Shown here: positions 1-64,000 of the stretch, piece after piece
How positions within the stretch are numbered: the stretch's first letter is position 1
Layout: each line of letters opens with the position of its first letter
Origin: Sphingomonas sp.
GTDB lineage: Bacteria > Pseudomonadota > Alphaproteobacteria > Sphingomonadales > Sphingomonadaceae
DNA: 64,000 nucleotides
Assembly (NCBI RefSeq): GCF_024508665.1
Contig: NZ_JANINP010000006.1
Span: 744,001-808,000, forward strand
Direction: 5' to 3'
Notes under the pieces: generated by a model
Database searches by the model: none
Told to the model about the DNA's origin: nothing
What the model saw: the letters and a program-made list of their open reading frames with translations, nothing else
Position numbers and translations under genes: made by a program

Positions 1-63
1 GCGCAGGACATGATAGCCATCGCGCGCCAGTTCGCCGGCGCCGATATCGACCAGGGCGCTCAT
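1..63 (-). CDS. Start of a probable PhyH-like (phytanoyl-CoA dioxygenase family) protein, cut by the window edge
   Basis: Only the first 21 codons are present. The ATG (63-61) overlaps the luxI stop codon as ATGA, so the gene is translationally coupled to luxI. The visible N-terminus contains ELARDGYHVLR, which resembles the opening helix and strand of phytanoyl-CoA dioxygenase (PhyH) Fe(II)/2-oxoglutarate oxygenases (a 'DGYhvlrg' pattern). My recollection is that sphingomonad luxI genes are often followed by such a dioxygenase, which supports the call. With so few residues and no metal ligands in view, the family assignment stays tentative; the existence of a coding start is better supported than the function. 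Confidence 0.45.
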   Translation of the reverse strand, partial: MSALVDIGAGELARDGYHVLR

Positions 64-662
64 GCCGCCAGCTCCAGCAAGCCGGTATAGGTGCCGGTCC
101 AGGCGAGCCGCTCGCGCATGTCCGGCGTGACCTCGATGCGGAACGCTCCGATCGGTCCGCCTTCGATGCGCAGCGAGGGGCCGAGCGGCTCGGCCCGCCA
201 GCCCATGGCGAGCACCTCTCGACGGAAGGCTTCGGGAATGACGCCGGTGATGTGCTCGATGCCGCGCGCCAGCGCGAAGTCGGCCATTGCCGAGATCAGC
301 GCGTTGCGCAGTTCCTTGCGGCGCGCGGCGCCGTGACGGCTCGGCAGGCAGAGCCGTGTGCTTTCCCAGGTCGAAGGGCCGACCGGCACGCCGCCGATGC
401 AGATGTGCGGGAAGATGTCGCCGAGCAGATGGGGCAGCCAGCTCGGCAACATGCGGAGCGACGCCTCGTGCCGGCCGCTTTCGTCGATCGCGACGAGATA
501 GACGGCGTGCGGCGTGTCGAACTGGTCGATCTCGTAGCGGCCCTCGACGACCGGCACGTCCCATCGGAAGAAGTCGACGAACTGCGCCTTGCGGTCCGCG
601 AACATGGTTTCGAGCGCGAATGCGTGTGCGCTCTCGGGGTAATCGTCGATCGTGAGGATCAT
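60..662 (-). CDS. luxI: Acyl-homoserine-lactone synthase (LuxI family)
   Basis: This 200-residue protein has the usual LuxI length and pattern. There is an N-terminal block with FADRKAQFVDFFRWDVPV, the region that normally holds the conserved R, F and W residues. A central E-x-TRLCLP segment (WESTRLCLP) follows, and then an acetyltransferase-like half. LuxI enzymes make acyl-homoserine lactones from SAM and an acyl carrier protein in the cytoplasm. The gene lies 77 bp downstream of luxR on the same strand and overlaps the next gene by ATGA. A GGGAG sequence lies a few bases before the ATG. A perfect 14-bp palindrome (723-736) about 60 bp upstream is a candidate regulator site. The acyl chain of the product cannot be predicted from the sequence. 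Confidence 0.9.
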   Translation of the reverse strand: MILTIDDYPESAHAFALETMFADRKAQFVDFFRWDVPVVEGRYEIDQFDTPHAVYLVAIDESGRHEASLRMLPSWLPHLLGDIFPHICIGGVPVGPSTWESTRLCLPSRHGAARRKELRNALISAMADFALARGIEHITGVIPEAFRREVLAMGWRAEPLGPSLRIEGGPIGAFRIEVTPDMRERLAWTGTYTGLLELAA

Positions 663-722
663 GGCTGTGCTCCCGGTTGATGCGCCGGGAGAAAGAGCAG
701 CAATCGCCGTTCAGGATCAGCG

Positions 723-736
723 CCCGGAATTCCGGG
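723..736. promoter_or_regulatory. Perfect 14-bp palindrome upstream of luxI (candidate LuxR operator)
   Basis: CCCGGAATTCCGGG is a perfect palindrome located between the luxR stop codon and the luxI start, about 60 bp before the luxI ATG. That position suits an operator bound by the LuxR dimer. It does not match the classical lux box in sequence, and it could instead be part of a short luxR terminator. Confidence 0.35.
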
Positions 737-739
737 TGG

Positions 740-1510
740 TCAGCTCCGGCGCAGCTCGTCCAGGCCGATCTCGCCGGCAAGCAGGGCGGCGGCGACCAGC
801 TCGGTCCGGTCGCTGGCACCGAACAGCTTGCGGGCGTCGCGCAGATAGCTCTCAATCGTGTCCTCGCTCAGCCCAAGGCGATGTGCGATGGCCTTGTTGC
901 GCAGGCCACGTCCGACCAGCACCACGCAGTCCCGATAACGCGGCGCGAGGCGCGGCTCGGGTCCGGGCAAAAGCGGGCCGGCGAGCCGGCGGGCGCGCTG
1001 GAAGGCGAAGACGCCGAACATCTGGGCCGGCGCCAATGCCAGCTCGGCCATGCGTGGCGAGCGAAAGCCCGCGAAGGTGCAGGAGCCGAGGCAATGACCG
1101 AGCTTGCCACACGGAACCGTGATGCCTTCGTTGAGCCCCTCGCGGCGTCCGAACTCCAGCGCGAGACGGTCCTGATGGTCGAGGGTGATGATGTCCCGCA
1201 GCTCGGACCAGAGAAACGCGCTGTCGGCGAAGAGGCAGCCACGCATGACGGGATCGCGGCGGTAACGGCAGCCGCCGATGATCCGCCGCTCCACGCCCTC
1301 GGCATAATCGCGGATATCGACGGCGCCCGGCTTCGGCGCGCGCAGATCCTCGTGCGTGATCAGTGCGAAGTGCCGGCTGCGGATCTCGTCGCTGAAGTCG
1401 CGTGTCAGCTGGCGGAGCGACCTCCAGTCGTCCGCCGCCCGTATCGTTCGCAGAATATCGTCCGCCAGGCCGAAGCCGAAAGCGGTCGACGAGCGGCTGC
1501 TTCCAGCCAT
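740..1510 (-). CDS. luxR: LuxR-family quorum-sensing transcriptional regulator
   Basis: The 256-residue protein has an N-terminal autoinducer-binding-like region (about residues 20-170). It also has a C-terminal GerE/LuxR helix-turn-helix (about 180-250) with the typical pattern VGRGLRNKAIAHRLGLSEDTI followed by a second helix. It would bind an acyl-homoserine lactone and regulate luxI and other targets. It is transcribed leftward into luxI. Its 5' region contains a FecI-type promoter motif on the minus strand (1589-1617), whose proximal end is 79 bases from the start codon. That suggests expression depends on the adjacent ECF sigma factor. The autoinducer-binding half is divergent, so ligand specificity is unknown. 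Confidence 0.85.
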   Translation of the reverse strand: MAGSSRSSTAFGFGLADDILRTIRAADDWRSLRQLTRDFSDEIRSRHFALITHEDLRAPKPGAVDIRDYAEGVERRIIGGCRYRRDPVMRGCLFADSAFLWSELRDIITLDHQDRLALEFGRREGLNEGITVPCGKLGHCLGSCTFAGFRSPRMAELALAPAQMFGVFAFQRARRLAGPLLPGPEPRLAPRYRDCVVLVGRGLRNKAIAHRLGLSEDTIESYLRDARKLFGASDRTELVAAALLAGEIGLDELRRS

Positions 1511-1588
1511 GCACTGACCTCCTGCCGCGGCATGCCGCGCACTTAGGCCCCCGTCTCGGGTGTGGTTTTTCCCGCCCCGCTCGCGACT

Positions 1589-1617
1589 ATGACAACCAAG
1601 GTCGCGCTACGGGTAAC
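1589..1617 (-). promoter_or_regulatory. Predicted ECF (FecI-type) promoter for luxR
   Basis: On the minus strand GTTACCC (1617-1611), a 15-base spacer and TTGTCAT (1595-1589) match the elements found before fecI and both TonB receptors, with an identical spacer length. The -10-like box ends 79 bases before the luxR ATG. The sigma-factor assignment is inferred from proximity and repetition. Confidence 0.55.
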
Positions 1618-1651
1618 ATTCCGATAGAACCATTTTGGCTCTTTCCAGTGC

Positions 1652-1680
1652 GTTACCCGAAATCCTCCCTCATCTGTCCA
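1652..1680 (+). promoter_or_regulatory. Predicted ECF promoter motif, distal copy upstream of fecI
   Basis: GTTACCC (1652-1658), a 15-base spacer and CTGTCCA (1674-1680). This is the weakest of the five copies because of the CTGTC box, and it lies 132 bases before the proposed fecI start. Confidence 0.4.
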
Positions 1681-1737
1681 GCGTCATGCGCGGCCCGACA
1701 GGAGTGAGGAAAAATTCGCGCGATGGACAGATTTCGC

Positions 1738-1766
1738 GTTACCCTTTTCAAGGACCGGCTTGTCTT
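1738..1766 (+). promoter_or_regulatory. Predicted ECF promoter motif, proximal copy upstream of fecI (autoregulation)
   Basis: GTTACCCTTTT begins at 1738, and TTGTCTT follows at 1760-1766 after a 15-base spacer. The box ends 46 bases before the fecI ATG, almost the same distance as at the two receptor genes (45 and 47 bases). Confidence 0.6.
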
Positions 1767-1811
1767 CCCTCGGCGGACAAGTGCGACGCGAGACAGCTCC
1801 GACGGTATTGG

Positions 1812-2384
1812 ATGATCGACGACGACGTGATCGATGCCTGGTTCGTGCGAGAGGTGCTCCCTCTCGAACGGGCGTTGACGGCCTATCTGCGTCGTAACTG
1901 GAGGATGGCGGAAGACGTGTTCGATCTGCGGCAGGACATATACGAGCATGCCTGGAACGGCGCGCGGCGCGAGCTGCCGGCCAACACGCGTGCCTATATG
2001 TACACGATCGCCCGCAACCATCTCATCAACCAGGCCAAGCGTGCGCAGATCGTCTCGTTCGACATCATCGCCGATCTCGACGGCGTCGGGACCGACTTCG
2101 ACATCTGGGAAGCCGAGCGGGCGATGACCGCCCGCGACGAGCTGCGTCATGCCAAGGCCGGGATCGACAAGCTGCCGCCGCGCTGCCGCGAAGTGGTTCG
2201 GCTGCGAAAGATCGAGGGCCTCACCACCCAGGAGGCGGCGGAGACGCTCGGCGTCTCGACCGAGACGGTCCGCCAGCAGCTCAAATATGGGATGCGGGCG
2301 CTGATCGACCACATGGTCGGCGGAACCGGCAAGATCGTGCGGCCGAAGTTCGGCAGGCGATCCGCCGGGGAGGCGCAGCCATGA
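1812..2384 (+). CDS. fecI: ECF sigma factor, FecI type
   Basis: This 190-residue protein has a sigma-70 region 2 (about residues 15-85, with LRQDIYEHAWNGARRELP and TYIARN-like elements around IARNHLINQAKR). It also has a region 4 HTH (about 125-175, LPPRCREVVRLRKIEGLTTQ then ETLGVSTETVRQQL). FecI-type sigma factors direct transcription of outer-membrane receptor genes after a signal relayed by FecR. The chosen start is ATG 1812, which gives a normal ECF length; the longer ORF back to 1635 would run through the promoter motifs. The stop overlaps the fecR start by ATGA. The putative promoter motifs before it suggest autoregulation and control of luxR and both receptors. Confidence 0.9.
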   Translation: MIDDDVIDAWFVREVLPLERALTAYLRRNWRMAEDVFDLRQDIYEHAWNGARRELPANTRAYMYTIARNHLINQAKRAQIVSFDIIADLDGVGTDFDIWEAERAMTARDELRHAKAGIDKLPPRCREVVRLRKIEGLTTQEAAETLGVSTETVRQQLKYGMRALIDHMVGGTGKIVRPKFGRRSAGEAQP

Positions 2385-3367
2385 GCAGCCCGATGAGCCG
2401 TCACCGTGCGATCGAGGACCAGGCGCTCGACTGGCTGATCCGCCGCGACGAGCCCGGCTGGTCGCAGCAGGATCAGGTCGAGCTGGCCGACTGGCTCGCG
2501 GAATCGACCGCGCACCGGACGGCTTGGCTGCGCGCCGAACATGGCTGGGCGGAAGCCGATCGGGTGCGGTCGCTCGGCGACTGGAACAGCGAGTCCGCGC
2601 ACGAGTATCGCCCGCGCAGATGGCTGCCGGCAGCGATCGCGGCGAGTCTCGTGGCCGCGGTCGGAATTGGTAGCCTCACGCTGGTGCCGCAATTCGGCGA
2701 GCATGCGTCGGTCCAGCAGGTCGCCACCGAGCAGAAGCGGTTCGACACACCGGTCGGTGGCCGCAAGGTCGTGGCCCTCGCCGACGGCAGCCGGATCACG
2801 CTCAACACCCAGTCGGTCGTGCGCGCTGCGGTTAGCGACCGGGCCCGCGACGTATGGCTGGACTCAGGCGAGGCCTATTTCGAGGTCCAGCACCGCGACG
2901 GCGAGCCGTTCGTGGTGCATGCCGGCAAGCAGACCATAACTGTCCTCGGCACCAAATTCTCGGTGCGGCGCGACAGGGACCGGGTCACGGTGAACGTCGT
3001 CGAGGGCCGGGTGCGAGTCGACGACGGCCAGGGGCTCGAAACCAGCGCGGCGATCATCACCGCGGGCGACACGGCGATCGCGCGCGGCGGCTCGACGCTG
3101 ATCACACCCAAGTCGGAGGAACGGGTCACCAACGCGCTCGCGTGGCGCGACGGGATGCTGAGCTTCAACCTCATCCCGCTGTCCGAGGTCGCGAGCGAGT
3201 TCAACCGCTACAATCGCACCCAGCTCGAGGTTGACCCGTCCGCAGCGGAGATCCCGATCGGCGGCACATTCCAGGCGTCGAACGTCGACGCGTTCGCGCG
3301 CCTGCTGCATGATGCATACGGCTTAAAGACGGAGCGCGATGGTGACCGTGTAAGAATCTCGAACTGA
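2381..3367 (+). CDS. fecR: FecR-type anti-sigma factor / signal transducer
   Basis: The 328-residue protein shows the full FecR layout. A cytoplasmic N-terminal domain (about 1-55, ALDWLIRRDEPGW) would bind the sigma factor. One membrane helix follows at about residues 82-100. Next come a periplasmic FecR domain (about 115-225, with FDTPVGGRKVVALADGS) and a C-terminal STN-like domain (about 255-328) ending in GDRVRISN. It would carry the receptor signal across the inner membrane to FecI. It is translationally coupled to fecI, and the first TonB receptor starts 77 bases downstream. A degenerate copy of its last codons appears at about 8683-8728, just before the second receptor. Confidence 0.9.
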   Translation: MSSPMSRHRAIEDQALDWLIRRDEPGWSQQDQVELADWLAESTAHRTAWLRAEHGWAEADRVRSLGDWNSESAHEYRPRRWLPAAIAASLVAAVGIGSLTLVPQFGEHASVQQVATEQKRFDTPVGGRKVVALADGSRITLNTQSVVRAAVSDRARDVWLDSGEAYFEVQHRDGEPFVVHAGKQTITVLGTKFSVRRDRDRVTVNVVEGRVRVDDGQGLETSAAIITAGDTAIARGGSTLITPKSEERVTNALAWRDGMLSFNLIPLSEVASEFNRYNRTQLEVDPSAAEIPIGGTFQASNVDAFARLLHDAYGLKTERDGDRVRISN

Positions 3368-3371
3368 CGAT

Positions 3372-3400
3372 GTTACCCTTTTGCGTCGCTCGATTGTCGC
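3372..3400 (+). promoter_or_regulatory. Predicted ECF promoter for the first TonB receptor
   Basis: GTTACCC (3372-3378), a 15-base spacer and TTGTCGC (3394-3400), ending 45 bases before the receptor ATG. The spacer ends in CGCTCGA, very close to the equivalent site at 8733. Confidence 0.6.
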
Positions 3401-3409
3401 GTTTCCCGA

Positions 3410-3428
3410 GGGGCGGAAAAGCCGCCCC
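3410..3428 (+). promoter_or_regulatory. Leader hairpin just before the ribosome binding site of the first TonB receptor
   Basis: GGGGCGG (3410-3416) pairs with CCGCCCC (3422-3428) around a five-base loop, immediately upstream of the AGGGGGG ribosome-binding tract (3432-3438). In the mRNA this could affect translation initiation. The second receptor leader (8769-8790) retains only a weaker version. Confidence 0.3.
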
Positions 3429-3444
3429 ATAAGGGGGGTTACTC

Positions 3445-6090
3445 ATGATCCGGACGCTCGCTGCGGCACTCGCCACTTCAACCTGCCTCGTCGCGCTGGC
3501 CTCTCCGGCGGCCGCACAAACGCAAGAGTTCAATATTCCTGCCGACTCGCTCCGATCGGCGCTCGACACGTTCGCTCGCCAGTCTGGCCGTCAGGTAGTT
3601 TACCGCGGTGACGAGATCCGCGGTGCCAAGTCTCCCGGGGTGCGTGGTGCAAGGACCGCGGAAGAAGCGCTGGACGTGCTCTTGGCCGGGACGGGTTTCG
3701 CGGTCCGAAGGGACTCCTCAGGGGCGTTTGCTGTTGTCCGTGTGGGAAACGCAACCATCGGCGCCGATGACGATGCGGCCTCGCCCAAGACAGACAAGGA
3801 GTTAGCGGCTGAGATTGTAGTCACAGGTACGAGGATCGCTGGCGTTGAAACTGCAAGCCCGACGATCACCATTGGTCGAAAAGAAATCGACCGCACCGGT
3901 TACTCTTCGACAGCGCAATTAATCGAAAGTATTCCCCAGAATTTCGGCGGCGTAAGCTTTGATGCCAGATTCAGTGATAATGCTTCTCTGCTGCAGGGGT
4001 CAAATCTTGAGGGGGCGTCCTCGATAGATTTGCGAGGCCTAGGTGCGCAATCCACTCTAGTTCTGGTTAATGGTCAACGCCGTGCGCCGAGCCTTGGCGG
4101 TCGTGCCGTCGATATCAATAGTATTCCGCTAACTGCCGTCGAGCGAGTAGAAATCGCCTCCGGCGGTCGTTCGGCCATATACGGCGCCGACGCCGTCGCT
4201 GGAGTCGTCAATTTTGTCCTCAAGCGAAAATTCTCCGGTTTCCAGACTGATTTTCTCGCAGGCAAAGCCGAACACGGGGCCGCAGAATACCAGCTTAGTC
4301 AAACAGCAGGGATTGACCACAAGGGTGGCGGATTCCTTATAAACTATACACACAGCCAGCAAGATCCTCTCGATATTGCGGACACTCCTTTTAACGTTTC
4401 CCCGTCCGTCGTAAATAGCATCAACAGAACGCTATTTATTGTTCCTGAGTCCAATCAGGACAGCGTGTATTTTAGTGGCGAAAAATCCCTTTCTCCTGTG
4501 GCGAAGATATATGCAGATGTGCTGTATTCAAATAGAAAGGCCATCAATAAGTTTGATATCGAATACAATGATTACGACTATCGCGCGACTAGTTCATCGG
4601 TATACCGATCGACCGATTTGAGCGTGAACGCAGGCTTGGATATTTCTCTAAGCCCTGTGTGGAACATGACCGTTTCAGGCCTGTATGATCGCAGAACTAC
4701 CAATTATAGCTCGTCGGACGTGCTGACGGGCGCCGGCGTTGGCGGTACTATCACCTCAGCTGGCGGTGATAAGAACTCGTCCACGTTGTGGGGCTTTACT
4801 GGAACAATCACAGGCTCACTGCCGACAATGTTCGGAATCGAGCCCAAGCTGGCGCTTGGCGCAGAGTACCGAACCGAATCCAACGTCATCGAGCTTGCGA
4901 CGCTTAATCGTGAGCGTGATGTGGCATCGGCCTTTGCCGAGTTGTCGCTGCCGCTGATCGGCGGCGAAGGTCGGCCTTTCATGCGGCGTCTAGACCTGTC
5001 CCTCGCGGGTAGAATCGACAATTACAGTGATGCCGGCTCAACGGCGAACCCTCAAGTGGGTCTGATCTGGGAGCCAGGCGCGGGCCTCACTGCCAAGGCA
5101 TCCTATTCGACCTCCTTTCGAGCTGCCGATCTGGTCACTGTAGCGGCCAGTCGGGTCAATCCTCCGACCCTATTCATCAGGTCTAGGCTTGACCCTACCA
5201 GCTCGACAGGGTCATCTTTGGTCTTGGAGAAGGCAGGCACAGATCCGAACATCGGCCCCGAAACCGCGAAGACATGGACCGCGAGCTTGGAGTTCAAGCC
5301 ACGTTTCGCCCCGTGGATCAAGTTCTTCGGATCGTTCACATCGGTCGACTATCGGAATAGGATCATTATACCTCTGATTGGTTCGGACGCGGAGCTTGTA
5401 CTCGTCCGCCAGAATCTTTTCGGGAACCTCATCAATCGAAATCCGGGAACTGCGGCAATCGACGCCTTGCAGGCGTCCACCGTGCCCGCGAGGATCCGGA
5501 ATCTGAGCGGAATCCCATTCAATCCGGCCACGCAGCAAATCTCTCAAGTTTTCCCAGGAATCGTGCTGGTGTCCAACCAGCTTCAGAACGTGGCACTAGA
5601 GCAATTCGAAGCCCTCGATTTCGGCTTTGACGCCGCCTCCAACCTCGGACGACTGGCAGTGAATGCGGGCCTCAACGGGACATACATTCTACGTCACCGG
5701 GAACAAATCACGGGGCAGAGTCCGTCTTTCAGCCTCCTAAATGAGTTAGGAAAATCTCCGGATTTTAGGTTCCGTGCCAATGCCGGAATTGGCTTTTCCG
5801 GAGCGCGCGCCGATGTTTTCGTCAATCACGTGCGTGGGTATTCCAACCCCCTCTCGACACCCGTCAGTTGGCTGTCGAGTTGGACCACCGTTGATCTGTC
5901 TGTGTCCTACGAGGCCCCAAAAGCTGATTCTCGCTGGCTCACCGGATGGCGCTTCAGTCTAAATGCAACAAATCTGTTCAACACTGCTCCGCCCCAATTC
6001 CTGGACGGCGTTAGTGGGATTGCCTTTGATTCAGCGAACGCAAATGGTTTGGGCCGCCAGCTGACGCTTCGTATTTCCAAGCGTTGGTAA
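3445..6090 (+). CDS. FecA-like TonB-dependent outer-membrane receptor with STN signalling domain (receptor 1)
   Basis: The 881-residue protein has a signal peptide (residues 1-25, ending AAAQ) and an STN domain (about 26-102). A TonB-box region follows near residue 123 (EIVVTGTRI), then a plug with SIDLRGLGAQSTLVLVNGQR, and a 22-strand-type barrel ending in a typical C-terminal strand (LTLRISKRW). STN-bearing receptors signal to FecR when ligand binds and import it using TonB energy. The substrate is unknown; neighbouring secreted peptidases suggest a peptide or peptide conjugate. The first 103 residues are nearly the same as in receptor 2, while the barrel is divergent and richer in AT. The stop overlaps the next peptidase start as TAATG. 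Confidence 0.92.
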   Translation: MIRTLAAALATSTCLVALASPAAAQTQEFNIPADSLRSALDTFARQSGRQVVYRGDEIRGAKSPGVRGARTAEEALDVLLAGTGFAVRRDSSGAFAVVRVGNATIGADDDAASPKTDKELAAEIVVTGTRIAGVETASPTITIGRKEIDRTGYSSTAQLIESIPQNFGGVSFDARFSDNASLLQGSNLEGASSIDLRGLGAQSTLVLVNGQRRAPSLGGRAVDINSIPLTAVERVEIASGGRSAIYGADAVAGVVNFVLKRKFSGFQTDFLAGKAEHGAAEYQLSQTAGIDHKGGGFLINYTHSQQDPLDIADTPFNVSPSVVNSINRTLFIVPESNQDSVYFSGEKSLSPVAKIYADVLYSNRKAINKFDIEYNDYDYRATSSSVYRSTDLSVNAGLDISLSPVWNMTVSGLYDRRTTNYSSSDVLTGAGVGGTITSAGGDKNSSTLWGFTGTITGSLPTMFGIEPKLALGAEYRTESNVIELATLNRERDVASAFAELSLPLIGGEGRPFMRRLDLSLAGRIDNYSDAGSTANPQVGLIWEPGAGLTAKASYSTSFRAADLVTVAASRVNPPTLFIRSRLDPTSSTGSSLVLEKAGTDPNIGPETAKTWTASLEFKPRFAPWIKFFGSFTSVDYRNRIIIPLIGSDAELVLVRQNLFGNLINRNPGTAAIDALQASTVPARIRNLSGIPFNPATQQISQVFPGIVLVSNQLQNVALEQFEALDFGFDAASNLGRLAVNAGLNGTYILRHREQITGQSPSFSLLNELGKSPDFRFRANAGIGFSGARADVFVNHVRGYSNPLSTPVSWLSSWTTVDLSVSYEAPKADSRWLTGWRFSLNATNLFNTAPPQFLDGVSGIAFDSANANGLGRQLTLRISKRW

Positions 6091-8483
6091 TGCTAATGAC
6101 AACACGCGGGCACGCCTTGGTGCTCATCGGCCTGTTGAGCTCGCTCATTTCGGCCACGGCCCTCGGACAGACGCGCTCTTACGGCGTGGAAGATCTTCTG
6201 TCCCTAGAAGATGTCGGCGAAGTTGCGCTGTCCCCGGATGGTGCACATACTGCCTTCGTTCGAGAGCGGCCGCTCAGGTCCTCGATGGTCGGGGACGATG
6301 AACTGTCCGCGGATGAGCCAGATCGGTCAGATGTTTGGATTGCGAGTGGCGACAAGATCGCTCTGAACATTACGAACGGTGGTATGGATCAAAGCAGCTG
6401 TGACTCGCCGGCTTGGTCCCCCGAGGGCGATCTGTTAGCCTTCGCGTGCCGCCGCGGGCCGAGAACGGGCTTATGGATATGGTCGAGCACCGGTTCGCTC
6501 AAGAGGATTTCGGAAAGCTCTGCTGAGGGCTTATCGTCACCGTCAGACAGACTTGTCTGGATCGACAATCAGCATGTTATGGTGGCTGTCGTATTGAGCG
6601 CCGTCCAGCGACGGCAATCTGTTCGCGTTCTGGATAGCAGCGTTCCGATCGATCTTGAAGATGCTGCCCAATCTGCTCTGTTGCTCATTGACGTCGCGAG
6701 CGGGCGCTCGAGCAAAGTCTCAACCTGGCCGAGAATACCTTCGGGAAGTGCACCGGAATGGCGGGCGTCAAGTCAGCCGTATGTGGCCCATGCTTACTTG
6801 GACAAGTTGATCGCCCCGTCGCAGGATGGCCCCCTTTCTGGGAGCGAAAACCCCGGCGAAAGCAGGTGGACGTTCGGTTATTTGTATAAGTTGAAGGTGC
6901 TGAAATTGGACGGATCGCCGATCCAGTTTAGCGGAGAGCAGCCTCAACGCATTCTTGGCTGGAGAGGGCGATCCTCGGAGGCCTTTGCGTGGCAACCTGG
7001 TGCCGCGAGATTGCTGGCAAGTGGCTTTGATGCTCAAGGTCGGAAGTCCTTGTTCCTGCTCGATGCAGCCAGCGGGTTAAGCGTTCGGGTTGGACGCGAT
7101 CCCGGCATGTTGAACCTCGTTCCGGGGCGGGTGCGGTGGCCGAAAATCGGTGACCCAATCGTCGAGATGACCGACCCCCAATCGCATCGAAGGGCTTGGC
7201 ATTCTGTTAAGCTGGATGAAAGTCGGGCCGCCATTTCTTCACAGAATGGTTCGGACGTCATCCTTGTCCATGATAGAGCCTACTGGCTAACGGACGGAAA
7301 ATTGGTCTCCAGGGAGACCGGCACGTTGCTAGCGAGTGGAATCGCCGCCGTAGTGCGGACGAACCAGAATTCGACGATGCTGGCTTTCTACTCAAATGAG
7401 CCGGCGAGACACCTCAAATATCTCGATTTCACTTCCAAAAGGATCTCAACTCATCCTGTCGGACCAAGTTGGCGGCAATTGTCATATTTGTCAAAGCGCG
7501 CAGAGACACTCACTCTTGTCGAATCCAGCGAGTCCGAAAAAGTCGTCAAAATGTGCAGGAACGACAAGCCATGCACAATTCTCGCAACGACAAATGATTT
7601 TATAAAGAAAATCGACCTGCCGAGTGCGATTGACTTATACTATAGCGGCAACAATGGACAGATGCTGCGGGGCCAAGTTCTTTTTCCGCCTCATTACGAT
7701 CGGGCACGGCGATACCCTGTCCTGACCTGGGTTTACAACGGCCTACGGCCCGCAAGTGTCGCAGACGATCCCGGTATTGTCCGGCGCTTTATTCCACTGG
7801 CATGGGACTATCAGGTCTTCCTTGGTGCCGGATATGTCGTCTTCATTCCTCAGATGCCGATAGCGCAGGTTCCGAGTCCGAACGCCGTAGGTGGAGAGGT
7901 GAGCGATCAGCTCGGTCACATGGCCGGATCGGTAGTTCCTGGTATCGACGAACTCATCGCGATGGGGGTCGCGGACCCAGATCGCCTATTTCTGTTGGGC
8001 ATCAGTCATGGCGGCTTTTCTGTAAACGCCATGCTGTCCGAGACCGGGCGCTTCAAGGCAGCCGTCTCGGGCCATGGAATTTCCGATACTTTCAGCAGTT
8101 TTGGATCTTTCAACGGCCTGCCGGGGCGGACGACGCTCATAAACGAGGGATTGGACGGCGCCGGGCAGATCCTGGATCAAACCGGCATGGGCACTCCTCC
8201 GTGGGAGGATCCCGCGCGATATCTCCGGAACAATCCGATCGTCGCGTCGAAACGGATCTACACCCCGCTGCTCATTGTCAGTGGTGAGGACGATTACATC
8301 CAGTCGCAGCAACAGCAGGAGATGTTCTCGGCACTTATGCGGCAAGGCAAGCCAGCGCGCCTGCTCACTTTCCGAGGAGAAAGCCATACGCTCGAATCGC
8401 CGACTAATATCAGGAGGTTATGGGCGGAAATCTTTGCTTGGTTCGACCGGTTCGGAGGTCAGAACACAAACCCGCGGAACTAG
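6090..8483 (+). CDS. Secreted S9-family serine peptidase (S9C-like; paired with receptor 1)
   Basis: From ATG 6090 the protein is 797 residues, with a signal peptide of about 25 residues (VLIGLLSSLISATALGQ). A large beta-propeller-like region contains VALSPDG and PAWSPEG elements. An alpha/beta-hydrolase domain is at about 540-797. A full catalytic triad is visible: Ser639 in GISHGG, Asp734 in GEDDY and His766 in GESH. Such enzymes cleave short peptides or peptide bonds in unusual settings. The N-terminal pattern is reminiscent of S9 enzymes of lasso-peptide loci, but I cannot assign that activity. The start overlaps the receptor stop (TAATG), so the two are translationally coupled and probably act on the same imported molecule. 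Confidence 0.85.
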   Translation: MLMTTRGHALVLIGLLSSLISATALGQTRSYGVEDLLSLEDVGEVALSPDGAHTAFVRERPLRSSMVGDDELSADEPDRSDVWIASGDKIALNITNGGMDQSSCDSPAWSPEGDLLAFACRRGPRTGLWIWSSTGSLKRISESSAEGLSSPSDRLVWIDNQHVMVAVVLSAVQRRQSVRVLDSSVPIDLEDAAQSALLLIDVASGRSSKVSTWPRIPSGSAPEWRASSQPYVAHAYLDKLIAPSQDGPLSGSENPGESRWTFGYLYKLKVLKLDGSPIQFSGEQPQRILGWRGRSSEAFAWQPGAARLLASGFDAQGRKSLFLLDAASGLSVRVGRDPGMLNLVPGRVRWPKIGDPIVEMTDPQSHRRAWHSVKLDESRAAISSQNGSDVILVHDRAYWLTDGKLVSRETGTLLASGIAAVVRTNQNSTMLAFYSNEPARHLKYLDFTSKRISTHPVGPSWRQLSYLSKRAETLTLVESSESEKVVKMCRNDKPCTILATTNDFIKKIDLPSAIDLYYSGNNGQMLRGQVLFPPHYDRARRYPVLTWVYNGLRPASVADDPGIVRRFIPLAWDYQVFLGAGYVVFIPQMPIAQVPSPNAVGGEVSDQLGHMAGSVVPGIDELIAMGVADPDRLFLLGISHGGFSVNAMLSETGRFKAAVSGHGISDTFSSFGSFNGLPGRTTLINEGLDGAGQILDQTGMGTPPWEDPARYLRNNPIVASKRIYTPLLIVSGEDDYIQSQQQQEMFSALMRQGKPARLLTFRGESHTLESPTNIRRLWAEIFAWFDRFGGQNTNPRN

Positions 8484-8682
8484 GGCAGAAAGCTCGTTTT
8501 ACATCGAGGCGTCTTCTCCCATGCGGCAGGGGATGCGCGGCGCCGCCCACTTCATCAGGCCTCATAGCCGAAGCAGCAGCTACTATCGCACGCAACGCCG
8601 GGATTGCACGCAGCCGCCGCCAAATAACGGAACGCAACCTGAGATCAATCCTTACTCAGACGCCATCTGCTGTGAGGCCTCC

Positions 8683-8728
8683 AGGCCTCAAGCTCAGCGC
8701 TGGGGATCGAGACGGAATACCGAACTGA
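8683..8728 (+). pseudogene. Remnant of a fecR 3' end
   Basis: The last codons read GLKLSAGDRDGIPN followed by TGA. The intact fecR ends GLKTERDGDRVRISN followed by TGA. The bases around the stop (CGAACTGAC, then TGTTACCC two or three bases later) are shared at both places. The frame is open further upstream but has no clear FecR sequence. This suggests the receptor 2 promoter and leader arose from a copy of the fecR-receptor junction. Confidence 0.5.
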
Positions 8729-8732
8729 CAGT

Positions 8733-8761
8733 GTTACCCTTTAATGTCGTTCGATTGTCTC
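8733..8761 (+). promoter_or_regulatory. Predicted ECF promoter for the second TonB receptor
   Basis: GTTACCC (8733-8739), a 15-base spacer and TTGTCTC (8755-8761), ending 47 bases before the proposed receptor 2 ATG. The sequence is very similar to the site at 3372, including the TCGATTGTC core. Confidence 0.6.
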
Positions 8762-8807
8762 GCGGTACGAGGGGCTGATGAACCGCCCTGAATTTGGGGG
8801 GGGTAAT

Positions 8808-11396
8808 ATGATCCGGACACTCGCAGCAGCACTCGCAACCGGCAGCTGCCTCGTGGCGCTGGCCACGCCCGCGGCGGCGCAGACCCGCGATTTCAACGTT
8901 CCGGCCGGTTCGCTGAGGACAGCATTAGACACGTTCGCACGCCAATCTGGGCGCCAAGTGATCTATCGTGGCGATGAAGTTAGGTCGGCAAGGTCTCCTG
9001 GCGTCCGTGGAGCGCGCACGGCGGAGGAGGCGCTCGAAGCGCTGGTCGCCGGAACCGGCTTCACGATCAGGAAAGATTCCTCGGGAGCGTTTGCTGTGGT
9101 GCGCGTGGGAAACGCGCCCGCGGCCGATAGCATCACGTCATCTGAGGAGGCTGGGGGACGCCCGAGCGATCACTCCGAAATCATCGTAACAGGTACGAAT
9201 ATCCGGGGTATCGCTCCAGTTGGAGCGCCACTTACCACGTACAATCGCAAGGATATCGAAAAGACCGGTGCTTCCGATGTGCCGCAGTTCTTCCGAACAG
9301 TTCCGCAACTGTTTTCCAATATAGACGCGTCCACTACGACAACAAACCTCGACGCCGGCAGCGGCGCTGGGAATAGTTACGGTGGCGCCTCGGCCAACAT
9401 CCATGGACTAGGATATGGCGCTACGCTCTCTCTCGTTAACGGTCACCGTTTGGCCCCCGCAGGAACAGGCGGATTGTTTGCCGATATCTCGGTGATTCCG
9501 CTTTCAGCCTTAGAACGAGTCGAGATTTTGCCTGATGGAGCCTCATCGGTGTACGGCGCGGATGCTGTTGCGGGGGTGGTAAATTTTGTAACGCGCAAAG
9601 ATTATAGTGGCGTCGAACTTAATAGTCGAATCGCCGTTCCGACGCGAGGCGGTGGAAGAGAGCTATTCGGTTCGGTTGCCGCCGGGGCCAACTGGTCTAG
9701 CGGACACGTTTTCGCATCGGCGCAAATTCAGGATGCAAACGCAATAACCGTCTCACAAAGGTCCTTTATCTTGACGGACGCTCCGGCAGGAGTGCTCGAT
9801 GGATACAACCTCGAGCCATCAACTCGCCAAATATCGACGTACGCGATTATTGAACAAAAAGTCTCAAACAACTTGCGGCTATCCGGAGACGTCTTGTTCT
9901 CACGCCGCAAGTTCCAATATTTCGTACCGACCGACACGTTCAATGACGAAAGTAACACTGGAAATGCCACACAGCTCGGCATCTCCGCGTCGCTAACATA
10001 CGATGACGGCGGCCCTTGGAGCGCAATACTAGAGGGAAGTTACTCCCGCAACGACCAGAAGACCCTAAGGAGCATTCCTTCGTTTGACTTTACGGCCCCG
10101 TTCGACGCGAAGACATATTCAAAGTCTCTCGATGGTCGTATTCAAGGCGAGTTGTTTGACATCAACGGCAAGAGCGCAAAGTTTTCGGGTGGAGCTTCGC
10201 TACGCAAAGAAAGTCTCTCGGTTGATAATGGCTCGACAATTAAGTTAATCGACCGGAACGTCTGGAGCGGGTACGGCGAGTTGTACCTACCGCTTTTGTA
10301 CGGCTCGGGTCTCGTAGAATTGTCTGCATCCGGCAGGTACGATCATTATACAGCTTTCGGCGGCGCATTTAGTCCTCGCTTAGCACTAAATTGGAGGCCT
10401 ACTTCCGCGCTAGTGATTCGTGGGAGCTTCGGGCGATCTTTTCGTGCGCCGGATCTAGTACGGATTTCACCGGTCACTTACGTGGAAACGAGCGCTTTAG
10501 ATCTACCGCTCGCATCATCACCAACCGGATATGGTACGCTGCTGACCGAGTCGCTCGGGTCAAATCCCGATTTGGGGCCGGAGCGCTCGCGCTCGATCAA
10601 TTTTGGGGCTACTTGGAAGCCGTTCCGAAGAACCTCGCTGTCGATTACATACTTCAACGTGCTATTTCGTGATCGCATCGACTACCCGAGGCGTTCGAAG
10701 GGCACTATTGACACATTCACCGATCCAGCAATTAGCTTCTTTCTCGATAGAAATCCCTCAGCGGCTGAGGTGATGCGAATCCTGTCGGAGGCCCCGTTGG
10801 CGAATAACACCGGCTTGCTTACAGGAATAACTCACCCAGTGACGCCGGACAATGTTGCTGCAATTTACCGATCTTACCCACAGAATCACGCAATTACGCA
10901 AAACTCAGGGCTTGATTTCTCAGCTACGCAGAACTTCACTCTCGGCGCATGGGCTATCGATTCAGCGTTTACTGGAACATACCTCATCAAGAACCGCACC
11001 CAGCCAGGCCCCAACACGCCTTTCACCGACTTTCTGAATATCACCTTCAATCCGCCCCGCTTTCGCGCGCGAGCAAGTGTCGACGCAACCCACAATCGCG
11101 TGTCCGTGGGGACGGCCGCTAACTTCATCAATTCATACACGAATAATCTGACGGCGCCTGTATCGCGAGTGCATAGTTGGCTAACGGTTGATTTAAACGC
11201 GCGCTACGCATTCGGAAGGCGGGATAACGATAGCGAGCGTTGGGCGATTAGTCTCAACGTCGTAAATCTCTTTGACCGGAGGCCGCCCGTCGTAAGCGGT
11301 GAATACGGTCGATTTGGGGTGGCGTTTGACTATGACTCGGCGAATGCTTCGGCGCGAGGACGGGTCGTCTCGGCTCAACTGCAAGCAAAATTTTGA
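8808..11396 (+). CDS. FecA-like TonB-dependent outer-membrane receptor with STN signalling domain (receptor 2)
   Basis: The 862-residue protein begins at ATG 8808. The start MIRTLAAALA matches receptor 1, and a G-rich ribosome-binding tract precedes it; an in-frame ATG at 8778 would add ten unlikely residues. It has a signal peptide (1-25), an STN domain (26-102), a TonB-box region near residue 124 (EIIVTGTNI), a plug and a C-terminal barrel ending SAQLQAKF. I count 85 of 103 identical residues with receptor 1 up to the end of the STN domain, then low similarity. The same FecR could therefore be addressed by two receptors with different ligands. A secreted prolyl oligopeptidase follows two bases after the stop. 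Confidence 0.92.
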   Translation: MIRTLAAALATGSCLVALATPAAAQTRDFNVPAGSLRTALDTFARQSGRQVIYRGDEVRSARSPGVRGARTAEEALEALVAGTGFTIRKDSSGAFAVVRVGNAPAADSITSSEEAGGRPSDHSEIIVTGTNIRGIAPVGAPLTTYNRKDIEKTGASDVPQFFRTVPQLFSNIDASTTTTNLDAGSGAGNSYGGASANIHGLGYGATLSLVNGHRLAPAGTGGLFADISVIPLSALERVEILPDGASSVYGADAVAGVVNFVTRKDYSGVELNSRIAVPTRGGGRELFGSVAAGANWSSGHVFASAQIQDANAITVSQRSFILTDAPAGVLDGYNLEPSTRQISTYAIIEQKVSNNLRLSGDVLFSRRKFQYFVPTDTFNDESNTGNATQLGISASLTYDDGGPWSAILEGSYSRNDQKTLRSIPSFDFTAPFDAKTYSKSLDGRIQGELFDINGKSAKFSGGASLRKESLSVDNGSTIKLIDRNVWSGYGELYLPLLYGSGLVELSASGRYDHYTAFGGAFSPRLALNWRPTSALVIRGSFGRSFRAPDLVRISPVTYVETSALDLPLASSPTGYGTLLTESLGSNPDLGPERSRSINFGATWKPFRRTSLSITYFNVLFRDRIDYPRRSKGTIDTFTDPAISFFLDRNPSAAEVMRILSEAPLANNTGLLTGITHPVTPDNVAAIYRSYPQNHAITQNSGLDFSATQNFTLGAWAIDSAFTGTYLIKNRTQPGPNTPFTDFLNITFNPPRFRARASVDATHNRVSVGTAANFINSYTNNLTAPVSRVHSWLTVDLNARYAFGRRDNDSERWAISLNVVNLFDRRPPVVSGEYGRFGVAFDYDSANASARGRVVSAQLQAKF

Positions 11397-11398
11397 AC

Positions 11399-13525
11399 AT
11401 GTCTGCAAGTTATTCCAGACTGGCGCCGGCTGGGCTTCTACTGCTTGCTGCCTCGGCTGCTCTAAATGCGCAGCCGAGGCAGGGGCTGAATTCTTTCCAA
11501 TCTGAATGTAAACAAGCGCTCGCTAACTGTGCAGATGCGTTTGCGCGCGGCATGCCTTGGCTGGCGGACCGGCGGGGGCAACGCGCGCTAGATTGGATCG
11601 ATCGTGAAAACGACCGCACCATTTCGCTGTTGCCTTTACCGGTCCCGTCGGTGCAACGTTCAAACGCTGTGTCGGGCCCTCTCGACTTTTCACCCGGGAC
11701 TGTCACGTTCAGCGGGGGATGGGCGTATCAACTGTTTCAAGATTCCACGCACCCAAGTGGTACCCTGCGTCGTCAACGGATAAGTTCATTTATTACTGGG
11801 GGAATCAATTGGGAAGACCTCCTGGACGTCGATGACCTCGGGCGGCAGTCTGGACGAACATTTAACATCCTTTCGCCGAGTGGCGAGATGTTCAGCCCTG
11901 GGCATAATCGGGTCTTGATCATATTGGCTCCCGGGGCTGACGTGGCCCGCGCCGAAGTGCGCGAATTCGATCTTGTGACAAAGGCATTTGTCCCGAACGG
12001 TCTTTCTGGCCCTGCCAACCTAGGAAAACCGTTTTGGCGAGATCAGAATTCTATCTTTTTGAACATTGGAAATGCAGATGGCACGGTCACGACAGTGATC
12101 AGGCAGCGAGGTCGGCCAGATCACATCCTAGCACGAGCTAAGGGGAGTGCAATTTATCCGGCGCGTGACAATCTAAAACGCATTCTCTTCCACATAGGCT
12201 CGGACGGCGAGCGAGTTCGTATCCTCAACGACAATGGAACTCTGTCACGCACTTCGTTCCCATCGGGGTGGCGATTTATGGGCATTGTCTATCAGGGCAG
12301 AGCCATCTTTCAGCTAGATAAGCCTTGGCGCGACAAGGTGCGCTCCTTTCCGAGCGGCTCCGTCGTTGCCGCTTCGCTAGATTTATTCCATTCGGGTAGG
12401 ATCAGCGCTGAGCTCATTGTGAATCCGGACGCAACAAAGTCGATCGACAGGATCGTCGCGTCGCGCAACGGAATTACTATTGTCGGCCAGGAGGCCGGCC
12501 AAGGCACGGTTCGCACGCTGTCCAGAGTTGATGGCAAGTGGATTTTGAGGCGCGTCCCCTTTCCCTTGTTCGGGTCAATGGATACCCACCCCGGCCTCGT
12601 CGATATCGAGACCGGGCGAACATTTGTCGAGTTCCAGAGCTTCAATGTCCCCCCAACGTTGTTTGAGGTCGATATCCGCCATGCAGTCGCGCAGGTCGTT
12701 AGACGGCAAGCGGCGGATAAAGGATTGAGCGAAATAATCGTGGAACGGCGTTACGCTATATCGCCAGATGGCACACGAATACCGTATATGGTTGCTGGTC
12801 TCCGATCCACGCTCACAAAGCAAGCACCCTTAATTCTGGAAGCTTATGGGGCGTATGGTAACAGCATACCGGCCCTTTACGATGCTCAACTGCTGCGTTC
12901 ATGGATTCTCAAAGGCGGCGCCTACGCTTTCGCCCAAATTCGGGGTGGGGCAGAATTCGGACCCTCATGGCACGTGACTGGTCTAAAGAGGCGCCACACC
13001 TACGAGGATTTTATCGCAGTCGCGCAGAATCTAGTCAGCCGCAGTTATACGGAGCCCTCAATGCTAGGTATCCGTGGTCATTCCGCGGGAGGGGCTTTGG
13101 TGCTGGTGGCTTTGAATATGAGGCCAGATCTTTTTAATGCCGTAGTGGCAGAGAACCCGGTGACAGACCTGTTTAGGATGGATTTAACGCAAACTGGTGA
13201 CGCGGGGCAACGTGATGAATGGGGCGATCCAGCCAATGCCGCGGATCGAGCCTTCCTGGCGGAAACGTCCCCAATTCAAAATATGCGCCTCGATGGTGAA
13301 ACAGCTCCTCCGTTTCTTCTAACTTCGACGACAGATTTTCGTGTCCATCCGGCGATGTCTCGTTGGTACGCCGCGAAGCTCGAACATGCGGGCAGGCCGT
13401 TCTTCTTTCATGAAGACCCAGAAGGTGGCCATGAAATCGGCTTCGCGAATTATAGGAAGAACCGCGAACTCGAATACGCGTATTTCTGGCAGCGACTAGA
13501 CGTTTCGCGAAACTCCAAGAAGTAG
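11399..13525 (+). CDS. Secreted prolyl oligopeptidase family (S9A) serine peptidase
   Basis: From ATG 11399 the protein is 708 residues. It has a signal peptide (about 1-24, LLLLAASAALNAQ) and an N-terminal stretch typical of S9A enzymes (RALDWIDRENDRT). A propeller region follows, then a C-terminal hydrolase domain with the POP-like run IRGGAEFGPSWH. The catalytic triad is Ser562 (GHSAGG), Asp646 (STTDFRVHP) and His678 (EGGHEIG). Prolyl oligopeptidases cut peptides of up to about 30 residues after proline. It follows receptor 2 by two bases and precedes a third S9 peptidase, so the cluster looks built to import and degrade peptides. The secretion signal is unusual for classic POP but seen in proteobacterial relatives. 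Confidence 0.85.
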   Translation: MSASYSRLAPAGLLLLAASAALNAQPRQGLNSFQSECKQALANCADAFARGMPWLADRRGQRALDWIDRENDRTISLLPLPVPSVQRSNAVSGPLDFSPGTVTFSGGWAYQLFQDSTHPSGTLRRQRISSFITGGINWEDLLDVDDLGRQSGRTFNILSPSGEMFSPGHNRVLIILAPGADVARAEVREFDLVTKAFVPNGLSGPANLGKPFWRDQNSIFLNIGNADGTVTTVIRQRGRPDHILARAKGSAIYPARDNLKRILFHIGSDGERVRILNDNGTLSRTSFPSGWRFMGIVYQGRAIFQLDKPWRDKVRSFPSGSVVAASLDLFHSGRISAELIVNPDATKSIDRIVASRNGITIVGQEAGQGTVRTLSRVDGKWILRRVPFPLFGSMDTHPGLVDIETGRTFVEFQSFNVPPTLFEVDIRHAVAQVVRRQAADKGLSEIIVERRYAISPDGTRIPYMVAGLRSTLTKQAPLILEAYGAYGNSIPALYDAQLLRSWILKGGAYAFAQIRGGAEFGPSWHVTGLKRRHTYEDFIAVAQNLVSRSYTEPSMLGIRGHSAGGALVLVALNMRPDLFNAVVAENPVTDLFRMDLTQTGDAGQRDEWGDPANAADRAFLAETSPIQNMRLDGETAPPFLLTSTTDFRVHPAMSRWYAAKLEHAGRPFFFHEDPEGGHEIGFANYRKNRELEYAYFWQRLDVSRNSKK

Positions 13526-13634
13526 TGCGTAACCTGATCGAGTTGCATGGCTTCCTTGTACCCCCCAGCGACGTCGAATGCGCTAGACAGATCAGTGGCG
13601 GACCTTGGCAATTCGTATTGGGAAGGAAGTTTTC

Positions 13635-15908
13635 TTGCGAAAGGTTTTCCTTTGGGGCGGAATCATCCTGGCGTGCTGTAGTGTGCCGGTTGCCGCTCAA
13701 GCGCCGTCGAGATTTAATGTTCGAGACTCAATCTCGCTTGAGCGCATCTACGATTTAAACGGTCATTCCGCTTCAGATCGATCAGAATTTGCGCTTTTTA
13801 GTCCCGACGGAACGATGTTCGTTATCGAAACACGCCGTGGGTCTATGGCTGACGGCGAACTGGAAACGAAGCTCTATCTCTTTCGACGGACCGTGAACGA
13901 CGGCGGGCATTGGGCTGTTGCTGGCGTAGCGTTTCGATCAAAGGCCTCACGGGAGGAGCAAATCCCGAACGGGTTCGTATGGATATCAAATAGCGATATT
14001 GGATTTTTGAAGCCAGATGAGCGGGGACGCTTTCAGGCATTTGCAATCGACGTGCAATCCTCCCGTTTACGACAGCTAACGCACTCGCGAACGTCAGTGG
14101 CTTCGTTTGCAATGTCGGGCAAAACGTTGGTCTATTATGCATACGATGAGGCACCGGCGATCGCTGCTGCGCACGCAGTGACGAACCAGAATATTCGCGA
14201 GATTCTTGCTCCTCCGCCCACGAACTCGGACACCCTGTCCCTCTATTCATCGTCTTTATCTTCAAGCGGTTCTACGCGGAAGATCGGCCCGAGCGTCTAC
14301 TTGGCGTGGCCTTACCGGCAAATCTGGCCAGCGCCCGATGGCCGTTTTGCGGTGACGCTCTGGCCCGCAATTGATGCTCCCAGCGAATGGGCGGATTATC
14401 GCGTTCGCGATTACGCACAGTTCAGCTTTAGTCCGGAGCGGCGTAGGTCGGATCCGACGTCCAAGGATCTATCCTTTCGACATCGCTATGTGCTGATCGA
14501 TTTGAGGACTGGCGTCCTGCGACCGTTGATCGACGCTCCGACGGGATTTTTTTCGAACAATGGAACACCCAGAAAAGTTTTCTGGTCGACCGATTCGAAG
14601 AGCGTCATTGTGAGCAACACCTACCTCTCTTTGATCGGTGTCCGGCCGGAAGAAAGGGTGTTGCGGACAAGGTATCCAGCCACAGTGGAGGTGAATATCG
14701 AAACTCAAAGCCTCAACTTGGTTCTGCGCGAAAGCGGTCTATCGGATGAGGACGCATTGCAAAATAAGCGCATGGCTTTCCGGATCGATGATTTAAGCTT
14801 CGACGGCGCACGATTAACCGCACTGAGGACGTCCCGGAATCCTCAATCGGATGCGCTGGAACAGCACAGTGATCGCTACCAGAAGACGGGTGACACGTGG
14901 AGATTGCTCGATACCAGATTGGCTAAAAAGGGGCCTGCCGCACCGTTTCTCAAGAGCGGCCTCAATGAGAGGCCCAAAATCTTCGAGATAACGTCGATGG
15001 GCCCGGAGGTCATATTCGATCCTAACCCCCAAGCTGAGCGGTATAGTTTTGGCCGTGTCGAAGCGATCGAATGGACTGACCCGGCCTACCAGGTCCGGTG
15101 GAAGGGATCGGTCACTTATCCGCCTGGTCACAAGCTTGGACAAAAACATCCGCTGATCGTGCAGACTCACGGCTTCAATCCGACCGAATTCCTGACTGAT
15201 GGGCCGGACGGATCCAGCAGTGCCATGGCGGCGCAACCCCTGGCCAATGCTGGGTTCGTCGTCCTGCAGGTCGAGGACAATAGCCAAGCGATGTCTGACC
15301 GTGCAAATGAGGTCGATCGTTTTGTTGAAGGCTACCGAGCGGGTATCGCGCACTTGGTGCAACGGGGACTCGTCGACGAGGCAAATATTGGCATTATCGG
15401 CTGGAGCCGGACCGGCCTCTACACGGCGATGCTGATTGCCAAGTACCCAAAACTCATGAAAGCAGCGACAATTGCGGATTCAGTGCAGCCCGGTTATCTG
15501 ACAACCAATCTCCTGCTCTTGGGCCAAGGCCCCGACGTCTATGGCGACATCGCTGGCCTCTCCGTCACCAGGCCGGGATCGCCCCTTCAAGATTACGTGG
15601 CAGACCCGTTTTATAATCTAGCGAAAACAGAAACCGCCGTGAGACTTGAGGCTGACACGGGCGACAATGGACGCCCTGACGCACTACCTATGTGGGAAAC
15701 CTTTGCCGTGCTGAAGCGGGCGGGCCGAAAGGTGGATTTCGTCGTGTTTCCCGATGGGAGCCATAGCCAGATGATGCCTCGCGAACGCTTGGAATCGCAG
15801 GGGGGAAATGTCGACTGGTTCAGTTATTGGCTGATGGGGAAAAGATCAAAATCAATTGCAACCACGACTGACTACGCCCGCTGGGATGCACTAGGAAGCC
15901 GTCAATAG
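13635..15908 (+). CDS. Secreted S9-family peptidase, possible lasso-peptide isopeptidase-like enzyme
   Basis: A TTG at 13635 is preferred as the start because a strong GGAAGGAAG site (13621-13629) lies just before it and a clean signal peptide follows (KVFLWGGIILACCSVPVAAQ). This gives 757 residues. The C-terminal hydrolase domain has Ser591 in GWSRTG and His710 in DGSH. The acidic residue lies in the DNGRPD stretch about 28-33 residues before the histidine and is not certain. The arrangement (FecIR, TonB receptor, S9 enzyme) and the propeller start (SLERIYDL, FSPDG) recall the lasso-peptide isopeptidase family (AtxE2), but this is an inference. The LACC in the signal peptide could mark a lipoprotein. 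Codon use is like that of the other cargo genes. Confidence 0.75.
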   Translation: MRKVFLWGGIILACCSVPVAAQAPSRFNVRDSISLERIYDLNGHSASDRSEFALFSPDGTMFVIETRRGSMADGELETKLYLFRRTVNDGGHWAVAGVAFRSKASREEQIPNGFVWISNSDIGFLKPDERGRFQAFAIDVQSSRLRQLTHSRTSVASFAMSGKTLVYYAYDEAPAIAAAHAVTNQNIREILAPPPTNSDTLSLYSSSLSSSGSTRKIGPSVYLAWPYRQIWPAPDGRFAVTLWPAIDAPSEWADYRVRDYAQFSFSPERRRSDPTSKDLSFRHRYVLIDLRTGVLRPLIDAPTGFFSNNGTPRKVFWSTDSKSVIVSNTYLSLIGVRPEERVLRTRYPATVEVNIETQSLNLVLRESGLSDEDALQNKRMAFRIDDLSFDGARLTALRTSRNPQSDALEQHSDRYQKTGDTWRLLDTRLAKKGPAAPFLKSGLNERPKIFEITSMGPEVIFDPNPQAERYSFGRVEAIEWTDPAYQVRWKGSVTYPPGHKLGQKHPLIVQTHGFNPTEFLTDGPDGSSSAMAAQPLANAGFVVLQVEDNSQAMSDRANEVDRFVEGYRAGIAHLVQRGLVDEANIGIIGWSRTGLYTAMLIAKYPKLMKAATIADSVQPGYLTTNLLLLGQGPDVYGDIAGLSVTRPGSPLQDYVADPFYNLAKTETAVRLEADTGDNGRPDALPMWETFAVLKRAGRKVDFVVFPDGSHSQMMPRERLESQGGNVDWFSYWLMGKRSKSIATTTDYARWDALGSRQ

Positions 15909-16098
15909 GAGCGCCATCAATCCTCTGGCCGACGCGTCTTTCAATGACAGCGCGAAATCACGTGCTCAGGACTTGGACACCTCGTAGACCCCAAGAAGGC
16001 GTTCAGTGTCCCCACCCGGTCTCTGACGCTCGAACTCCAATTCAGCGATTTTTGAGCCAGCCCGCGAGTGAGTGACTCGGATGCGGGCGGAGGCTCGC

Positions 16099-18141
16099 AT
16101 GACCCCGACCAAGCTGCTCATTGGCCAGATCCTCGTTGTGCTCGCGATTATCGTCGCGAGCATCTGGACGGCGACGCAATGGGCCGCCGCGAGCCTCGCC
16201 TATCAGCCCGAACTCGGCCCGGCCTGGTTCACGCTGTTCGACACGCCGGTCTACCATCCATGGTCGATCTTCCCGTGGTGGTTCTCGTTCGACGCCTATG
16301 CGCCGATCATCTTCGACGAGGCGGGCGCAATCGCGGCAACCGGCGGATTTGTCGGCTGCGGCGCTGCAATCGTCGGCTCGGTGTGGCGGGCACGGCAGTC
16401 GAGCAATGTCACGACCTACGGCTCGGCGCGCTGGGCGACGAACCGGGACATTGGCGCCGCTGGACTGCTCGGCGACAGCGGCGTCGCGCTCGGCCGGATC
16501 GGCAGCCGCGATCTCCGCCATGACGGTCCCGAACATGTCATGGCGTTCGCGCCGACGCGATCGGGCAAAGGCGTGGGCCTCGTTGTCCCGACCTTGCTCA
16601 GCTGGACGGGCTCGGCGGTCGTCCACGACATCAAGGGCGAGAACTGGCAGCTGACCGCCGGCTGGCGCGCGAAGTTCTCGCACTGCCTGCTGTTCAACCC
16701 GACCGACGCGCGCTCGGCCCGCTACAATCCGCTGCTGGAAGTCCGTCGTGGAACCGACGAGGTCCGCGACGTCCAGAATATCGCCGACATTTTGGTGGAC
16801 CCCGAAGGCGCGCTCGAACGCCGCAACCACTGGGAGAAGACCAGCCACTCGCTGCTGGTCGGCGCGATCCTCCACGTCCTTTACGCCGAGCAGGACAAGA
16901 CGCTCGCCCGTGTCGCGACCTTCCTGTCCGATCCCCAGCGTCCCTTCGCCGCGACGCTGCGGCGAATGATGACCACCAACCATCTCGGGAGCGAAGATGC
17001 GCCGCTCGTCCATCCCGTCGTCGCCTCGGCCGCGCGCGAGCTGCTCAACAAGAGCGAGAACGAACGCTCGGGCGTGCTGTCGACGGCGATGTCGTTCCTC
17101 GGCCTCTATCGCGATCCGACTGTGGCGGCGGTCACGTCACGCTCGGACTGGCGCATCGCCGATCTGGTCGAAGCGCCACATCCGGTCTCGCTTTACCTCG
17201 TCGTGCCGCCGTCCGACATCAGCCGGACCAAGCCGCTGATCCGCCTGGTGCTCAACCAGATCGGCCGCCGCCTGACCGAGAAACTCCACGCCGCCGGCCC
17301 GAATGCCGCATCGGGCGCGAGCCGGCACCGCCTGCTGATGATGCTCGACGAGTTCCCCGCGCTAGGCCGACTCGACTTCTTCGAGACGAGCCTCGCCTTC
17401 CTCGCCGGCTATGGCGTTCGCGCCTTCCTGATCGCGCAGAGCCTCAACCAGATCGAGAAAGCTTACGGCGAGCACAACGCGATCCTCGACAATTGCCACG
17501 TCCGCATTGCCTTCGCGACCAATGACGAGCGCACCGCCAAGCGCATCTCCGACGCGCTCGGCACGGCGACCGAGCAGCGCGCGATGCGCAACTATGCCGG
17601 TCACCGGCTGGCGCCGTGGCTCGCGCATGTCATGGTCAGCCGGCAGGAAACGGCCCGAGCGCTGCTGACGCCGGGCGAGGTGATGCAGCTCAGTCCCAGC
17701 GATGAGCTGGTGCTGGTCTCCGGCCACCCGCCGATCCGCGCGAAAAAGCTGCGCTATTTTGAGGATCACCGGTTCACCGCCCGCGTCCTCCCCGCTCCGC
17801 CGCTCGATACCGATGGCTATGCCGACCGTCCCGCCGCGCGGCCCGACGACTGGACCGGCCAAGTGCGGACCATCGACATGCGGCTCGCCGGCGATGCCGA
17901 CGGTGACGATGGCAGCGACACCGGCGGCCTCGAACAGGCGCGGCACCCGGCGCACGAAATCGAACCCGCCATCGCCATCGAACCGGAGGTCGCCGATCCG
18001 CTCGGCCTCGGCGAGGATGATGGCGACCAGGCGGCCGAACGTCGGGCGATGGACCGCGTACAAGCGCTCGGTGCCGCGCGCACCGTCTACGGCATCGACG
18101 CGGCCTCGGGCCGCCCCGACGACCTGCAGCTGGGGTTCTGA
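16099..18141 (+). CDS. virD4: Type IV secretion coupling protein VirD4/TraG
   Basis: ATG 16099 is chosen because GGAGG lies five bases upstream. The protein is 680 residues. Two N-terminal membrane segments (about 8-27 and 75-95) anchor it in the inner membrane. A Walker A motif (APTRSGKGVG, about residues 150-160) and a Walker B motif (LLMMLDEFPALGRL, about 412-425) define the ATPase. Coupling proteins bring the relaxase-DNA complex to the mating channel. The gene heads a dense operon with an RHH protein and trbBCDE, all with overlapping or near-overlapping ends. The relaxase that usually lies upstream is absent here; the preceding genes are the cargo peptidases. Confidence 0.92.
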   Translation: MTPTKLLIGQILVVLAIIVASIWTATQWAAASLAYQPELGPAWFTLFDTPVYHPWSIFPWWFSFDAYAPIIFDEAGAIAATGGFVGCGAAIVGSVWRARQSSNVTTYGSARWATNRDIGAAGLLGDSGVALGRIGSRDLRHDGPEHVMAFAPTRSGKGVGLVVPTLLSWTGSAVVHDIKGENWQLTAGWRAKFSHCLLFNPTDARSARYNPLLEVRRGTDEVRDVQNIADILVDPEGALERRNHWEKTSHSLLVGAILHVLYAEQDKTLARVATFLSDPQRPFAATLRRMMTTNHLGSEDAPLVHPVVASAARELLNKSENERSGVLSTAMSFLGLYRDPTVAAVTSRSDWRIADLVEAPHPVSLYLVVPPSDISRTKPLIRLVLNQIGRRLTEKLHAAGPNAASGASRHRLLMMLDEFPALGRLDFFETSLAFLAGYGVRAFLIAQSLNQIEKAYGEHNAILDNCHVRIAFATNDERTAKRISDALGTATEQRAMRNYAGHRLAPWLAHVMVSRQETARALLTPGEVMQLSPSDELVLVSGHPPIRAKKLRYFEDHRFTARVLPAPPLDTDGYADRPAARPDDWTGQVRTIDMRLAGDADGDDGSDTGGLEQARHPAHEIEPAIAIEPEVADPLGLGEDDGDQAAERRAMDRVQALGAARTVYGIDAASGRPDDLQLGF

Positions 18142-18144
18142 CCG

Positions 18145-18561
18145 ATGCAGAAGGTCCGCCATCAGCTGTTCCTGGCCAAGCCGCTCTCCGACCGGCTCGA
18201 AGCGCTTGCCGCCAAGCCCGGCGCCAGCAAGTCGGCGATCCTCGAAGATGCGGTCACCGCCTGGCTCAACCGCCGCGGCGCCTCGGAGCTGGAAGAGCGG
18301 TTCGCGATCCGGCTCGATCGGCTGACCCAGACGATCGGCCGCGTCGACCGCGAGACTTATCTGATCCTCGAGACGCTGGCGCTGTTCATCCGCTTCGAAC
18401 TCGCGATCCAGACCCCGCTGGCCGAGAACGACCAGGCCGGACGCGCGCTCGGTGCGAAGCGGTTCGAAGCCTTCGTGACGCAAGTCGGGCGGCAGGTTTC
18501 GACGGGGCGCCGTTCGCTCGGTGCGGACACGCTCTCCGCGCAGCCGGAGAGCGACGCATGA
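18145..18561 (+). CDS. Ribbon-helix-helix (CopG-like) protein of the conjugation operon
   Basis: The 138-residue protein has a short N-terminal RHH-like stretch (QLFLAKPLSDRLEALAAKP, then SKSAILEDAVTAWL, about residues 6-45) and a helical tail. CopG-like proteins sit between traG and trbB in many Trb-type ICEs and plasmids; a role in DNA processing or operon control is assumed. It starts three bases after virD4 and its stop overlaps the trbB start by ATGA. Confidence 0.8.
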   Translation: MQKVRHQLFLAKPLSDRLEALAAKPGASKSAILEDAVTAWLNRRGASELEERFAIRLDRLTQTIGRVDRETYLILETLALFIRFELAIQTPLAENDQAGRALGAKRFEAFVTQVGRQVSTGRRSLGADTLSAQPESDA

Positions 18562-19544
18562 GCATCAGCCTCTCCGCCGAGCGCCGCCGCCGCATGCTGA
18601 TCACCGCGCTCGGCGCCGATATCGCCACAGCCATGCGCGACGCGCAGGTCATCGAGATCATGGTCAATCCCGACGGCGCGCTGAGGCTCGACCGATTGGG
18701 CGAAGGCCGGGTCGATACCGAGGTCCGGATCGAGCCGGAACAGGTCGAGCGGGTCATCCGGCTGGTGGCGAGCCATGCCCGCGCCGAAGTGCATGGCGAG
18801 CATCCCATCATCTCTGCGGAACTGCCCGCGCACATAGAAGGCCGGGCGGGCGAACGGTTCGAAGGACTGCTGCCGCCGGTGGCAACCGCGCCCTGCTTCT
18901 CAATCCGCAAGCCGGCGCAGCGGCTCTACACGCTCGACGACTATGTTGCCGACGGACTGATGCCGGAGACGGTCGCGGACACATTGCGCGCGGCGGTCAC
19001 GCAGCGGTTCAATATCCTGGTCGCCGGTGGGACCAGCTCGGGCAAGACGACGCTTGCCAACGCGCTGCTCGCGGAAATGGCCCTGGTCGATGCCCGCGTC
19101 ATCCTGATCGAGGACACGCGCGAGCTGCAATGCCCGCTGCCCGACACGGTCGCGCTGCGGACGCGGCCGCCGCACGTATCCATGACCGATCTCGTCCGCT
19201 CGACGATGCGGCTACGCCCCGACCGCATCATCGTCGGCGAAGTCCGCGGCCCCGAAGCGCTCGACATGCTCAAGGCCTGGAACACCGGGCACCCGGGCGG
19301 GATCGCGACCGTCCATGCCAACAGCGCGGCCGCCGCGCTCACCCGCGTCGAGCAGCTCGTGCAGGAGGCGGTGGTCACTGTCCCGCGCCGGCTCATCGCC
19401 GAAGCGATCGACATCGTCGTGTTCATTTCCGGCCGCGGCATCGACCGCCGCGTCTCGACCGTCGCGCGCGTCGCCGGGCTCGACCCGGACACCGGCGCCT
19501 ACGCGCTCGCCGATCTTCCCACTCTCAATCCCAAGGAGTCCTGA
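18558..19544 (+). CDS. trbB: Conjugal transfer ATPase TrbB (VirB11 family)
   Basis: The 328-residue cytoplasmic ATPase has a Walker A motif GGTSSGKTT (about residues 157-165) and an aspartate box ILIEDTRELQC. A Walker B-like segment RIIVGEVRGPEALDML and a His box (TGHPGGIATVHAN) follow. VirB11/TrbB hexamers power pilus assembly and substrate transfer. The length and domain set are normal. It overlaps the preceding RHH gene and is followed three bases later by the trbC pilin gene. Confidence 0.95.
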   Translation: MSISLSAERRRRMLITALGADIATAMRDAQVIEIMVNPDGALRLDRLGEGRVDTEVRIEPEQVERVIRLVASHARAEVHGEHPIISAELPAHIEGRAGERFEGLLPPVATAPCFSIRKPAQRLYTLDDYVADGLMPETVADTLRAAVTQRFNILVAGGTSSGKTTLANALLAEMALVDARVILIEDTRELQCPLPDTVALRTRPPHVSMTDLVRSTMRLRPDRIIVGEVRGPEALDMLKAWNTGHPGGIATVHANSAAAALTRVEQLVQEAVVTVPRRLIAEAIDIVVFISGRGIDRRVSTVARVAGLDPDTGAYALADLPTLNPKES

Positions 19545-19547
19545 CCC

Positions 19548-19889
19548 ATGACACACGCCCATCGTTTCCGCCTGTCCGCCCCTCGTCCGCTGCTCGTCGG
19601 GGCTGCGATCGGCCTTGCGCTGATCGCCGCAACCAATGCCCAGGCCGCCGGCTCGGGCATGCCGTGGGAGCAGCCGCTCCAACAGGTGCTGGAATCCGTC
19701 CAGGGCCCGGTCGCCAAGATCGTGGCGGTGATCATCATTATCGTCACCGGCCTCACGCTCGCGTTCGGCGAGACCGCCGGCGGGTTCCGGCGGCTGATCC
19801 AGATCGTGTTCGGCCTGTCGATCGCCTTCGCCGCGTCGAGCTTCTTCCTGTCCTTCTTCAGCTTCGGCGGCGGGGCGCTGATCGCATGA
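19548..19889 (+). CDS. trbC: Conjugal pilin TrbC (VirB2 family)
   Basis: The 113-residue protein has a long signal-type N-terminus (LLVGAAIGLALIAATNAQAA, about 20-40) and two hydrophobic helices (about 60-80 and 85-105), as in VirB2/TrbC major pilins. After processing it would form the conjugative pilus. It lies between trbB and trbD and overlaps trbD by ATGA. Confidence 0.9.
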   Translation: MTHAHRFRLSAPRPLLVGAAIGLALIAATNAQAAGSGMPWEQPLQQVLESVQGPVAKIVAVIIIIVTGLTLAFGETAGGFRRLIQIVFGLSIAFAASSFFLSFFSFGGGALIA

Positions 19890-20158
19890 TCGGCAACGGC
19901 CAGCATATCGACGGCTTCGAGGTGCCGATCCATGGCTCGCTCGGGAGTCCGCTGCTGCTCGGTGGCGCCCCGCGCGGGCTGGCGATCGTCAACGGCACGC
20001 TGGCCGCGGCGGTCGGCCTGGGCCTCCAGCAATGGCTGGCCGGAGTGCTGCTCTGGGCGGTCGGGCACAGCATCGCGGTGATGGCGGCGCGCCGCGATCC
20101 CAGCTTCGCGCCCGCCCTTCTTCGCCACATCCGCCAGAAGGGCTATTTCGCATGCTGA
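19886..20158 (+). CDS. trbD: Conjugal transfer protein TrbD (VirB3 family)
   Basis: This 90-residue protein is read from ATG 19886, which overlaps the trbC stop; a much longer ORF in this frame starting at 18521 is a shadow of trbB. VirB3/TrbD proteins are small inner-membrane partners of the VirB4 ATPase. The sequence shows the typical start (HIDGFEVPIHGSL) and a hydrophobic helical hairpin (about 28-65). Its stop overlaps trbE (start 20152). Confidence 0.88.
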   Translation: MIGNGQHIDGFEVPIHGSLGSPLLLGGAPRGLAIVNGTLAAAVGLGLQQWLAGVLLWAVGHSIAVMAARRDPSFAPALLRHIRQKGYFAC

Positions 20159-22578
20159 GCCTGCGGGAATATCGCCCGTCCGCCGAGCGGCTCGCCGATC
20201 ATCTGCCCTGGGCGGCGTTGGTCGCGCCGGGCATCGTCCTCAACAAGGACGGCAGCTTCCTGCGCGTGCTGGCGTTCCGCGGGCCCGACCTCGAATCCGC
20301 GACCGAGGCCGAGCTGGTCTCGGCCTGCGCGCGGGCGAACAACGCGCTCAAACGCTTCGGCAGCGGCTGGGCGCTGTTCTTCGATGCCGAGCGGCGCGAA
20401 AGCCTCGCCTATCCCGACGGCGACTTTCCCGATGCGGCGAGCTGGCTGGTCGACAACGAACGCCGCGCCGCATTCGAGGCCGAGGGCACGCATTTCGAGA
20501 GCCGCTACCATCTGACGCTGACCTGGCTGCCGCCGGCCGACGCGACCGACCGGGCGGCAAGCTCGCTGATCGAGCGGCCCGACGCCGATTTGGGCCGCGA
20601 CTGGCGCGGCGCGCTCGCGAGCTTCATCGCCGAAACCGACCGGGTGCTCGACCTGCTTGGCGGCTTCATGGCCGACGTGCGGGCGCTCGACGACGACGAC
20701 ACGCTGACCTTCCTGCACGGCACGATCTCGGACCGCCGGCATCCGGTCATCGCGCCCGAGACGCCGATGTATCTCGACGGAGTGCTTGCCGACACGCCGC
20801 TGGTTGGCGGGCTCGAGCCGAAGCTTGGCGAGCTGCACATCCGCACGCTCACCATCCTCGGCTTCCCGAGCCTCAGCCGGCCGGGCATCCTTGACGCGCT
20901 CAACCATCAGGATTTCGGCTACCGCTGGGTGACGCGCTTCATCGCGCTCGACAAGACGCTCGCGACCAAGACGCTGACCAGCCTCCGACGCCAGTGGTTC
21001 AACAAGCGCAAGTCGATCACCGCGATGCTGCGCGAAGTGCTCTACAATCAGCCGGCGCAGCTGCTCGACAGCGACGCCGACAACAAGGTCGTCGACGCCG
21101 ACCAGGCGCTGCAGGCGCTCGGCGGCGACCATGTCGCGTTCGGCTATCTGACCGCGACGATCACGGTGACCGACGCCGATCGTGCCGCGGTCGAGGACAA
21201 GGTCCGTAGCGTCGAACGGATCGTCAACGGGCTCGGCTTCACTTGCGTGCGCGAAGGTGTGAACGCCGTCGAGGCGTGGCTTTCGAGCCTGCCGGGTCAC
21301 GTCTATGCCAATGTCCGGCAGCCGCTCGTCCATACACTTAATCTCGCCCACTTGATGCCGCTGTCGTCGGTGTGGGCGGGGCCCGCGCGCAACGCCCATC
21401 TGGGCGGTCCGCCTCTCCTCGTCGCAAAGACCGCGGGCTCGACGCCGTTCCGCCTCTCCACGCATGTCGGCGACGTCGGCCATATGATGGTGGTCGGCCC
21501 AACCGGGGCGGGCAAGTCGGTGCTGCTGAGCCTGATCGCCCTCCAGTTCCGCCGCTATCCGCAAGCTCAGGTCTATATCTTCGATAAGGGGAACTCCGCC
21601 CGCGCCGCCGTGCTGGCGATGGGCGGCGCGCACCACGCGCTCGGCTCGGCGGAGGCGGACGGCGAGGCGCTGGCGTTCCAGCCTCTCGCCGGGATCGATG
21701 ACGCCGGCGAACGCAGCTGGGCGTCCGAATGGATCGCGGCCCTGCTCGCGCATGAGAATGTGCCGGTCACGCCGGAAGTGAAGGATCAGGTCTGGACCGC
21801 GCTCGGCAGTCTCGCCTCGGCGCCGCGCGAGGAACGCACGATGACGGGCCTGGCGCTCTTGCTCCAGTCGAACGCGCTGCGGATCGCGCTCCAGCCGTAT
21901 ACGCTCGAAGGCCCGCATGGCCGGCTGCTCGATGCGGCCGAACAGCAACTCGCGCTCGCCGACGTCCAGTGTTTCGAGACCGAGGCGCTGATGGGGCAGA
22001 CCGGCGCGGTCGCCCCGGTGCTGACCTATCTTTTCCACCGGCTGGAAGAGCGGTTTGACGGGCGGCCGACGCTGCTCATCCTCGACGAGGCCTGGATCTT
22101 CCTCGACCATCCGCTGTTCGCCGCGCGCATCCGCGAATGGCTCAAGGTGCTGCGCAAGAAGAACGTCGCGGTGCTGTTCGCGACGCAGAGCCTCGCCGAC
22201 ATCGCCGGCGCGGCGATTGCGCCCGCGATCATCGAAAGCTGCCCGCAGCGCATCCTGCTGCCGAACGATCGCGCAATCGAGCCGCAGGGGCACGACATCT
22301 ATGCGCGGTTCGGTCTCAACGACCGCCAGATCGAGCTGATCGCCCGCGCCACGCCCAAGCGGCATTATTACCTGCAATCGGCACGCGGCAACCGGCTGTT
22401 CGAGCTGGGGCTCGGGCCCATCGCGCTGGCGCTGTGCGCCACGTCCGATCCCGCGACGCAGGCGCGCATCGACGCGATCCTGGCCGAACATGGTCGCGAC
22501 GGCTTCACCGAGGCGTTTCTGCGCGATGCCGGGCTGGACTGGGCGGCGGAACTGGTCGCAGCCTTCTTGCCGCGGTGA
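20152..22578 (+). CDS. trbE: Conjugal transfer ATPase TrbE (VirB4 family)
   Basis: From ATG 20152 the protein is 808 residues, the usual TrbE size; the 40 codons upstream in the same frame belong to the trbD region. An N-terminal CagE/TrbE domain is followed by a Walker A motif VGPTGAGKSVLLS (about residue 448) and a Walker B motif LLILDEAWIFLDHP (about residue 641). VirB4 ATPases energise pilus assembly at the inner membrane. It ends with a strong hairpin (22587-22612), after which the operon is interrupted by an antisense toxin-antitoxin pair. Confidence 0.95.
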   Translation: MLSLREYRPSAERLADHLPWAALVAPGIVLNKDGSFLRVLAFRGPDLESATEAELVSACARANNALKRFGSGWALFFDAERRESLAYPDGDFPDAASWLVDNERRAAFEAEGTHFESRYHLTLTWLPPADATDRAASSLIERPDADLGRDWRGALASFIAETDRVLDLLGGFMADVRALDDDDTLTFLHGTISDRRHPVIAPETPMYLDGVLADTPLVGGLEPKLGELHIRTLTILGFPSLSRPGILDALNHQDFGYRWVTRFIALDKTLATKTLTSLRRQWFNKRKSITAMLREVLYNQPAQLLDSDADNKVVDADQALQALGGDHVAFGYLTATITVTDADRAAVEDKVRSVERIVNGLGFTCVREGVNAVEAWLSSLPGHVYANVRQPLVHTLNLAHLMPLSSVWAGPARNAHLGGPPLLVAKTAGSTPFRLSTHVGDVGHMMVVGPTGAGKSVLLSLIALQFRRYPQAQVYIFDKGNSARAAVLAMGGAHHALGSAEADGEALAFQPLAGIDDAGERSWASEWIAALLAHENVPVTPEVKDQVWTALGSLASAPREERTMTGLALLLQSNALRIALQPYTLEGPHGRLLDAAEQQLALADVQCFETEALMGQTGAVAPVLTYLFHRLEERFDGRPTLLILDEAWIFLDHPLFAARIREWLKVLRKKNVAVLFATQSLADIAGAAIAPAIIESCPQRILLPNDRAIEPQGHDIYARFGLNDRQIELIARATPKRHYYLQSARGNRLFELGLGPIALALCATSDPATQARIDAILAEHGRDGFTEAFLRDAGLDWAAELVAAFLPR

Positions 22579-22586
22579 AGTCGCAT

Positions 22587-22612
22587 CCGGCCGCGGTGTT
22601 GCCCGCGGCCGG
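22587..22612. terminator. Convergent hairpin between trbE and abiEii
   Basis: CCGGCCGCGG (22587-22596) pairs perfectly with CCGCGGCCGG (22603-22612) around a six-base loop, in the 46-base gap between convergent genes. It lacks a clear U-tract. Confidence 0.45.
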
Positions 22613-22624
22613 TCGCGACTGTCG

Positions 22625-23548
22625 CTATCGGTCGGCGAGCAAGGCGTCGAGTGCGGCTAGCTGAGCGTCGAACTTGGCGCGCTGCTCCGTTCGGAAGCGA
22701 TTGAGGTTGCGTAACTTCCATTGCACCGCGGGAAGCTCGGACGCATCGATCGGCAGGTCGAGGAGCGGCCAGTCGGGGTTGCCCGCGAAGAAGGATCGAA
22801 GGAACGCGGCAGGCGCATCGTTACGCACCCGCTGCTGGAGGTCAGCCACCAGTTTCGTCCGGATATCGAGCAGCGCCGCGAGCGGTACCGGTTCGACGGT
22901 CATGCCGGCGAATTCGCCCGAATAGAGCGCATCGATGTCGAGGGGATGCGGATCGAGCAGTTCGTGGGGCGGACGGTTGTGGCTGACGAGATAGACGAGG
23001 AACGCCTTGAAGAGATCGTCGGTGATACCTTCATTCTCGTACAGGTAATGAATGTCGAAAAGGTCGCGCGGATGCTGGCGATCGAGCGCGGCAGCGATCT
23101 TGCCGGCATAGAGATCGGGGAGCGCCACCACCTGCATTTCCGCATAGCCGAACCGGTCCTCGACCGTCGGGCGGACCGCGCGAAGCTCTGGCGCGTACAC
23201 CGTGCCGCGCAGGACCGGGCTCACTTCGATCTTGATCTGGGCGGCTCCGGCCCGAACGACGAGCTTGGCGCCCTCTCGCGAAGTTTGCTCGGTGACCTTG
23301 GCGTCGAGACGCTTGCGCAGCGCACCGGCTATCCGCGCGAACCCGTCGTGAATGGCCGCCAGCGATTCGGCGCGCGCGGCGACCGGCAGGTAAACGAGGT
23401 CGATATCCACCGAGAGCCGGGGCAGGTCCCGCACGAACAGGTTGATCGCGGTGCCGCCCTTGAGCGCGAACATCTCCTCACGGGCGATCTCGGGAATGGC
23501 GCGTACGAGCAGGCTGACCTGCGCCGAATAAATCTCCGCCGACATCAA
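22625..23548 (-). CDS. abiEii: AbiEii-family nucleotidyltransferase toxin
   Basis: The 307-residue protein has the nucleotidyltransferase signature LKGGTAINLF followed by RLSVDIDLVY (about residues 28-52). Further blocks are AGKIAAALDRQHPRDLFDI (about 148-168) and a helical C-terminal half. AbiEii toxins transfer nucleotides to RNA targets and arrest growth; the AbiE system can block phages and stabilise mobile elements. The start overlaps the abiEi stop by ATGA. The pair reads against the trb operon and splits trbE from trbJ, so it is probably an inserted maintenance or defence module. Confidence 0.85.
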   Translation of the reverse strand: MMSAEIYSAQVSLLVRAIPEIAREEMFALKGGTAINLFVRDLPRLSVDIDLVYLPVAARAESLAAIHDGFARIAGALRKRLDAKVTEQTSREGAKLVVRAGAAQIKIEVSPVLRGTVYAPELRAVRPTVEDRFGYAEMQVVALPDLYAGKIAAALDRQHPRDLFDIHYLYENEGITDDLFKAFLVYLVSHNRPPHELLDPHPLDIDALYSGEFAGMTVEPVPLAALLDIRTKLVADLQQRVRNDAPAAFLRSFFAGNPDWPLLDLPIDASELPAVQWKLRNLNRFRTEQRAKFDAQLAALDALLADR

Positions 23549-24405
23549 GTAGCCTTCCGTCGGCCTTTGGATGTCCGGGATCTCGGCACGGTGATCAGGA
23601 ACTCCGGATCATACTCGCCGTCAGGTACGATCTGGCGCTTGCCCGAGCCGATATCGATGTCGGCGGCGCGCAGTCGCCGCGACCAGGCGTGGCGGTGCTG
23701 CCCCATGAAGTAGAGGAAGAGCCGCTTCGCCTTGACGCTGCGGCATGCCTTCAGCAGCGCCTCGGTGAGCTTGGGCCTGAGCGTGGTCAAACCCTCGAAC
23801 AGCTCGGCGCCGTGCTGGAAGCTCACTGTCCCCGGCACCTCTTCCAGCGTCTCCAGGATGGCGCGCTCCAGGCCGGAAACGCGCAGATACTGGCGATGCG
23901 CGGGGGATGCGGCGCTCGACGCTTCGGGTGCCGCCAGCGTCATGGTGACGAGGTCAAGCGCCCGTGTCTCCAGGCCGAGATCCGGATCGGCATCGCCGAA
24001 CAGCTTGCGCGAGCGGATGTCGATGTCGGCGTTCAAATCAAGCCGGCGGAGGTAAGAGCGCACCGCAGGGGCTTCGGTGTAAAGCCAGATGCGTCGTCTT
24101 CCGAGCGGGGCATATTGCCAATAGCCGCTGAGCTCGAGCGCGGTCATGCCGCCGACATGCACCGGGGCTATCAGCAGCGTCTGCAGGGAAAGGACAGCGA
24201 TCGCCCAGTCGACCGTGCCGTTGCTGCCGGATTCGGGACGGCGATAAAGGCGCGAGCCGACCCGCTCCAGCCAGCCGCGCGCGACATAGTCGCGAAGCGA
24301 CGAGGCGCCGAGTCCGAGATCGGAAAGCCATGCCGCGTCCACCACGTATCGCTCGGGCAGCGCGTGCATCAATCGGTTCAGAAGTTCGGCTCTTCTTGCG
24401 CGCAT
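23545..24405 (-). CDS. abiEi: AbiEi-family antitoxin / repressor
   Basis: The 286-residue protein has an N-terminal winged-helix-like region (about 15-55, LGLGASSLRDYVARGWLERVG) and a long AbiEi-type body. Known AbiEi proteins repress their own operon through inverted repeats and neutralise AbiEii. Just upstream (24431-24440) lies the palindrome ACCAATTGGT, a candidate operator. The gene is first in a two-gene leftward operon with abiEii. The family call rests on gene order, size and N-terminal pattern. Confidence 0.78.
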   Translation of the reverse strand: MRARRAELLNRLMHALPERYVVDAAWLSDLGLGASSLRDYVARGWLERVGSRLYRRPESGSNGTVDWAIAVLSLQTLLIAPVHVGGMTALELSGYWQYAPLGRRRIWLYTEAPAVRSYLRRLDLNADIDIRSRKLFGDADPDLGLETRALDLVTMTLAAPEASSAASPAHRQYLRVSGLERAILETLEEVPGTVSFQHGAELFEGLTTLRPKLTEALLKACRSVKAKRLFLYFMGQHRHAWSRRLRAADIDIGSGKRQIVPDGEYDPEFLITVPRSRTSKGRRKAT

Positions 24406-24717
24406 GACGCAGTTCTTAGCCTATCGATAAACCAATTGGTAGCGCGAGTTTACGTAGGCGTCGTTTTCAGGGTTATGGCCGCATAAAAGGTACAAACGGC
24501 AAACCCACCGATGCGATCGCGTGCGTTCGGGCCATCCCGAGCCGTCCGAGACCTTCCCGGCACGGCCAGCCCGGCGCCGCGGCACGATTGTCCCCGTAAA
24601 GCCACCTGCGGACCCCAGCGGGTATCTGACGCATGCCGCGCCAAACGGCGACACTCCATGCCGATCCCGCCCGCATCCGATGCGAGGAGCGGGAGCCCTC
24701 GAGACCATGGAGACATC
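24406..24717. other. Divergent regulatory region between abiEi and trbJ
   Basis: These 312 bases hold no gene I can support. The left end contains the abiE promoter region, including the palindrome at 24431-24440. The right end must supply a promoter for trbJLFGI, because abiE separates these genes from trbE. A GGAGA ribosome-binding site (24709-24713) precedes trbJ. Confidence 0.5.
24431..24440. promoter_or_regulatory. Candidate AbiEi operator palindrome
   Basis: ACCAATTGGT is a perfect 10-bp palindrome 26 bases upstream of the abiEi start. It overlaps a plausible leftward promoter, which suits autoregulation. Confidence 0.35.
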
Positions 24718-25461
24718 ATGCCTTCCCTCACTCGCAAGCGCGCCATCGCGGCACTGCTCATGGCCGCGACCAGCGGCAGCCTCGTCATGGCCGTCGTGTC
24801 GTCGACACCCGCGCGCGCGCAGCTCACCGTGTTCGATCCCAACAATTACAGCCAGAACATCCTGACCGCGGCGCGAACGCTCACCCAGATCAATAACCAG
24901 ATCCAGTCGCTGCAGAACGAAGCGACGATGCTGATCAACCAGGCCAAGAACCTCAGTCGCATCAGCTTCCCCGAGCTCGATCGCCTCCGCCAGAAGCTCC
25001 AGCAGATCGACCAGCTGATGGGCCAGGCGCAAGGCGTCGACTTCCGGGTCGATCAGCTCGACGCGCGCATCCGCCAGCTCTTCCCCCGCGACCTCGACCA
25101 GGCGCTGCGCATGGACCAGCGCTTGCGCGACGCCCGTGCGCGGCTCGACGCGAGCATGGACGGCTTCCGCCAGACCATGACCGTGCAGGCGCAGGTCGTC
25201 GAGAATGTCCGCGACGATGCTGAGGCGCTGAACGCGATCGTCGCCAAGAGCCAGGGCGCCGAAGGATCGCTCCAGGTCAGCCAAGCGACCAACCAGCTGC
25301 TCGCGCTGACCGCTAAGCAGCAGTTTCAGCTGCAGCAGATCATGGCGGCGCAGTTCCGCACCGAAGCCATGGAGCAGTCGCGCCGCGCGCAGGCCGAAAT
25401 CGACGGGCGGGCAGCGACCAGGAAGTTCCTCGGCACCGGCCAGGCCTACACGCGGCAGTAG
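24718..25461 (+). CDS. trbJ: Conjugal transfer protein TrbJ (VirB5-like)
   Basis: ATG 24718 follows a GGAGA site; the longer open frame to 24511 covers the regulatory gap. The 247-residue protein has a signal peptide (about 1-35, ending ARAQ) and long coiled-coil helices (INNQIQSLQNEATMLINQAK and later blocks), as in periplasmic TrbJ/VirB5 proteins that associate with the pilus and may include entry-exclusion functions. Two strong hairpins follow it before trbL. Confidence 0.88.
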   Translation: MPSLTRKRAIAALLMAATSGSLVMAVVSSTPARAQLTVFDPNNYSQNILTAARTLTQINNQIQSLQNEATMLINQAKNLSRISFPELDRLRQKLQQIDQLMGQAQGVDFRVDQLDARIRQLFPRDLDQALRMDQRLRDARARLDASMDGFRQTMTVQAQVVENVRDDAEALNAIVAKSQGAEGSLQVSQATNQLLALTAKQQFQLQQIMAAQFRTEAMEQSRRAQAEIDGRAATRKFLGTGQAYTRQ

Positions 25462-25481
25462 CCCGCGTGACGAGCTGAGGC

Positions 25482-25509
25482 GGCGCGTTCGCGCTCCCCC
25501 GAACGCGCC
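25482..25509 (+). repeat. Stem-loop 1 between trbJ and trbL
   Basis: GGCGCGTTCG (25482-25491) pairs perfectly with CGAACGCGCC (25500-25509) around an eight-base loop. It could act as a processing site or attenuator in the trb transcript. Confidence 0.5.
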
Positions 25510-25515
25510 CGTCTC

Positions 25516-25581
25516 GTCGCGGGGCCCGATGGGCCTTCGCCCCAAGCCCCCTGGGGAAATGCGGCCACCGGGCCCCGCGAC
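25516..25581 (+). repeat. Stem-loop 2 between trbJ and trbL
   Basis: GTCGCGGGGCCCG (25516-25528) is repeated in perfect inverted form at 25569-25581, enclosing 40 bases with a smaller inner hairpin (CCCCCTGGGG). Together with stem-loop 1 it fills most of the trbJ-trbL gap. Confidence 0.5.
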
Positions 25582-25613
25582 ACCAAGCCCAACCAAGGAA
25601 AGCACCGAGTCAC

Positions 25614-26909
25614 GTGAACGATCTGAGCGTCATCGACCGCTTCATGCAGGCCTTCATCCGCTATATCGACAGCGGGTTCGGGCTGCTGGGTGGCGACGTC
25701 CACTTCCTGACGGTCACGCTGATCGGGATCGACATCACGCTCGCCGGCCTGTTCTGGGCGATGGGCGGCGACGACAATGTCATCGGCCGCTTCATCAAGA
25801 AGATCCTCTATATCGGCGCGTTCGCGTTCATCCTGAACAGCTTCGCGACGCTGGCAGACATCATCTTCCGTTCGTTCGCGCAGGCCGGCCTTACCGCCGG
25901 TGGCGGGTCGCTCACCGCCGACGATCTGCTCCGGCCCGGCCAGGTCGCCTCGACCGGCTTCACCGCTGCGTGGCCGTTGCTCGACCAAGCGTCGAGCATG
26001 ATGGGCTTCGTCAGCTTCTTCGAGAATTTCCTGACGATCGCGGTGCTGCTGTTCTCTTGGGCGATCGTCATCCTCGCCTTCTTCATCCTCGCGGTGCAGA
26101 TGTTCGTGACGATCATCGAGTTCAAGTTGACCAGCCTGGCCGGCTTCATCCTCGTGCCGTTCGCGTTGTGGAACCGCACCAGCTTCCTCGCCGAACGCGT
26201 GCTCGGCAATGTCGTCAGCTCCGGCATCAAGGTCATGGTGCTCGCCGTCATCGTCGGCATCGGCTCCAATTTCTTCGCCGAGTTCACCAGCTCGATGCAG
26301 GGCCAGGAGCCCGATCTCGGCGCCGCCTTGAGCCTCGCGCTCGGCGCGCTGTCGCTGTTCGGGCTCGGTATCTTCGGTCCCGGCATCGCTTCCGGGCTGG
26401 TGTCCGGGGCGCCGCAACTCGGCGCCGGTGCGGCGCTCGGCACTGCGGTCGGCGCGGCGGCCATACCGATGCTTGCCGGCGGCGCAGGCATTGGCGCGGC
26501 GCGCGCGATCGGCGGCACTGCGCTTGGTGCGGTCCGCGCCGGGACCAGCATGGGCTCGGCGGCAGCGACCGCCGCGCAGCTCGGCCGCGAGACCGGCGGA
26601 TCGAGCATTGGCGGCATGGCCGCCGCCGCCAAGGGCGCCGCCGCGCAGAAGATGGAAAGCACCTTCGGGCTGGGCGCCGCGGCCGAGCGTGGCCGCAACG
26701 CGGCGTGGAATGCCCTCAATCGCACGCCGGATTCGTCGAACACCGGCGGCGGCAGCGGCGGAGCCTCAGAGGGCACACCGGCCTGGGCCCGCGCGATGCA
26801 GGGTCAGCAGACCGCCCGCCACCACCGCCAGCTCGCGGTTCACACGCTCCAGCAAGGCGACCGAGGCGGCGCGTCCGCTCATCCCGACATCAAGGAAAGG
26901 AACGACTGA
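25614..26909 (+). CDS. trbL: Conjugal transfer membrane protein TrbL (VirB6 family)
   Basis: This 431-residue protein starts at GTG 25614, preceded by AAGGAAAG. It has about five to six membrane helices between residues 30 and 290 and a long Gly/Ala/Ser-rich tail, typical of TrbL/VirB6 inner-membrane channel components. It is followed three bases later by trbF. The tail is low-complexity and probably cytoplasmic. Confidence 0.9.
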   Translation: MNDLSVIDRFMQAFIRYIDSGFGLLGGDVHFLTVTLIGIDITLAGLFWAMGGDDNVIGRFIKKILYIGAFAFILNSFATLADIIFRSFAQAGLTAGGGSLTADDLLRPGQVASTGFTAAWPLLDQASSMMGFVSFFENFLTIAVLLFSWAIVILAFFILAVQMFVTIIEFKLTSLAGFILVPFALWNRTSFLAERVLGNVVSSGIKVMVLAVIVGIGSNFFAEFTSSMQGQEPDLGAALSLALGALSLFGLGIFGPGIASGLVSGAPQLGAGAALGTAVGAAAIPMLAGGAGIGAARAIGGTALGAVRAGTSMGSAAATAAQLGRETGGSSIGGMAAAAKGAAAQKMESTFGLGAAAERGRNAAWNALNRTPDSSNTGGGSGGASEGTPAWARAMQGQQTARHHRQLAVHTLQQGDRGGASAHPDIKERND

Positions 26910-26912
26910 GCC

Positions 26913-27725
26913 ATGTTCTTCAAGCGAAGCGTGCAGCGCTACGGACGCACGCCACCACCTGAGACGCCCTACCAGCGCGCGGGCCAGCTCTGGGACGAGC
27001 GGATCGGCTCCGCGCGCGTCCAGGCCCGCAATTGGCGGCTGATGGCGTTCGGATGCCTTTTCCTGACCGCGGGCACGTCGGCGGGCCTCGCCTGGCAGTC
27101 GCTGCAGAGCCGGGTCACGCCCTATGTCGTCGAGGTCGATCGGCTCGGTGAGGCACGGGCCGTGCAGCCCGCCGACGTCGCCTATCGACCGACCGACCCG
27201 CAGGTCGCGTGGCACCTCGCCCGGTTCATCCGCAACCTCCGCTCGGTTTCGCTCGATCCGGTGCTGATGCGGCGCGACTGGCTCGAGGCTTATGACTTCG
27301 CAACCAAGCGCGGCGCACAGTTCCTCGGCGACTATGCACGGTCGGCATCGCCCTTCGCCAATGTCGGCGAGCGCACCGTGTCGGTGCAGGTGACCAGCGT
27401 CGTCCGCGCTTCCGACAAGTCGTTCCAGGTCAAGTGGACGGAGACTGCGTTCGAGCGCGGCGCACAGGCCGGGAGCAGCCGCTGGACCGCCATCCTCACC
27501 ACGGTGACGCGCCCGCCAGCCTCGGCGGATGTGCTTCGCAAGAATCCGCTCGGGATCTACGTCGATGCGATCGACTGGAGCCGCGAACTCGACGCCGGGC
27601 CTGGCGTCCCTGCGCAGCCACCCGCTCCAGCGCCAACCAACCTTCCGCTCGGCTCGCCGTTCGATCCGAACCTCGGCGCGCCGGCGGCGAATTCGGCACC
27701 GACCAACCTCCAGGAGACGCAATGA
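26913..27725 (+). CDS. trbF: Conjugal transfer protein TrbF (VirB8 family)
   Basis: The 270-residue protein has a short cytoplasmic N-terminus, one membrane helix (about 45-65, MAFGCLFLTAGTSAGLAW) and a periplasmic VirB8 domain (YVVEVDRLGEARAVQPAD onward). VirB8 proteins scaffold the secretion channel. The C-terminal Pro-rich tail is common in this subfamily. Its stop overlaps the trbG start (ATG 27722). Confidence 0.92.
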   Translation: MFFKRSVQRYGRTPPPETPYQRAGQLWDERIGSARVQARNWRLMAFGCLFLTAGTSAGLAWQSLQSRVTPYVVEVDRLGEARAVQPADVAYRPTDPQVAWHLARFIRNLRSVSLDPVLMRRDWLEAYDFATKRGAQFLGDYARSASPFANVGERTVSVQVTSVVRASDKSFQVKWTETAFERGAQAGSSRWTAILTTVTRPPASADVLRKNPLGIYVDAIDWSRELDAGPGVPAQPPAPAPTNLPLGSPFDPNLGAPAANSAPTNLQETQ

Positions 27726-28564
27726 TGAAACTGGCCATCCTGCCGGCACTGGCCGGCATTCTCGCCGCGACGCCGGCTCTATCCCAGAACCGCGGCCCTG
27801 ACGCTCCGCTGCGACAGGTCGCCGCCGCGACCTGGGCTGCGACCATACAGCCGGTGTCAGCCGGCTTCGTCAGCGGCGCGCAGGTCTATCCCTATAGCGA
27901 AGGGACGATCTTCCAGGCTTACGCGGCGCCGGGGCTCGTCACCGACATCACCCTTCAACCGGGCGAAGCGCTGATTGCGGTGGCGAGCGGAGACACCGCT
28001 CGCTGGGTCATCGGCGACACGACCAGCGGTTCGGGCGAGACGAAGCAGACGCATGTTTTGGTGAAGCCCTATGCCGGCGGGCTGGTCACGAATCTCGTCA
28101 TCACCACTGATCGCCGCGTCTATCACGTGCGGCTGGTGAGCACTTCGGGCACGGCGCTGTCCTCGATGCGCTGGACCTATCCGCAGGACGAGCTGCTGGC
28201 GCTGAGACGGAAAGCGGAAGCCGAACGGGCCGCGGTGCCGGTTGCGGCCGGCCTGTCGGTCGAGCAACTCCACTTCAACTATGAGATCAGCGGTGATCGC
28301 CCTGGTTGGCGCCCGCTGCGCGCATTCGACGATGGGCAGAAAACCTATGTCGAGTTTCCGGCATCGCTCGGCGCTAGCGAAGCGCCGCCACTATTCCTGA
28401 TCGGCGTCGACAAGAAGGCCGAGCTGGTAAACTATCGGCTAAACGGCCGCTTCTATGTGGTCGATCGCATCTTCGATGCCGCCGAACTGCGGCTCGGTCT
28501 CAAGAAGCAGCAGGTCGTCCGTATCCAGCGCGTGGCGTCGCCTAAGCAGCGGAGGGGCGCGTGA
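27722..28564 (+). CDS. trbG: Conjugal transfer protein TrbG (VirB9 family)
   Basis: ATG 27722 overlaps the trbF stop; the longer ORF from 27434 is a shadow. The 280-residue protein has a signal peptide (about 1-20) and a VirB9 domain: YSEGTIFQAYAAPGLVTDI at the N-terminal side, and FVEFP and LINYRL-like elements near the C-terminus. VirB9 helps build the outer-membrane core complex with VirB10. It overlaps trbI by four bases. Confidence 0.92.
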   Translation: MMKLAILPALAGILAATPALSQNRGPDAPLRQVAAATWAATIQPVSAGFVSGAQVYPYSEGTIFQAYAAPGLVTDITLQPGEALIAVASGDTARWVIGDTTSGSGETKQTHVLVKPYAGGLVTNLVITTDRRVYHVRLVSTSGTALSSMRWTYPQDELLALRRKAEAERAAVPVAAGLSVEQLHFNYEISGDRPGWRPLRAFDDGQKTYVEFPASLGASEAPPLFLIGVDKKAELVNYRLNGRFYVVDRIFDAAELRLGLKKQQVVRIQRVASPKQRRGA

Positions 28565-29748
28565 CCACTCCGACTCCCGATGCGGCTGCTCAAAGCGCTC
28601 CAGCAAAACTCGACCCGGAAACGCTGAGCCTCCGCGCGCGGCCGGTCCGAGCCATCCGGTTCAAGCGCGGCGCGATCATCGGCGCGGCGGCGCTCGGGTC
28701 GGTCAGCTTGGTGGGCATCGCCTGGATGGCATTGAAGCCGCAGGTGTTCCGGCAGGTCGCCCAGGAGAGCGAGCTATCCCAGCCCATGGCGAAGCCAGCC
28801 TCCGACGCGCTGTCGGGGTTACCGTCGAGCTATGGCGACGCGCCCAGGCTTGGTCCGCCGCTGCCCGGGGATCTCGGCCGGCCGATCCTGCGCGCACAGG
28901 AACGCGCCCAAAGCCAAACAGTCCCGTCGCGTGTCGACACGGCGGAGGCCGCGCGGCAGCAGCGCCTGGCCGATCTCAAGGCGGCCCGGGAGTCGGGGCT
29001 GATGGCGCAGGTTTCCAGCCGCGGGAACTCGGGCACGCCTGCCGCACTCGCGGCAACCGATGTGTCGCCAACGACGGCGAGCACGCCAGTGGACCGGCAG
29101 ACGCGCAAGGAACAGTTCGCCTCAACGCGCGACACTGGCGGCGATCTGAACTCGGGGACGCTGACGCCGCCGGTTTCGCCCTACAGCCTGCTTGCGGGTA
29201 GCGTCATCCCGGCGAGCCTCATCACCGGCCTCGATTCCGATTTGCCTGGCGGTGTTACCGCTCAGGTTACGCAGAATGTCTTCGACACTGTGACCGGCAA
29301 TATCTTACTCGTGCCGCAAGGCGCACGGCTGATCGGCAAGTACGACAGCGTCGTCGCCTTCGGGCAGCGTCGCGCGCTGGTGATCTGGCAGCGGTTGATC
29401 CTGCCCGACGGCAGCTCGGTCGGCCTCGACAATATGCCGGCGACCGACCCCTCGGGCTATGCCGGCCTTGCCGATAAAGTGGATTTCCATACCTGGACCC
29501 TGCTCAAGGGCGTAGCGATCGCGACGCTGCTCGGCGTTGGATCGGAACTGACAATCTCGGGCGAAAGCGATCTCGTCCAAGCGATCCGTGAATCCGCGCA
29601 GTCGAACACGGCACGTGCCGGCAATCAGATTACCCAGCGCAATCTCGACATCCAGCCGACGATCACGATCCGGCCCGGTGCGCCCGTCCGCGTGCTGGTG
29701 ACACGCGACCTTGTATTGGCACCGCGGCGCACGACGACAGGGAATTGA
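28561..29748 (+). CDS. trbI: Conjugal transfer protein TrbI (VirB10 family)
   Basis: The 395-residue protein starts with GTG overlapping the trbG stop (GTGA). It has a cytoplasmic N-terminus, a membrane helix (about 38-58, IIGAAALGSVSLVGIAWMAL), a Pro/Ala-rich linker and a C-terminal beta-barrel VirB10 domain (about 200-390, with IPASLITGLDSDLPG). VirB10 spans both membranes and senses energy from VirB4 and VirB11. It is the last core trb gene. Confidence 0.94.
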   Translation: MTTPTPDAAAQSAPAKLDPETLSLRARPVRAIRFKRGAIIGAAALGSVSLVGIAWMALKPQVFRQVAQESELSQPMAKPASDALSGLPSSYGDAPRLGPPLPGDLGRPILRAQERAQSQTVPSRVDTAEAARQQRLADLKAARESGLMAQVSSRGNSGTPAALAATDVSPTTASTPVDRQTRKEQFASTRDTGGDLNSGTLTPPVSPYSLLAGSVIPASLITGLDSDLPGGVTAQVTQNVFDTVTGNILLVPQGARLIGKYDSVVAFGQRRALVIWQRLILPDGSSVGLDNMPATDPSGYAGLADKVDFHTWTLLKGVAIATLLGVGSELTISGESDLVQAIRESAQSNTARAGNQITQRNLDIQPTITIRPGAPVRVLVTRDLVLAPRRTTTGN

Positions 29749-29751
29749 CCC

Positions 29752-29982
29752 ATGGCAGATCTCAAGCTCGGCAAGCTTCCCGACCGCACTCCAGTCAAGC
29801 TCGCCATCACCATCACGCCCGACCTGCAAGCCGCCCTCAACGACTATGCCGCGCTTTATGCGCAGGCCTATGGCCGCGAGGAGCCTGTCACCGAACTGAT
29901 ACCGGCGATGCTGGCCACATTTCTCGAGAGTGATCGCAATTTTGCCAAGGCGCGCGAGGAAATGCGCAAGGGGCGGACATGA
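29752..29982 (+). CDS. DUF2274 protein of the conjugation operon
   Basis: The 76-residue protein (LKLGKLPDRTPVKLAITI, then LYAQAYGREEPVTELIPAMLATFL) matches the DUF2274 pattern commonly found right after trbI in ICEs. It resembles a small RHH-like DNA-binding protein, but its role is not known. It starts three bases after trbI and overlaps the next gene by ATGA. Confidence 0.78.
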   Translation: MADLKLGKLPDRTPVKLAITITPDLQAALNDYAALYAQAYGREEPVTELIPAMLATFLESDRNFAKAREEMRKGRT

Positions 29983-30185
29983 TCGAGCGCGCCTGGGAGC
30001 AGAAGATCGAGCCCCTGACGGTGCGCATCTCGACGGCGGTCCGAATCACCGGCCTCAGTCGCTCTCGCATCTATGAGCTGATCCAATCCGGCGACCTCGA
30101 TACCGTGAAGGTCGGAAGAGCGACGCTAGTGCAATATGCGAGCCTCAAGGCTCTGACGGCAAGTCGCGCACTACCGGACCCCTAG
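29979..30185 (+). CDS. Excisionase-like helix-turn-helix protein
   Basis: The 68-residue protein has a MerR/Xis-type winged HTH (VRITGLSRSRIYELIQSGDLDTVKVG, about residues 21-47, here broken by only a few variable positions). Such proteins act as recombination directionality factors or excisionases. It is the last gene before the integrase, facing it, with a strong bidirectional hairpin between them. Its position supports a role in excision. Confidence 0.75.
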   Translation: MIERAWEQKIEPLTVRISTAVRITGLSRSRIYELIQSGDLDTVKVGRATLVQYASLKALTASRALPDP

Positions 30186-30250
30186 GCCGACCGGCCCGTC
30201 GCGGGACCGATGCCGGTGCTTATTCCGAGTACGCCCGCAACATCGCTTAA

Positions 30251-30280
30251 AAGGCGCCGCCCCGATCGAGGCGGCGCCTT
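30251..30280. terminator. Bidirectional terminator between the trb operon and the integrase gene
   Basis: AAGGCGCCGCC (30251-30261) pairs perfectly with GGCGGCGCCTT (30270-30280) around an eight-base loop, in the gap between the convergent HTH gene and int. T-rich bases follow the stem on one side and A-rich bases on the other. Confidence 0.75.
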
Positions 30281-30310
30281 CTTCCGTCAATGAAACACGG
30301 CAGCCAAGCG

Positions 30311-31540
30311 TTAACGGATTGAACGCTTAGGCCCGAACTCCGGGCGAAGGATCTTCCCGCCGTCTCTCAGTTGATCGAGGTAGTCCGACCAGCGCTGCAT
30401 CATTTCGACGCGCTCATCCCAATACTCGCCGCGGGCGTAGGCGCGCCGGACTTGGTTGGTATCAACATGCGCCAGCTGGCGCTCAATCGCGTCGGGGTTC
30501 CATTCGCCCATCTCGTTAAGCAGCGTCGCGGCCATCGCCCGGAAGCCGTGCGCCGTCATCTGGTCGGTCGTATAGCCGAGCTTGCGAAGGCCCTGGTTGA
30601 CGGCGTTCTCCGACATCGCCTTGCGAGGCTTGCCGAGGCACGGGAACAGGAATTTCCACCAGTGCGTATGCTCGTGAAGCTCCTTGAGCATCGCGATTAC
30701 TTGGCGTGACAGTGGCACTCGGTGCGGCCGGCGCATCTTCATCCGCTCGGCCGGGATGAACCAGGTAGCCTCTTCGAAGTCGATGTCCGTCCACTCGGCC
30801 TGTCGAAGTTCGCCGGGACGAAGCAGCACATGCGGCGACAGGCGCATCGCCATGACCGTCACCTTGTGCCCGGTGTAGCCGTCGATCGCCCGGAGCAGCG
30901 CGCCGACTTCGGATGGCCGAGTGATGGCAGCGAAATGCTTGACCTTCGGCACGGCGATCGCGCCGCGAAGGTCGGCAGCGACATCCTTGTCGCACCGAAC
31001 GGTCGCCACGCCATAGCGGAACACGCGACTCAGGACGCTGCGCATGCGCCGCGCACTCTCGTAGGCTCCGGTCGCCTCGACCTTGCGAAGCACAGCAAGT
31101 GCCTCGTGCGGGGTGATCTGCGCGATCGGTATGGTGCCGATCACGGGGTAAGCCTTGGCGAGCAGCCAGCGGATCTTGTCGACGGTCACTGGCGCGAGGC
31201 CATCGCGCTCGCATTTGACCAGCCACTCCGCGGCAACCGCCTCGAAGGTATTGGCAGCGGCGTACTTCGCCGCGATCCGCGCGCGCTTTTTTTCCAACGC
31301 GGGATCAATGCCATCTGCGAGCTTTTTCTTGGCCTCGTCGCGGCGGACACGTGCGTCGGCAAGGCTGATCGTTGGCCACCCGCCCAGATGAAGATTTTTC
31401 TGCTTGTCGAGGAAGCGGTATTTGAAGCGCCAGAGCTTCGAGCCGTTGGGTTGAATGACGAGCGAGAGGCCTTGAGAGTCGGATAGGCTCCAAGCCTTCT
31501 CCCTAGGCTTGGCGGCGTTAATCTGAATGTAGGTCAGCAT
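30311..31540 (-). CDS. int: Tyrosine recombinase / integrase (P4-type, DUF4102 N-terminus)
   Basis: ATG 31540 gives 409 residues beginning MLTYIQINAAKP, the usual start of this family; the longer reading frame adds 17 doubtful residues. An N-terminal DUF4102 arm-binding domain (about 1-85), a SAM-like core-binding domain and a catalytic domain (about 200-390) are present. Catalytic residues can be seen in LLRPGELR (Arg), HGFR (His-x-x-Arg), QLAH (His) and RRAYARGEY (Tyr nucleophile in AY). The gene lies 177 bases beyond the 3' end of a tRNA-Leu gene on the same strand, so it very probably catalyses integration there. Confidence 0.93.
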   Translation of the reverse strand: MLTYIQINAAKPREKAWSLSDSQGLSLVIQPNGSKLWRFKYRFLDKQKNLHLGGWPTISLADARVRRDEAKKKLADGIDPALEKKRARIAAKYAAANTFEAVAAEWLVKCERDGLAPVTVDKIRWLLAKAYPVIGTIPIAQITPHEALAVLRKVEATGAYESARRMRSVLSRVFRYGVATVRCDKDVAADLRGAIAVPKVKHFAAITRPSEVGALLRAIDGYTGHKVTVMAMRLSPHVLLRPGELRQAEWTDIDFEEATWFIPAERMKMRRPHRVPLSRQVIAMLKELHEHTHWWKFLFPCLGKPRKAMSENAVNQGLRKLGYTTDQMTAHGFRAMAATLLNEMGEWNPDAIERQLAHVDTNQVRRAYARGEYWDERVEMMQRWSDYLDQLRDGGKILRPEFGPKRSIR

Positions 31541-31583
31541 GGTCGTTTTCCCAGCAATGCCGGGTCGATCCGAGGGCACCGAA

Positions 31584-31617
31584 AAGAGCACCTTTTGGTG
31601 CCGCTGCTGGTGCTCTT
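31584..31617. repeat. Inverted repeat in the integrase leader, near the putative attachment site
   Basis: AAGAGCACC (31584-31592) and GGTGCTCTT (31609-31617) form a perfect 9-bp inverted repeat, with a competing inner stem (GCACC-TTTT-GGTGC). It lies upstream of int and next to the tRNA end, so it may be an arm site, an operator or an attenuator. Confidence 0.4.
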
Positions 31618-31716
31618 AGCCGGATTTCGCCGGACGGTGTCTGGCGATTCTCGGTCTAAAAATGCTGTGAAACCAGCCGCTTACTGGACGCTGCTGGACG
31701 TATCCAGAGCCAGTAT

Positions 31717-31740
31717 TGGTGCCCAGAAGAGGACTCGAAC
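31717..31740 (-). other. Putative attachment site (att) in the tRNA-Leu 3' end
   Basis: P4-type integrases usually recombine within the tRNA 3' end. This stretch spans the acceptor and T-arm end facing int. The partner copy is not visible in the window, so the site is inferred from position only. Confidence 0.4.
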
Positions 31741-31803
31741 CTCCACGCCCTTGCGAGCGCCAGCACCTGAAGCTGGTGCGTCTACCAATTCCGCCATCTG
31801 GGC
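31717..31803 (-). tRNA. tRNA-Leu (anticodon CAG)
   Basis: The minus strand gives an 87-nt tRNA including an encoded CCA. The acceptor stem GCCCAGA pairs with TCTGGGC. The D-loop motif is AATTGGTAGAC. The anticodon stem CCAGC/GCTGG surrounds TTCAGGT (anticodon CAG), the long variable arm is typical of leucine tRNAs, and the T-loop is GTTCGAGTC. The mobile element joins its 3' end. Confidence 0.95.
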
Positions 31804-31921
31804 ACGGGGTAGGCGGGGCGCTCTATTGGGGCGTCTGGCGGTTGTCAACCGCAACCGCGACCGCTTGCGGCGAGGGCCGTCGCGCGGCATGGGAGGCCCC
31901 ACGGATTTTTCGAGGATCGTC

Positions 31922-32878
31922 ATGAAGGACAAGCTGGTTACGCTGATCGGCGGGGGCGGGTTCATCGGCCGCTACGTCGCGCAGGAATTGCTCGCCGCGG
32001 GCGCGCGCATCCGCGTGGTCGAGCGCGATCCGCGCCACGCCTGGTTCCTGAAGCCGCTCGGCGGGCTTGGCCAGATCCAATTCGTCGCTGCCGACGTGAC
32101 CAAGCCGGACACGATCGCGCGCGCGGTCGCGGGATCGGACGCGGTGGTCTATCTGCCGGGGACCTGGGGTCCCGATTTCCAGGGCGTCCACGTGGCCGGC
32201 GTGCGCGCGGCGGCGAAGGCGGCTCGTGACACCGGCGCGACGGCTTTCCTCCAGCTCTCGGCACTCGGCGCCGATGCCGAATCGCCGTCGCGTTATTATG
32301 CGAGCAAGGCAGCCGGCGAAGCCGCCGCTCGAGAGGTTTTTCCGGACGCCATCGTGCTCCGTCCTTCGGTCGTGTTCGGGCCCGAAGACCAATTCCTCAA
32401 TCGCTTCGCCCGGATGATCAGTTCTGCCCCCGGCGTGTTCGGCCGCGCGGCGGTGCCGGTGTTGCGCCCTGGCGCGAAATTCCAGCCGGTCCATGTCGTC
32501 GATGTCGCGCGCGCGGCCGTGCGGGCGTTGGTGGAGAGCGACTCGCGCGCTGGCCAGACGATCGAGGTTGCCGGGCCCGAAGTCGTTACGATGCGCGACC
32601 TGATGCGCTGGCTGTCCGTCACCATCGGGCGCGAGGCCGACTTTATCGAACTGCCCGATTTTGCCGGTCAGGTGATCGCCTATGCCGGTTTCCTGCCGGG
32701 CGCGCCGATCAAGCTCGACCAATGGAAGATGCTGAAGACCGACAACGTCGCGAGCGGCGCGCTTCCTGGGCTCGACTCGTTGGGCATCACCCCCACGCCG
32801 ATGGAGGCGGTCGCACCGTCCTGGCTGGTGCAATACCGCAAGGCGGGCCGATTCGGCCTGCGCGCCAAGGCAGCCTGA
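31922..32878 (+). CDS. NDUFA9-like complex I-associated NAD(P)-binding protein
   Basis: ATG 31922 gives 318 residues; the longer ORF from 31595 passes through the tRNA gene and is rejected. It has an N-terminal Rossmann motif (LIGGGGFIGRYVAQEL, about residues 7-22) and an extended-SDR body with a YYASKAAGEAA segment. In alphaproteobacteria such proteins are annotated as the complex I NDUFA9-subunit family; a role in complex I assembly or quinone synthesis is suspected. It is the first core gene right of the element and is followed by uppP. Confidence 0.82.
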   Translation: MKDKLVTLIGGGGFIGRYVAQELLAAGARIRVVERDPRHAWFLKPLGGLGQIQFVAADVTKPDTIARAVAGSDAVVYLPGTWGPDFQGVHVAGVRAAAKAARDTGATAFLQLSALGADAESPSRYYASKAAGEAAAREVFPDAIVLRPSVVFGPEDQFLNRFARMISSAPGVFGRAAVPVLRPGAKFQPVHVVDVARAAVRALVESDSRAGQTIEVAGPEVVTMRDLMRWLSVTIGREADFIELPDFAGQVIAYAGFLPGAPIKLDQWKMLKTDNVASGALPGLDSLGITPTPMEAVAPSWLVQYRKAGRFGLRAKAA

Positions 32879-32931
32879 ACTTCCGACAGACATCCGTTCG
32901 CGGCGGCGTCCGCGTATAGGGAGTATCCCCC

Positions 32932-33738
32932 GTGAACGACGTGATTACCGCCATCATCCTCGGCATCGTCGAGGGCGTGACCGAGTTCCTGCCTGTGTCC
33001 TCGACCGGCCATTTGATCCTGGCCAGCGCGCTTCTCGGCTACAATGCCGATTATTGGGCGCTGTTCAACATCGTCATCCAATTGGGCGCGATCCTGGCGA
33101 TCGTGGTGCTGTACTGGCGGACTTTCTGGGCAGTGCTGCAGGGCCTGTTGAAGATCGACCCGATTTCGGTCCGCTTTGTCCGCAATATCCTGGTGGCCTT
33201 CGTGCCCGCCGCGGTGATCGGGCTCGCGCTGCACAAGCAGATCGAAAAACTGCTCGGCTCGCCGCTGACCGTCGCGGTCGCGCTGATCGTCGGCGGACTC
33301 GCGATTATCGGCATCGAGCGCACGGTTAAGGAAGGCCATGTGAAGGGCGTCGCCGACATCCCCCTGCCCAAGGTGATCGGCATCGGCTTCATCCAATGTC
33401 TGGCGATGATTCCGGGCGTCAGTCGATCCGGCGCGACGATCCTGGGCGCGCTCAGCCTGGGGGTCGAGCGGCGTACGGCGGCCGAGTTCAGCTTCTTCCT
33501 CGCCATCCCGACCATGCTCGGCGCGACCGTGCTCGAACTCGTCACCAAGCGGCACGAATTGATGGCGGCGAACAGTGTAGGGTTCGGATTGATCGGGGTC
33601 GGGTTCGTCGTCGCCTTCATCGTCGCATTGCTGGTCGTGCGATGGTTCGTCGGGCTGGTCGGGCGCTCGGGGTTCAGCCCGTTCGGCTGGTACCGAATCG
33701 CTATCGGCGCGATCGCAATGGCACTTTTGCTAAAATAG
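32932..33738 (+). CDS. uppP: Undecaprenyl-diphosphatase UppP (BacA)
   Basis: The 268-residue membrane protein starts at GTG 32932 after an AGGGAG site. It contains both family motifs: EGVTEFLPVSSTGH near residues 14-27 (catalytic Glu-rich motif) and PGVSRSGATI near 160-170. There are about eight membrane helices. It dephosphorylates undecaprenyl diphosphate, recycling the lipid carrier for peptidoglycan, and gives bacitracin tolerance. Confidence 0.96.
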   Translation: MNDVITAIILGIVEGVTEFLPVSSTGHLILASALLGYNADYWALFNIVIQLGAILAIVVLYWRTFWAVLQGLLKIDPISVRFVRNILVAFVPAAVIGLALHKQIEKLLGSPLTVAVALIVGGLAIIGIERTVKEGHVKGVADIPLPKVIGIGFIQCLAMIPGVSRSGATILGALSLGVERRTAAEFSFFLAIPTMLGATVLELVTKRHELMAANSVGFGLIGVGFVVAFIVALLVVRWFVGLVGRSGFSPFGWYRIAIGAIAMALLLK

Positions 33739-33789
33739 TACCGAATCGGACATAAACTTCGGGTGAGCTGCGGCGTGATGCGGTGAGGT

Positions 33790-33843
33790 GGATCGAAATT
33801 GCGGCTAATTAGGTCCGATTTAGGACTAATTGGTCGAATTTAG
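33790..33843 (+). promoter_or_regulatory. Repeated operator-like sites upstream of gltD
   Basis: GGTCCGATTTAG (33812-33823) and GGTCGAATTTAG (33832-33843) are direct repeats exactly 20 bases apart, about two helical turns. A related GGATCGAAATT lies at 33790. A near-perfect inverted repeat (AATTAGGTCC / GGACTAATT, 33807-33831) overlaps them. They sit 51-104 bases before gltD and may bind a nitrogen or amino-acid regulator. Confidence 0.4.
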
Positions 33844-33893
33844 ATGACGCAAGGAGGAAAAGCGGTTAGCGGCCGTTCCGAAGGGAGCGGGCG

Positions 33894-35333
33894 ATGGCCG
33901 GTGATATGCTGAAATTCGTGGGTGTAACGCAGGCCTATCCGGCCAAGCGTGATCCTCAGCAGCGCGCGGAGGACTTCCGCGAGATCGCCGAACGCTATGG
34001 CGTGCCCGCGGCCGAGGAACAGTCGGCGCGCTGCTCGCAATGCGGCGTCCCCTATTGCTCGGTGCACTGCCCGCTGCACAACCACATCCCCGATTGGCTG
34101 CGGCTGACCGCGGAAGGGCGGTTGCGCGAGGCCTATGAGCTCAGCAACGCGACCTCAACCATGCCGGAGATATGCGGCCGGATCTGTCCCCAGGACCGGC
34201 TGTGCGAAGGCAATTGCGTGATCGAATTCTCCGGCCACGGCGCGGTAACGATCGGATCGGTCGAGAAATTCATCACCGATACCGCCTGGGAAAATGGCTG
34301 GGTCGAACCGATCGTGCCGGGCCCGGCCCGCGGCCAGTCGGTCGGCATCATCGGCGCCGGGCCGGCCGGCCTGACCGCGGCCGAATTGCTGCGGGTCGCC
34401 GGGTACGAGGTCCATATCTATGACCGCCACGACCGCGCCGGCGGTCTGCTGACCTATGGCATTCCGGGCTTCAAGCTCGAAAAGCCGGTGGTGATGCGCC
34501 GGGTCGACCGGCTGAAGGACGGCGGCATCATCTTCCACGAAGGGTTCGAGGTCGGGCGCGAGGCTGGGCTTGAGGAACTGCGGACGCGGCACGACGCCGT
34601 CCTGATCGCGACCGGCGTCTACAAGGCGCGCGCATTGGCCGCGCCGGGCGTCGGCGCGAGCGGTGTGGTCGAGGCGCTCGACTATCTGACCGCGTCCAAC
34701 CGCAAGAGCTTCGGCGACGACGTGCCCGATTTCGACAGCGGCGCGCTCGATGCGTCGGGCAAGAACGTGATCGTGGTCGGCGGCGGCGATACCGCGATGG
34801 ATTGCGTGCGGACCGCGGTGCGCCAGGGCGCGGCTTCGGTCGCCTGCCTCTATCGCCGCGACCGCGCCAACATGCCGGGGTCGCAGCGCGAGGTTGCCAA
34901 TGCCGAGGAGGAAGGCGTCGAGTTCGTCTGGCTGTCGGCGCCCGAGGCGTTCGGTGGCGGCGAAGCGGTCGACAGCGTGTCGATCGCGCGGATGCGCCTT
35001 GGCGCGCCAGACGCCAGCGGCCGCCGGGCGCCCGAACCCGATGGCGGCGAGAGCGAAATGCGGCGCGCCGATCTGGTGATCAAGGCGCTGGGCTTCGACG
35101 CCGAGGATTTGCCGCGATTGTTCAACGCGCCCGAACTCGGTGTGACGCGCTGGGGGACCTTGCTGGTCGACAATGCGACCTTGATGACAAGCCTCGACGG
35201 CGTGTTCGCCGCCGGCGACATCGTCCGCGGCGCGAGCCTGGTGGTGTGGGCAGTGCGCGACGGTCGCGATGTCGCCGAGCATATGGATAAATATTTGCGG
35301 GCGAAAACGGCGGCTGAGAGGAAGGCCGCATGA
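33894..35333 (+). CDS. gltD: Glutamate synthase small subunit (NADPH)
   Basis: The 479-residue protein has N-terminal iron-sulfur cysteine motifs (CSQCGVPYCSVHC and CGRICPQDRLCEGNC, about residues 43-115). An FAD-binding GIIGAGPAGLTAAE (about 149-162) and an NADPH-binding VVGGGDTAMDCVRT follow. The small subunit oxidises NADPH and feeds electrons to GltB to make glutamate from glutamine and 2-oxoglutarate. It overlaps the next gene by ATGA. Confidence 0.96.
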   Translation: MAGDMLKFVGVTQAYPAKRDPQQRAEDFREIAERYGVPAAEEQSARCSQCGVPYCSVHCPLHNHIPDWLRLTAEGRLREAYELSNATSTMPEICGRICPQDRLCEGNCVIEFSGHGAVTIGSVEKFITDTAWENGWVEPIVPGPARGQSVGIIGAGPAGLTAAELLRVAGYEVHIYDRHDRAGGLLTYGIPGFKLEKPVVMRRVDRLKDGGIIFHEGFEVGREAGLEELRTRHDAVLIATGVYKARALAAPGVGASGVVEALDYLTASNRKSFGDDVPDFDSGALDASGKNVIVVGGGDTAMDCVRTAVRQGAASVACLYRRDRANMPGSQREVANAEEEGVEFVWLSAPEAFGGGEAVDSVSIARMRLGAPDASGRRAPEPDGGESEMRRADLVIKALGFDAEDLPRLFNAPELGVTRWGTLLVDNATLMTSLDGVFAAGDIVRGASLVVWAVRDGRDVAEHMDKYLRAKTAAERKAA

Positions 35334-36007
35334 GGCTTTCCCGGCAAGCATGCGCTGTTCTGATCGCGCTTGCACCTATCAGTTGGGTAGCAGCGCCGTC
35401 GGCGATCGCTCGCGTGACGCCGGCGAGCGATGCTCGGCCCGACGATATCGCGACGGATTTCGCCCGCGCCTATCTCGATCCCGCGGTCTACGTCGTTCGT
35501 TTTCGAGCGGCGCTTCGCGCTGAGGTCGCCACTTGCGTCACCAGCAAGAAAATGACGGCGAATCAGGCATTGGAAAAAAATGCCTTTTACGACAAGTATA
35601 TGGACGCCTGGGAGTCCGAGTTTCCGGATATGCAGGGCAAGATCGCTGCGGCGATGCGTGGCTCGTTCGACGACGTCCAACTGACCGAGCTCGATACCTT
35701 TTATCGTTCACCGACGGGCCGCAAGTTGACCGCCGTCATGGTTGATCAGCTTGTTGACATGCTGGCGAAGAGCAGCCCAGCCTGCGGTTCTGCGCTGCCG
35801 ACCATCGACAAGGGGCAGCTGGCGTCAACCGCGGCAAGCCGGCTGTCGTCGACCGAGCTCGAAGAGCTTGCTGCGTTCGGCGCAAGCGACACCGGCCATA
35901 AATTTCACGATTTTCAACCCAGCTTGATGGCTGTTTTCGGGCCGCTGATCCGTGCCTCCAAGGTCAAGGCCTTGGAGGCAGCCGGCCTCAAGAAAGAAGC
36001 GTCATGA
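35330..36007 (+). CDS. Secreted DUF2059-like protein encoded inside the glt operon
   Basis: The 225-residue protein has a signal peptide (about 1-27). It also has a DUF2059-like pattern: LTELDTFYRSPTGRKLTAVM near 119-138, and LSSTELEELAAFGASDTGHKF near 176-196, which looks like a second partial repeat. DUF2059 has no known activity. The gene overlaps gltD and gltB by four bases on each side, so it is translated with both; why an exported protein is coupled to cytoplasmic glutamate synthase is unclear. Confidence 0.7.
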   Translation: MRLSRQACAVLIALAPISWVAAPSAIARVTPASDARPDDIATDFARAYLDPAVYVVRFRAALRAEVATCVTSKKMTANQALEKNAFYDKYMDAWESEFPDMQGKIAAAMRGSFDDVQLTELDTFYRSPTGRKLTAVMVDQLVDMLAKSSPACGSALPTIDKGQLASTAASRLSSTELEELAAFGASDTGHKFHDFQPSLMAVFGPLIRASKVKALEAAGLKKEAS

Positions 36008-39000
36008 CCGACCAACGCGCCCGCCTCGCCGCCCAGGGGATGTACCGTCCCGAATTCGAATCCGATGCCTGCGGCGTCGGCCTCGTCGCCGCGACCGACG
36101 GCCAGCCGTCGCGGCGCGTCGTGCAGTCGGCGATCGACGCGCTGAAGGCGGTGTGGCACCGCGGCGCGGTTGATGCCGATGGCAAGACCGGCGACGGCGC
36201 CGGCCTCCATGTCGACCTGCCGCACAAATTCTTCGACGAAGCGATCCAGGCCTCGGGGCACAAGGTCGCCGACAACCAGCTCGCGGTCGGCATGATCTTT
36301 CTGCCGCGCACCGATCTCGGCGCGCAGGAATCCTGCCGGACGATCGTCGAAAGCGTGATCATCGAGGCGGGCTATTCGATCTACGGCTGGCGCCAGGTGC
36401 CGGTCGACGTGTCGGTGATCGGCCGCAAGGCGCAGGAGACGCGGCCCGAGATCGAGCAGATCATGATCGCCGGTCCGCTGCCGGGCACGCAATCGGCCGA
36501 GGAATTCGAGAAGGACCTCTATCTGGTCCGCCGCCGGATCGAGAAGCGCGTCATCGCCGCGCAGATCAACGGCTTCTACATCTGCTCGCTGAGCTGTCGC
36601 TCGATCGTCTACAAGGGGCTGTTCCTCGCCGAGAGCCTGTCGGTCTTTTACCCCGACCTCAAGGATCCGCGGTTCGAGAGTCGCGTCGCGATCTTCCACC
36701 AGCGCTATTCGACCAACACCTTCCCGCAATGGTGGCTGGCGCAGCCGTTCCGCTGCCTCGCGCACAATGGCGAGATCAACACCATCCGTGGCAACAAGAA
36801 CTGGATGCTCAGCCACGAGATCAAGATGGCCGCCACTGCGTTCGGCGAAGCGTCGGAAGACATCAAGCCGGTAATCCCGGCAGGGGCGTCGGACACCGCC
36901 GCTCTGGACGCGGTGTTCGAGGCGATCTGTCGGTCGGGCCGCGATGCGCCGACCGCCAAGCTGATGCTGGTACCCGAAGCCTGGGGCGTGAAGGGTGAGA
37001 TGCCGAAGAAGCATCTCGACATGTTCAAATATCTCGGTTCGGTGATGGAGCCATGGGACGGCCCCGCCGCTCTTGCGATGACCGACGGCCGTTGGGCGGT
37101 CGCCGGTATGGACCGTAATGCGCTCCGGCCGCTGCGCTACACCCAGACCTCCGACGGATTGCTGATCGTCGGCTCCGAAACGGGCATGGTCGTCGTGCCC
37201 GAGACGATGATCGTCGAAAAAGGCCGGCTCGGCCCGGGTCAGATGATCGCGGTCGATCTCGAGGAGGGGCGCCTGCTCCACGACCGCGAGGTCAAGGATC
37301 GCATCGCCGACGAGCATGATTATGCCAAGATGGTCGGCGACTTCGTGACGATCGAAGACCTCAAGCTTCCCAAGGGCGAATCCGTCACCCGCTTCGACCG
37401 CGCCGAACTGCTGCGCCGCCAGGTCGCCGCCGGCCAGACGCTGGAAGACATGGAATTGATCCTGTCACCGATGGTCGAGGGCGCCAAGGAAGCGGTCGGC
37501 TCGATGGGCGACGATACGCCGCTGGCAGTCATCTCCGACAAGCCGCGGCTGATCAGCCAGTTCTTCCGCCAGAATTTCTCGCAGGTCACCAACCCGCCGA
37601 TCGACAGCTTGCGCGAACGCCATGTCATGTCGCTCAAGACGCGCTTCGGCAATCTGGCCAACATCCTCGACACGGCGGTGCGGCAGGATCGCGTGCTGGT
37701 GCTCGAAAGCCCGGTGCTGACGGGTGCCGATTGGGCCAAGCTCAAGGTGCATTTCGGCAGCCAGGTCGCAGAAATCGACTGCACCTTCCCCGCAGGCGGT
37801 GGGACCGACGCGCTCCGCGCCGCGATCCAGCGCATCCGCAACCAGGCCGAGCAGGCAGTGCGCGAGGGCAAGAGCGAAATCTTCCTGTCCGACCGCGCGA
37901 TCGGTCCGGACAAGGTCGCGATCGCCGGCGTGCTGGCGGCGGCGGCGGTGCACACGCATCTCGTCCGCCGGGGCCTGCGGTCCTATTGCTCGGTCAATAT
38001 CGAGACCGCCGAATGCCTCGACACGCATTATTATGCGGTGCTGATCGGGGTCGGTGCGACCACGGTCTACGCCTATCTGGCCGAAGCGGCGATCGCCGAT
38101 CGCCATGCGCGCGGGCTGTTCGGCGACCTCAGCCTCGACCAATGCCTCGGCAATCATCGCAAGGCGGTCGACGAAGGCCTGCTCAAGATCATGTCGAAGA
38201 TGGGGATCGCGGTGATCTCCAGCTATCGCGGCGGCTATAATTTCGAAGCGGTCGGTCTGTCGCGCAGCCTGGTCGCCGATTTGTTCCCCGGCATGCCTGC
38301 CAAAATCTCGGGCGAGGGCTATGCCTCGCTCCACCTCAATGCCGAACTACGCCACCAGCAGGCGTTCGATACTGGTGTGGCGACCTTGCCGATCGGAGGT
38401 TTCTATCGCCAGCGTTATGGCGGCGAGACGCATGCTTATTCGGCGCAGCTGATGCACTTGCTGCAGACGGCGGTCGCTACCGACAGCTATTCGACCTATC
38501 AGAAATTCTCGCGCGGGGTCGCCGACTTGCCGCCGGTCTATCTGCGCGATCTGCTCCAGTTCAATTTCCCCGACGAAGGGATTGCGGTCGATCAGGTCGA
38601 GCCGATCACCGAGATCCGCAAGCGGTTCGTTACGCCCGGCATGAGCCTGGGCGCGCTGTCGCCCGAGGCGCATGAGACGCTGGCGATCGCGATGAACCGG
38701 ATCGGCGCCAAGGCCGTGTCGGGCGAAGGCGGCGAGGACAAGCTTCGCTACCAGCCGTACGAAAACGGCGACAACGCCAATTCGGGAGTCAAGCAGATCG
38801 CCTCGGGCCGGTTCGGCGTGACGGCCGAATATCTCAATGCTTGCGACGAGATCGAGATCAAGGTCGCCCAAGGCGCCAAGCCGGGCGAGGGCGGGCAATT
38901 GCCCGGCTTCAAGGTGACCGAATTCATCGCCAAGCTGCGCCACGCCACCCCCGGCGTGACCTTGATCAGCCCGCCGCCGCACCACGATATCTATTCGATC

Positions 39001-40515
39001 GAGGATCTGGCGCAGCTGATCTACGACCTGAAGCAGATCAATCCGCGCGCCCGGGTGTGTGTGAAATTGGTCAGCTCGGCCGGAATCGGCACGGTCGCGG
39101 CCGGCGTCGCCAAGGCGCATGCCGACGTCATCCTGGTCGCCGGGCACAATGGCGGTACCGGCGCCAGCCCGCAGACCAGCATCAAATATGCCGGCACGCC
39201 CTGGGAAATGGGACTGTCGGAAGTCAACCAGACGCTGACGCTCAACAATCTGCGCGGCCGGGTGAAGCTGCGTACCGACGGCGGGCTCAAGACCGGACGC
39301 GACATCGTCATCGCCGCGATCCTCGGCGCCGAGGAATTCGGCATCGGTACGCTCAGCCTTGTGGCGATGGGCTGCATCATGGTGCGGCAATGCCATTCGA
39401 ACACCTGCCCGGTCGGCGTGTGCACGCAGGATCCGAAGCTGCGCGCCAAATTCACCGGCTCGCCGGAAAAGGTCATCAACCTGATGACCTTCATCGCCGA
39501 GGAAGTCCGCGACATCCTCGCGCGTCTCGGGGTGCGCAGCCTCGACGAGGTCATCGGCCGCACCGAATTGCTGCGTCAGGTCAGCCGCGGCGCCGAACAT
39601 CTCGACGATCTCGACCTCAACCCGATCCTGGCAAAGGTCGATGCCGATGAGGACCAGCGCCGGTTCAGCTTGCAGACGTGGCGCAACGAAGTGCCCGACA
39701 GCCTCGACGCGCAGATGATCAAGGACGCGGCGCACGTCTTCCAGCGTGGCGAGAAGATGCAGCTGACCTATTCGGTCCGCAACACCCACCGCGCGGTTGG
39801 CACGCGCCTGTCGAGCGAGATCACGCGCACGTTCGGCATGGACAAGCTTGCCGACGGCCACGTCACCGTGCGGTTGCGCGGCTCGGCCGGGCAGAGCCTG
39901 GGCGCGTTCCTGTGCAAGGGCATCACGCTCGAAGTGTTCGGCGACGCCAACGACTATGTCGGCAAGGGGCTCTCGGGCGGCACGATCATCGTCCGTCCGG
40001 TCGTCTCCTCGCCCTTGGCGAGCCAGGAGAATACGATCATCGGCAACACCGTGCTCTACGGCGCGACCAGCGGGCGCTTGTTCGCCGCGGGTCAGGCCGG
40101 CGAGCGCTTCGCGGTCAGGAACTCGGGCGCGACCGTGGTGGTCGAGGGCTGCGGCGCCAATGGCTGCGAGTATATGACCGGCGGCATCGCCGTTGTGCTG
40201 GGTGCGGTCGGCGCCAATTTCGGTGCGGGCATGACCGGCGGGATGGCGTTCGTCTATGACGCGGGCGGCAGCTTCGAACGGCGCGCGAATGGCGAATCGA
40301 TCGTCTGGCAACGGCTCGCCTCCGCGCATTGGGAGGCCGTGCTCAAGGACCTGATTGCCGCGCATGCTTCGGCGACCGACAGCAATTGGTCGCAGGGTAT
40401 CCTGGACGATTGGGACCGCGCGCGGGGCAAGTTCTGGCAAGTCGTTCCCAAGGAAATGCTCGATCGGCTGCCGTACGCGCTCGACGATAGCGAGGAACTG
40501 CAAGCCGCGGAGTAG
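36004..40515 (+). CDS. gltB: Glutamate synthase large subunit
   Basis: The 1503-residue protein has a short propeptide and a Cys23 Ntn-type nucleophile (ESDACGVG) that opens glutamine. A central domain follows, then an FMN-binding synthase domain (PGEGGQLPGFKV, HNGGTGASPQTS) and a [3Fe-4S] motif (CIMVRQCHSNTCPVGVC). The C-terminal GXGXG beta-helix starts at about residue 1260. Together with GltD it makes two glutamate from glutamine and 2-oxoglutarate. The length is standard for proteobacterial GltB. Confidence 0.97.
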   Translation: MTDQRARLAAQGMYRPEFESDACGVGLVAATDGQPSRRVVQSAIDALKAVWHRGAVDADGKTGDGAGLHVDLPHKFFDEAIQASGHKVADNQLAVGMIFLPRTDLGAQESCRTIVESVIIEAGYSIYGWRQVPVDVSVIGRKAQETRPEIEQIMIAGPLPGTQSAEEFEKDLYLVRRRIEKRVIAAQINGFYICSLSCRSIVYKGLFLAESLSVFYPDLKDPRFESRVAIFHQRYSTNTFPQWWLAQPFRCLAHNGEINTIRGNKNWMLSHEIKMAATAFGEASEDIKPVIPAGASDTAALDAVFEAICRSGRDAPTAKLMLVPEAWGVKGEMPKKHLDMFKYLGSVMEPWDGPAALAMTDGRWAVAGMDRNALRPLRYTQTSDGLLIVGSETGMVVVPETMIVEKGRLGPGQMIAVDLEEGRLLHDREVKDRIADEHDYAKMVGDFVTIEDLKLPKGESVTRFDRAELLRRQVAAGQTLEDMELILSPMVEGAKEAVGSMGDDTPLAVISDKPRLISQFFRQNFSQVTNPPIDSLRERHVMSLKTRFGNLANILDTAVRQDRVLVLESPVLTGADWAKLKVHFGSQVAEIDCTFPAGGGTDALRAAIQRIRNQAEQAVREGKSEIFLSDRAIGPDKVAIAGVLAAAAVHTHLVRRGLRSYCSVNIETAECLDTHYYAVLIGVGATTVYAYLAEAAIADRHARGLFGDLSLDQCLGNHRKAVDEGLLKIMSKMGIAVISSYRGGYNFEAVGLSRSLVADLFPGMPAKISGEGYASLHLNAELRHQQAFDTGVATLPIGGFYRQRYGGETHAYSAQLMHLLQTAVATDSYSTYQKFSRGVADLPPVYLRDLLQFNFPDEGIAVDQVEPITEIRKRFVTPGMSLGALSPEAHETLAIAMNRIGAKAVSGEGGEDKLRYQPYENGDNANSGVKQIASGRFGVTAEYLNACDEIEIKVAQGAKPGEGGQLPGFKVTEFIAKLRHATPGVTLISPPPHHDIYSIEDLAQLIYDLKQINPRARVCVKLVSSAGIGTVAAGVAKAHADVILVAGHNGGTGASPQTSIKYAGTPWEMGLSEVNQTLTLNNLRGRVKLRTDGGLKTGRDIVIAAILGAEEFGIGTLSLVAMGCIMVRQCHSNTCPVGVCTQDPKLRAKFTGSPEKVINLMTFIAEEVRDILARLGVRSLDEVIGRTELLRQVSRGAEHLDDLDLNPILAKVDADEDQRRFSLQTWRNEVPDSLDAQMIKDAAHVFQRGEKMQLTYSVRNTHRAVGTRLSSEITRTFGMDKLADGHVTVRLRGSAGQSLGAFLCKGITLEVFGDANDYVGKGLSGGTIIVRPVVSSPLASQENTIIGNTVLYGATSGRLFAAGQAGERFAVRNSGATVVVEGCGANGCEYMTGGIAVVLGAVGANFGAGMTGGMAFVYDAGGSFERRANGESIVWQRLASAHWEAVLKDLIAAHASATDSNWSQGILDDWDRARGKFWQVVPKEMLDRLPYALDDSEELQAAE

Positions 40516-40574
40516 CGTTGCAGGGCTGATCGGTGCTATAGACGACTCACCGATTGTCAGTCGGATGATGTGCC

Positions 40575-41000
40575 ATGCGTAATTTTGTCCTTCTTCCTGT
40601 CCTTGCCTTGGTAGCCACTCCTGCCTTCGCGCAGGATCGCGACGGGCCGCCGTCGCCGATGCCCCAAATGAATGCACGCGACGCAGCCAGGGCTCTCAAC
40701 AACCCGATGGTGCAGAATGGCGTCGTCGGGCTGATCGACGCGTTGACCGACGCGGTGATGGAAACGCGGGTGGGGCCGATGGCCACGCTTGCCCCGGATT
40801 CGAGCATTCGTCCCAACGACACGCTCGATAGCCTGGCGGCGCGGCGCAACCCCGATTACCGCGACGAGGTCCATCGGAACGCCAGGCAGACCGTCGTTGC
40901 CGCCGGCCGTACAGCCAGCGCCGCCGTGGCCATGTCGGATGAGCTCAAGGCGACTACCGAGCGTGTCCGCCGCGTGCTGGGGATGACCAACCCCAACTGA
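40575..41000 (+). CDS. Small exported protein of unknown function
   Basis: The 141-residue protein has a clear signal peptide (about 1-20, LPVLALVATPAFAQ) and a mature Ala/Arg/Asp-rich helical region with no known motif. Similar short proteins occur in sphingomonads by recollection. It stands alone 59 bases after gltB; no function can be assigned. Confidence 0.7.
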   Translation: MRNFVLLPVLALVATPAFAQDRDGPPSPMPQMNARDAARALNNPMVQNGVVGLIDALTDAVMETRVGPMATLAPDSSIRPNDTLDSLAARRNPDYRDEVHRNARQTVVAAGRTASAAVAMSDELKATTERVRRVLGMTNPN

Positions 41001-41099
41001 CTGTCCGGAACATCGGGTATGCGGGGCTGGCAGTCTTGCTGCTGCCCTTGTCGAATGGCGGGTATCGTCTAGGCTCTCCAAAAACGATGGAGAGGTGGG

Positions 41100-41657
41100 A
41101 TGAGGCTCAGTCAGCCGCGCGTGGCGCCGCTTGCCGATAGCGAACTGGACGACGAACAGCGTGAAGTGCTTGCGCCCTTCGGCGGGCGCGTGCTCAACAT
41201 CTTCCGCACGATGGTACGCGCGCCCAAGGCGCTCAAGCGCTTCAACCTGTGGGGCGGATACATCCTGTCGGACCGCAACTCGTTGGCGCCGCGTCAACGC
41301 GAACTCCTGATCCTGCGCACGGGCTGGCTGTGCCGTTCGGGCTATGAATGGGTGCAGCACACGCGAATCGGGCTGCAATCGGGGCTCAGCCAGGAAGAAA
41401 TCGACCGGATCAAGGCGGGGCCGGAAGCGCCCGGCTGGAGCGCTGGCGATGCGGCGTTGCTACGCGTCGCCGACGATCTGGTGCGCGACTTCTTCGTCAG
41501 CGATGCGACTTGGGCCCGGCTGAGCGATTTGAGCGAGCGCCAGCGGATGGATGCCGTGTTCACCGTCGGCCAATATACCCAGGTATCGATGTTCCTGAAC
41601 AGCTTTGGCGTCCAGCTCGACGAGGGACAAGTGCTCGACGCGGACTTCCCGCGATGA
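41100..41657 (+). CDS. Carboxymuconolactone decarboxylase (CMD/AhpD) family protein
   Basis: The 185-residue protein has the CMD family core (RQRELLILRTGWLCRSGYEWVQH, here spanning about 60-83) with a single cysteine in LCRSGYEW rather than the CxxC of AhpD peroxidase partners. This fits the CMD-like decarboxylase or oxidoreductase side of the family. It overlaps the following SDR by four bases and probably forms a small operon with it; the substrate is unknown. Confidence 0.82.
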   Translation: MRLSQPRVAPLADSELDDEQREVLAPFGGRVLNIFRTMVRAPKALKRFNLWGGYILSDRNSLAPRQRELLILRTGWLCRSGYEWVQHTRIGLQSGLSQEEIDRIKAGPEAPGWSAGDAALLRVADDLVRDFFVSDATWARLSDLSERQRMDAVFTVGQYTQVSMFLNSFGVQLDEGQVLDADFPR

Positions 41658-42442
41658 CCGGGCGAGTCGCCGGACGCGTGGCATTGGTGATGGGGGCAGG
41701 GCAGACGCCGGGGGCGACGATCGGCAATGGTCGTGCGATTGCCACCTTGCTGGCGCGCGAAGGGGCGAGCGTGCTGTGCGTCGACCGCGACCTGGCGCGT
41801 GCCGAGGAGACCGCGGCGGCGATCCGCGACGAGGGCGGCGATGCCCGCGCGCTTGCCTGCGACGTGACGAGCCGCGCCGATTGCGAAGCAGCCATAGCGG
41901 CCGCCGGGCCGCTCGACATCCTGGTCAACAATGTCGGCATCGGCGGCAATGACGGACCGGCGCATATGATCGCCGAGGAGGCGTTCGACCGTATCCTGTC
42001 GGTCAATCTGAAGGGCGTGCTCAACGGCATCGCCGCTGCCATCCCGGGAATGCGCGAGCGCCGACGCGGCGCGATCGTCAACATCTCCTCGCTCGCCGGC
42101 ATCGCAGGGTGGCAGATGGTCGCTTATGAAACGTCGAAAGCGGCGGTGAACCGGCTGACTCAATCGACCGCGCTCGCCAACGCCAAATACGGCATTCGCG
42201 TCAACGCGGTGGCGCCGGGCCTGATGGACACGCCGATGGCGATCGACGGCATTGCCCGCGCCCGCGGCCTTGATCGTGACGTGGTACGGGCGGAACGCGC
42301 TCAGCGGGTGCCGTTGCTCGCGCAAATGGGCGAAGCCTGGGATACTGCCTACGCAACCCTGTTCCTCGCGTCCGACGAGGCGAAGTTCATTACCGGGGTG
42401 GTCCTGCCGGTCGACGGCGGTATGGGCGCGCGGATCGGCTAG
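41654..42442 (+). CDS. Short-chain dehydrogenase/reductase (SDR)
   Basis: ATG 41654 overlaps the CMD stop, giving 262 residues; the longer in-frame ORF from 41348 is antisense-free noise in the CMD gene. It has an N-terminal GAGQTPGATIGNGRAIA (cofactor-binding), NNVGIGG, an active-site triad with Ser (NISSLAG), and Tyr-x-x-x-Lys in YETSKAA. The C-terminus has the typical GVVLPVDGGMGARIG. NAD(P)-dependent oxidation or reduction of a small molecule is expected. Confidence 0.9.
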   Translation: MTGRVAGRVALVMGAGQTPGATIGNGRAIATLLAREGASVLCVDRDLARAEETAAAIRDEGGDARALACDVTSRADCEAAIAAAGPLDILVNNVGIGGNDGPAHMIAEEAFDRILSVNLKGVLNGIAAAIPGMRERRRGAIVNISSLAGIAGWQMVAYETSKAAVNRLTQSTALANAKYGIRVNAVAPGLMDTPMAIDGIARARGLDRDVVRAERAQRVPLLAQMGEAWDTAYATLFLASDEAKFITGVVLPVDGGMGARIG

Positions 42443-42924
42443 GGTGCGGTCAATTGCCGGGTTCGACTGCCGAGGAAGAATGTCGAGGATGTGCGCGGCA
42501 GTGCGCCATTGAAAACCAGTAACAGTGGCGACATCACCATGACCGACACCAAAGCATTCTGGTCGAACGGATCGGCGAGGGCGAGCACTACTGGCGTCAA
42601 CAATGCTGCCGCAAAGGCCAGCACAACGGTGAGCCGGTACAGGTTCGGTGAAGCAAAAGCGTAGGGTCGGACTACCGCGGGTTGCTCGGCGACCTCGGCG
42701 AGCAGGTCGAGTGCCTCGTCGGTGGCCGCCGCGACGACGCGAATCTGGATGCCCTGGAGCGCGGTCACCATCGGTCCATAAGCGGATACGTGACGCCCTC
42801 CCACCGCGAAGGCCGGGATGCCATAGAATTCGAACATCGACAGCATCACCGCCGCCTCGGGCTGGCTCCAGGTTATCGCCACCGTCTCGAACCGGTCGTC
42901 GATCGAATAGTCTGTCAAAGCCAT
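42439..42924 (-). CDS. Membrane protein with a DUF2007-like domain
   Basis: The 161-residue protein has an N-terminal DUF2007-type region (AVMLSMFEFYGIPAFAVGGRH, about 25-45) and two C-terminal membrane helices (about 97-115 and 124-142). It converges with the SDR gene with a three-base overlap of ends. DUF2007 may be a signal-binding module; no partner is visible. Confidence 0.68.
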   Translation of the reverse strand: MALTDYSIDDRFETVAITWSQPEAAVMLSMFEFYGIPAFAVGGRHVSAYGPMVTALQGIQIRVVAAATDEALDLLAEVAEQPAVVRPYAFASPNLYRLTVVLAFAAALLTPVVLALADPFDQNALVSVMVMSPLLLVFNGALPRTSSTFFLGSRTRQLTAP

Positions 42925-42961
42925 CTTCCCCCGCCCGCCGCCAGCTTATAACAGCGATGGA

Positions 42962-43633
42962 ATGTGGCAACTCCTACAATTCCCGCTCTGTCCCTTCTCC
43001 CGCAAGGTCCGGCTGCTGCTGGGGGAGAAGGGGGTGGGCTACACGCTTGTCCGTGAGAATCCATGGGAGCGGCGCGACGAGTTCATCGACATGAACCCGG
43101 CTGGCCAGACGCCGGTGATCACCGATGCGCAACGTGACATCCGTCTGATCGATTCGCTCGTGATCTGCGAATATTTCGAGGAGACGGTCGACAAGGCGCA
43201 GATGATCAACGGCACCGCGATCCAGCGCGCCGAGATCCGCCGGCTGGCGACCTGGTTCGACACCTTCTTCTTTCGCGATGTGACCGAGCGGCTGCTGGGC
43301 GAGCGCATGCTGAAGCGGATCGTGACCAAAGCGAGCCCCGATGCGCGCGTGCTGCGCGAGGCGATGAAATCGGCGGTCGAGTATCTCGACTATACCGATT
43401 ATTTGCTCGACCGGCATAATTGGATGGCGGGCGCCACGCTGAGCCTCGCCGATCTCGCCGCGGCGGCGCAGATCTCGGTCGCCGATTATCTCGGCGGGAT
43501 CGACTGGAAGAATCACGAACAGACCGCGCGCTGGTATGGCGGGATGAAGAGCCGCCCGAGCTTCCGCCCGTTGCTCAGCGAGCGGATGGAGGGCATTCCG
43601 GCGTCACCGCATTATCACGACGTGAATTTCTGA
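42962..43633 (+). CDS. Glutathione S-transferase family protein
   Basis: The 223-residue protein has a thioredoxin-like N-terminal domain with FPLCPFSRKVR (about 7-17; Cys and Ser positions as in beta-like GSTs) and NPAGQTPVI. A helical C-terminal domain follows. It may conjugate glutathione or act as a structural homologue. The stop overlaps the csaA start by one base. Confidence 0.88.
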   Translation: MWQLLQFPLCPFSRKVRLLLGEKGVGYTLVRENPWERRDEFIDMNPAGQTPVITDAQRDIRLIDSLVICEYFEETVDKAQMINGTAIQRAEIRRLATWFDTFFFRDVTERLLGERMLKRIVTKASPDARVLREAMKSAVEYLDYTDYLLDRHNWMAGATLSLADLAAAAQISVADYLGGIDWKNHEQTARWYGGMKSRPSFRPLLSERMEGIPASPHYHDVNF

Positions 43634-44004
43634 TGCACGTGACGCACGACGCGCAGGCGCCGGCCGCCGAGACGATCGCGTTCGACGATTTCCTCAAGGT
43701 CGACATCCGCATCGGCACGGTCGTCGCCGCCGATCCCTTTCCCGAAGCGCGCAAGCCTGCGTTCAAGCTGACGATCGATTTCGGCGAGCCGATCGGGGTC
43801 AAGCGCTCGTCGGCGCAAATCACCGAACATTATGCGCTGGAGGACCTGGTCGGCCGTCAGGTCGCCGCGGTGGTGAACTTTCCTCCACGCCAGATCGGAC
43901 CGATACGCTCCGAAGTGCTCACGCTCGGCTTCCCCGATGCCGACGGCAAGGTCGTGCTGATCGGACCGAGCGAACCGGTGCCCAATGGCGGCAGGCTGTT
44001 CTGA
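43633..44004 (+). CDS. csaA: tRNA-binding / chaperone-like protein CsaA
   Basis: ATG 43633 gives 123 residues. It has the CsaA/tRNA-binding-domain pattern: FDDFLKVDIRIGTVVAADPF (about 17-36), and VVNFPPRQIGPIRSEVLTLGF near 82-102. CsaA is a dimeric protein with the EMAP-II-like OB fold, linked to protein export in Bacillus. It couples to GST (TGATG) and overlaps the DUF72 gene by four bases. Confidence 0.88.
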   Translation: MHVTHDAQAPAAETIAFDDFLKVDIRIGTVVAADPFPEARKPAFKLTIDFGEPIGVKRSSAQITEHYALEDLVGRQVAAVVNFPPRQIGPIRSEVLTLGFPDADGKVVLIGPSEPVPNGGRLF

Positions 44005-44711
44005 CGATCCGGATCGGCACTGCCGGCTGGTCGATCCCGCGCCTCGCGGCTGACGCGTTTCCCGACGCCGGCAGCCAACTCGAACGTTATGCCGCCGTGC
44101 TGAACGCGGTGGAGATCAATTCGAGCTTCCACCGCCCGCATCGCCGCGCAACTTATGAGCGCTGGGCGGCGACTGTGCCCGACGATTTCGCCTTCGCGGT
44201 GAAGATGCCCAAGACGATCACGCACGAGGCGCGCCTGCTCGCCGCCGACGCGCTGCTGGATCGTTTCCTCGAAGAGAGCGGCGGCTTGGGTACGAAACGC
44301 GGCCCGATCCTGATCCAGCTCCCGCCGAGCCTTGCCTTCGATCGCGCGGTCGCTTCCGATTTCTTCACACTGCTGCGCGCCCGAACGGCGAGCGAGCTGG
44401 TCTTCGAGCCGCGCCACCGGAGCTGGTTCACGCCCGACGCGGACGCCTTCCTGGTCAGCTATCGGGTCGCCCGCGTCGCGGCCGATCCGCCGCCGGCGAC
44501 GGGGGCCGGAGAGCCGGGCGGTTGGCCGGGATTGCGGTACACGCGGCTGCACGGATCACCGCAAATGTATCGGTCGAGTTACGACGCGGCGGCGATCGTG
44601 CGTCGTGCCGCTGGCGCGCGTAAGGCCGGCGTCGACAGCTGGATCATGTTCGACAACACGATGACAGGCGCGGCAACGCTCAACGCCCTGGCGATGCGGG
44701 CAATTCTGTAG
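44001..44711 (+). CDS. DUF72 family protein, probably starting at CTG
   Basis: The 236-residue protein begins IRIGTAGWSIPRLAADAF, the conserved DUF72 start, right at a CTG (44001) that overlaps the csaA stop as CTGA. No ATG, GTG or TTG is available in this frame before 44097, which would delete the conserved N-terminus. DUF72 adopts a TIM-barrel-like fold with no settled activity. A CTG start or an unusual initiation is likely. Confidence 0.72.
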   Translation: MTIRIGTAGWSIPRLAADAFPDAGSQLERYAAVLNAVEINSSFHRPHRRATYERWAATVPDDFAFAVKMPKTITHEARLLAADALLDRFLEESGGLGTKRGPILIQLPPSLAFDRAVASDFFTLLRARTASELVFEPRHRSWFTPDADAFLVSYRVARVAADPPPATGAGEPGGWPGLRYTRLHGSPQMYRSSYDAAAIVRRAAGARKAGVDSWIMFDNTMTGAATLNALAMRAIL

Positions 44712-44720
44712 GGCTCGATC

Positions 44721-45161
44721 TCAGGGGCTGGCGATCACGCCGACAAACGCCGCCGCCGCCACGATGACGAGGAAGCCGTTGATGCCGATCAACAGCGGCG
44801 CGGGTAGCCGCCGGGCGCGAGGCTTGGGCGGCTGGACGCTCGGCGCGACCTCGCGCCACACCGCCGCGACGAAGCAGAAGCCCGCGAACAGGATCAGCAT
44901 CGCGCCGGTCGAACGGGTCAGCCAGTCCGCGACGACCTTGTCGAGCAGTGCCCGCGCGCCGATCCCCGAGGCCAGCGCCGCTAACCCCGTTCGCACCCAG
45001 GCCGCATAAGTCCGCTCGGCGGCAAGAATGGTCCGATCGGCCGCAAGTTCGGTGCGGCGGTCGGCGCTGTCTGTCTGCTCGAGCGCGCTTACCTCGAGCG
45101 TGGCAGCAGACTGCTTGATCTTCTCGTGAGTCTTGCGCGCCTGGGCTTGCGAATTCGCCAT
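44721..45161 (-). CDS. DUF202 (YidH-like) membrane protein
   Basis: The 146-residue protein has a long helical N-terminus, then the DUF202 pattern (LAADRTILAAERTYAAWVRTG, about 39-59) and three membrane helices (about 60-75, 85-100, 120-142). Its function is unknown. It stands alone between convergent DUF72 and leftward pepN. Confidence 0.78.
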   Translation of the reverse strand: MANSQAQARKTHEKIKQSAATLEVSALEQTDSADRRTELAADRTILAAERTYAAWVRTGLAALASGIGARALLDKVVADWLTRSTGAMLILFAGFCFVAAVWREVAPSVQPPKPRARRLPAPLLIGINGFLVIVAAAAFVGVIASP

Positions 45162-45195
45162 GCCCGGGAAACGCCTCAGCCGCCGGGAGGTGTCC

Positions 45196-47796
45196 CTATC
45201 CTTCCAAACTCTTGGATGCCTGCTCGAACAGGTCCTTCGACAGACCCGGCGTCGCCAGGATGCGCTCGAGTTCGGCCTTCATCAGCGCCGCCCGCGTCTC
45301 GTCGAACCGGCGCCAGCGGCCGAGCGGCGGCAGCAGTTTGGCGGCCGTCTGCGGGTTGAGGCGGTCGAGCGCGATCAGATTGTCGGCCAGGAAGCGATAA
45401 CCCGCGCCACCCGCGGCGTGGAACGCGCGCTGGTTGACGCTGAATGCTCCGACCAGCGATCGCGCGCGATTGGGATTGGCCAGCGTGAAATCGGGATGCC
45501 GCGCCAGTTCCTCGACGATCGCCGGCGTATCGTCGCGCGACGACAGCGCCTGAGTCTGGAACCATTTGTCGAGCACCAGCGCGTCTGTCGAATAGCGGTT
45601 GTAGAAGATGTCGAGCGCGGCGATGCGCTTGTCCGACATGCCGTTGGCCAGCGTGGTCAGCGCGCCTTGGCGATCGGTCATGTTGTCCGCCTTCTCGAAC
45701 TGGGCGAACGCCAGATCGGCGGCATCTTCGGCGCCGGAGGCGGCGATATAGCCGAGCGCGACGGTGCGCATCCGCCGGTCGGCCTTGGCCGTCGGCGAAT
45801 AGACGAACGGCGCTTCGTTCGACGTGTCGGCATAGGCCTGGCGCCACAAGGGCGCGAGGCTCTTGCCGAGGTCTCGCCGCAGGGCTTCGCGCGCGCGGAA
45901 CACTGCCTCGGGATCGACCCGGTCGAGCTGGTCGCCAATGAAGCTGTCCGAAGGCAGCAGCACCGCCTCGGCTACGAACGCATGATCGAGCACAGGGTTC
46001 TCCAGCGTGCGGCGTACCGCTTCGATCACCGGACCATGATCGGCGCGACCGAGTTGGGTCGCGGTAACCAGCGTGTCGAGCATCAATTGCTGCATCGCTT
46101 CGTAACGGGCGAACGGATCGTCATCATGCGCCGACAGGAAGGCGAGATCGGCGGGCGATCGGTCGCTTTCGACGATCACCGGGGCCGAGAAGCCGCGATT
46201 GATCGACAGGACCGGTGTTTCCGCAACGCCTTCGAAGACGATCTCGCTGGACGGTTGGTCGAGCAGATAGAGTTGTTCCTCCCCCAGAGCCGTGCCGGAC
46301 GTACCGCCGAACAGCTTGAGCTTGAGCGGCAGGACCATCGGCTCCTTAGCGGTTTGCCCCGGCGTCGGCGGGGTGCTCTGGGCGAGGCGCAGTATGGCGC
46401 GGCTCGACGCCGCGTCGTGGTCGAGCGCGGCGGAGACGCGCGGCGTCCCTGCCTGCGAATACCATAAGCGGAACTGGGTCAGGTCGATCTCACCGCCTTC
46501 TTCCATGCAGCGGACGAAATCCTCGCAGGTCGCCGCCGTCCCGTCGAAACGCTCGAAATACAGGTCGGTAGCGCGGCGGAAGCGATCCTTGCCCAGGATC
46601 GTCGCCATCATCCGGATCAGCTCCGCGCCCTTGTTGTAGATCGTCGCGGTGTAGAAATTGGAGATCTCGATATAGCTTTCCGGGCGGACCGGATGCGCCA
46701 GCGGCCCGTTATCCTCGGGGAACTGGCTGGCGCGCAGTGAGCGCACGTCCTCGATCCGCTTGACCGCCGACGACCCTTGGTCGGCCGAGAAGCTCTGGTC
46801 GCGAAAGACGGTGAAGCCTTCCTTCAGGCTCAGCTGGAACCAGTCGCGGCAGGTGACGCGGTTGCCCGACCAATTGTGGAAATATTCGTGCGCGACGACC
46901 GCGGCGATTGCATCGTAATCGTAATCGGTCGCGGTGTCGGGATCGGCGAGGATGTAGCGGCTGTTGAAGATGTTCAGCCCCTTATTCTCCATCGCCCCGA
47001 AGTTGAAATCGTCGACTGCGACGATGTTGAACACGTCGAGATCGTATTCGCGGCCATAGACTTTCTCGTCCCAGGCCATCGCCAGTTGCAGCGCCTGGAG
47101 CGCATGCTCGGTCTTGGCCAGGTCGCGTTCGCGGACCCAGATGGCCAGGTCGACCTCACGGCCCGACATGGTGGTGAAAGTCGCGCGATTGGCCGCGAGA
47201 TTGCCCGCCACCATCGCGAACAGGTAGCTCGGCTTGGGAAAAGGGTCGCGCCATTCGGCCCAGTGACGGCCGTCATACAGGTCGCCGGAGGCGATCGGAT
47301 CGCCATTGGCGAGCAGGATCGGAAAGCGCTTTTTGTCTGCCGCCATCTTGACCGAATAGCGCGCCAGTACGTCGGGCCGGTCGGGGAAGAAGGTGATGCG
47401 GCGAAAGCCCTCTGCCTCGCATTGGGTGCACAGGTTTCCGCCCGATGCATAAAGCCCCATCAACTGGGTGTTGCGATCGGGATGGATCTCGACCTCGGTC
47501 TCGACGCGGTGCTTGCCGCCGGGAAGGTCGATGACCAGGTCTGTCCCGTCCATGCGCCAGTCGTTATGCGGATTGCCGTCGACCCGCACCGACAGCGGCG
47601 TCTGTCCGTCGCCATCAAGGCGCAGCGGCCGCTCGTGATCGCCGTTGCGCGTCACGTCGAGCGCCGCCTTGACCCGCGTCGTCGCCGGATCGAGATCGAA
47701 ATCCAGCGCGATGTCCGGGACCAGCCAGTCGGGCGCCTGATAATCCTCCCGGCGCGTGACGGGCGGATTGGCGAGGGCGGACTGGGCGTCGATCAT
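45196..47796 (-). CDS. pepN: Aminopeptidase N (M1 family)
   Basis: The 866-residue protein has the M1 motifs GAMENKGLN (exopeptidase specificity) and HEYFHNWSGNRVT, with the downstream SLKEGFTVF glutamate, so both zinc-binding and catalytic residues are in place. It belongs to the PepN branch of proteobacteria. It hydrolyses N-terminal residues from peptides in the cytoplasm. It is divergent from the secreted M28 peptidase, with 109 bases between starts. Confidence 0.96.
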   Translation of the reverse strand: MIDAQSALANPPVTRREDYQAPDWLVPDIALDFDLDPATTRVKAALDVTRNGDHERPLRLDGDGQTPLSVRVDGNPHNDWRMDGTDLVIDLPGGKHRVETEVEIHPDRNTQLMGLYASGGNLCTQCEAEGFRRITFFPDRPDVLARYSVKMAADKKRFPILLANGDPIASGDLYDGRHWAEWRDPFPKPSYLFAMVAGNLAANRATFTTMSGREVDLAIWVRERDLAKTEHALQALQLAMAWDEKVYGREYDLDVFNIVAVDDFNFGAMENKGLNIFNSRYILADPDTATDYDYDAIAAVVAHEYFHNWSGNRVTCRDWFQLSLKEGFTVFRDQSFSADQGSSAVKRIEDVRSLRASQFPEDNGPLAHPVRPESYIEISNFYTATIYNKGAELIRMMATILGKDRFRRATDLYFERFDGTAATCEDFVRCMEEGGEIDLTQFRLWYSQAGTPRVSAALDHDAASSRAILRLAQSTPPTPGQTAKEPMVLPLKLKLFGGTSGTALGEEQLYLLDQPSSEIVFEGVAETPVLSINRGFSAPVIVESDRSPADLAFLSAHDDDPFARYEAMQQLMLDTLVTATQLGRADHGPVIEAVRRTLENPVLDHAFVAEAVLLPSDSFIGDQLDRVDPEAVFRAREALRRDLGKSLAPLWRQAYADTSNEAPFVYSPTAKADRRMRTVALGYIAASGAEDAADLAFAQFEKADNMTDRQGALTTLANGMSDKRIAALDIFYNRYSTDALVLDKWFQTQALSSRDDTPAIVEELARHPDFTLANPNRARSLVGAFSVNQRAFHAAGGAGYRFLADNLIALDRLNPQTAAKLLPPLGRWRRFDETRAALMKAELERILATPGLSKDLFEQASKSLEG

Positions 47797-47905
47797 AGGG
47801 TTTCCGTGCGGTTCTTCGTTATGGCTGTATCACTCGCACAATACGCGATTGCCAACCTTTACAAGCGTGCTACGCGCCACGGCAGATACAGCCAAGAGGA
47901 AAGCC

Positions 47906-49597
47906 ATGTTGAGACTGATCGGCGCAGTCGCGTTGATGCTCGCCGCCGGGACAGCGATCGCCCAGACCGAAAAGGCTCCTCCGGCCGCCGCTGCTCCGGC
48001 GAAGGAAAGCGTCGCGTCGATCAACCAACGGGTCAATGCGCCGCTCCCCGCCGATCAGGCGGCGATGAAGGCCCATGTCATGTTCCTGGCTTCGGACGCG
48101 ATGCGCGGGCGCGAGGCGGGCAGCCACGAATTCGACATCGCCGCGCAATATGTCGCCGCTCAATTCTACGCCGCCGGACTTCGTCCGGGCGGGGACGATG
48201 GCGGCTATCTGCAGAAGGTACCACTGATCGGCTACAAGCTCGCCGACAAAGGTAATTTCGTCTGGACGCCGACCGGCGGGCAGCCGCAGACGCTGGTCTT
48301 CGGCGAGGATTTCGTACCCTCGCCCAATCCCGCCAAGCCGGAAACCAGCCTCAGCGCGCCGATCGTCTTCGTCGGCTACGGCATCGTCGCGCCGGATTAC
48401 AAGCGGGACGATTATCGCGGCGTCGACGTCCGCGGGAAGATCGTCGCCTATATCGGCAGCGCGCCGGCCGATTATGACGGCGAGGAGCGCGCGTTCTTCT
48501 CCAGCGCTCCGACCAAGGCGCGCATTGCCGCGGAGCACGGCGCGATCGGCGTCATCCAGATCGAAAGCCCGAGAAGCGGGCGCGGTGCGGCGCCGTTCGC
48601 CGCGACAGTGAGCCAATGGCAGCGCGAGCGCGTCACCTGGGCGCGGGTGGGTGACCGCGCGAGCTCCGACAGTGCCCCGATCCTCGGGACGCTGTCGATG
48701 GCGACCGCGGCGAAAATGTTCGCCGGTGCCGGCATCTCATGGGACCAGGTGCGCAGAGCGGCGGACAGCGACAAGGCCGTCTTTGCGCCGGTCCCGCTGA
48801 AGGGCGTCTTGTCGGTCGCAATCAACACCGAAACGCGGCCGATGCCGTCGTCGAACGTGATCGGCATGATCCCCGGCGGCGACCCCAAATTGAAGGACGA
48901 GGTCGTCATCCTGTCGGCGCATCTCGACCATATCGGCGTCGGCAAGCCCGACAAGACCGGCGACACAATCAATAACGGCGCAGAGGACAATGCGATTGGC
49001 GTCGCCAGCCTGATCGAGGAAGCCAAGCGCTTCGCCGCCTCGGGCAAGCCGCCGCGCCGCACCGTCATGTTCCTGGCGGTGACCGCCGAGGAGAAGGGAT
49101 TGGTCGGCTCCGACTATTTCGCCAACAATCCGACCGTGCCGCTCAAATCGATCGTCGCCGACGTCAATCTCGACATGCCGCTGATCACCTATCCGTTCGA
49201 GGACATGGTGGTGTTCGGCGCGCAGCGCTCGACGCTCGGGCCGATCGTCGAACGGGCCGTGGCATCCGTCGGCGTGTCGATGTCTCCCGACCCGATGCCG
49301 GAGGAAGGCATTTTCGTCCGCTCCGACCATTTCCGCTTCGTGCAAAAAGGCATTCCGTCGGTCTTCCTGTGGCCAGGCGAGAAGGGGGCCGGCAAGGCGG
49401 CCTGGGCCGACTTCATGGCGAACCATTATCACCAGCCGTCGGACGAAATCTCGCAGCCGCTCGACTGGGCGCAGGGTGTCCGCTTCGTCGCGGTCAATTA
49501 CGCCATCGCACGCGAGATCGCCGATAACGACGAGCGGCCGCGCTGGAACAAGGGCGATTATTTTGGGACGTATTTCGGGGGCTATGGCGCGAACTAA
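47906..49597 (+). CDS. Secreted M28-family zinc aminopeptidase with a PA domain
   Basis: ATG 47906 follows AAGAGGAAA; the longer ORF from 47756 passes through the promoter region. The 563-residue protein has a signal peptide (about 1-20), a PA-domain-like insert (about 110-290) and an M28 catalytic domain with HLDH, NGAEDNAIG, TAEEKG and NLDMP, plus a late His (NHYHQPSDE). These fit the five zinc ligands and catalytic Glu of M28. It probably trims peptides in the periplasm. Confidence 0.88.
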   Translation: MLRLIGAVALMLAAGTAIAQTEKAPPAAAAPAKESVASINQRVNAPLPADQAAMKAHVMFLASDAMRGREAGSHEFDIAAQYVAAQFYAAGLRPGGDDGGYLQKVPLIGYKLADKGNFVWTPTGGQPQTLVFGEDFVPSPNPAKPETSLSAPIVFVGYGIVAPDYKRDDYRGVDVRGKIVAYIGSAPADYDGEERAFFSSAPTKARIAAEHGAIGVIQIESPRSGRGAAPFAATVSQWQRERVTWARVGDRASSDSAPILGTLSMATAAKMFAGAGISWDQVRRAADSDKAVFAPVPLKGVLSVAINTETRPMPSSNVIGMIPGGDPKLKDEVVILSAHLDHIGVGKPDKTGDTINNGAEDNAIGVASLIEEAKRFAASGKPPRRTVMFLAVTAEEKGLVGSDYFANNPTVPLKSIVADVNLDMPLITYPFEDMVVFGAQRSTLGPIVERAVASVGVSMSPDPMPEEGIFVRSDHFRFVQKGIPSVFLWPGEKGAGKAAWADFMANHYHQPSDEISQPLDWAQGVRFVAVNYAIAREIADNDERPRWNKGDYFGTYFGGYGAN

Positions 49598-50348
49598 CCT
49601 TCTGATCTTCGGCCTGGGCTATTCGGCGAGCGTCGTCGCGGACCGGCTCGACGGATGGGAGATGGCCGCCACCGGCAGCGCGGGCAATCTCGATTTCGAC
49701 GATCGGGAGGGCGTGATCGCGGCGATCGACCGCGCGACGCACATCCTGTCCTCGGTGCCGCCGGACGAGGTCGATCCCGTCCTCGCACGCTACGGCGCGG
49801 CGCTGGCGGATGGAGGCAAGTGGCTCGGCTACCTCTCCTCGACGGGCGTCTATGGCGACGCCGGTGGGGCATGGGTGGATGAAAGCGCGCCGATTCTCGG
49901 GCGGCGACAGGCCCGCAATCGCGCGGATGCCGACTGGCTGTCGCTCGGCGCGCGAGTCTTCCGTCTGCCGGGCATTTACGGCCCCGGACGCTCGCCGCTC
50001 GATCGTGTGCGCAGCGGACGGGCGCATCGCACCGGAATTGCGGGGCAAGTGTTCAGCCGCGTGCATGTCGATGATCTCGCGGCCGGCGTGATCGCCGGGC
50101 TGGATGCGCCGTCCGGTGCCTACAACCTCGCCGACGACATGCCGGCGAGTCAGGACGCGGTGATCGAGTTCGCCGCAGAGTTGCTCGGCGTCGATCCGCC
50201 GCCGATCGTCCCGCTCGACGCGCTCACCCCAGAGGCGCGCGCCTTTCATGCCGAGAACCGGCGCGTGTCCAACCAGAAAGCGAAACGCGTGCTGGGCTGG
50301 CGGCCGGTCTATGCCGATTATCGGTTGGGCCTGCGCGCTCTGGTTTAA
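49584..50348 (+). CDS. NAD-dependent epimerase/dehydratase-like protein (YeeZ type)
   Basis: ATG 49584 gives 254 residues and overlaps the peptidase stop by 14 bases; the frame extension to 49476 is not credible. The Rossmann motif is FGLGYSASVVADRL (about 9-22), then SSTGVYGD (about 89-96). The C-terminal part has FRLPGIYGPGRSPLDRVR and a domain like extended SDRs. The substrate is unknown. It converges with the EamA transporter gene (four-base overlap of ends). Confidence 0.84.
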   Translation: MARTNLLIFGLGYSASVVADRLDGWEMAATGSAGNLDFDDREGVIAAIDRATHILSSVPPDEVDPVLARYGAALADGGKWLGYLSSTGVYGDAGGAWVDESAPILGRRQARNRADADWLSLGARVFRLPGIYGPGRSPLDRVRSGRAHRTGIAGQVFSRVHVDDLAAGVIAGLDAPSGAYNLADDMPASQDAVIEFAAELLGVDPPPIVPLDALTPEARAFHAENRRVSNQKAKRVLGWRPVYADYRLGLRALV

Positions 50349-51268
50349 CGATTGGGCCTTCTGGCCCGGAGGGCAACGACTAGCCCGAATGCGGCCAAAG
50401 CCGCGCCGCCGATCGCGAGTCCCGACCAGCGATAGCCTTCGAACAGGGTCGACAGCATCATTGCGATGACGGGCACGATGACGCTGGAATAGGCCGCCTT
50501 GGCCGGCCCGATCGTGCGGATCACTCCGAAATAGAGCGGGAAAGCGAGCGCCGAGGCGAAGACGCCGAGATAGAGGATGCCGAGCAGATAGACCGCGCGA
50601 TGCTCGATCACCGGGGCACCGGTCGTAGCGTACGCGAAGATGGCGTCGATCGCCGCGCCGACGAGCATCGCCACCGCCACCGTCGTGCCCATCGGATAGC
50701 GCGCCGCGGTTGGTGTCGCCTGCATCACGTTGGCGGTCGACGCGCAGAGAATCGCGCACAGAGTGAAGCCGATACCCGCCAGCACCTGGCCTGGTCCGTG
50801 CGGATCGACTCGCGCCTCGCGCACGAACAGCAGGACGACGCCAGCCATCGCGATGGCCGATCCGATCATCAGCTGTCGGCCGAGCTTCTGACCGAGGAAG
50901 ACGCGCCCGAACAGTGCGTTGGGGATCAGCAGCATCGCGAACACCACCGACACCAAACCCGAGGTGACGTGCTGCTCGGCGCGATAGACGAAATTGAAAT
51001 TGCCGGAGAATTGCAGCAGCCCGAGCAGCGCCGCGAAGCCATAGCCGCGCGCGCCGAGCCGCCAGCTCTCGCGCTTCCACAGCGCCCAGCCGGCCATGCA
51101 GATACCCGCGACCAGAAAGCGATAGGTCACCGACCAGCTCGGCGGCACCACGCCCAATTGATCGCGGATCACCAACCAGGTCGATCCCCAGATCAGGGTG
51201 ACGATGCCGAACGGCACCAACACGCCGAGCGTGGTCGAACGGGGTTTGGTTTCGGGCGGCTGCAGCAC
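50345..51268 (-). CDS. EamA/DMT-family membrane transporter
   Basis: The 307-residue protein has about ten hydrophobic helices in two EamA repeats, with LIWGSTWLVIRDQLG near residues 19-33 (the family's GSTWxxI start). Such proteins export metabolites or amino acids; the substrate cannot be predicted. It is a single gene on the minus strand. Confidence 0.85.
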   Translation of the reverse strand: MLQPPETKPRSTTLGVLVPFGIVTLIWGSTWLVIRDQLGVVPPSWSVTYRFLVAGICMAGWALWKRESWRLGARGYGFAALLGLLQFSGNFNFVYRAEQHVTSGLVSVVFAMLLIPNALFGRVFLGQKLGRQLMIGSAIAMAGVVLLFVREARVDPHGPGQVLAGIGFTLCAILCASTANVMQATPTAARYPMGTTVAVAMLVGAAIDAIFAYATTGAPVIEHRAVYLLGILYLGVFASALAFPLYFGVIRTIGPAKAAYSSVIVPVIAMMLSTLFEGYRWSGLAIGGAALAAFGLVVALRARRPNR

Positions 51269-51348
51269 GATTCGCCTCTACTCCCGTGCGCGCGTGCAAC
51301 AACCCGGCTTTTGCTTGTGCGGTGACAAGGTGAGTCTATGACCCGCCG

Positions 51349-52353
51349 TTACGGCAACGCCGCGATCGCGTCCGCCAGCGGGCGGATCGCGTCCTCGGCC
51401 TGGTTCCAGCAGGTGACCAGCCGCACTTCGCCCGGCGCCCAGTCGTAAAAGTCGAAACCCAGGGCGCGCAGGCCTGTTGCTTCTTCGCGGGTCACGCGCA
51501 GGAACACCTCATTCGCTTCGACCGGATAAACCAGCCGATCGCCCGCCGCGCGCGCCAGCAGCGCCGCCCCGGCATTGGCCGCGCGCGCATTGTCGAGCCA
51601 CACGTCATTGTCGAGCATGGCCAGGATCTGTGCTGCCAGATACCGCCCCTTCGACACGAGCAGCCCGGCGCGCTTGCGGCGATACTGGCTCGCCGCGGCA
51701 AGCTCGGGCTTGAAGAAGACCAAAGCCTCGGCGGTCATCCCGCCATTCTTGATGAAGCCGAAGCTGAGCGCATCGACCCCGGCGCGCCAGGTCAGATCGG
51801 CCAGGTCGGCGCCCGAATGGACTACCGCATTGGCGAAGCGCGCGCCGTCCATGTGGAAGCCGAGCCCGCGCGCCTTGGCGATGTCGCCCAGCGCGGCGAC
51901 CTCGTCCGGCGTGTAGGTCAGACCATATTCGGTCGCGTTGGTGATCGACAGAGCGTGCGCCTGAACCTGGTGCACGTCGTTGCGGATCCCGGCGAGCACG
52001 TCTTTCACCGCTTCCGGCGTCATCTTCGCGCCCGGTCCTTCGGCGAGCAGCAATTTTGCCCCATGGAGGTAAAAGCCCGGCGCACCGGCTTCGTCATTGT
52101 TGATATGCGCCTCGCGGTGGCAGATCACCGCGCCGTGCGGCTGGCAGAGTGCGGCGAGCGCCAGGCAATTGGCGGACGTGCCCGATGGCGTCCACAGCAC
52201 TTCGACTTGCGTTCCGAACAGGTCGGAGAAGCGACCGTTGAGCTGTTGCGACCAGCGGTCGCCGTCATAGGCGGTATCTAGGACATTGGCGGCGGCGATC
52301 GCATCGATCACCGCGGGGCAGGCCGGGGCGGCATTGTCGGAGAAGAAGCGCAT
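51349..52353 (-). CDS. ltaE: Low-specificity threonine aldolase-like PLP enzyme
   Basis: The 334-residue form starts MRFFSDNAAPACP, the normal family start, at 52353; an upstream in-frame start gives four more residues. PLP-binding lysine is in SFGFIKNGG, and HREAHINNDEAGAP and HMDGARFANAV match threonine aldolase motifs. It would cleave threonine or allo-threonine to glycine and acetaldehyde. Confidence 0.85.
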   Translation of the reverse strand: MRFFSDNAAPACPAVIDAIAAANVLDTAYDGDRWSQQLNGRFSDLFGTQVEVLWTPSGTSANCLALAALCQPHGAVICHREAHINNDEAGAPGFYLHGAKLLLAEGPGAKMTPEAVKDVLAGIRNDVHQVQAHALSITNATEYGLTYTPDEVAALGDIAKARGLGFHMDGARFANAVVHSGADLADLTWRAGVDALSFGFIKNGGMTAEALVFFKPELAAASQYRRKRAGLLVSKGRYLAAQILAMLDNDVWLDNARAANAGAALLARAAGDRLVYPVEANEVFLRVTREEATGLRALGFDFYDWAPGEVRLVTCWNQAEDAIRPLADAIAALP

Positions 52354-52410
52354 GGCACGCTCCATCCGCGATGCGGCAGCGGGAGGGAAGAGGGAATATC
52401 TCTGCTATTC

Positions 52411-52500
52411 GTCATGCCGGGCTTGTCCCGGCATCCAACGTGCAACAACGGCTGGTTTCCGTTGTGGAGGGTTGGACCCCGGCACAAGGCCGGGGTGACG
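52411..52500. repeat. Dispersed palindromic repeat, copy 1
   Basis: Starts with GTCATGCCGGGCTTGTCC and ends with GGCACAAGGCCGGGGTGACG; the two outer arms are near-perfect inverted copies, and the inner CAACAACGG/CCGTTGTGG also pair. Copy 2 at 58783-58890 has the same outer arm sequences. Such repeats occur often in sphingomonad genomes, by recollection. Confidence 0.7.
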
Positions 52501-52513
52501 GCTACGCTGAAGC

Positions 52514-54628
52514 CTAGCGTCCATCATCCGGGTTCGGCGGGCGCGGTGGGCGATCGCCCGGGTCCGGCGCGGGCGACAGGCGCAAGGTGCCGTCGCGCTT
52601 GACCTGCAGGTTGACGCCCAGCCCCGAAATATTGCCTTCGACCGGCAGCGGTCCGGTGCCCGGGTCGATCGTCGTGCCGTCTTCGTCGCCATCGGTCGCA
52701 TTGTCGTCGACCGCCTCCGGGACGGCCGGTGGCGGCGGCGGGGCGATGCCCAGCGCGTTCTGCATGAAGTCTTTCCAGACGCGGGCCGGGATGCCGCCGC
52801 CCGACAGGCCGGCATTGGGCGTGTTGTCGTCATTCCCGACCCACACGCCGACGACCAGATCCTTGGCGAAGCCGACGAACAAGGCGTCGCGATTGTCCTG
52901 CGTCGTCCCGGTCTTGCCATAGGTCGGCACCGACAGGGCCGCCTGGCGCCCCGTGCCGCCGTCAGTCGAGGACGACAACAGGTCGAGCATCTCGTCGCGG
53001 ACATTACCGCCGAGCGAGCGCGGGCCGCCGACGATGTTCGAATACCAGGGCTTGCCTTCGGTCGCCTCGATGCCGCGCGCGCTGACCGGATAGCCGTCGC
53101 CGGCAATTGCAGCGAACGCGCTGGTCAGTTCGAGCAGCGATACGGTCGAGGTGCCGAGCGCGATCGAGGCTTCGTGCGGGATCGGGGTAGAGATGCCGAG
53201 ATCGCGCGCCGCCTTGATGACATTGTCGACGCCGACCTTCTGGATCAGCCGCGCGGCGGCGACGTTGCTCGATTTCTGAAAGGCACGGCGGAGTGTGATC
53301 TGCCCTTCGTATCGGCCATCGCTGTTCTTGGGGCTCCATCCTGCGATCGTGATGGGTTCGTCCTCGACCATATCGTCGGGCGTCATTCCCGCGCGCATCG
53401 CCGCGAGATAGACGAACAGCTTGAAGGTCGATCCCGGTTGGCGGCGAGCTTGCGTCGCGCGGTTGAACGGGCTGGTCTTGTAGTCCTTGCCGCCGACCAT
53501 CGCCACGACGCGGCCGTCGGGGCGCATCGCGACGATCGCGACCTGCGCCTGGCGCAGGCCGGCGCGCCGGACAGCCCGTTCGGCGGCCTTCTGCAGCCGC
53601 GGTTCGAGCGTGGTGACGACCTTGGTTTCCTGACTGAGGTCGCCCTGCGTATCGCGCGCCTCGGGCAATACCCAGTCGGCGAAATAGGTGCCGTCGGGCA
53701 GTTCGGCGACCGGCCGTACGCGCAGCGACGCCAGCCGTACATCGGCCTGATCCTTGGTCAGGAATCCGGCCGCGATCATCGCGCCGAGCACGACCTTTTC
53801 GCGATCCTGCGCGCCCCGCAGGTTGCCGGTCGGCGCGAGTTTGGACGGCGCCTTGACCAGCCCCGCCAGCATCGCCGCCTGGCTGACGCTCAGATGCTCG
53901 GGCTCGACATTGAAGTAATGGAGCGAGGCGGCGCGCAGGCCATAGACGTTGTCGCCGAAATAGACGTTCGAGAGATAGCGCGACAAAATGTCGTTCTTCG
54001 ACAGCCATGCCTCGAGCCAGAAGGCGATCAGCGCCTCGCGCAATTTGCGCCCGGCGGTGCGGTCGGAATCGAGAAAAGCGTTCTTGGCCAACTGCTGGGT
54101 GATCGTGCTGCCGCCCTCCCGCACGCCGCCCGCCATCACATTGTGCGCCATTGCACGCATGATGCCCCAGGGATCCACGCCCCAATGCGAATAGAAGCGG
54201 CGATCCTCGATCGCGATAAAGGCCTGGGGGACGTATTTGGGCAATTTCGACGCGTCGACCGGCTTGTCGACCGTGGCGCCACGCCGCGCGATCGGCGTAC
54301 CGTCGGCAGCGAGCAAGGTCACGGAGGGCGGGGTCGGCGGCTGCAGCGACTTGGAGAGCGGCGCGGTTATCGCCAGCCAGCCGACCAGGATCACGAACAG
54401 CACCACGCATGCGGCCATCGCCCGCACGATGATCCGGCCCCAGCGGCGCTTCTTGCGGACGACAGGTAGGTTGCTGGTGTAACCGGGCTCCGGCTGGCCC
54501 GTACCGCCCGGCGAATCGGGTGGAGGAACCGCGGTCGCCGCCTGGCTCAGATAATCGTCGGGATAGGCCGAATGCGCGCCCCAGCGGGGGTCGGGTCGTC
54601 GGTTGCCGTCAAAGGGGTCGTCGCGCAT
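52514..54628 (-). CDS. Penicillin-binding protein 1A-type transglycosylase/transpeptidase
   Basis: ATG 54628 gives 704 residues (a TTG at 54658 would add ten). It has a Pro-rich cytoplasmic N-terminus and a membrane helix (about 72-92). The GT51 domain has EDRRFYSHWGVDPWG and GGSTITQQLAKN. The transpeptidase domain has PGSTFK, SSN (KSSNVAAA) and KTGT (GKTGTTQD). Class A PBPs polymerise and cross-link peptidoglycan in the periplasm. The C-terminal Asp/Pro-rich tail (GTGPLPVEG onward) is unusual and unassigned. Confidence 0.93.
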   Translation of the reverse strand: MRDDPFDGNRRPDPRWGAHSAYPDDYLSQAATAVPPPDSPGGTGQPEPGYTSNLPVVRKKRRWGRIIVRAMAACVVLFVILVGWLAITAPLSKSLQPPTPPSVTLLAADGTPIARRGATVDKPVDASKLPKYVPQAFIAIEDRRFYSHWGVDPWGIMRAMAHNVMAGGVREGGSTITQQLAKNAFLDSDRTAGRKLREALIAFWLEAWLSKNDILSRYLSNVYFGDNVYGLRAASLHYFNVEPEHLSVSQAAMLAGLVKAPSKLAPTGNLRGAQDREKVVLGAMIAAGFLTKDQADVRLASLRVRPVAELPDGTYFADWVLPEARDTQGDLSQETKVVTTLEPRLQKAAERAVRRAGLRQAQVAIVAMRPDGRVVAMVGGKDYKTSPFNRATQARRQPGSTFKLFVYLAAMRAGMTPDDMVEDEPITIAGWSPKNSDGRYEGQITLRRAFQKSSNVAAARLIQKVGVDNVIKAARDLGISTPIPHEASIALGTSTVSLLELTSAFAAIAGDGYPVSARGIEATEGKPWYSNIVGGPRSLGGNVRDEMLDLLSSSTDGGTGRQAALSVPTYGKTGTTQDNRDALFVGFAKDLVVGVWVGNDDNTPNAGLSGGGIPARVWKDFMQNALGIAPPPPPAVPEAVDDNATDGDEDGTTIDPGTGPLPVEGNISGLGVNLQVKRDGTLRLSPAPDPGDRPPRPPNPDDGR

Positions 54629-54763
54629 CCACTGCTTCCACACGGCCCACCGGGCCAACAGGCGTATTACTCAAATAACACAGACCGTGCAATGCCGCTG
54701 TAGCAGATCGCGCGCAGGGAGGCTATCGCGGGGCAGTAGAGTCGTTATCAGCTTCGCTGAATC

Positions 54764-54840
54764 GGTGCCGGCCCACTCCCCCACCCGGCCGCCCATAGAA
54801 TACCTTGTTGGGCGGCCGGGTGGGGGAGTGGGCCGGCACC
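54764..54840. repeat. Perfect 32-bp inverted repeat (cruciform-forming) between two divergent genes
   Basis: The arms 54764-54795 and 54809-54840 are exact reverse complements, with a 13-base loop between. Arms begin GGTGCCGGCCCACTCC and end in the complementary GGGAGTGGGCCGGCACC. The element lies in the 262-base gap between the PBP gene and the FMN reductase gene. Short stems TCAGC-TTC-GCTGA and GTTTCAGC-TCG-GCTGAAAC (54847-54865) flank it. Confidence 0.8.
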
Positions 54841-54846
54841 GCAACC

Positions 54847-54865
54847 GTTTCAGCTCGGCTGAAAC
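54847..54865. repeat. Short palindrome beside the 32-bp repeat
   Basis: GTTTCAGC (54847-54854) and GCTGAAAC (54858-54865) form a perfect 8-bp stem with a TCG loop, 26 bases before the FMN reductase start. It could be an operator for that gene. Confidence 0.4.
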
Positions 54866-54890
54866 AGAGTCTAGTGGCAAAGGAGCTGGG

Positions 54891-55469
54891 ATGCCGGACA
54901 AACCGTTGATCGTCGGAATCGGGGGAACGATCGGCGCGGTTTCGTCGACCGAACGCGCGCTCCGGATCGCGCTCGATGCCGTCGAGCGCGAGGGATTTGC
55001 CACAAGATTGTTCGGTGGCGAGGATATGGCGCGGCTACCGCTCTACGACCCGCGCGCGACCTCGCGGACCTCGCAGGAGCGCGAATTCGTCGACGCCGTG
55101 CGCAAGGCCTCGGGCGTGATCATCGCCAGCCCCGGCTATCACGGCAGCCTGTCGGGCGTGGTCAAGAATGCCCTCGATCTGCTCGAGGAAACGGCCAAGG
55201 ACGAGCGGCCCTATCTTGCCGACATGCCCGTGGGGCTGATCGCCACGGCCTATGGCTGGCAAGCGACCGGGTCGACGATCGCCGCCTTGCGGTCGATCGT
55301 CCACGCGCTGCGTGGTTGGCCCACGCCGTTCGCCGCTGCGATCAATACGCAGGTTACGCAATTCGACGACCAGGGCGGCGCGACCGATCCGGCGGTGGTC
55401 GAGCAATTGTGCCTGATCGGCCGGCAAGTCGCGCGGTTTGCGCCTTTGGTCGAGCGGACGAGCAGTTAG
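54891..55469 (+). CDS. NAD(P)H-dependent FMN reductase family protein
   Basis: ATG 54891 follows AGGAG (54881). The 192-residue protein has a flavodoxin-like fold with GIGGTIGAVSSTERALRIAL near 9-28 and SPGYHGSLSGVVKNALDLLE near 80-99, as in SsuE/ArsH-like FMN reductases. It would supply reduced flavin; its partner is unknown. Upstream sits the large palindrome. Confidence 0.86.
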   Translation: MPDKPLIVGIGGTIGAVSSTERALRIALDAVEREGFATRLFGGEDMARLPLYDPRATSRTSQEREFVDAVRKASGVIIASPGYHGSLSGVVKNALDLLEETAKDERPYLADMPVGLIATAYGWQATGSTIAALRSIVHALRGWPTPFAAAINTQVTQFDDQGGATDPAVVEQLCLIGRQVARFAPLVERTSS

Positions 55470-55479
55470 GCAACACGAG

Positions 55480-55577
55480 CCCCTCCCCTTCAGGGGAGGG
55501 GTAGGGGTGGGGGATGCCTCGCAGAGCGCATCGCTTGGAACTGCCCCACCCCAACCCCTCCCCCAAGGGGGAGGGGC
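55480..55577. repeat. Composite GC-rich hairpin repeat, likely bidirectional terminator
   Basis: CCCCTCCCC/GGGGAGGGG (55480-55501) and CCCCTCCCCC/GGGGGAGGGG (55555-55576) are two perfect stems, and the inner GGGGTGGGG and CCCCACCCC also pair across the whole unit. It lies between convergent genes (FMN reductase and DUF4142). Similar elements are common in sphingomonads by recollection. Confidence 0.6.
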
Positions 55578-55586
55578 TTTAAAGGG

Positions 55587-56213
55587 CTACTTCTTCAACT
55601 TCTTCGCCATGTCGAGATGCTCCTGCACCTTCGGCGCGATCTCGCCCGCGGCGGTCTTCAGGCTGGGCGTGTCGCCCTTGTCGGCATAACTTTTCATCAG
55701 CGACAGTGCGTCCTCGTGCGCCGAGACCTGGCCGTCGATATAGGCCTTGTCGAAATCGGCGCCCTTGAGCTTGCCGAGATCGTCGAGTTTGGACTGCAGG
55801 TCGCTGGTCAACGTCGGGTCGGGCTTGATCGCCGGCGTGGCCTTGGCGGCGGCCGCTTTGATCTTGGCGGTCGACCCGGTGTGCGCCTCGATCATCGTCG
55901 CGGCGAATTTCTTGACGTCGGCCGATTCGGCGTTGGTCTTGGCGAGCTTGGCTGCCGCAATTTCGAACGCGTCGCTCTTGGCGGCCTTGTCAGCGAATTC
56001 CTGGCCGGTGGGCGTCGGGTTGAGGGCGTTGCCGGCCGCGTCGAGCGCGTTGCTGGTGGCACTCGTCGCGGTATCGACCGCGTTGCTGGTGGTGTTGCTG
56101 ATGTCGGACCCGATATCGGTCACCGCGTTGGTCGTCGTGTCCTGCGACTTTTGCGAGCAGGCTCCCAGGGCCGCGATGAGGGCGATCGCACCGAAGCTAA
56201 GTTTGGCGTTCAT
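55587..56213 (-). CDS. DUF4142 lipoprotein
   Basis: The 208-residue protein has a lipobox-like LGACSQ (cysteine at about residue 19), an Asn/Thr/Ala-rich linker and a C-terminal DUF4142 domain (about 70-200, with SDAFEIAAAKLAKTN and AHTGSTAKI). DUF4142 proteins resemble ferritin-like helical bundles of the periplasm; the role is unknown. It is a single gene. Confidence 0.78.
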   Translation of the reverse strand: MNAKLSFGAIALIAALGACSQKSQDTTTNAVTDIGSDISNTTSNAVDTATSATSNALDAAGNALNPTPTGQEFADKAAKSDAFEIAAAKLAKTNAESADVKKFAATMIEAHTGSTAKIKAAAAKATPAIKPDPTLTSDLQSKLDDLGKLKGADFDKAYIDGQVSAHEDALSLMKSYADKGDTPSLKTAAGEIAPKVQEHLDMAKKLKK

Positions 56214-56273
56214 GCTTTCTCTCCTTCGAGCGGCACGAACGTTTCGGCGGCGGCGGACGTTCCGACGTCCGGC

Positions 56274-57938
56274 TTAGCCCAGGCTCGGCAGGTCGAGTCC
56301 CTTCTCGCGGGCGCAGTCGATCGCGATGTCGTAGCCGGCATCGGCATGGCGCATCACGCCAGTCGCCGGATCGTTCCACAGCACGCGTTCGAGCCGCTTG
56401 GCGGCCTCGGGCGTGCCGTCGGCCACGATCACCATCCCGGCATGCTGCGAATAGCCCATGCCGACCCCGCCGCCGTGATGGAGCGACACCCAGGTCGCGC
56501 CGCTGGCGGTGTTGAGCAGGGCGTTGAGCAGCGGCCAGTCGCTGACCGCGTCCGACCCGTCCCGCATCGCCTCGGTCTCGCGATTGGGGCTGGCGACCGA
56601 TCCCGAATCGAGATGGTCGCGGCCGATCACCACCGGCGCCTTCAATTCGCCTTTCGCCACCATCTCGTTGAACGCGAGACCGAGCCGATGGCGATCGCCG
56701 AGCCCGACCCAGCATATCCGCGCCGGCAGGCCCTGAAAGTGGATTCGCTCGCGCGCCATGTCGAGCCAGCGGTGGAGATGCGCGTCGTCGGGCAGCAGCT
56801 CCTTCACCTTGGCGTCGGTCTTGTAGATATCCTCGGGATGGCCCGACAAAGCCGCCCAGCGGAACGGACCGATGCCGCGGCAGAAGAGCGGGCGGATATA
56901 GGCGGGCACGAAGCCGGGGAAATCGAACGCGTTGGCGACGCCTTCGTCCTTGGCGACCTGGCGGATATTGTTGCCGTAATCGACCGTCGGCACGCCTGCG
57001 GCCTGGAAGTCGAGCATCGCGCGGACATGGACCGCCATCGACGCCTTGGCCGCCTTGGCGACACCTTGGGGGTCTCGCTCACGCCCGTCGAACCATTGAT
57101 CGAGCGCCCAGCCGATCGGGAGGTAGCCATTGACCGGATCGTGCGCGGAAGTCTGGTCGGTCAGCAGGTCGGGGCGGATGCCGCGGCGGAAGATCTCGGG
57201 CAGCACTTCGGCGGCATTGCCGAGCAAGCCGACCGACACCGTCTTGCTCTCGGCTTTGGCGCGCTCGAGGATCGCCATCGCCTCTTCGATCGTGTCGGCC
57301 TTGAAATCGAGATAACCGGTCGCCAGGCGCATCTCGATCCGGCTCGGCTGGCACTCGATCGCCAGGCACGACGCGCCCGCCATCACCGCGGCGAGAGGTT
57401 GTGCGCCGCCCATGCCGCCGAGGCCTGCGGTCAGCAGCCACCGGCCGCTCAAGTCGCCGCCATAATGCTGGCGGCCCATCTCGACGAACGTCTCGTACGT
57501 ACCCTGAACGATGCCCTGGGTGCCGATATAGATCCACGACCCTGCGGTCATCTGGCCGTACATCATCAGCCCGGCGCGATCGAGCTCGGCGAAATGCTCC
57601 CACGTCGCCCAGTGGGGCACGAGGTTCGAATTGGCGAGCAGCACGCGCGGTGCGTTTTCGTGCGTGCGGAACACGCCGACCGGCTTGCCCGACTGGATCA
57701 ATAGTGTTTCGTCGCTCTCCAGTCGACGCAACGTCTCGACGATGCGGTCATAGCTTTCCCAGTCCCGCGCCGCGCGGCCGATGCCGCCATAGACGACCAG
57801 TTCCTGCGGATTCTCCGCCACCCGCGCGTCGAGATTGTTCATCAGCATGCGCAGCGGCGCTTCGGTCAGCCAGGACTTGGCCGAGAGATCGGTGCCGGTC
57901 GCGGCCTGGATGTGGCGCTGATTATCGATGCGGGTCAT
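56274..57938 (-). CDS. hutU: Urocanate hydratase
   Basis: The 554-residue protein has standard HutU length and motifs, with [21 protein letters not shown] near the start, [14 protein letters not shown] (NAD-binding loop) in the middle and the family cysteine region near residue 410. HutU converts urocanate to imidazolone propionate, using NAD as electrophile. It overlaps hutG by four bases at its start, last in the hutI-H-G-U operon. Confidence 0.97.
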
Positions 57939-58732
57939 GCTTGGTCCTTGGCGAAGGAAAGGGCGGCGGCGAGCACGCGCGCAAGGTCGGCGCGAAGCGG
58001 GGCGGCGAGATCGGGATCCCAGGCGGGCGGCCAGTTGCTCTCATCGGGCTCGCCGGCAGGCTCGTTCAGATAGGCGCGCATCGCGATCTCCATCTGGATC
58101 GCGTGCACGCCGTGCCCGGGCTGGCCATAGTGACGCGTGGTCCAGCCGCCGCGGAAGCGGCCGTTGAGGACGTGGCTGCGACCGGCGCATTGGGCGACCA
58201 CCGCATCGCTGAACTCCGAATCGCAGGTTGTGCCGTTGTCGGTGCCGATGTTGAGCTCGGGAAGCGCGCCGTCGAACAGGCGTGGGACACGGCTGCGGAT
58301 CGAATGGCAATCGTAGAGCACGACGCGCGAGTGCAGCGCTCGGAGGCGCGTGATCTCGGCCTCGATCGTTGCGTGATAGGGGGCGAACCAGGTTTCACGC
58401 CGCGCTGACACATCGGCTGCGGCGCCGTCGCGATAGAGCGGCTCGCCATCGAACGTCTCCGTCGGGCACAGACCGGTGGTTGCTTGCCCCGGATAGAGCG
58501 ACGCACCCGACGGATCGCGGTTGCAGTCGATCACGCTGCGCGACACGTCGGTCCAGATCATCGTCGCGTCGGCGAGGCCGTCGTACAGCGCACGGATATG
58601 CCAGTCGGCATCGCGGATCGCCCACCAACGTGAGCGGAAGTCGGGGAGGAGGGAGCCGGGAATCTCGGTTCCGCCGTGGGGAAAAGCGAGGATCAGTGGG
58701 GAATCGCTGCGTTCGACGTGGAGCCAGGTCAT
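57935..58732 (-). CDS. hutG: N-formylglutamate deformylase
   Basis: The 265-residue protein has the HutG family pattern ([13 protein letters not shown] near 19-31; [18 protein letters not shown] near 66-83; YDCHSIRS near 140). It would release formate and glutamate from N-formylglutamate, the product of HutF. It starts about 180 bases beyond hutH; a dispersed palindromic repeat lies in that gap. Confidence 0.92.
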
Positions 58733-58782
58733 ACGGTCGCTCCTGCGCTCGCCTCAGAGTCCAAAGCCGTCCGTACTTCCAT

Positions 58783-58890
58783 CGTCACCCCTGCCTTGTG
58801 CCGGGATCCACCGTGCCGCAGGCTCTGGACAAGAGGCTCAAGCTTCGTGCTCGGTTGCCCGGTGGACCCCGGCACAAGGCCGGGGTGACG
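58783..58890. repeat. Dispersed palindromic repeat, copy 2
   Basis: Begins CGTCACCCCTGCCTTGTGCC and ends with the same 29 bases as copy 1 except for few changes (GGACCCCGGCACAAGGCC then GGGGTGACG). Outer arms are inverted, and the inner region differs. It splits hutH from hutG. Confidence 0.7.
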
Positions 58891-58910
58891 GGTAAGGGAC
58901 AGCGCCGCAG

Positions 58911-60431
58911 TCACCCCAACACTCCCGGCAATTCGCCGACCGCGACCAACAACCGCTTCGACCGCACCAATTCCGTCGCGATCGCCATGTCCGGCGCCAT
59001 ATGTCGGTCGTCGGTCAGTGTCGGCACGCGCTCGCGCAGCAACCGGCGCGCATGCTCGACCGGCTCGCTTGACAGCATCGGCGCGTGGAAGTCGCATCCC
59101 TGGGCGCCGGCCAGCAACTCGATCCCCAGCACCGCATCGACGTTCGCCGCCATCTCGATCAGCCGCCGGGCGCCATGCGCCGCCATCGACACATGATCCT
59201 CCTGATTGGCAGAGGTCGGGATCGAATCGACGCTTGCCGGCGTCGCGCGCTGCTTGTTCTCGGAGACCAAAGCCGCGGCGGTCACCTGCGGAATCATGAA
59301 TCCGGAATTGAGGCCGGGTTTGGGGGTCAGGAACGCGGGCAGCCCGGACAAGGCGGGATCGACCAGCATCGCGACACGACGTTCGGCCAGACTCCCGATC
59401 TCGCAAATGGCGAGCGCGATCATGTCGGCGGCGAAGGCGACGGGCTCGGCGTGGAAATTGCCGCCCGACAAGGCTTCGTCGGTCTCCGGGAAGATCAAGG
59501 GATTGTCCGACACGCCGTTCGCTTCGGTCACCAATGTGTCGCCCGCCTGGCGCAGCAGCGTGAGCGCAGCACCCATCACCTGCGGCTGACAGCGCAGACA
59601 ATAGGGGTCCTGGACTCGCGCGTCGCCTTCGCGATGCGAGGCGCGGATCGCCGATCCCTCCATCATCCGGCGCAATGCGTCGGCGGTTTCGATCTGGCCG
59701 CGATGGCCGCGCAAGGCATGGATTCGATGGTCGAACGGTGCGTCCGACCCCTTGGCCGCCTCGGTCGACAGGATGCCGGTGACGAGCGCCGCGCGGTACA
59801 GGCGTTCGGCCTCGAACAGTCCGGCCAGCGCATAGGCGGCCGAGAATTGCGTGCCATTGAGCAGCGCGAGGCCTTCCTTGGGCCCGAGGTCGAGCGGCGC
59901 GAGCCCCGCCTCGGCCAGCGCCTGTGTCGCGGGCAGACGCTGATCCCCCACGAACATCTCGCCCACTCCGATCATCGTCGCGGTCATGTGCGCAAGCGGT
60001 GCGAGGTCGCCCGACGCGCCGACAGACCCCTGCGCGGGCACCACCGGGACCAGCCCCTTGGCCAGCATCGCCGCGAGCAATTCGACCGTCGCCGGCCCCA
60101 CGCCCGACGCCCCGCGTGCGAGGCTGGCGAGCTTCAGCGCCATCATCAGTCGTGCGATCGGTACCGGCATCGGATCGCCGACGCCGGCGGCATGGCTCAG
60201 CACGATATTGCGCTGGAGCGTCGCCAGATCCTCGTCGCCGATCCGGACGCTGGCGAGCTTCCCGAACCCGGTATTGATGCCATAGACCGGCTCATGCCGG
60301 GCAAGGATGCGCGCCACTGACGCTGCGCTCTCCGCGATCGCCGGACGGCAGGCCGGATCGAGCACCGGCACCGCGCCCTCATAGATCGCCTGCCACGCCG
60401 AATAGGAGACGGCACCGGGGGTCAGCAGCAT
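58911..60431 (-). CDS. hutH: Histidine ammonia-lyase
   Basis: ATG 60431 gives 506 residues, the family length. The MIO prosthetic group is formed by Ala139-Ser140-Gly141 in [11 protein letters not shown], and the catalytic YGINTGFG motif lies near residue 49. It deaminates histidine to urocanate and ammonia. It overlaps the hutI stop by about ten bases, and the ORF extension to 60689 lies in hutI. Confidence 0.97.
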
Positions 60432-61612
60432 TCGCCGTCCTTCACGCGTAGATGGAGAGGGTTGAAGCCGATCCGGTAGACCAGCTCCGCCGGCTCGGAG
60501 ATGTCCCAGACGGCCAGGTCGCAGGCCTTCCCGAGCTCGATCGTGCCGATTTCCTCGGCAAGGCCCAGTGCTCGCGCGCCGTGGACGGTCACGCCGCGCA
60601 ATGCCTCCGTCACGGTCAAGCGGAACAGGGTCGCTGCCATGTTGAGCATCAGCAGAAGCGAAGTGGTCGGCGAGGTGCCAGGGTTGCAATCGGTTGCGAT
60701 CGCGATCGGCACGCGATGCGCGCGGAACAGGTTGACCGGCGGCAGCTTGGTCTCACGCATGAAATAGAAAGCACCGGGCAGCAGAACGGCGACCGTTCCC
60801 GCCGCCGCCATCGCCACTGCATCGGCCTCGTCGGCATATTCGAGATGATCGGCCGACAGCGCGCCGAAGCTCGCCGCCAGGCTTGCGCCGTGCAACGCCG
60901 ACAATTGCTCGGCATGGAGCTTGACCGGCAGCCCCGCGCGCCGGGCCGCGTCGAGCACGCGTCCGGTCTGTTCGGGCGTGAACCCGATCCCTTCGCAAAA
61001 GGCGTCGACCGCGTCGGCGAGACCTCGCGCGGCGGGGATCATCTCATCGGTGACCAGCGCGACATAATCGTCGGCGCGGCCGGCATATTCGGGCGGCAAA
61101 GCGTGCGCGCCCAAGAGGGTTGGCTTGACGCGCACGCGACGTTGGCCTTCCAACGACCGCGCGGCGCGCAGCATCTTGAGTTCGTCGGCGACGGTCAGGC
61201 CGTATCCCGACTTGATCTCGATCGTCGTCACGCCCTCGGCCAGCAGGGCGTCGAGCCGGGGCAAAGCGGCCGCGACCAGATCGGCTTCGCTCGCCGCTCG
61301 CGTCGCGCGCATCGTCGAGACGATGCCGCCGCCGGCCCGCGCGATCTCTTCATAGGATGCGCCGTCGAGCCGCATCGCCCACTCGCCCGACCGGTCGCCC
61401 GCGTGGACCAGATGGGTGTGGCAGTCGATCAGTCCCGGCGTGATCCAGCGCCCACCGCAATCCACGCTATCACCCGACGTTTCGGGAGCCTCCGTGCGCG
61501 GCCCGGCATAAGCGATCCGCCCGTCGCGGCTCACCACCACGCCGTCTTCGATCACGCCCAGCCCATCGCCGGCCATGGTTGCGAGTCGGGCATTGGTCCA
61601 GGTCCGCTCCAT
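60422..61612 (-). CDS. hutI: Imidazolonepropionase
   Basis: ATG 61612 ([13 protein letters not shown]) gives 396 residues. The longer frame to 62992 would be antisense to hutF. Amidohydrolase metal motif [10 protein letters not shown] (about 69-78) is followed by EIKSGYGL and later [10 protein letters not shown] and [13 protein letters not shown]. HutI opens imidazolone propionate to formiminoglutamate. It is the first gene of the leftward hut operon. Confidence 0.96.
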
Positions 61613-61637
61613 GCCTCCATCCTTGCCCGCGTCGATT

Positions 61638-61655
61638 ATTATGTCTAGACATAAT
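61638..61655. promoter_or_regulatory. HutC-type operator palindrome
   Basis: ATTATGTCTAGACATAAT is a perfect 18-bp palindrome containing GT-N-TA-N-AC, the core of HutC-subfamily GntR operators. It lies between divergent hutI and hutF, 25 bases from the hutI start and 14 bases from the hutF start, so one HutC dimer could shut both operons. Confidence 0.75.
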
Positions 61656-61669
61656 CGACAGGAGGACCG

Positions 61670-63016
61670 ATGCCGACACTCTGGTTCGAACGCGCATTGC
61701 TGCCCGATGGCTGGGTCCGCCGAGTGCGCATCTCGGTTGCCGGCGCGTTCATTTCCGCCGTCGAGACAGATGTCGCGCCCCAGCCGGACGACCAGCGTCA
61801 CGGCGCGGCATTGCCCGGCCTGTGCAACGTCCACAGCCACGGCTTTCAGCGCGGCATGGCTGGCCTGTCCGAGCGGCGCGGCCGGCCCGACGACGATTTC
61901 TGGAGCTGGCGCGCGGTGATGTACCGCTTCCTCGATCGCCTGACGCCTGACGACATCGCCGCGATCACCGCGCAGGCTTATGTTGAGATGTTGGAGAGTG
62001 GGTTCACCCGCGTCGGCGAATTCCACTATCTCCACAATGACGTGAGTGGCGCGCGCTACGCCGACCCGGCCGAAACCGCGGGCGCGATCGTGGCGGCGGC
62101 CGAGGCGAGCGGGATCGGGCTCACCCTGCTGCCGGTATTCTATGCGCATGCCGATTTTGGTGGCGCCCCGCCCGCGCCGGGCCAGCGGCGGTTCATTTCC
62201 AATGTCGATGGTTTCGCGCGGCTGGTCGAGGCAAGCCGCGCCAAGCTGCCCGCCGATGCGGTACTCGGCATCGCGCCGCATTCGCTGCGCGCGGTGACCC
62301 TCGATGAACTCGAGGCGATCATTCCGCTGGCCGAATCCGGTCCGATCCACATCCATGCCTCCGAGCAGATTCGCGAGGTTGAAGCCTGCTTGCGGTGGAG
62401 CAGCGCGCGGCCGGTCGAACTGCTGCTCGACCATGGCGAGATTGATGCACGCTGGTGTCTGATCCACTCGACCCATGTCGATGAACGCGAACGCGCGCAA
62501 CTTGCGGCGAGCGGGGCGGTGGCGGGACTGTGTCCGGTGACCGAAGCCAATCTCGGCGACGGCGTGTTCCCTGCGGTCGAGTATCTCGCGGCGGGTGGAA
62601 GAATCGGCGTGGGGACAGACTCGAACATCCTGATCGACGCCGCGAGCGAGCTCCGCGCCATCGAATATTCGCAGCGCCTGACGCGACGGAAGCGCGCGTT
62701 GCTGGTCGACGATGCCGAGCCGTCGGTCGGTGCCAAACTGTTCGCTTCCGCCCACGCGGGTGGCGCCCAGGCGCTCGGCATCAAGAGCGGGATCGCGGTC
62801 GACAACGCCGCCGACCTCGTCGCGCTCGACCTCGACCATCCTGCGATGATCGGTGCCGGCGCCGATCTGCTCGACCGCTGGATCTTCGCGGCGCGGCCGG
62901 GTGCGATCGATGGCGTCTGGCGCGCGGGCCGCAAGCTGGTCGACCACGGCCGTCATATCGCCGCCGATGCGATCGCTGCCCGTTATCGTCACACCGTCGC
63001 CGCCCTGCTGGCATGA
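61670..63016 (+). CDS. hutF: Formimidoylglutamate deiminase
   Basis: The 448-residue protein starts after GGAGGA (61661-61666). Amidohydrolase motifs include [13 protein letters not shown] near 59-71 and [16 protein letters not shown] near the C-terminal half. HutF turns formiminoglutamate into N-formylglutamate plus ammonia, making the pathway with HutG five steps long. The stop overlaps hutC by ATGA. Confidence 0.95.
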
Positions 63017-63684
63017 CGGTCGAGGCGCTCATCCGCGGCGACATCGAGGCGCGCATCCATTCGGGGGAGTGGAAGCCCGGGCATCGCATCCCCTTCGAGC
63101 ACGAACTGGTCACGGCTTACGGTTGTTCGCGCGCGACGGTCAGCAAGGCGCTGGGCGGCCTGGCCAAGGACGGCCTGATCGAACGTCGCCGCAAGGCTGG
63201 CTCGTTCGTCGCGCATCCGCAAGTTCATTCCGCCGTGCTCGAAGTCCCAGACCTCGCGCAGGTCATCGCCGCGCGTGGGGAAGATTATCGCTGGCAATTG
63301 ACCGGCCGCCGCGGGGCGGAGAGCGCTGGCGAACTCGCGCTGCCGGCGCTGCTGGTCGAAGGGCTGCATTATGGCGGCGGCGAACCGTTCGCGCTCGAAC
63401 GCCGGCTGATCGCGCTGACCGAAGTGCCCGAGGCCGAGCAGGAGAGCTTCGTCGATCAAGCGCCCGGCACATGGCTGCTCCACCACGTCCCCTGGACCGC
63501 AGCCCGCCATCGCATCCGGGCAGTGGAGGCGAATGTAGGGGAGGCGAAGGCGTTGGGGCTGCGACCGCGCGGTGCCTGTCTCGAACTCGACCGAACGACG
63601 TGGCGCGCCGGACAGATCGTGACGCATGTCCGCCAGCTGTTCCGCGGCGACCGCTATGATCTCGTCGCCGAGTTCAAACCCTAA
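63013..63684 (+). CDS. hutC: Histidine utilisation repressor HutC (GntR family)
   Basis: ATG 63013 overlaps the hutF stop. The 223-residue protein has an N-terminal GntR winged helix (about 8-70, with [20 protein letters not shown]) and a UTRA effector-binding domain (about 85-220, [16 protein letters not shown]). Urocanate binding would release it from the operator at 61638-61655. The longer frame from 62530 is a shadow of hutF. Confidence 0.93.
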
Positions 63685-63690
63685 GCGTGG

Positions 63691-64000
63691 TCAGTCGACA
63701 ACCCAGAGGAACACTTCGCGCTGATCGATGACCTCATGCTTATGTGGCGCCCAGTCGCGTATCGCAAAGGCATGGCCGAGCACGCGGCTGCCCGGTGCGA
63801 GCTCGGTGCGAAGCCGCGCGCCAAGCAGGCCATGGACCATTGGAAGCAAATAGAGCGTGACGACGCTGGCCTCCTCGAGTCGTGTCGCGAACAGATCTTC
63901 GCGGCGGAACCGGACAAGCTGTTCGACGCCGGCGGCGCGCGCTGCCGTCTCGGCCTCGGCGATACGCTCCGCGTCGATATCGACGCCGAGAGCGCTGGCG
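63691..64000 (-). CDS. C-terminal part of a SAM-dependent methyltransferase, cut by the window edge
   Basis: The last 102 codons are visible, running off the right edge. They read GVDIDAERIAEAE (SAM-binding acidic loop region), then VRFRREDLF, VVTLYLLP and ELAPGSRVLGHAF, a clear class I methyltransferase pattern. The end is at 63691. It converges with hutC. The substrate cannot be told without the N-terminal half. Confidence 0.8.
   Translation of the reverse strand, partial: ASALGVDIDAERIAEAETAARAAGVEQLVRFRREDLFATRLEEASVVTLYLLPMVHGLLGARLRTELAPGSRVLGHAFAIRDWAPHKHEVIDQREVFLWVVD

Follow-up and report, generated by a model that had tools for sequence, protein, structure and literature searches.

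A FecIR-receptor-S9 peptidase module on a conjugative element of a Sphingomonas, a candidate receiver for foreign lasso-like peptides

The window analysed here is a stretch of 64,000 nucleotides from a Sphingomonas genome of 4.64 Mb in eight contigs, and corresponds to positions 744001-808000 of contig C6. From the open reading frames a set of seven genes, FecI, FecR, R1, P1, R2, P2 and P3, occupies positions 1635-15908, all on the plus strand:

1635-2384, plus strand: FecI-type ECF sigma factor (Sigma70_r4, 54.6 bits)
2381-3367, plus strand: FecR anti-sigma factor (PF04773, 77.6 bits; DUF4880, 36.3 bits)
3445-6090, plus strand: R1, TonB-dependent receptor with an STN signalling domain (Pfam; relatives in FecIR-receptor-S9 modules)
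6084-8483, plus strand: P1, S9C-type peptidase with an AtxE2-like score far under the cut-off (NF033523, 88 bits)
8778-11396, plus strand: R2, TonB-dependent receptor with an STN-like signalling domain (Pfam)
11393-13525, plus strand: P2, probable exported peptidase of the prolyl-oligopeptidase type, S9A (PF02897, PF00326; solved relative 4hvt)
13605-15908, plus strand: P3, probable exported peptidase, a divergent lasso-isopeptidase relative (NF033523, 133.9 bits; solved relative AtxE2, 5txc)

FecI, FecR, a TonB receptor and a peptidase form one unit, as they do in the isopeptidase type of lasso-peptide gene cluster. The real start of FecI probably lies inside its annotated frame. The start of P1 overlaps the stop of R1 and that of P2 the stop of R2, and P3 follows P2 after a gap of about 80 bases, so that three S9 peptidases sit in TonB-receptor units, as a preliminary description of this DNA had claimed and as the reading frames and Pfam agree. 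A seven-base overlap between receptor and peptidase is common among lasso-linked AtxE2-like pairs (48 of 71 distinct junctions); at the R1-P1 junction the overlap length is ambiguous, a second ATG giving a one-base overlap with the R1 stop. Pfam places S9 catalytic domains in all three peptidases and STN, plug and barrel domains in R1 and R2; for STN the gathering score is 28.4, which R1 exceeds (33.1) and R2 just misses (25.9). Sec-type signal peptides, also claimed before, are seen by eye at the starts of P1, P2 and P3. A scan for promoter and terminator gave two scores that both lay below the shuffled mean.

The surroundings of the seven genes are those of a conjugative element, a setting that the preliminary description had missed:

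86-2170 of the adjoining left-hand stretch (L029): DUF3363 protein (Pfam)
60-662, minus strand: LuxI-type autoinducer synthase (PF00765, 73.9 bits)
740-1510, minus strand: LuxR-type autoinducer-binding regulator (PF03472, 48.1 bits; PF00196, 31.8 bits)
16072-29982, plus strand: conjugation genes traG, trbB, trbE, trbL, trbI and others, 3' of the module (Pfam, reading frames), with two genes at 22625-24405 on the opposite strand
30311-31591, minus strand: tyrosine integrase, at the element's right end (PF00589, PF13356, PF22022)
31717-31803, minus strand: tRNA-Leu(CAG) (ARAGORN, Rfam RF00005)

To the left of luxI and luxR, Pfam also finds an ArdC-type anti-restriction gene and a ParB-type gene beside the DUF3363 protein, whose family we take to be that of the annotated rlxS relaxases. 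With that presumed relaxase, a coupling protein, type IV secretion genes and an integrase on the tRNA side, the region has the parts of an integrative conjugative element, for which the tRNA-Leu(CAG) is the probable integration site. No repeat of the tRNA region of at least 13 bases occurs in window positions 1-31500 or in the 14 kb to the left of the window, nor did shared k-mers locate the left end, and so the element may extend further. The luxI gene next to the module probably serves regulation of the element, and might in addition be linked to the module. Related traG-trb genes are carried by two sphingomonad plasmids, and there the interval between rlxS and traG holds other genes, which differ between them and include TIR-domain and antitoxin-type genes; because variable genes lie upstream of traG in these relatives, the module sits in what looks like a cargo slot.

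Of the three peptidases P3 comes closest to the lasso isopeptidases. On NF033523, the model of the AtxE2 family of lasso isopeptidases, it scores 133.9 bits, where the curated threshold is 400. Among solved structures AtxE2 itself (5txc, E 2.5e-16) comes first, and AtxE2 and SpI-IsoP make up the first three of only five matches. Its catalytic Ser601 and His720 do not vary across 24 aligned sequences. On a profile built from 79 lasso-linked AtxE2-like enzymes, P3 itself excluded, it scores 169.2 bits, and on a generic S9 profile 72.9; the preference holds for the C-terminal part alone (134.9 against 68.0) and for the N-terminal part (38.6 against 7.4). Since the first profile has 79 rows, some of them near-copies, and the second 14, these scores are not strictly comparable, and the fair yardstick is the leave-one-out control, in which each of the 14 generic enzymes favours the generic profile, with margins of 124 to 539 bits. 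Raw profile scores do not single P3 out: two of the generic enzymes reach 211 and 219 on the AtxE2 profile, above P3's 169, and in one genome-wide frame scan with NF033523 an S9 enzyme of the same genome (C2:293289) scores 116 bits and P3 106.

In a quick tree with long branches (from which six rows were left out: two truncated rows of our own, two duplicates, one fragment and one mis-started frame) P3 pairs with the peptidase of the lasso cluster of Asticcacaulis excentricus M6 (support 96), and the two together group with the lasso isopeptidases (support 86). A structure prediction, suggested earlier as a check, points the same way: the fold model, in which the catalytic domain is fair and the propeller poor (mean pLDDT 58), has AtxE2 and SpI-IsoP chains as its top eight Foldseek matches, and VIA-align, confined to Foldseek's top 1000 chains, puts the same two enzymes in its first four rows (Z 26.8-27.6; next S9 enzyme 24.1). 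This fold evidence is not independent of the sequence comparison, because the model was built with AtxE2-like rows. Sequence, profile control, tree and predicted fold all indicate that P3 is a divergent relative of AtxE2 and SpI-IsoP. Among 18 stretches around relatives of P3, 14 contain lasso cyclase-type genes, and the four that do not are among the weaker matches. A scan of genome contigs for near copies of P3, seeded by six 8-residue patterns and so weak as evidence of absence, found none, and one relative at 30% identity.

P2 is, by its domains and best match, a prolyl-oligopeptidase of type S9A: it joins an S9_N propeller (PF02897, 32 bits, cut-off 24) to an S9 catalytic domain (PF00326, 136 bits), its best solved relative is the prolyl-oligopeptidase 4hvt (E 3e-53), and on NF033523 it scores 18.6 bits where 400 is the cut-off. 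Enzymes of this type prefer short linear peptides. P1 is more mixed. It reaches 88 bits of the same 400, its best solved match is a generic S9C enzyme (8wt1), and among 22 sequences Ser641 and His768 are invariant and Asp737 nearly so. Profiles built from P1-like enzymes give it 284 (seven stand-alone ones) and 227 (nine lasso-linked ones), compared with 160 on the generic S9 profile and 107 on the AtxE2 profile. Lasso genes occur in nine of 20 stretches around P1 relatives, and a receptor with no lasso match in three (L102, L103, L107). None of the eight best relatives (L089-L096) has a receptor as its immediate neighbour or a lasso match in its stretch; in L092 and L095 receptor matches lie 5-8 kb away, those of L095 pointing towards an adjoining lasso cluster (L108). 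P1, judged from these comparisons, belongs to an S9C-type family with both lasso-linked and lasso-free members.

The proposal of three lasso isopeptidases was accordingly rejected, on NF033523, solved matches and profiles, P2 being a prolyl-oligopeptidase and P1 mixed. The label lasso-isopeptidase-like, used in the preliminary description, suits P3 well, is a loose fit for P1 and does not apply to P2; P3 does group with the lasso isopeptidases, although no peptidase of the three passes the NF033523 cut-off. The pattern that would speak against lasso isopeptidases, no family hit and a best similarity to generic S9C or prolyl-oligopeptidase enzymes, is what is seen for P2, nearly so for P1, and not for P3.

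The two receptors combine a shared head with different bodies. Between R1 and R2 the STN domains are identical at 65 of 83 positions (78%) and the barrels at only 175 of 588 (30%), a contrast that is absent from the receptor pairs of two other stretches, L087 (STN 34 of 82, barrel 258 of 594) and L196 (28 of 82 and 154 of 566). Shared STN domains with divergent barrels suggest that a single sigma/anti-sigma pair probably responds to two ligands that differ from each other. A search of 298 family genomes for relatives of R1 and R2 scored up to three candidates per genome, and in the 40 best-scoring stretches an S9 peptidase lies directly 3' of the receptor in 38 (all except L193 and L211), and cyclase or B2 genes are present in 30. 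The ten with neither are L181, L182, L184 and L218, all from one genome (G473), L196 and L202, which are neighbouring stretches of another (G333), L186, L187, L189 and L211; L187 ends at a contig end just past its peptidase. By these relatives both receptors appear to lie near the lasso-type receptor family. In a midpoint-rooted FastTree of 92 of the 113 receptors, kept after thinning, R1 and R2 fall outside the main lasso-receptor clade, R1 together with the receptor of L187.

Lasso biosynthesis genes were looked for across the genome with PF13471 (B2) and across contig C6 with PF00733 (the cyclase family), at E 0.001 or better. PF13471 matches only at C2:422303 and C6:429612, with NF033537 (B2) one further, sub-threshold match appears at C3:360113 (15.9 bits, internal stop), and the only C6 matches of PF00733 are one at 427428 and a weak one at 301140, so that the closest lasso B2 and cyclase genes found are about 315 kb from the module. 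A regular expression for precursors with a Y-P leader was dropped, since Y-P is not the motif of this group, and a motif learned from lasso loci was used in its place; it yields a candidate in 65 of 86 B2-bearing loci, which means that about a quarter of precursors are missed, and none in the window. By profile searches, and by this motif within the window, no precursor, B or cyclase gene adjoins the module, as had been noticed from the sequence earlier. The idea of a lasso cluster immediately to the left, where a precursor and an asparagine-synthetase-like gene had been thought able to change the picture, was rejected on the PF13471 and PF00733 searches and the reading frames of the left-hand stretch.

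Modules of this kind with no producer genes beside them recur elsewhere in the family. Enzymes over the NF033523 cut-off occur in at least 70 places in at least 59 of 397 family genomes, at up to three candidates scored per genome, and 66 of the 70 contexts listed were examined: 57 have cyclase and B2, five a cyclase only (L201, L207, L232, L242 and L246, some of them cut by contig ends) and four neither. For one of the four, L225, there is a B2 match at a distance of 24 kb, which leaves three orphans (L186, L189, L196) among 66 contexts of bona fide AtxE2 enzymes, and so they are rare. The enzyme of L186 scores 677 bits on NF033523, and its genome (G163), rated 100% complete in two contigs, has no B2 match by PF13471 or NF033537; each of the other six orphan-bearing genomes checked has B2 genes elsewhere. 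Within the openly licensed PMC literature no paper on orphan lasso receptor-isopeptidase modules was found.

Set beside the AtxE2 and SpI-IsoP clusters, the module shares FecI, FecR, an STN-type receptor and an exported S9 enzyme with conserved catalytic serine and histidine, and it is to the isopeptidases of these clusters that P3 is nearest in sequence and predicted fold. In contrast to them it lacks the A, B and C genes that lie beside theirs, it has two receptors per FecIR pair and three different S9 enzymes including a prolyl-oligopeptidase, it is carried on a conjugative element, and its P3 scores far under the family cut-off. The lasso cluster on plasmid pASEM-1 of A. excentricus M6 (L086) has a peptidase with the same GWSRTG nucleophile elbow as P3, but there asparagine-synthetase-like and B2 genes adjoin and beside P3 there are none. 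The other orphan FecIR-receptor-S9 modules (L186, L189, L196, L202, L181, L182, L184, L218, L102, L103 and L107) likewise have no lasso gene in the stretch, and L186 has a tyrosine integrase downstream as well; unlike the module here they combine each FecIR pair with a single receptor and a single peptidase, and the enzymes of L186 and L189 and the first of L196 score 528-934 on the AtxE2 profile where P3 scores only 169. As for the generic S9C (8wt1) and prolyl-oligopeptidase (4hvt) enzymes that P1 and P2 match best, what sets these two apart is that they are encoded directly 3' of FecA-type receptors.

The reading that we prefer is of a mobile receiver module for foreign knotted peptides, most likely lasso peptides or close analogues, and our belief in it stands about evenly between acceptance and doubt; a receiver or scavenging role for foreign peptides, as proposed in the preliminary description, stays the best account, and comparable orphan modules are found elsewhere. 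R1 and R2, with their divergent barrels, would each capture a different peptide from outside and take it up with energy from TonB, and their near-identical STN heads would report to the single FecR-FecI pair, so that the operon is on only when a ligand is present. In the periplasm the ligand of R2 would have its isopeptide ring opened by P3 and, once linear, be cut up by P2, with P1 perhaps in an equivalent role for the ligand of R1. In favour of this are the relationships of P3 in sequence, profile control and predicted fold, the lasso genes around relatives of P3, R1 and R2, the recurrence of orphan modules, the contrast between STN domains and barrels, and the variable slot upstream of traG. 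Weighing against it are the scores under the NF033523 cut-off, the raw scores that do not set P3 apart, the long branches of its tree and its poor propeller model, the P1 relatives with neither an adjoining receptor nor lasso genes, the place of R1 and R2 outside the main lasso-receptor clade, the rarity of orphans among bona fide AtxE2 enzymes and the strictness of known isopeptidases for their cognate peptide.

A more ordinary use would be the import of common oligopeptides or protein fragments for digestion by the three S9 enzymes, the likeness to lasso isopeptidases reflecting shared S9 ancestry. The S9C and prolyl-oligopeptidase resemblances of P1 and P2 and the score of P3 under the NF033523 cut-off suit it, as does a receptor-S9 pair of the same genome (L031, 5627-10128) with no FecI, FecR or lasso match in its stretch. 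However that receptor has no STN match, whereas receptors of the R1/R2 type accompany lasso genes in 30 of 40 stretches, and P3 favours the AtxE2 profile where every one of the 14 generic enzymes favours the generic; we consider such scavenging unlikely. That metal- or cargo-loaded peptides are imported and the peptidases free the cargo, a siderophore-like role that passages of PMC9266682 and PMC11006600 propose for isopeptidase clusters generally, agrees with the FecIR/FecA-type architecture, but among the nine and ten region proteins scanned with Pfam there is no metal-uptake or siderophore enzyme, and this use seems improbable.

Little credit can be given to a split home system, in which the module serves a peptide from a lasso-like locus of the host itself, at C6:427-431 kb and some 315 kb off. 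The B2 protein encoded there passes its cut-off (NF033537, 56 bits against 33), and a cyclase-like protein (NF033535, 269 bits against 525) and a PqqD-like chaperone (NF033530, 45 bits against 70) fall short of theirs. Yet the split PqqD/B2 pair and the NTP_transf_5 nucleotidyltransferase of this locus are unlike the isopeptidase-linked clusters examined, neither the regular expression nor the learned motif recognised a precursor there, and the module itself is carried by a conjugative element; all told we judge this slightly less credible than the siderophore-like use. Least probable of all, and very much so, is a defence in which the module is protective cargo and breaks down antimicrobial lasso peptides, or related ones, before these can act on their targets. 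The TIR-domain and antitoxin-type genes in the slot of the two relatives would fit it, but dedicated import receptors are odd for a defence, and in a passage of PMC9266682 the known isopeptidase-linked lassos, astexin-1 excepted, are described as having no antimicrobial activity.

Returning to the receiver reading, the known isopeptidases are described in part of PMC9266682 as strict for their cognate peptide and as requiring the threaded form, and with strictness of the AtxE2 type a receiver would be matched to certain neighbours. We put forward tentatively, and with more doubt than for the receiver role itself, that the lasso peptides of alpha-proteobacteria are public goods or signals, and that a mobile element may spread a kit to receive and consume foreign ones, made of two antennas with a common signalling head, one sigma switch, an isopeptidase and an oligopeptidase. 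Modules for uptake, sensing and cutting only, including one whose genome yielded no B2 match, suggest that another cell can supply the peptide. The function of isopeptidase-linked lasso peptides is called enigmatic in a passage of PMC9266682, and orphan modules such as these make their role directly testable.

Lasso-like genes lie at two places in the host Sphingomonas genome and a further receptor-peptidase pair at a third, and these are set out here with the regulatory pair that neighbours the module (L-numbers denote fetched DNA stretches, with positions counted within each).

L030 7404-11355 (contig C6, 427-431 kb): lasso-like locus encoding a cyclase-like protein, a PqqD-like chaperone and a B2 protein
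L009 1381-1863 (contig C2, 422 kb): gene for a 160-residue protein resembling lasso B2, 77.6 bits to NF033537
L031 5627-10128 (contig C2, 289-294 kb): TonB receptor and S9 peptidase pair, additional to the module
Window 60-1510: luxI/luxR pair, back to back with the module and on the integrated element

The L030 locus also encodes an NTP_transf_5 nucleotidyltransferase; no precursor was recognised there, and no isopeptidase or receptor match was seen within the surrounding stretch. The B2-like gene on C2 looks solitary, since in a profile search of the host genome the sole match on that contig to the cyclase family PF00733 is at C2:56876. The L031 peptidase gave the top score to the AtxE2-family isopeptidase model NF033523 in a frame scan of the host genome (116 bits, the cut-off being 400), and no STN domain match was found in its receptor.

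Two stretches from relatives carry FecIR-receptor sets with isopeptidases.

L186 6846-16154 (genome G163, same family): FecIR-receptor operon with an AtxE2-family enzyme
L087 1-15552 (plasmid of Asticcacaulis sp. DW145): a single ABC transporter gene with one FecIR-receptor-isopeptidase set on either side

Judged by its profile score (677 bits to NF033523), the L186 enzyme is a bona fide member of the AtxE2 family; a tyrosine integrase is encoded downstream of the operon, and no lasso B2 match was found in G163, a genome rated 100% complete. Within the part of the plasmid that was read, cyclase and B2 were found next to only one of the two sets. Across stretches L097-L121 and L181-L261, an exact 7-base overlap of receptor stop and AtxE2-like start, frequently in the form Trp-stop/Met-Val, is possible at 48 of the 71 distinct junctions in loci with lasso genes.

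In L093 (3979-12169) a C39-peptidase ABC exporter and an HlyD-type partner lie near a P1-like peptidase, a neighbourhood hinting that the P1-like family is linked to other peptide clusters.
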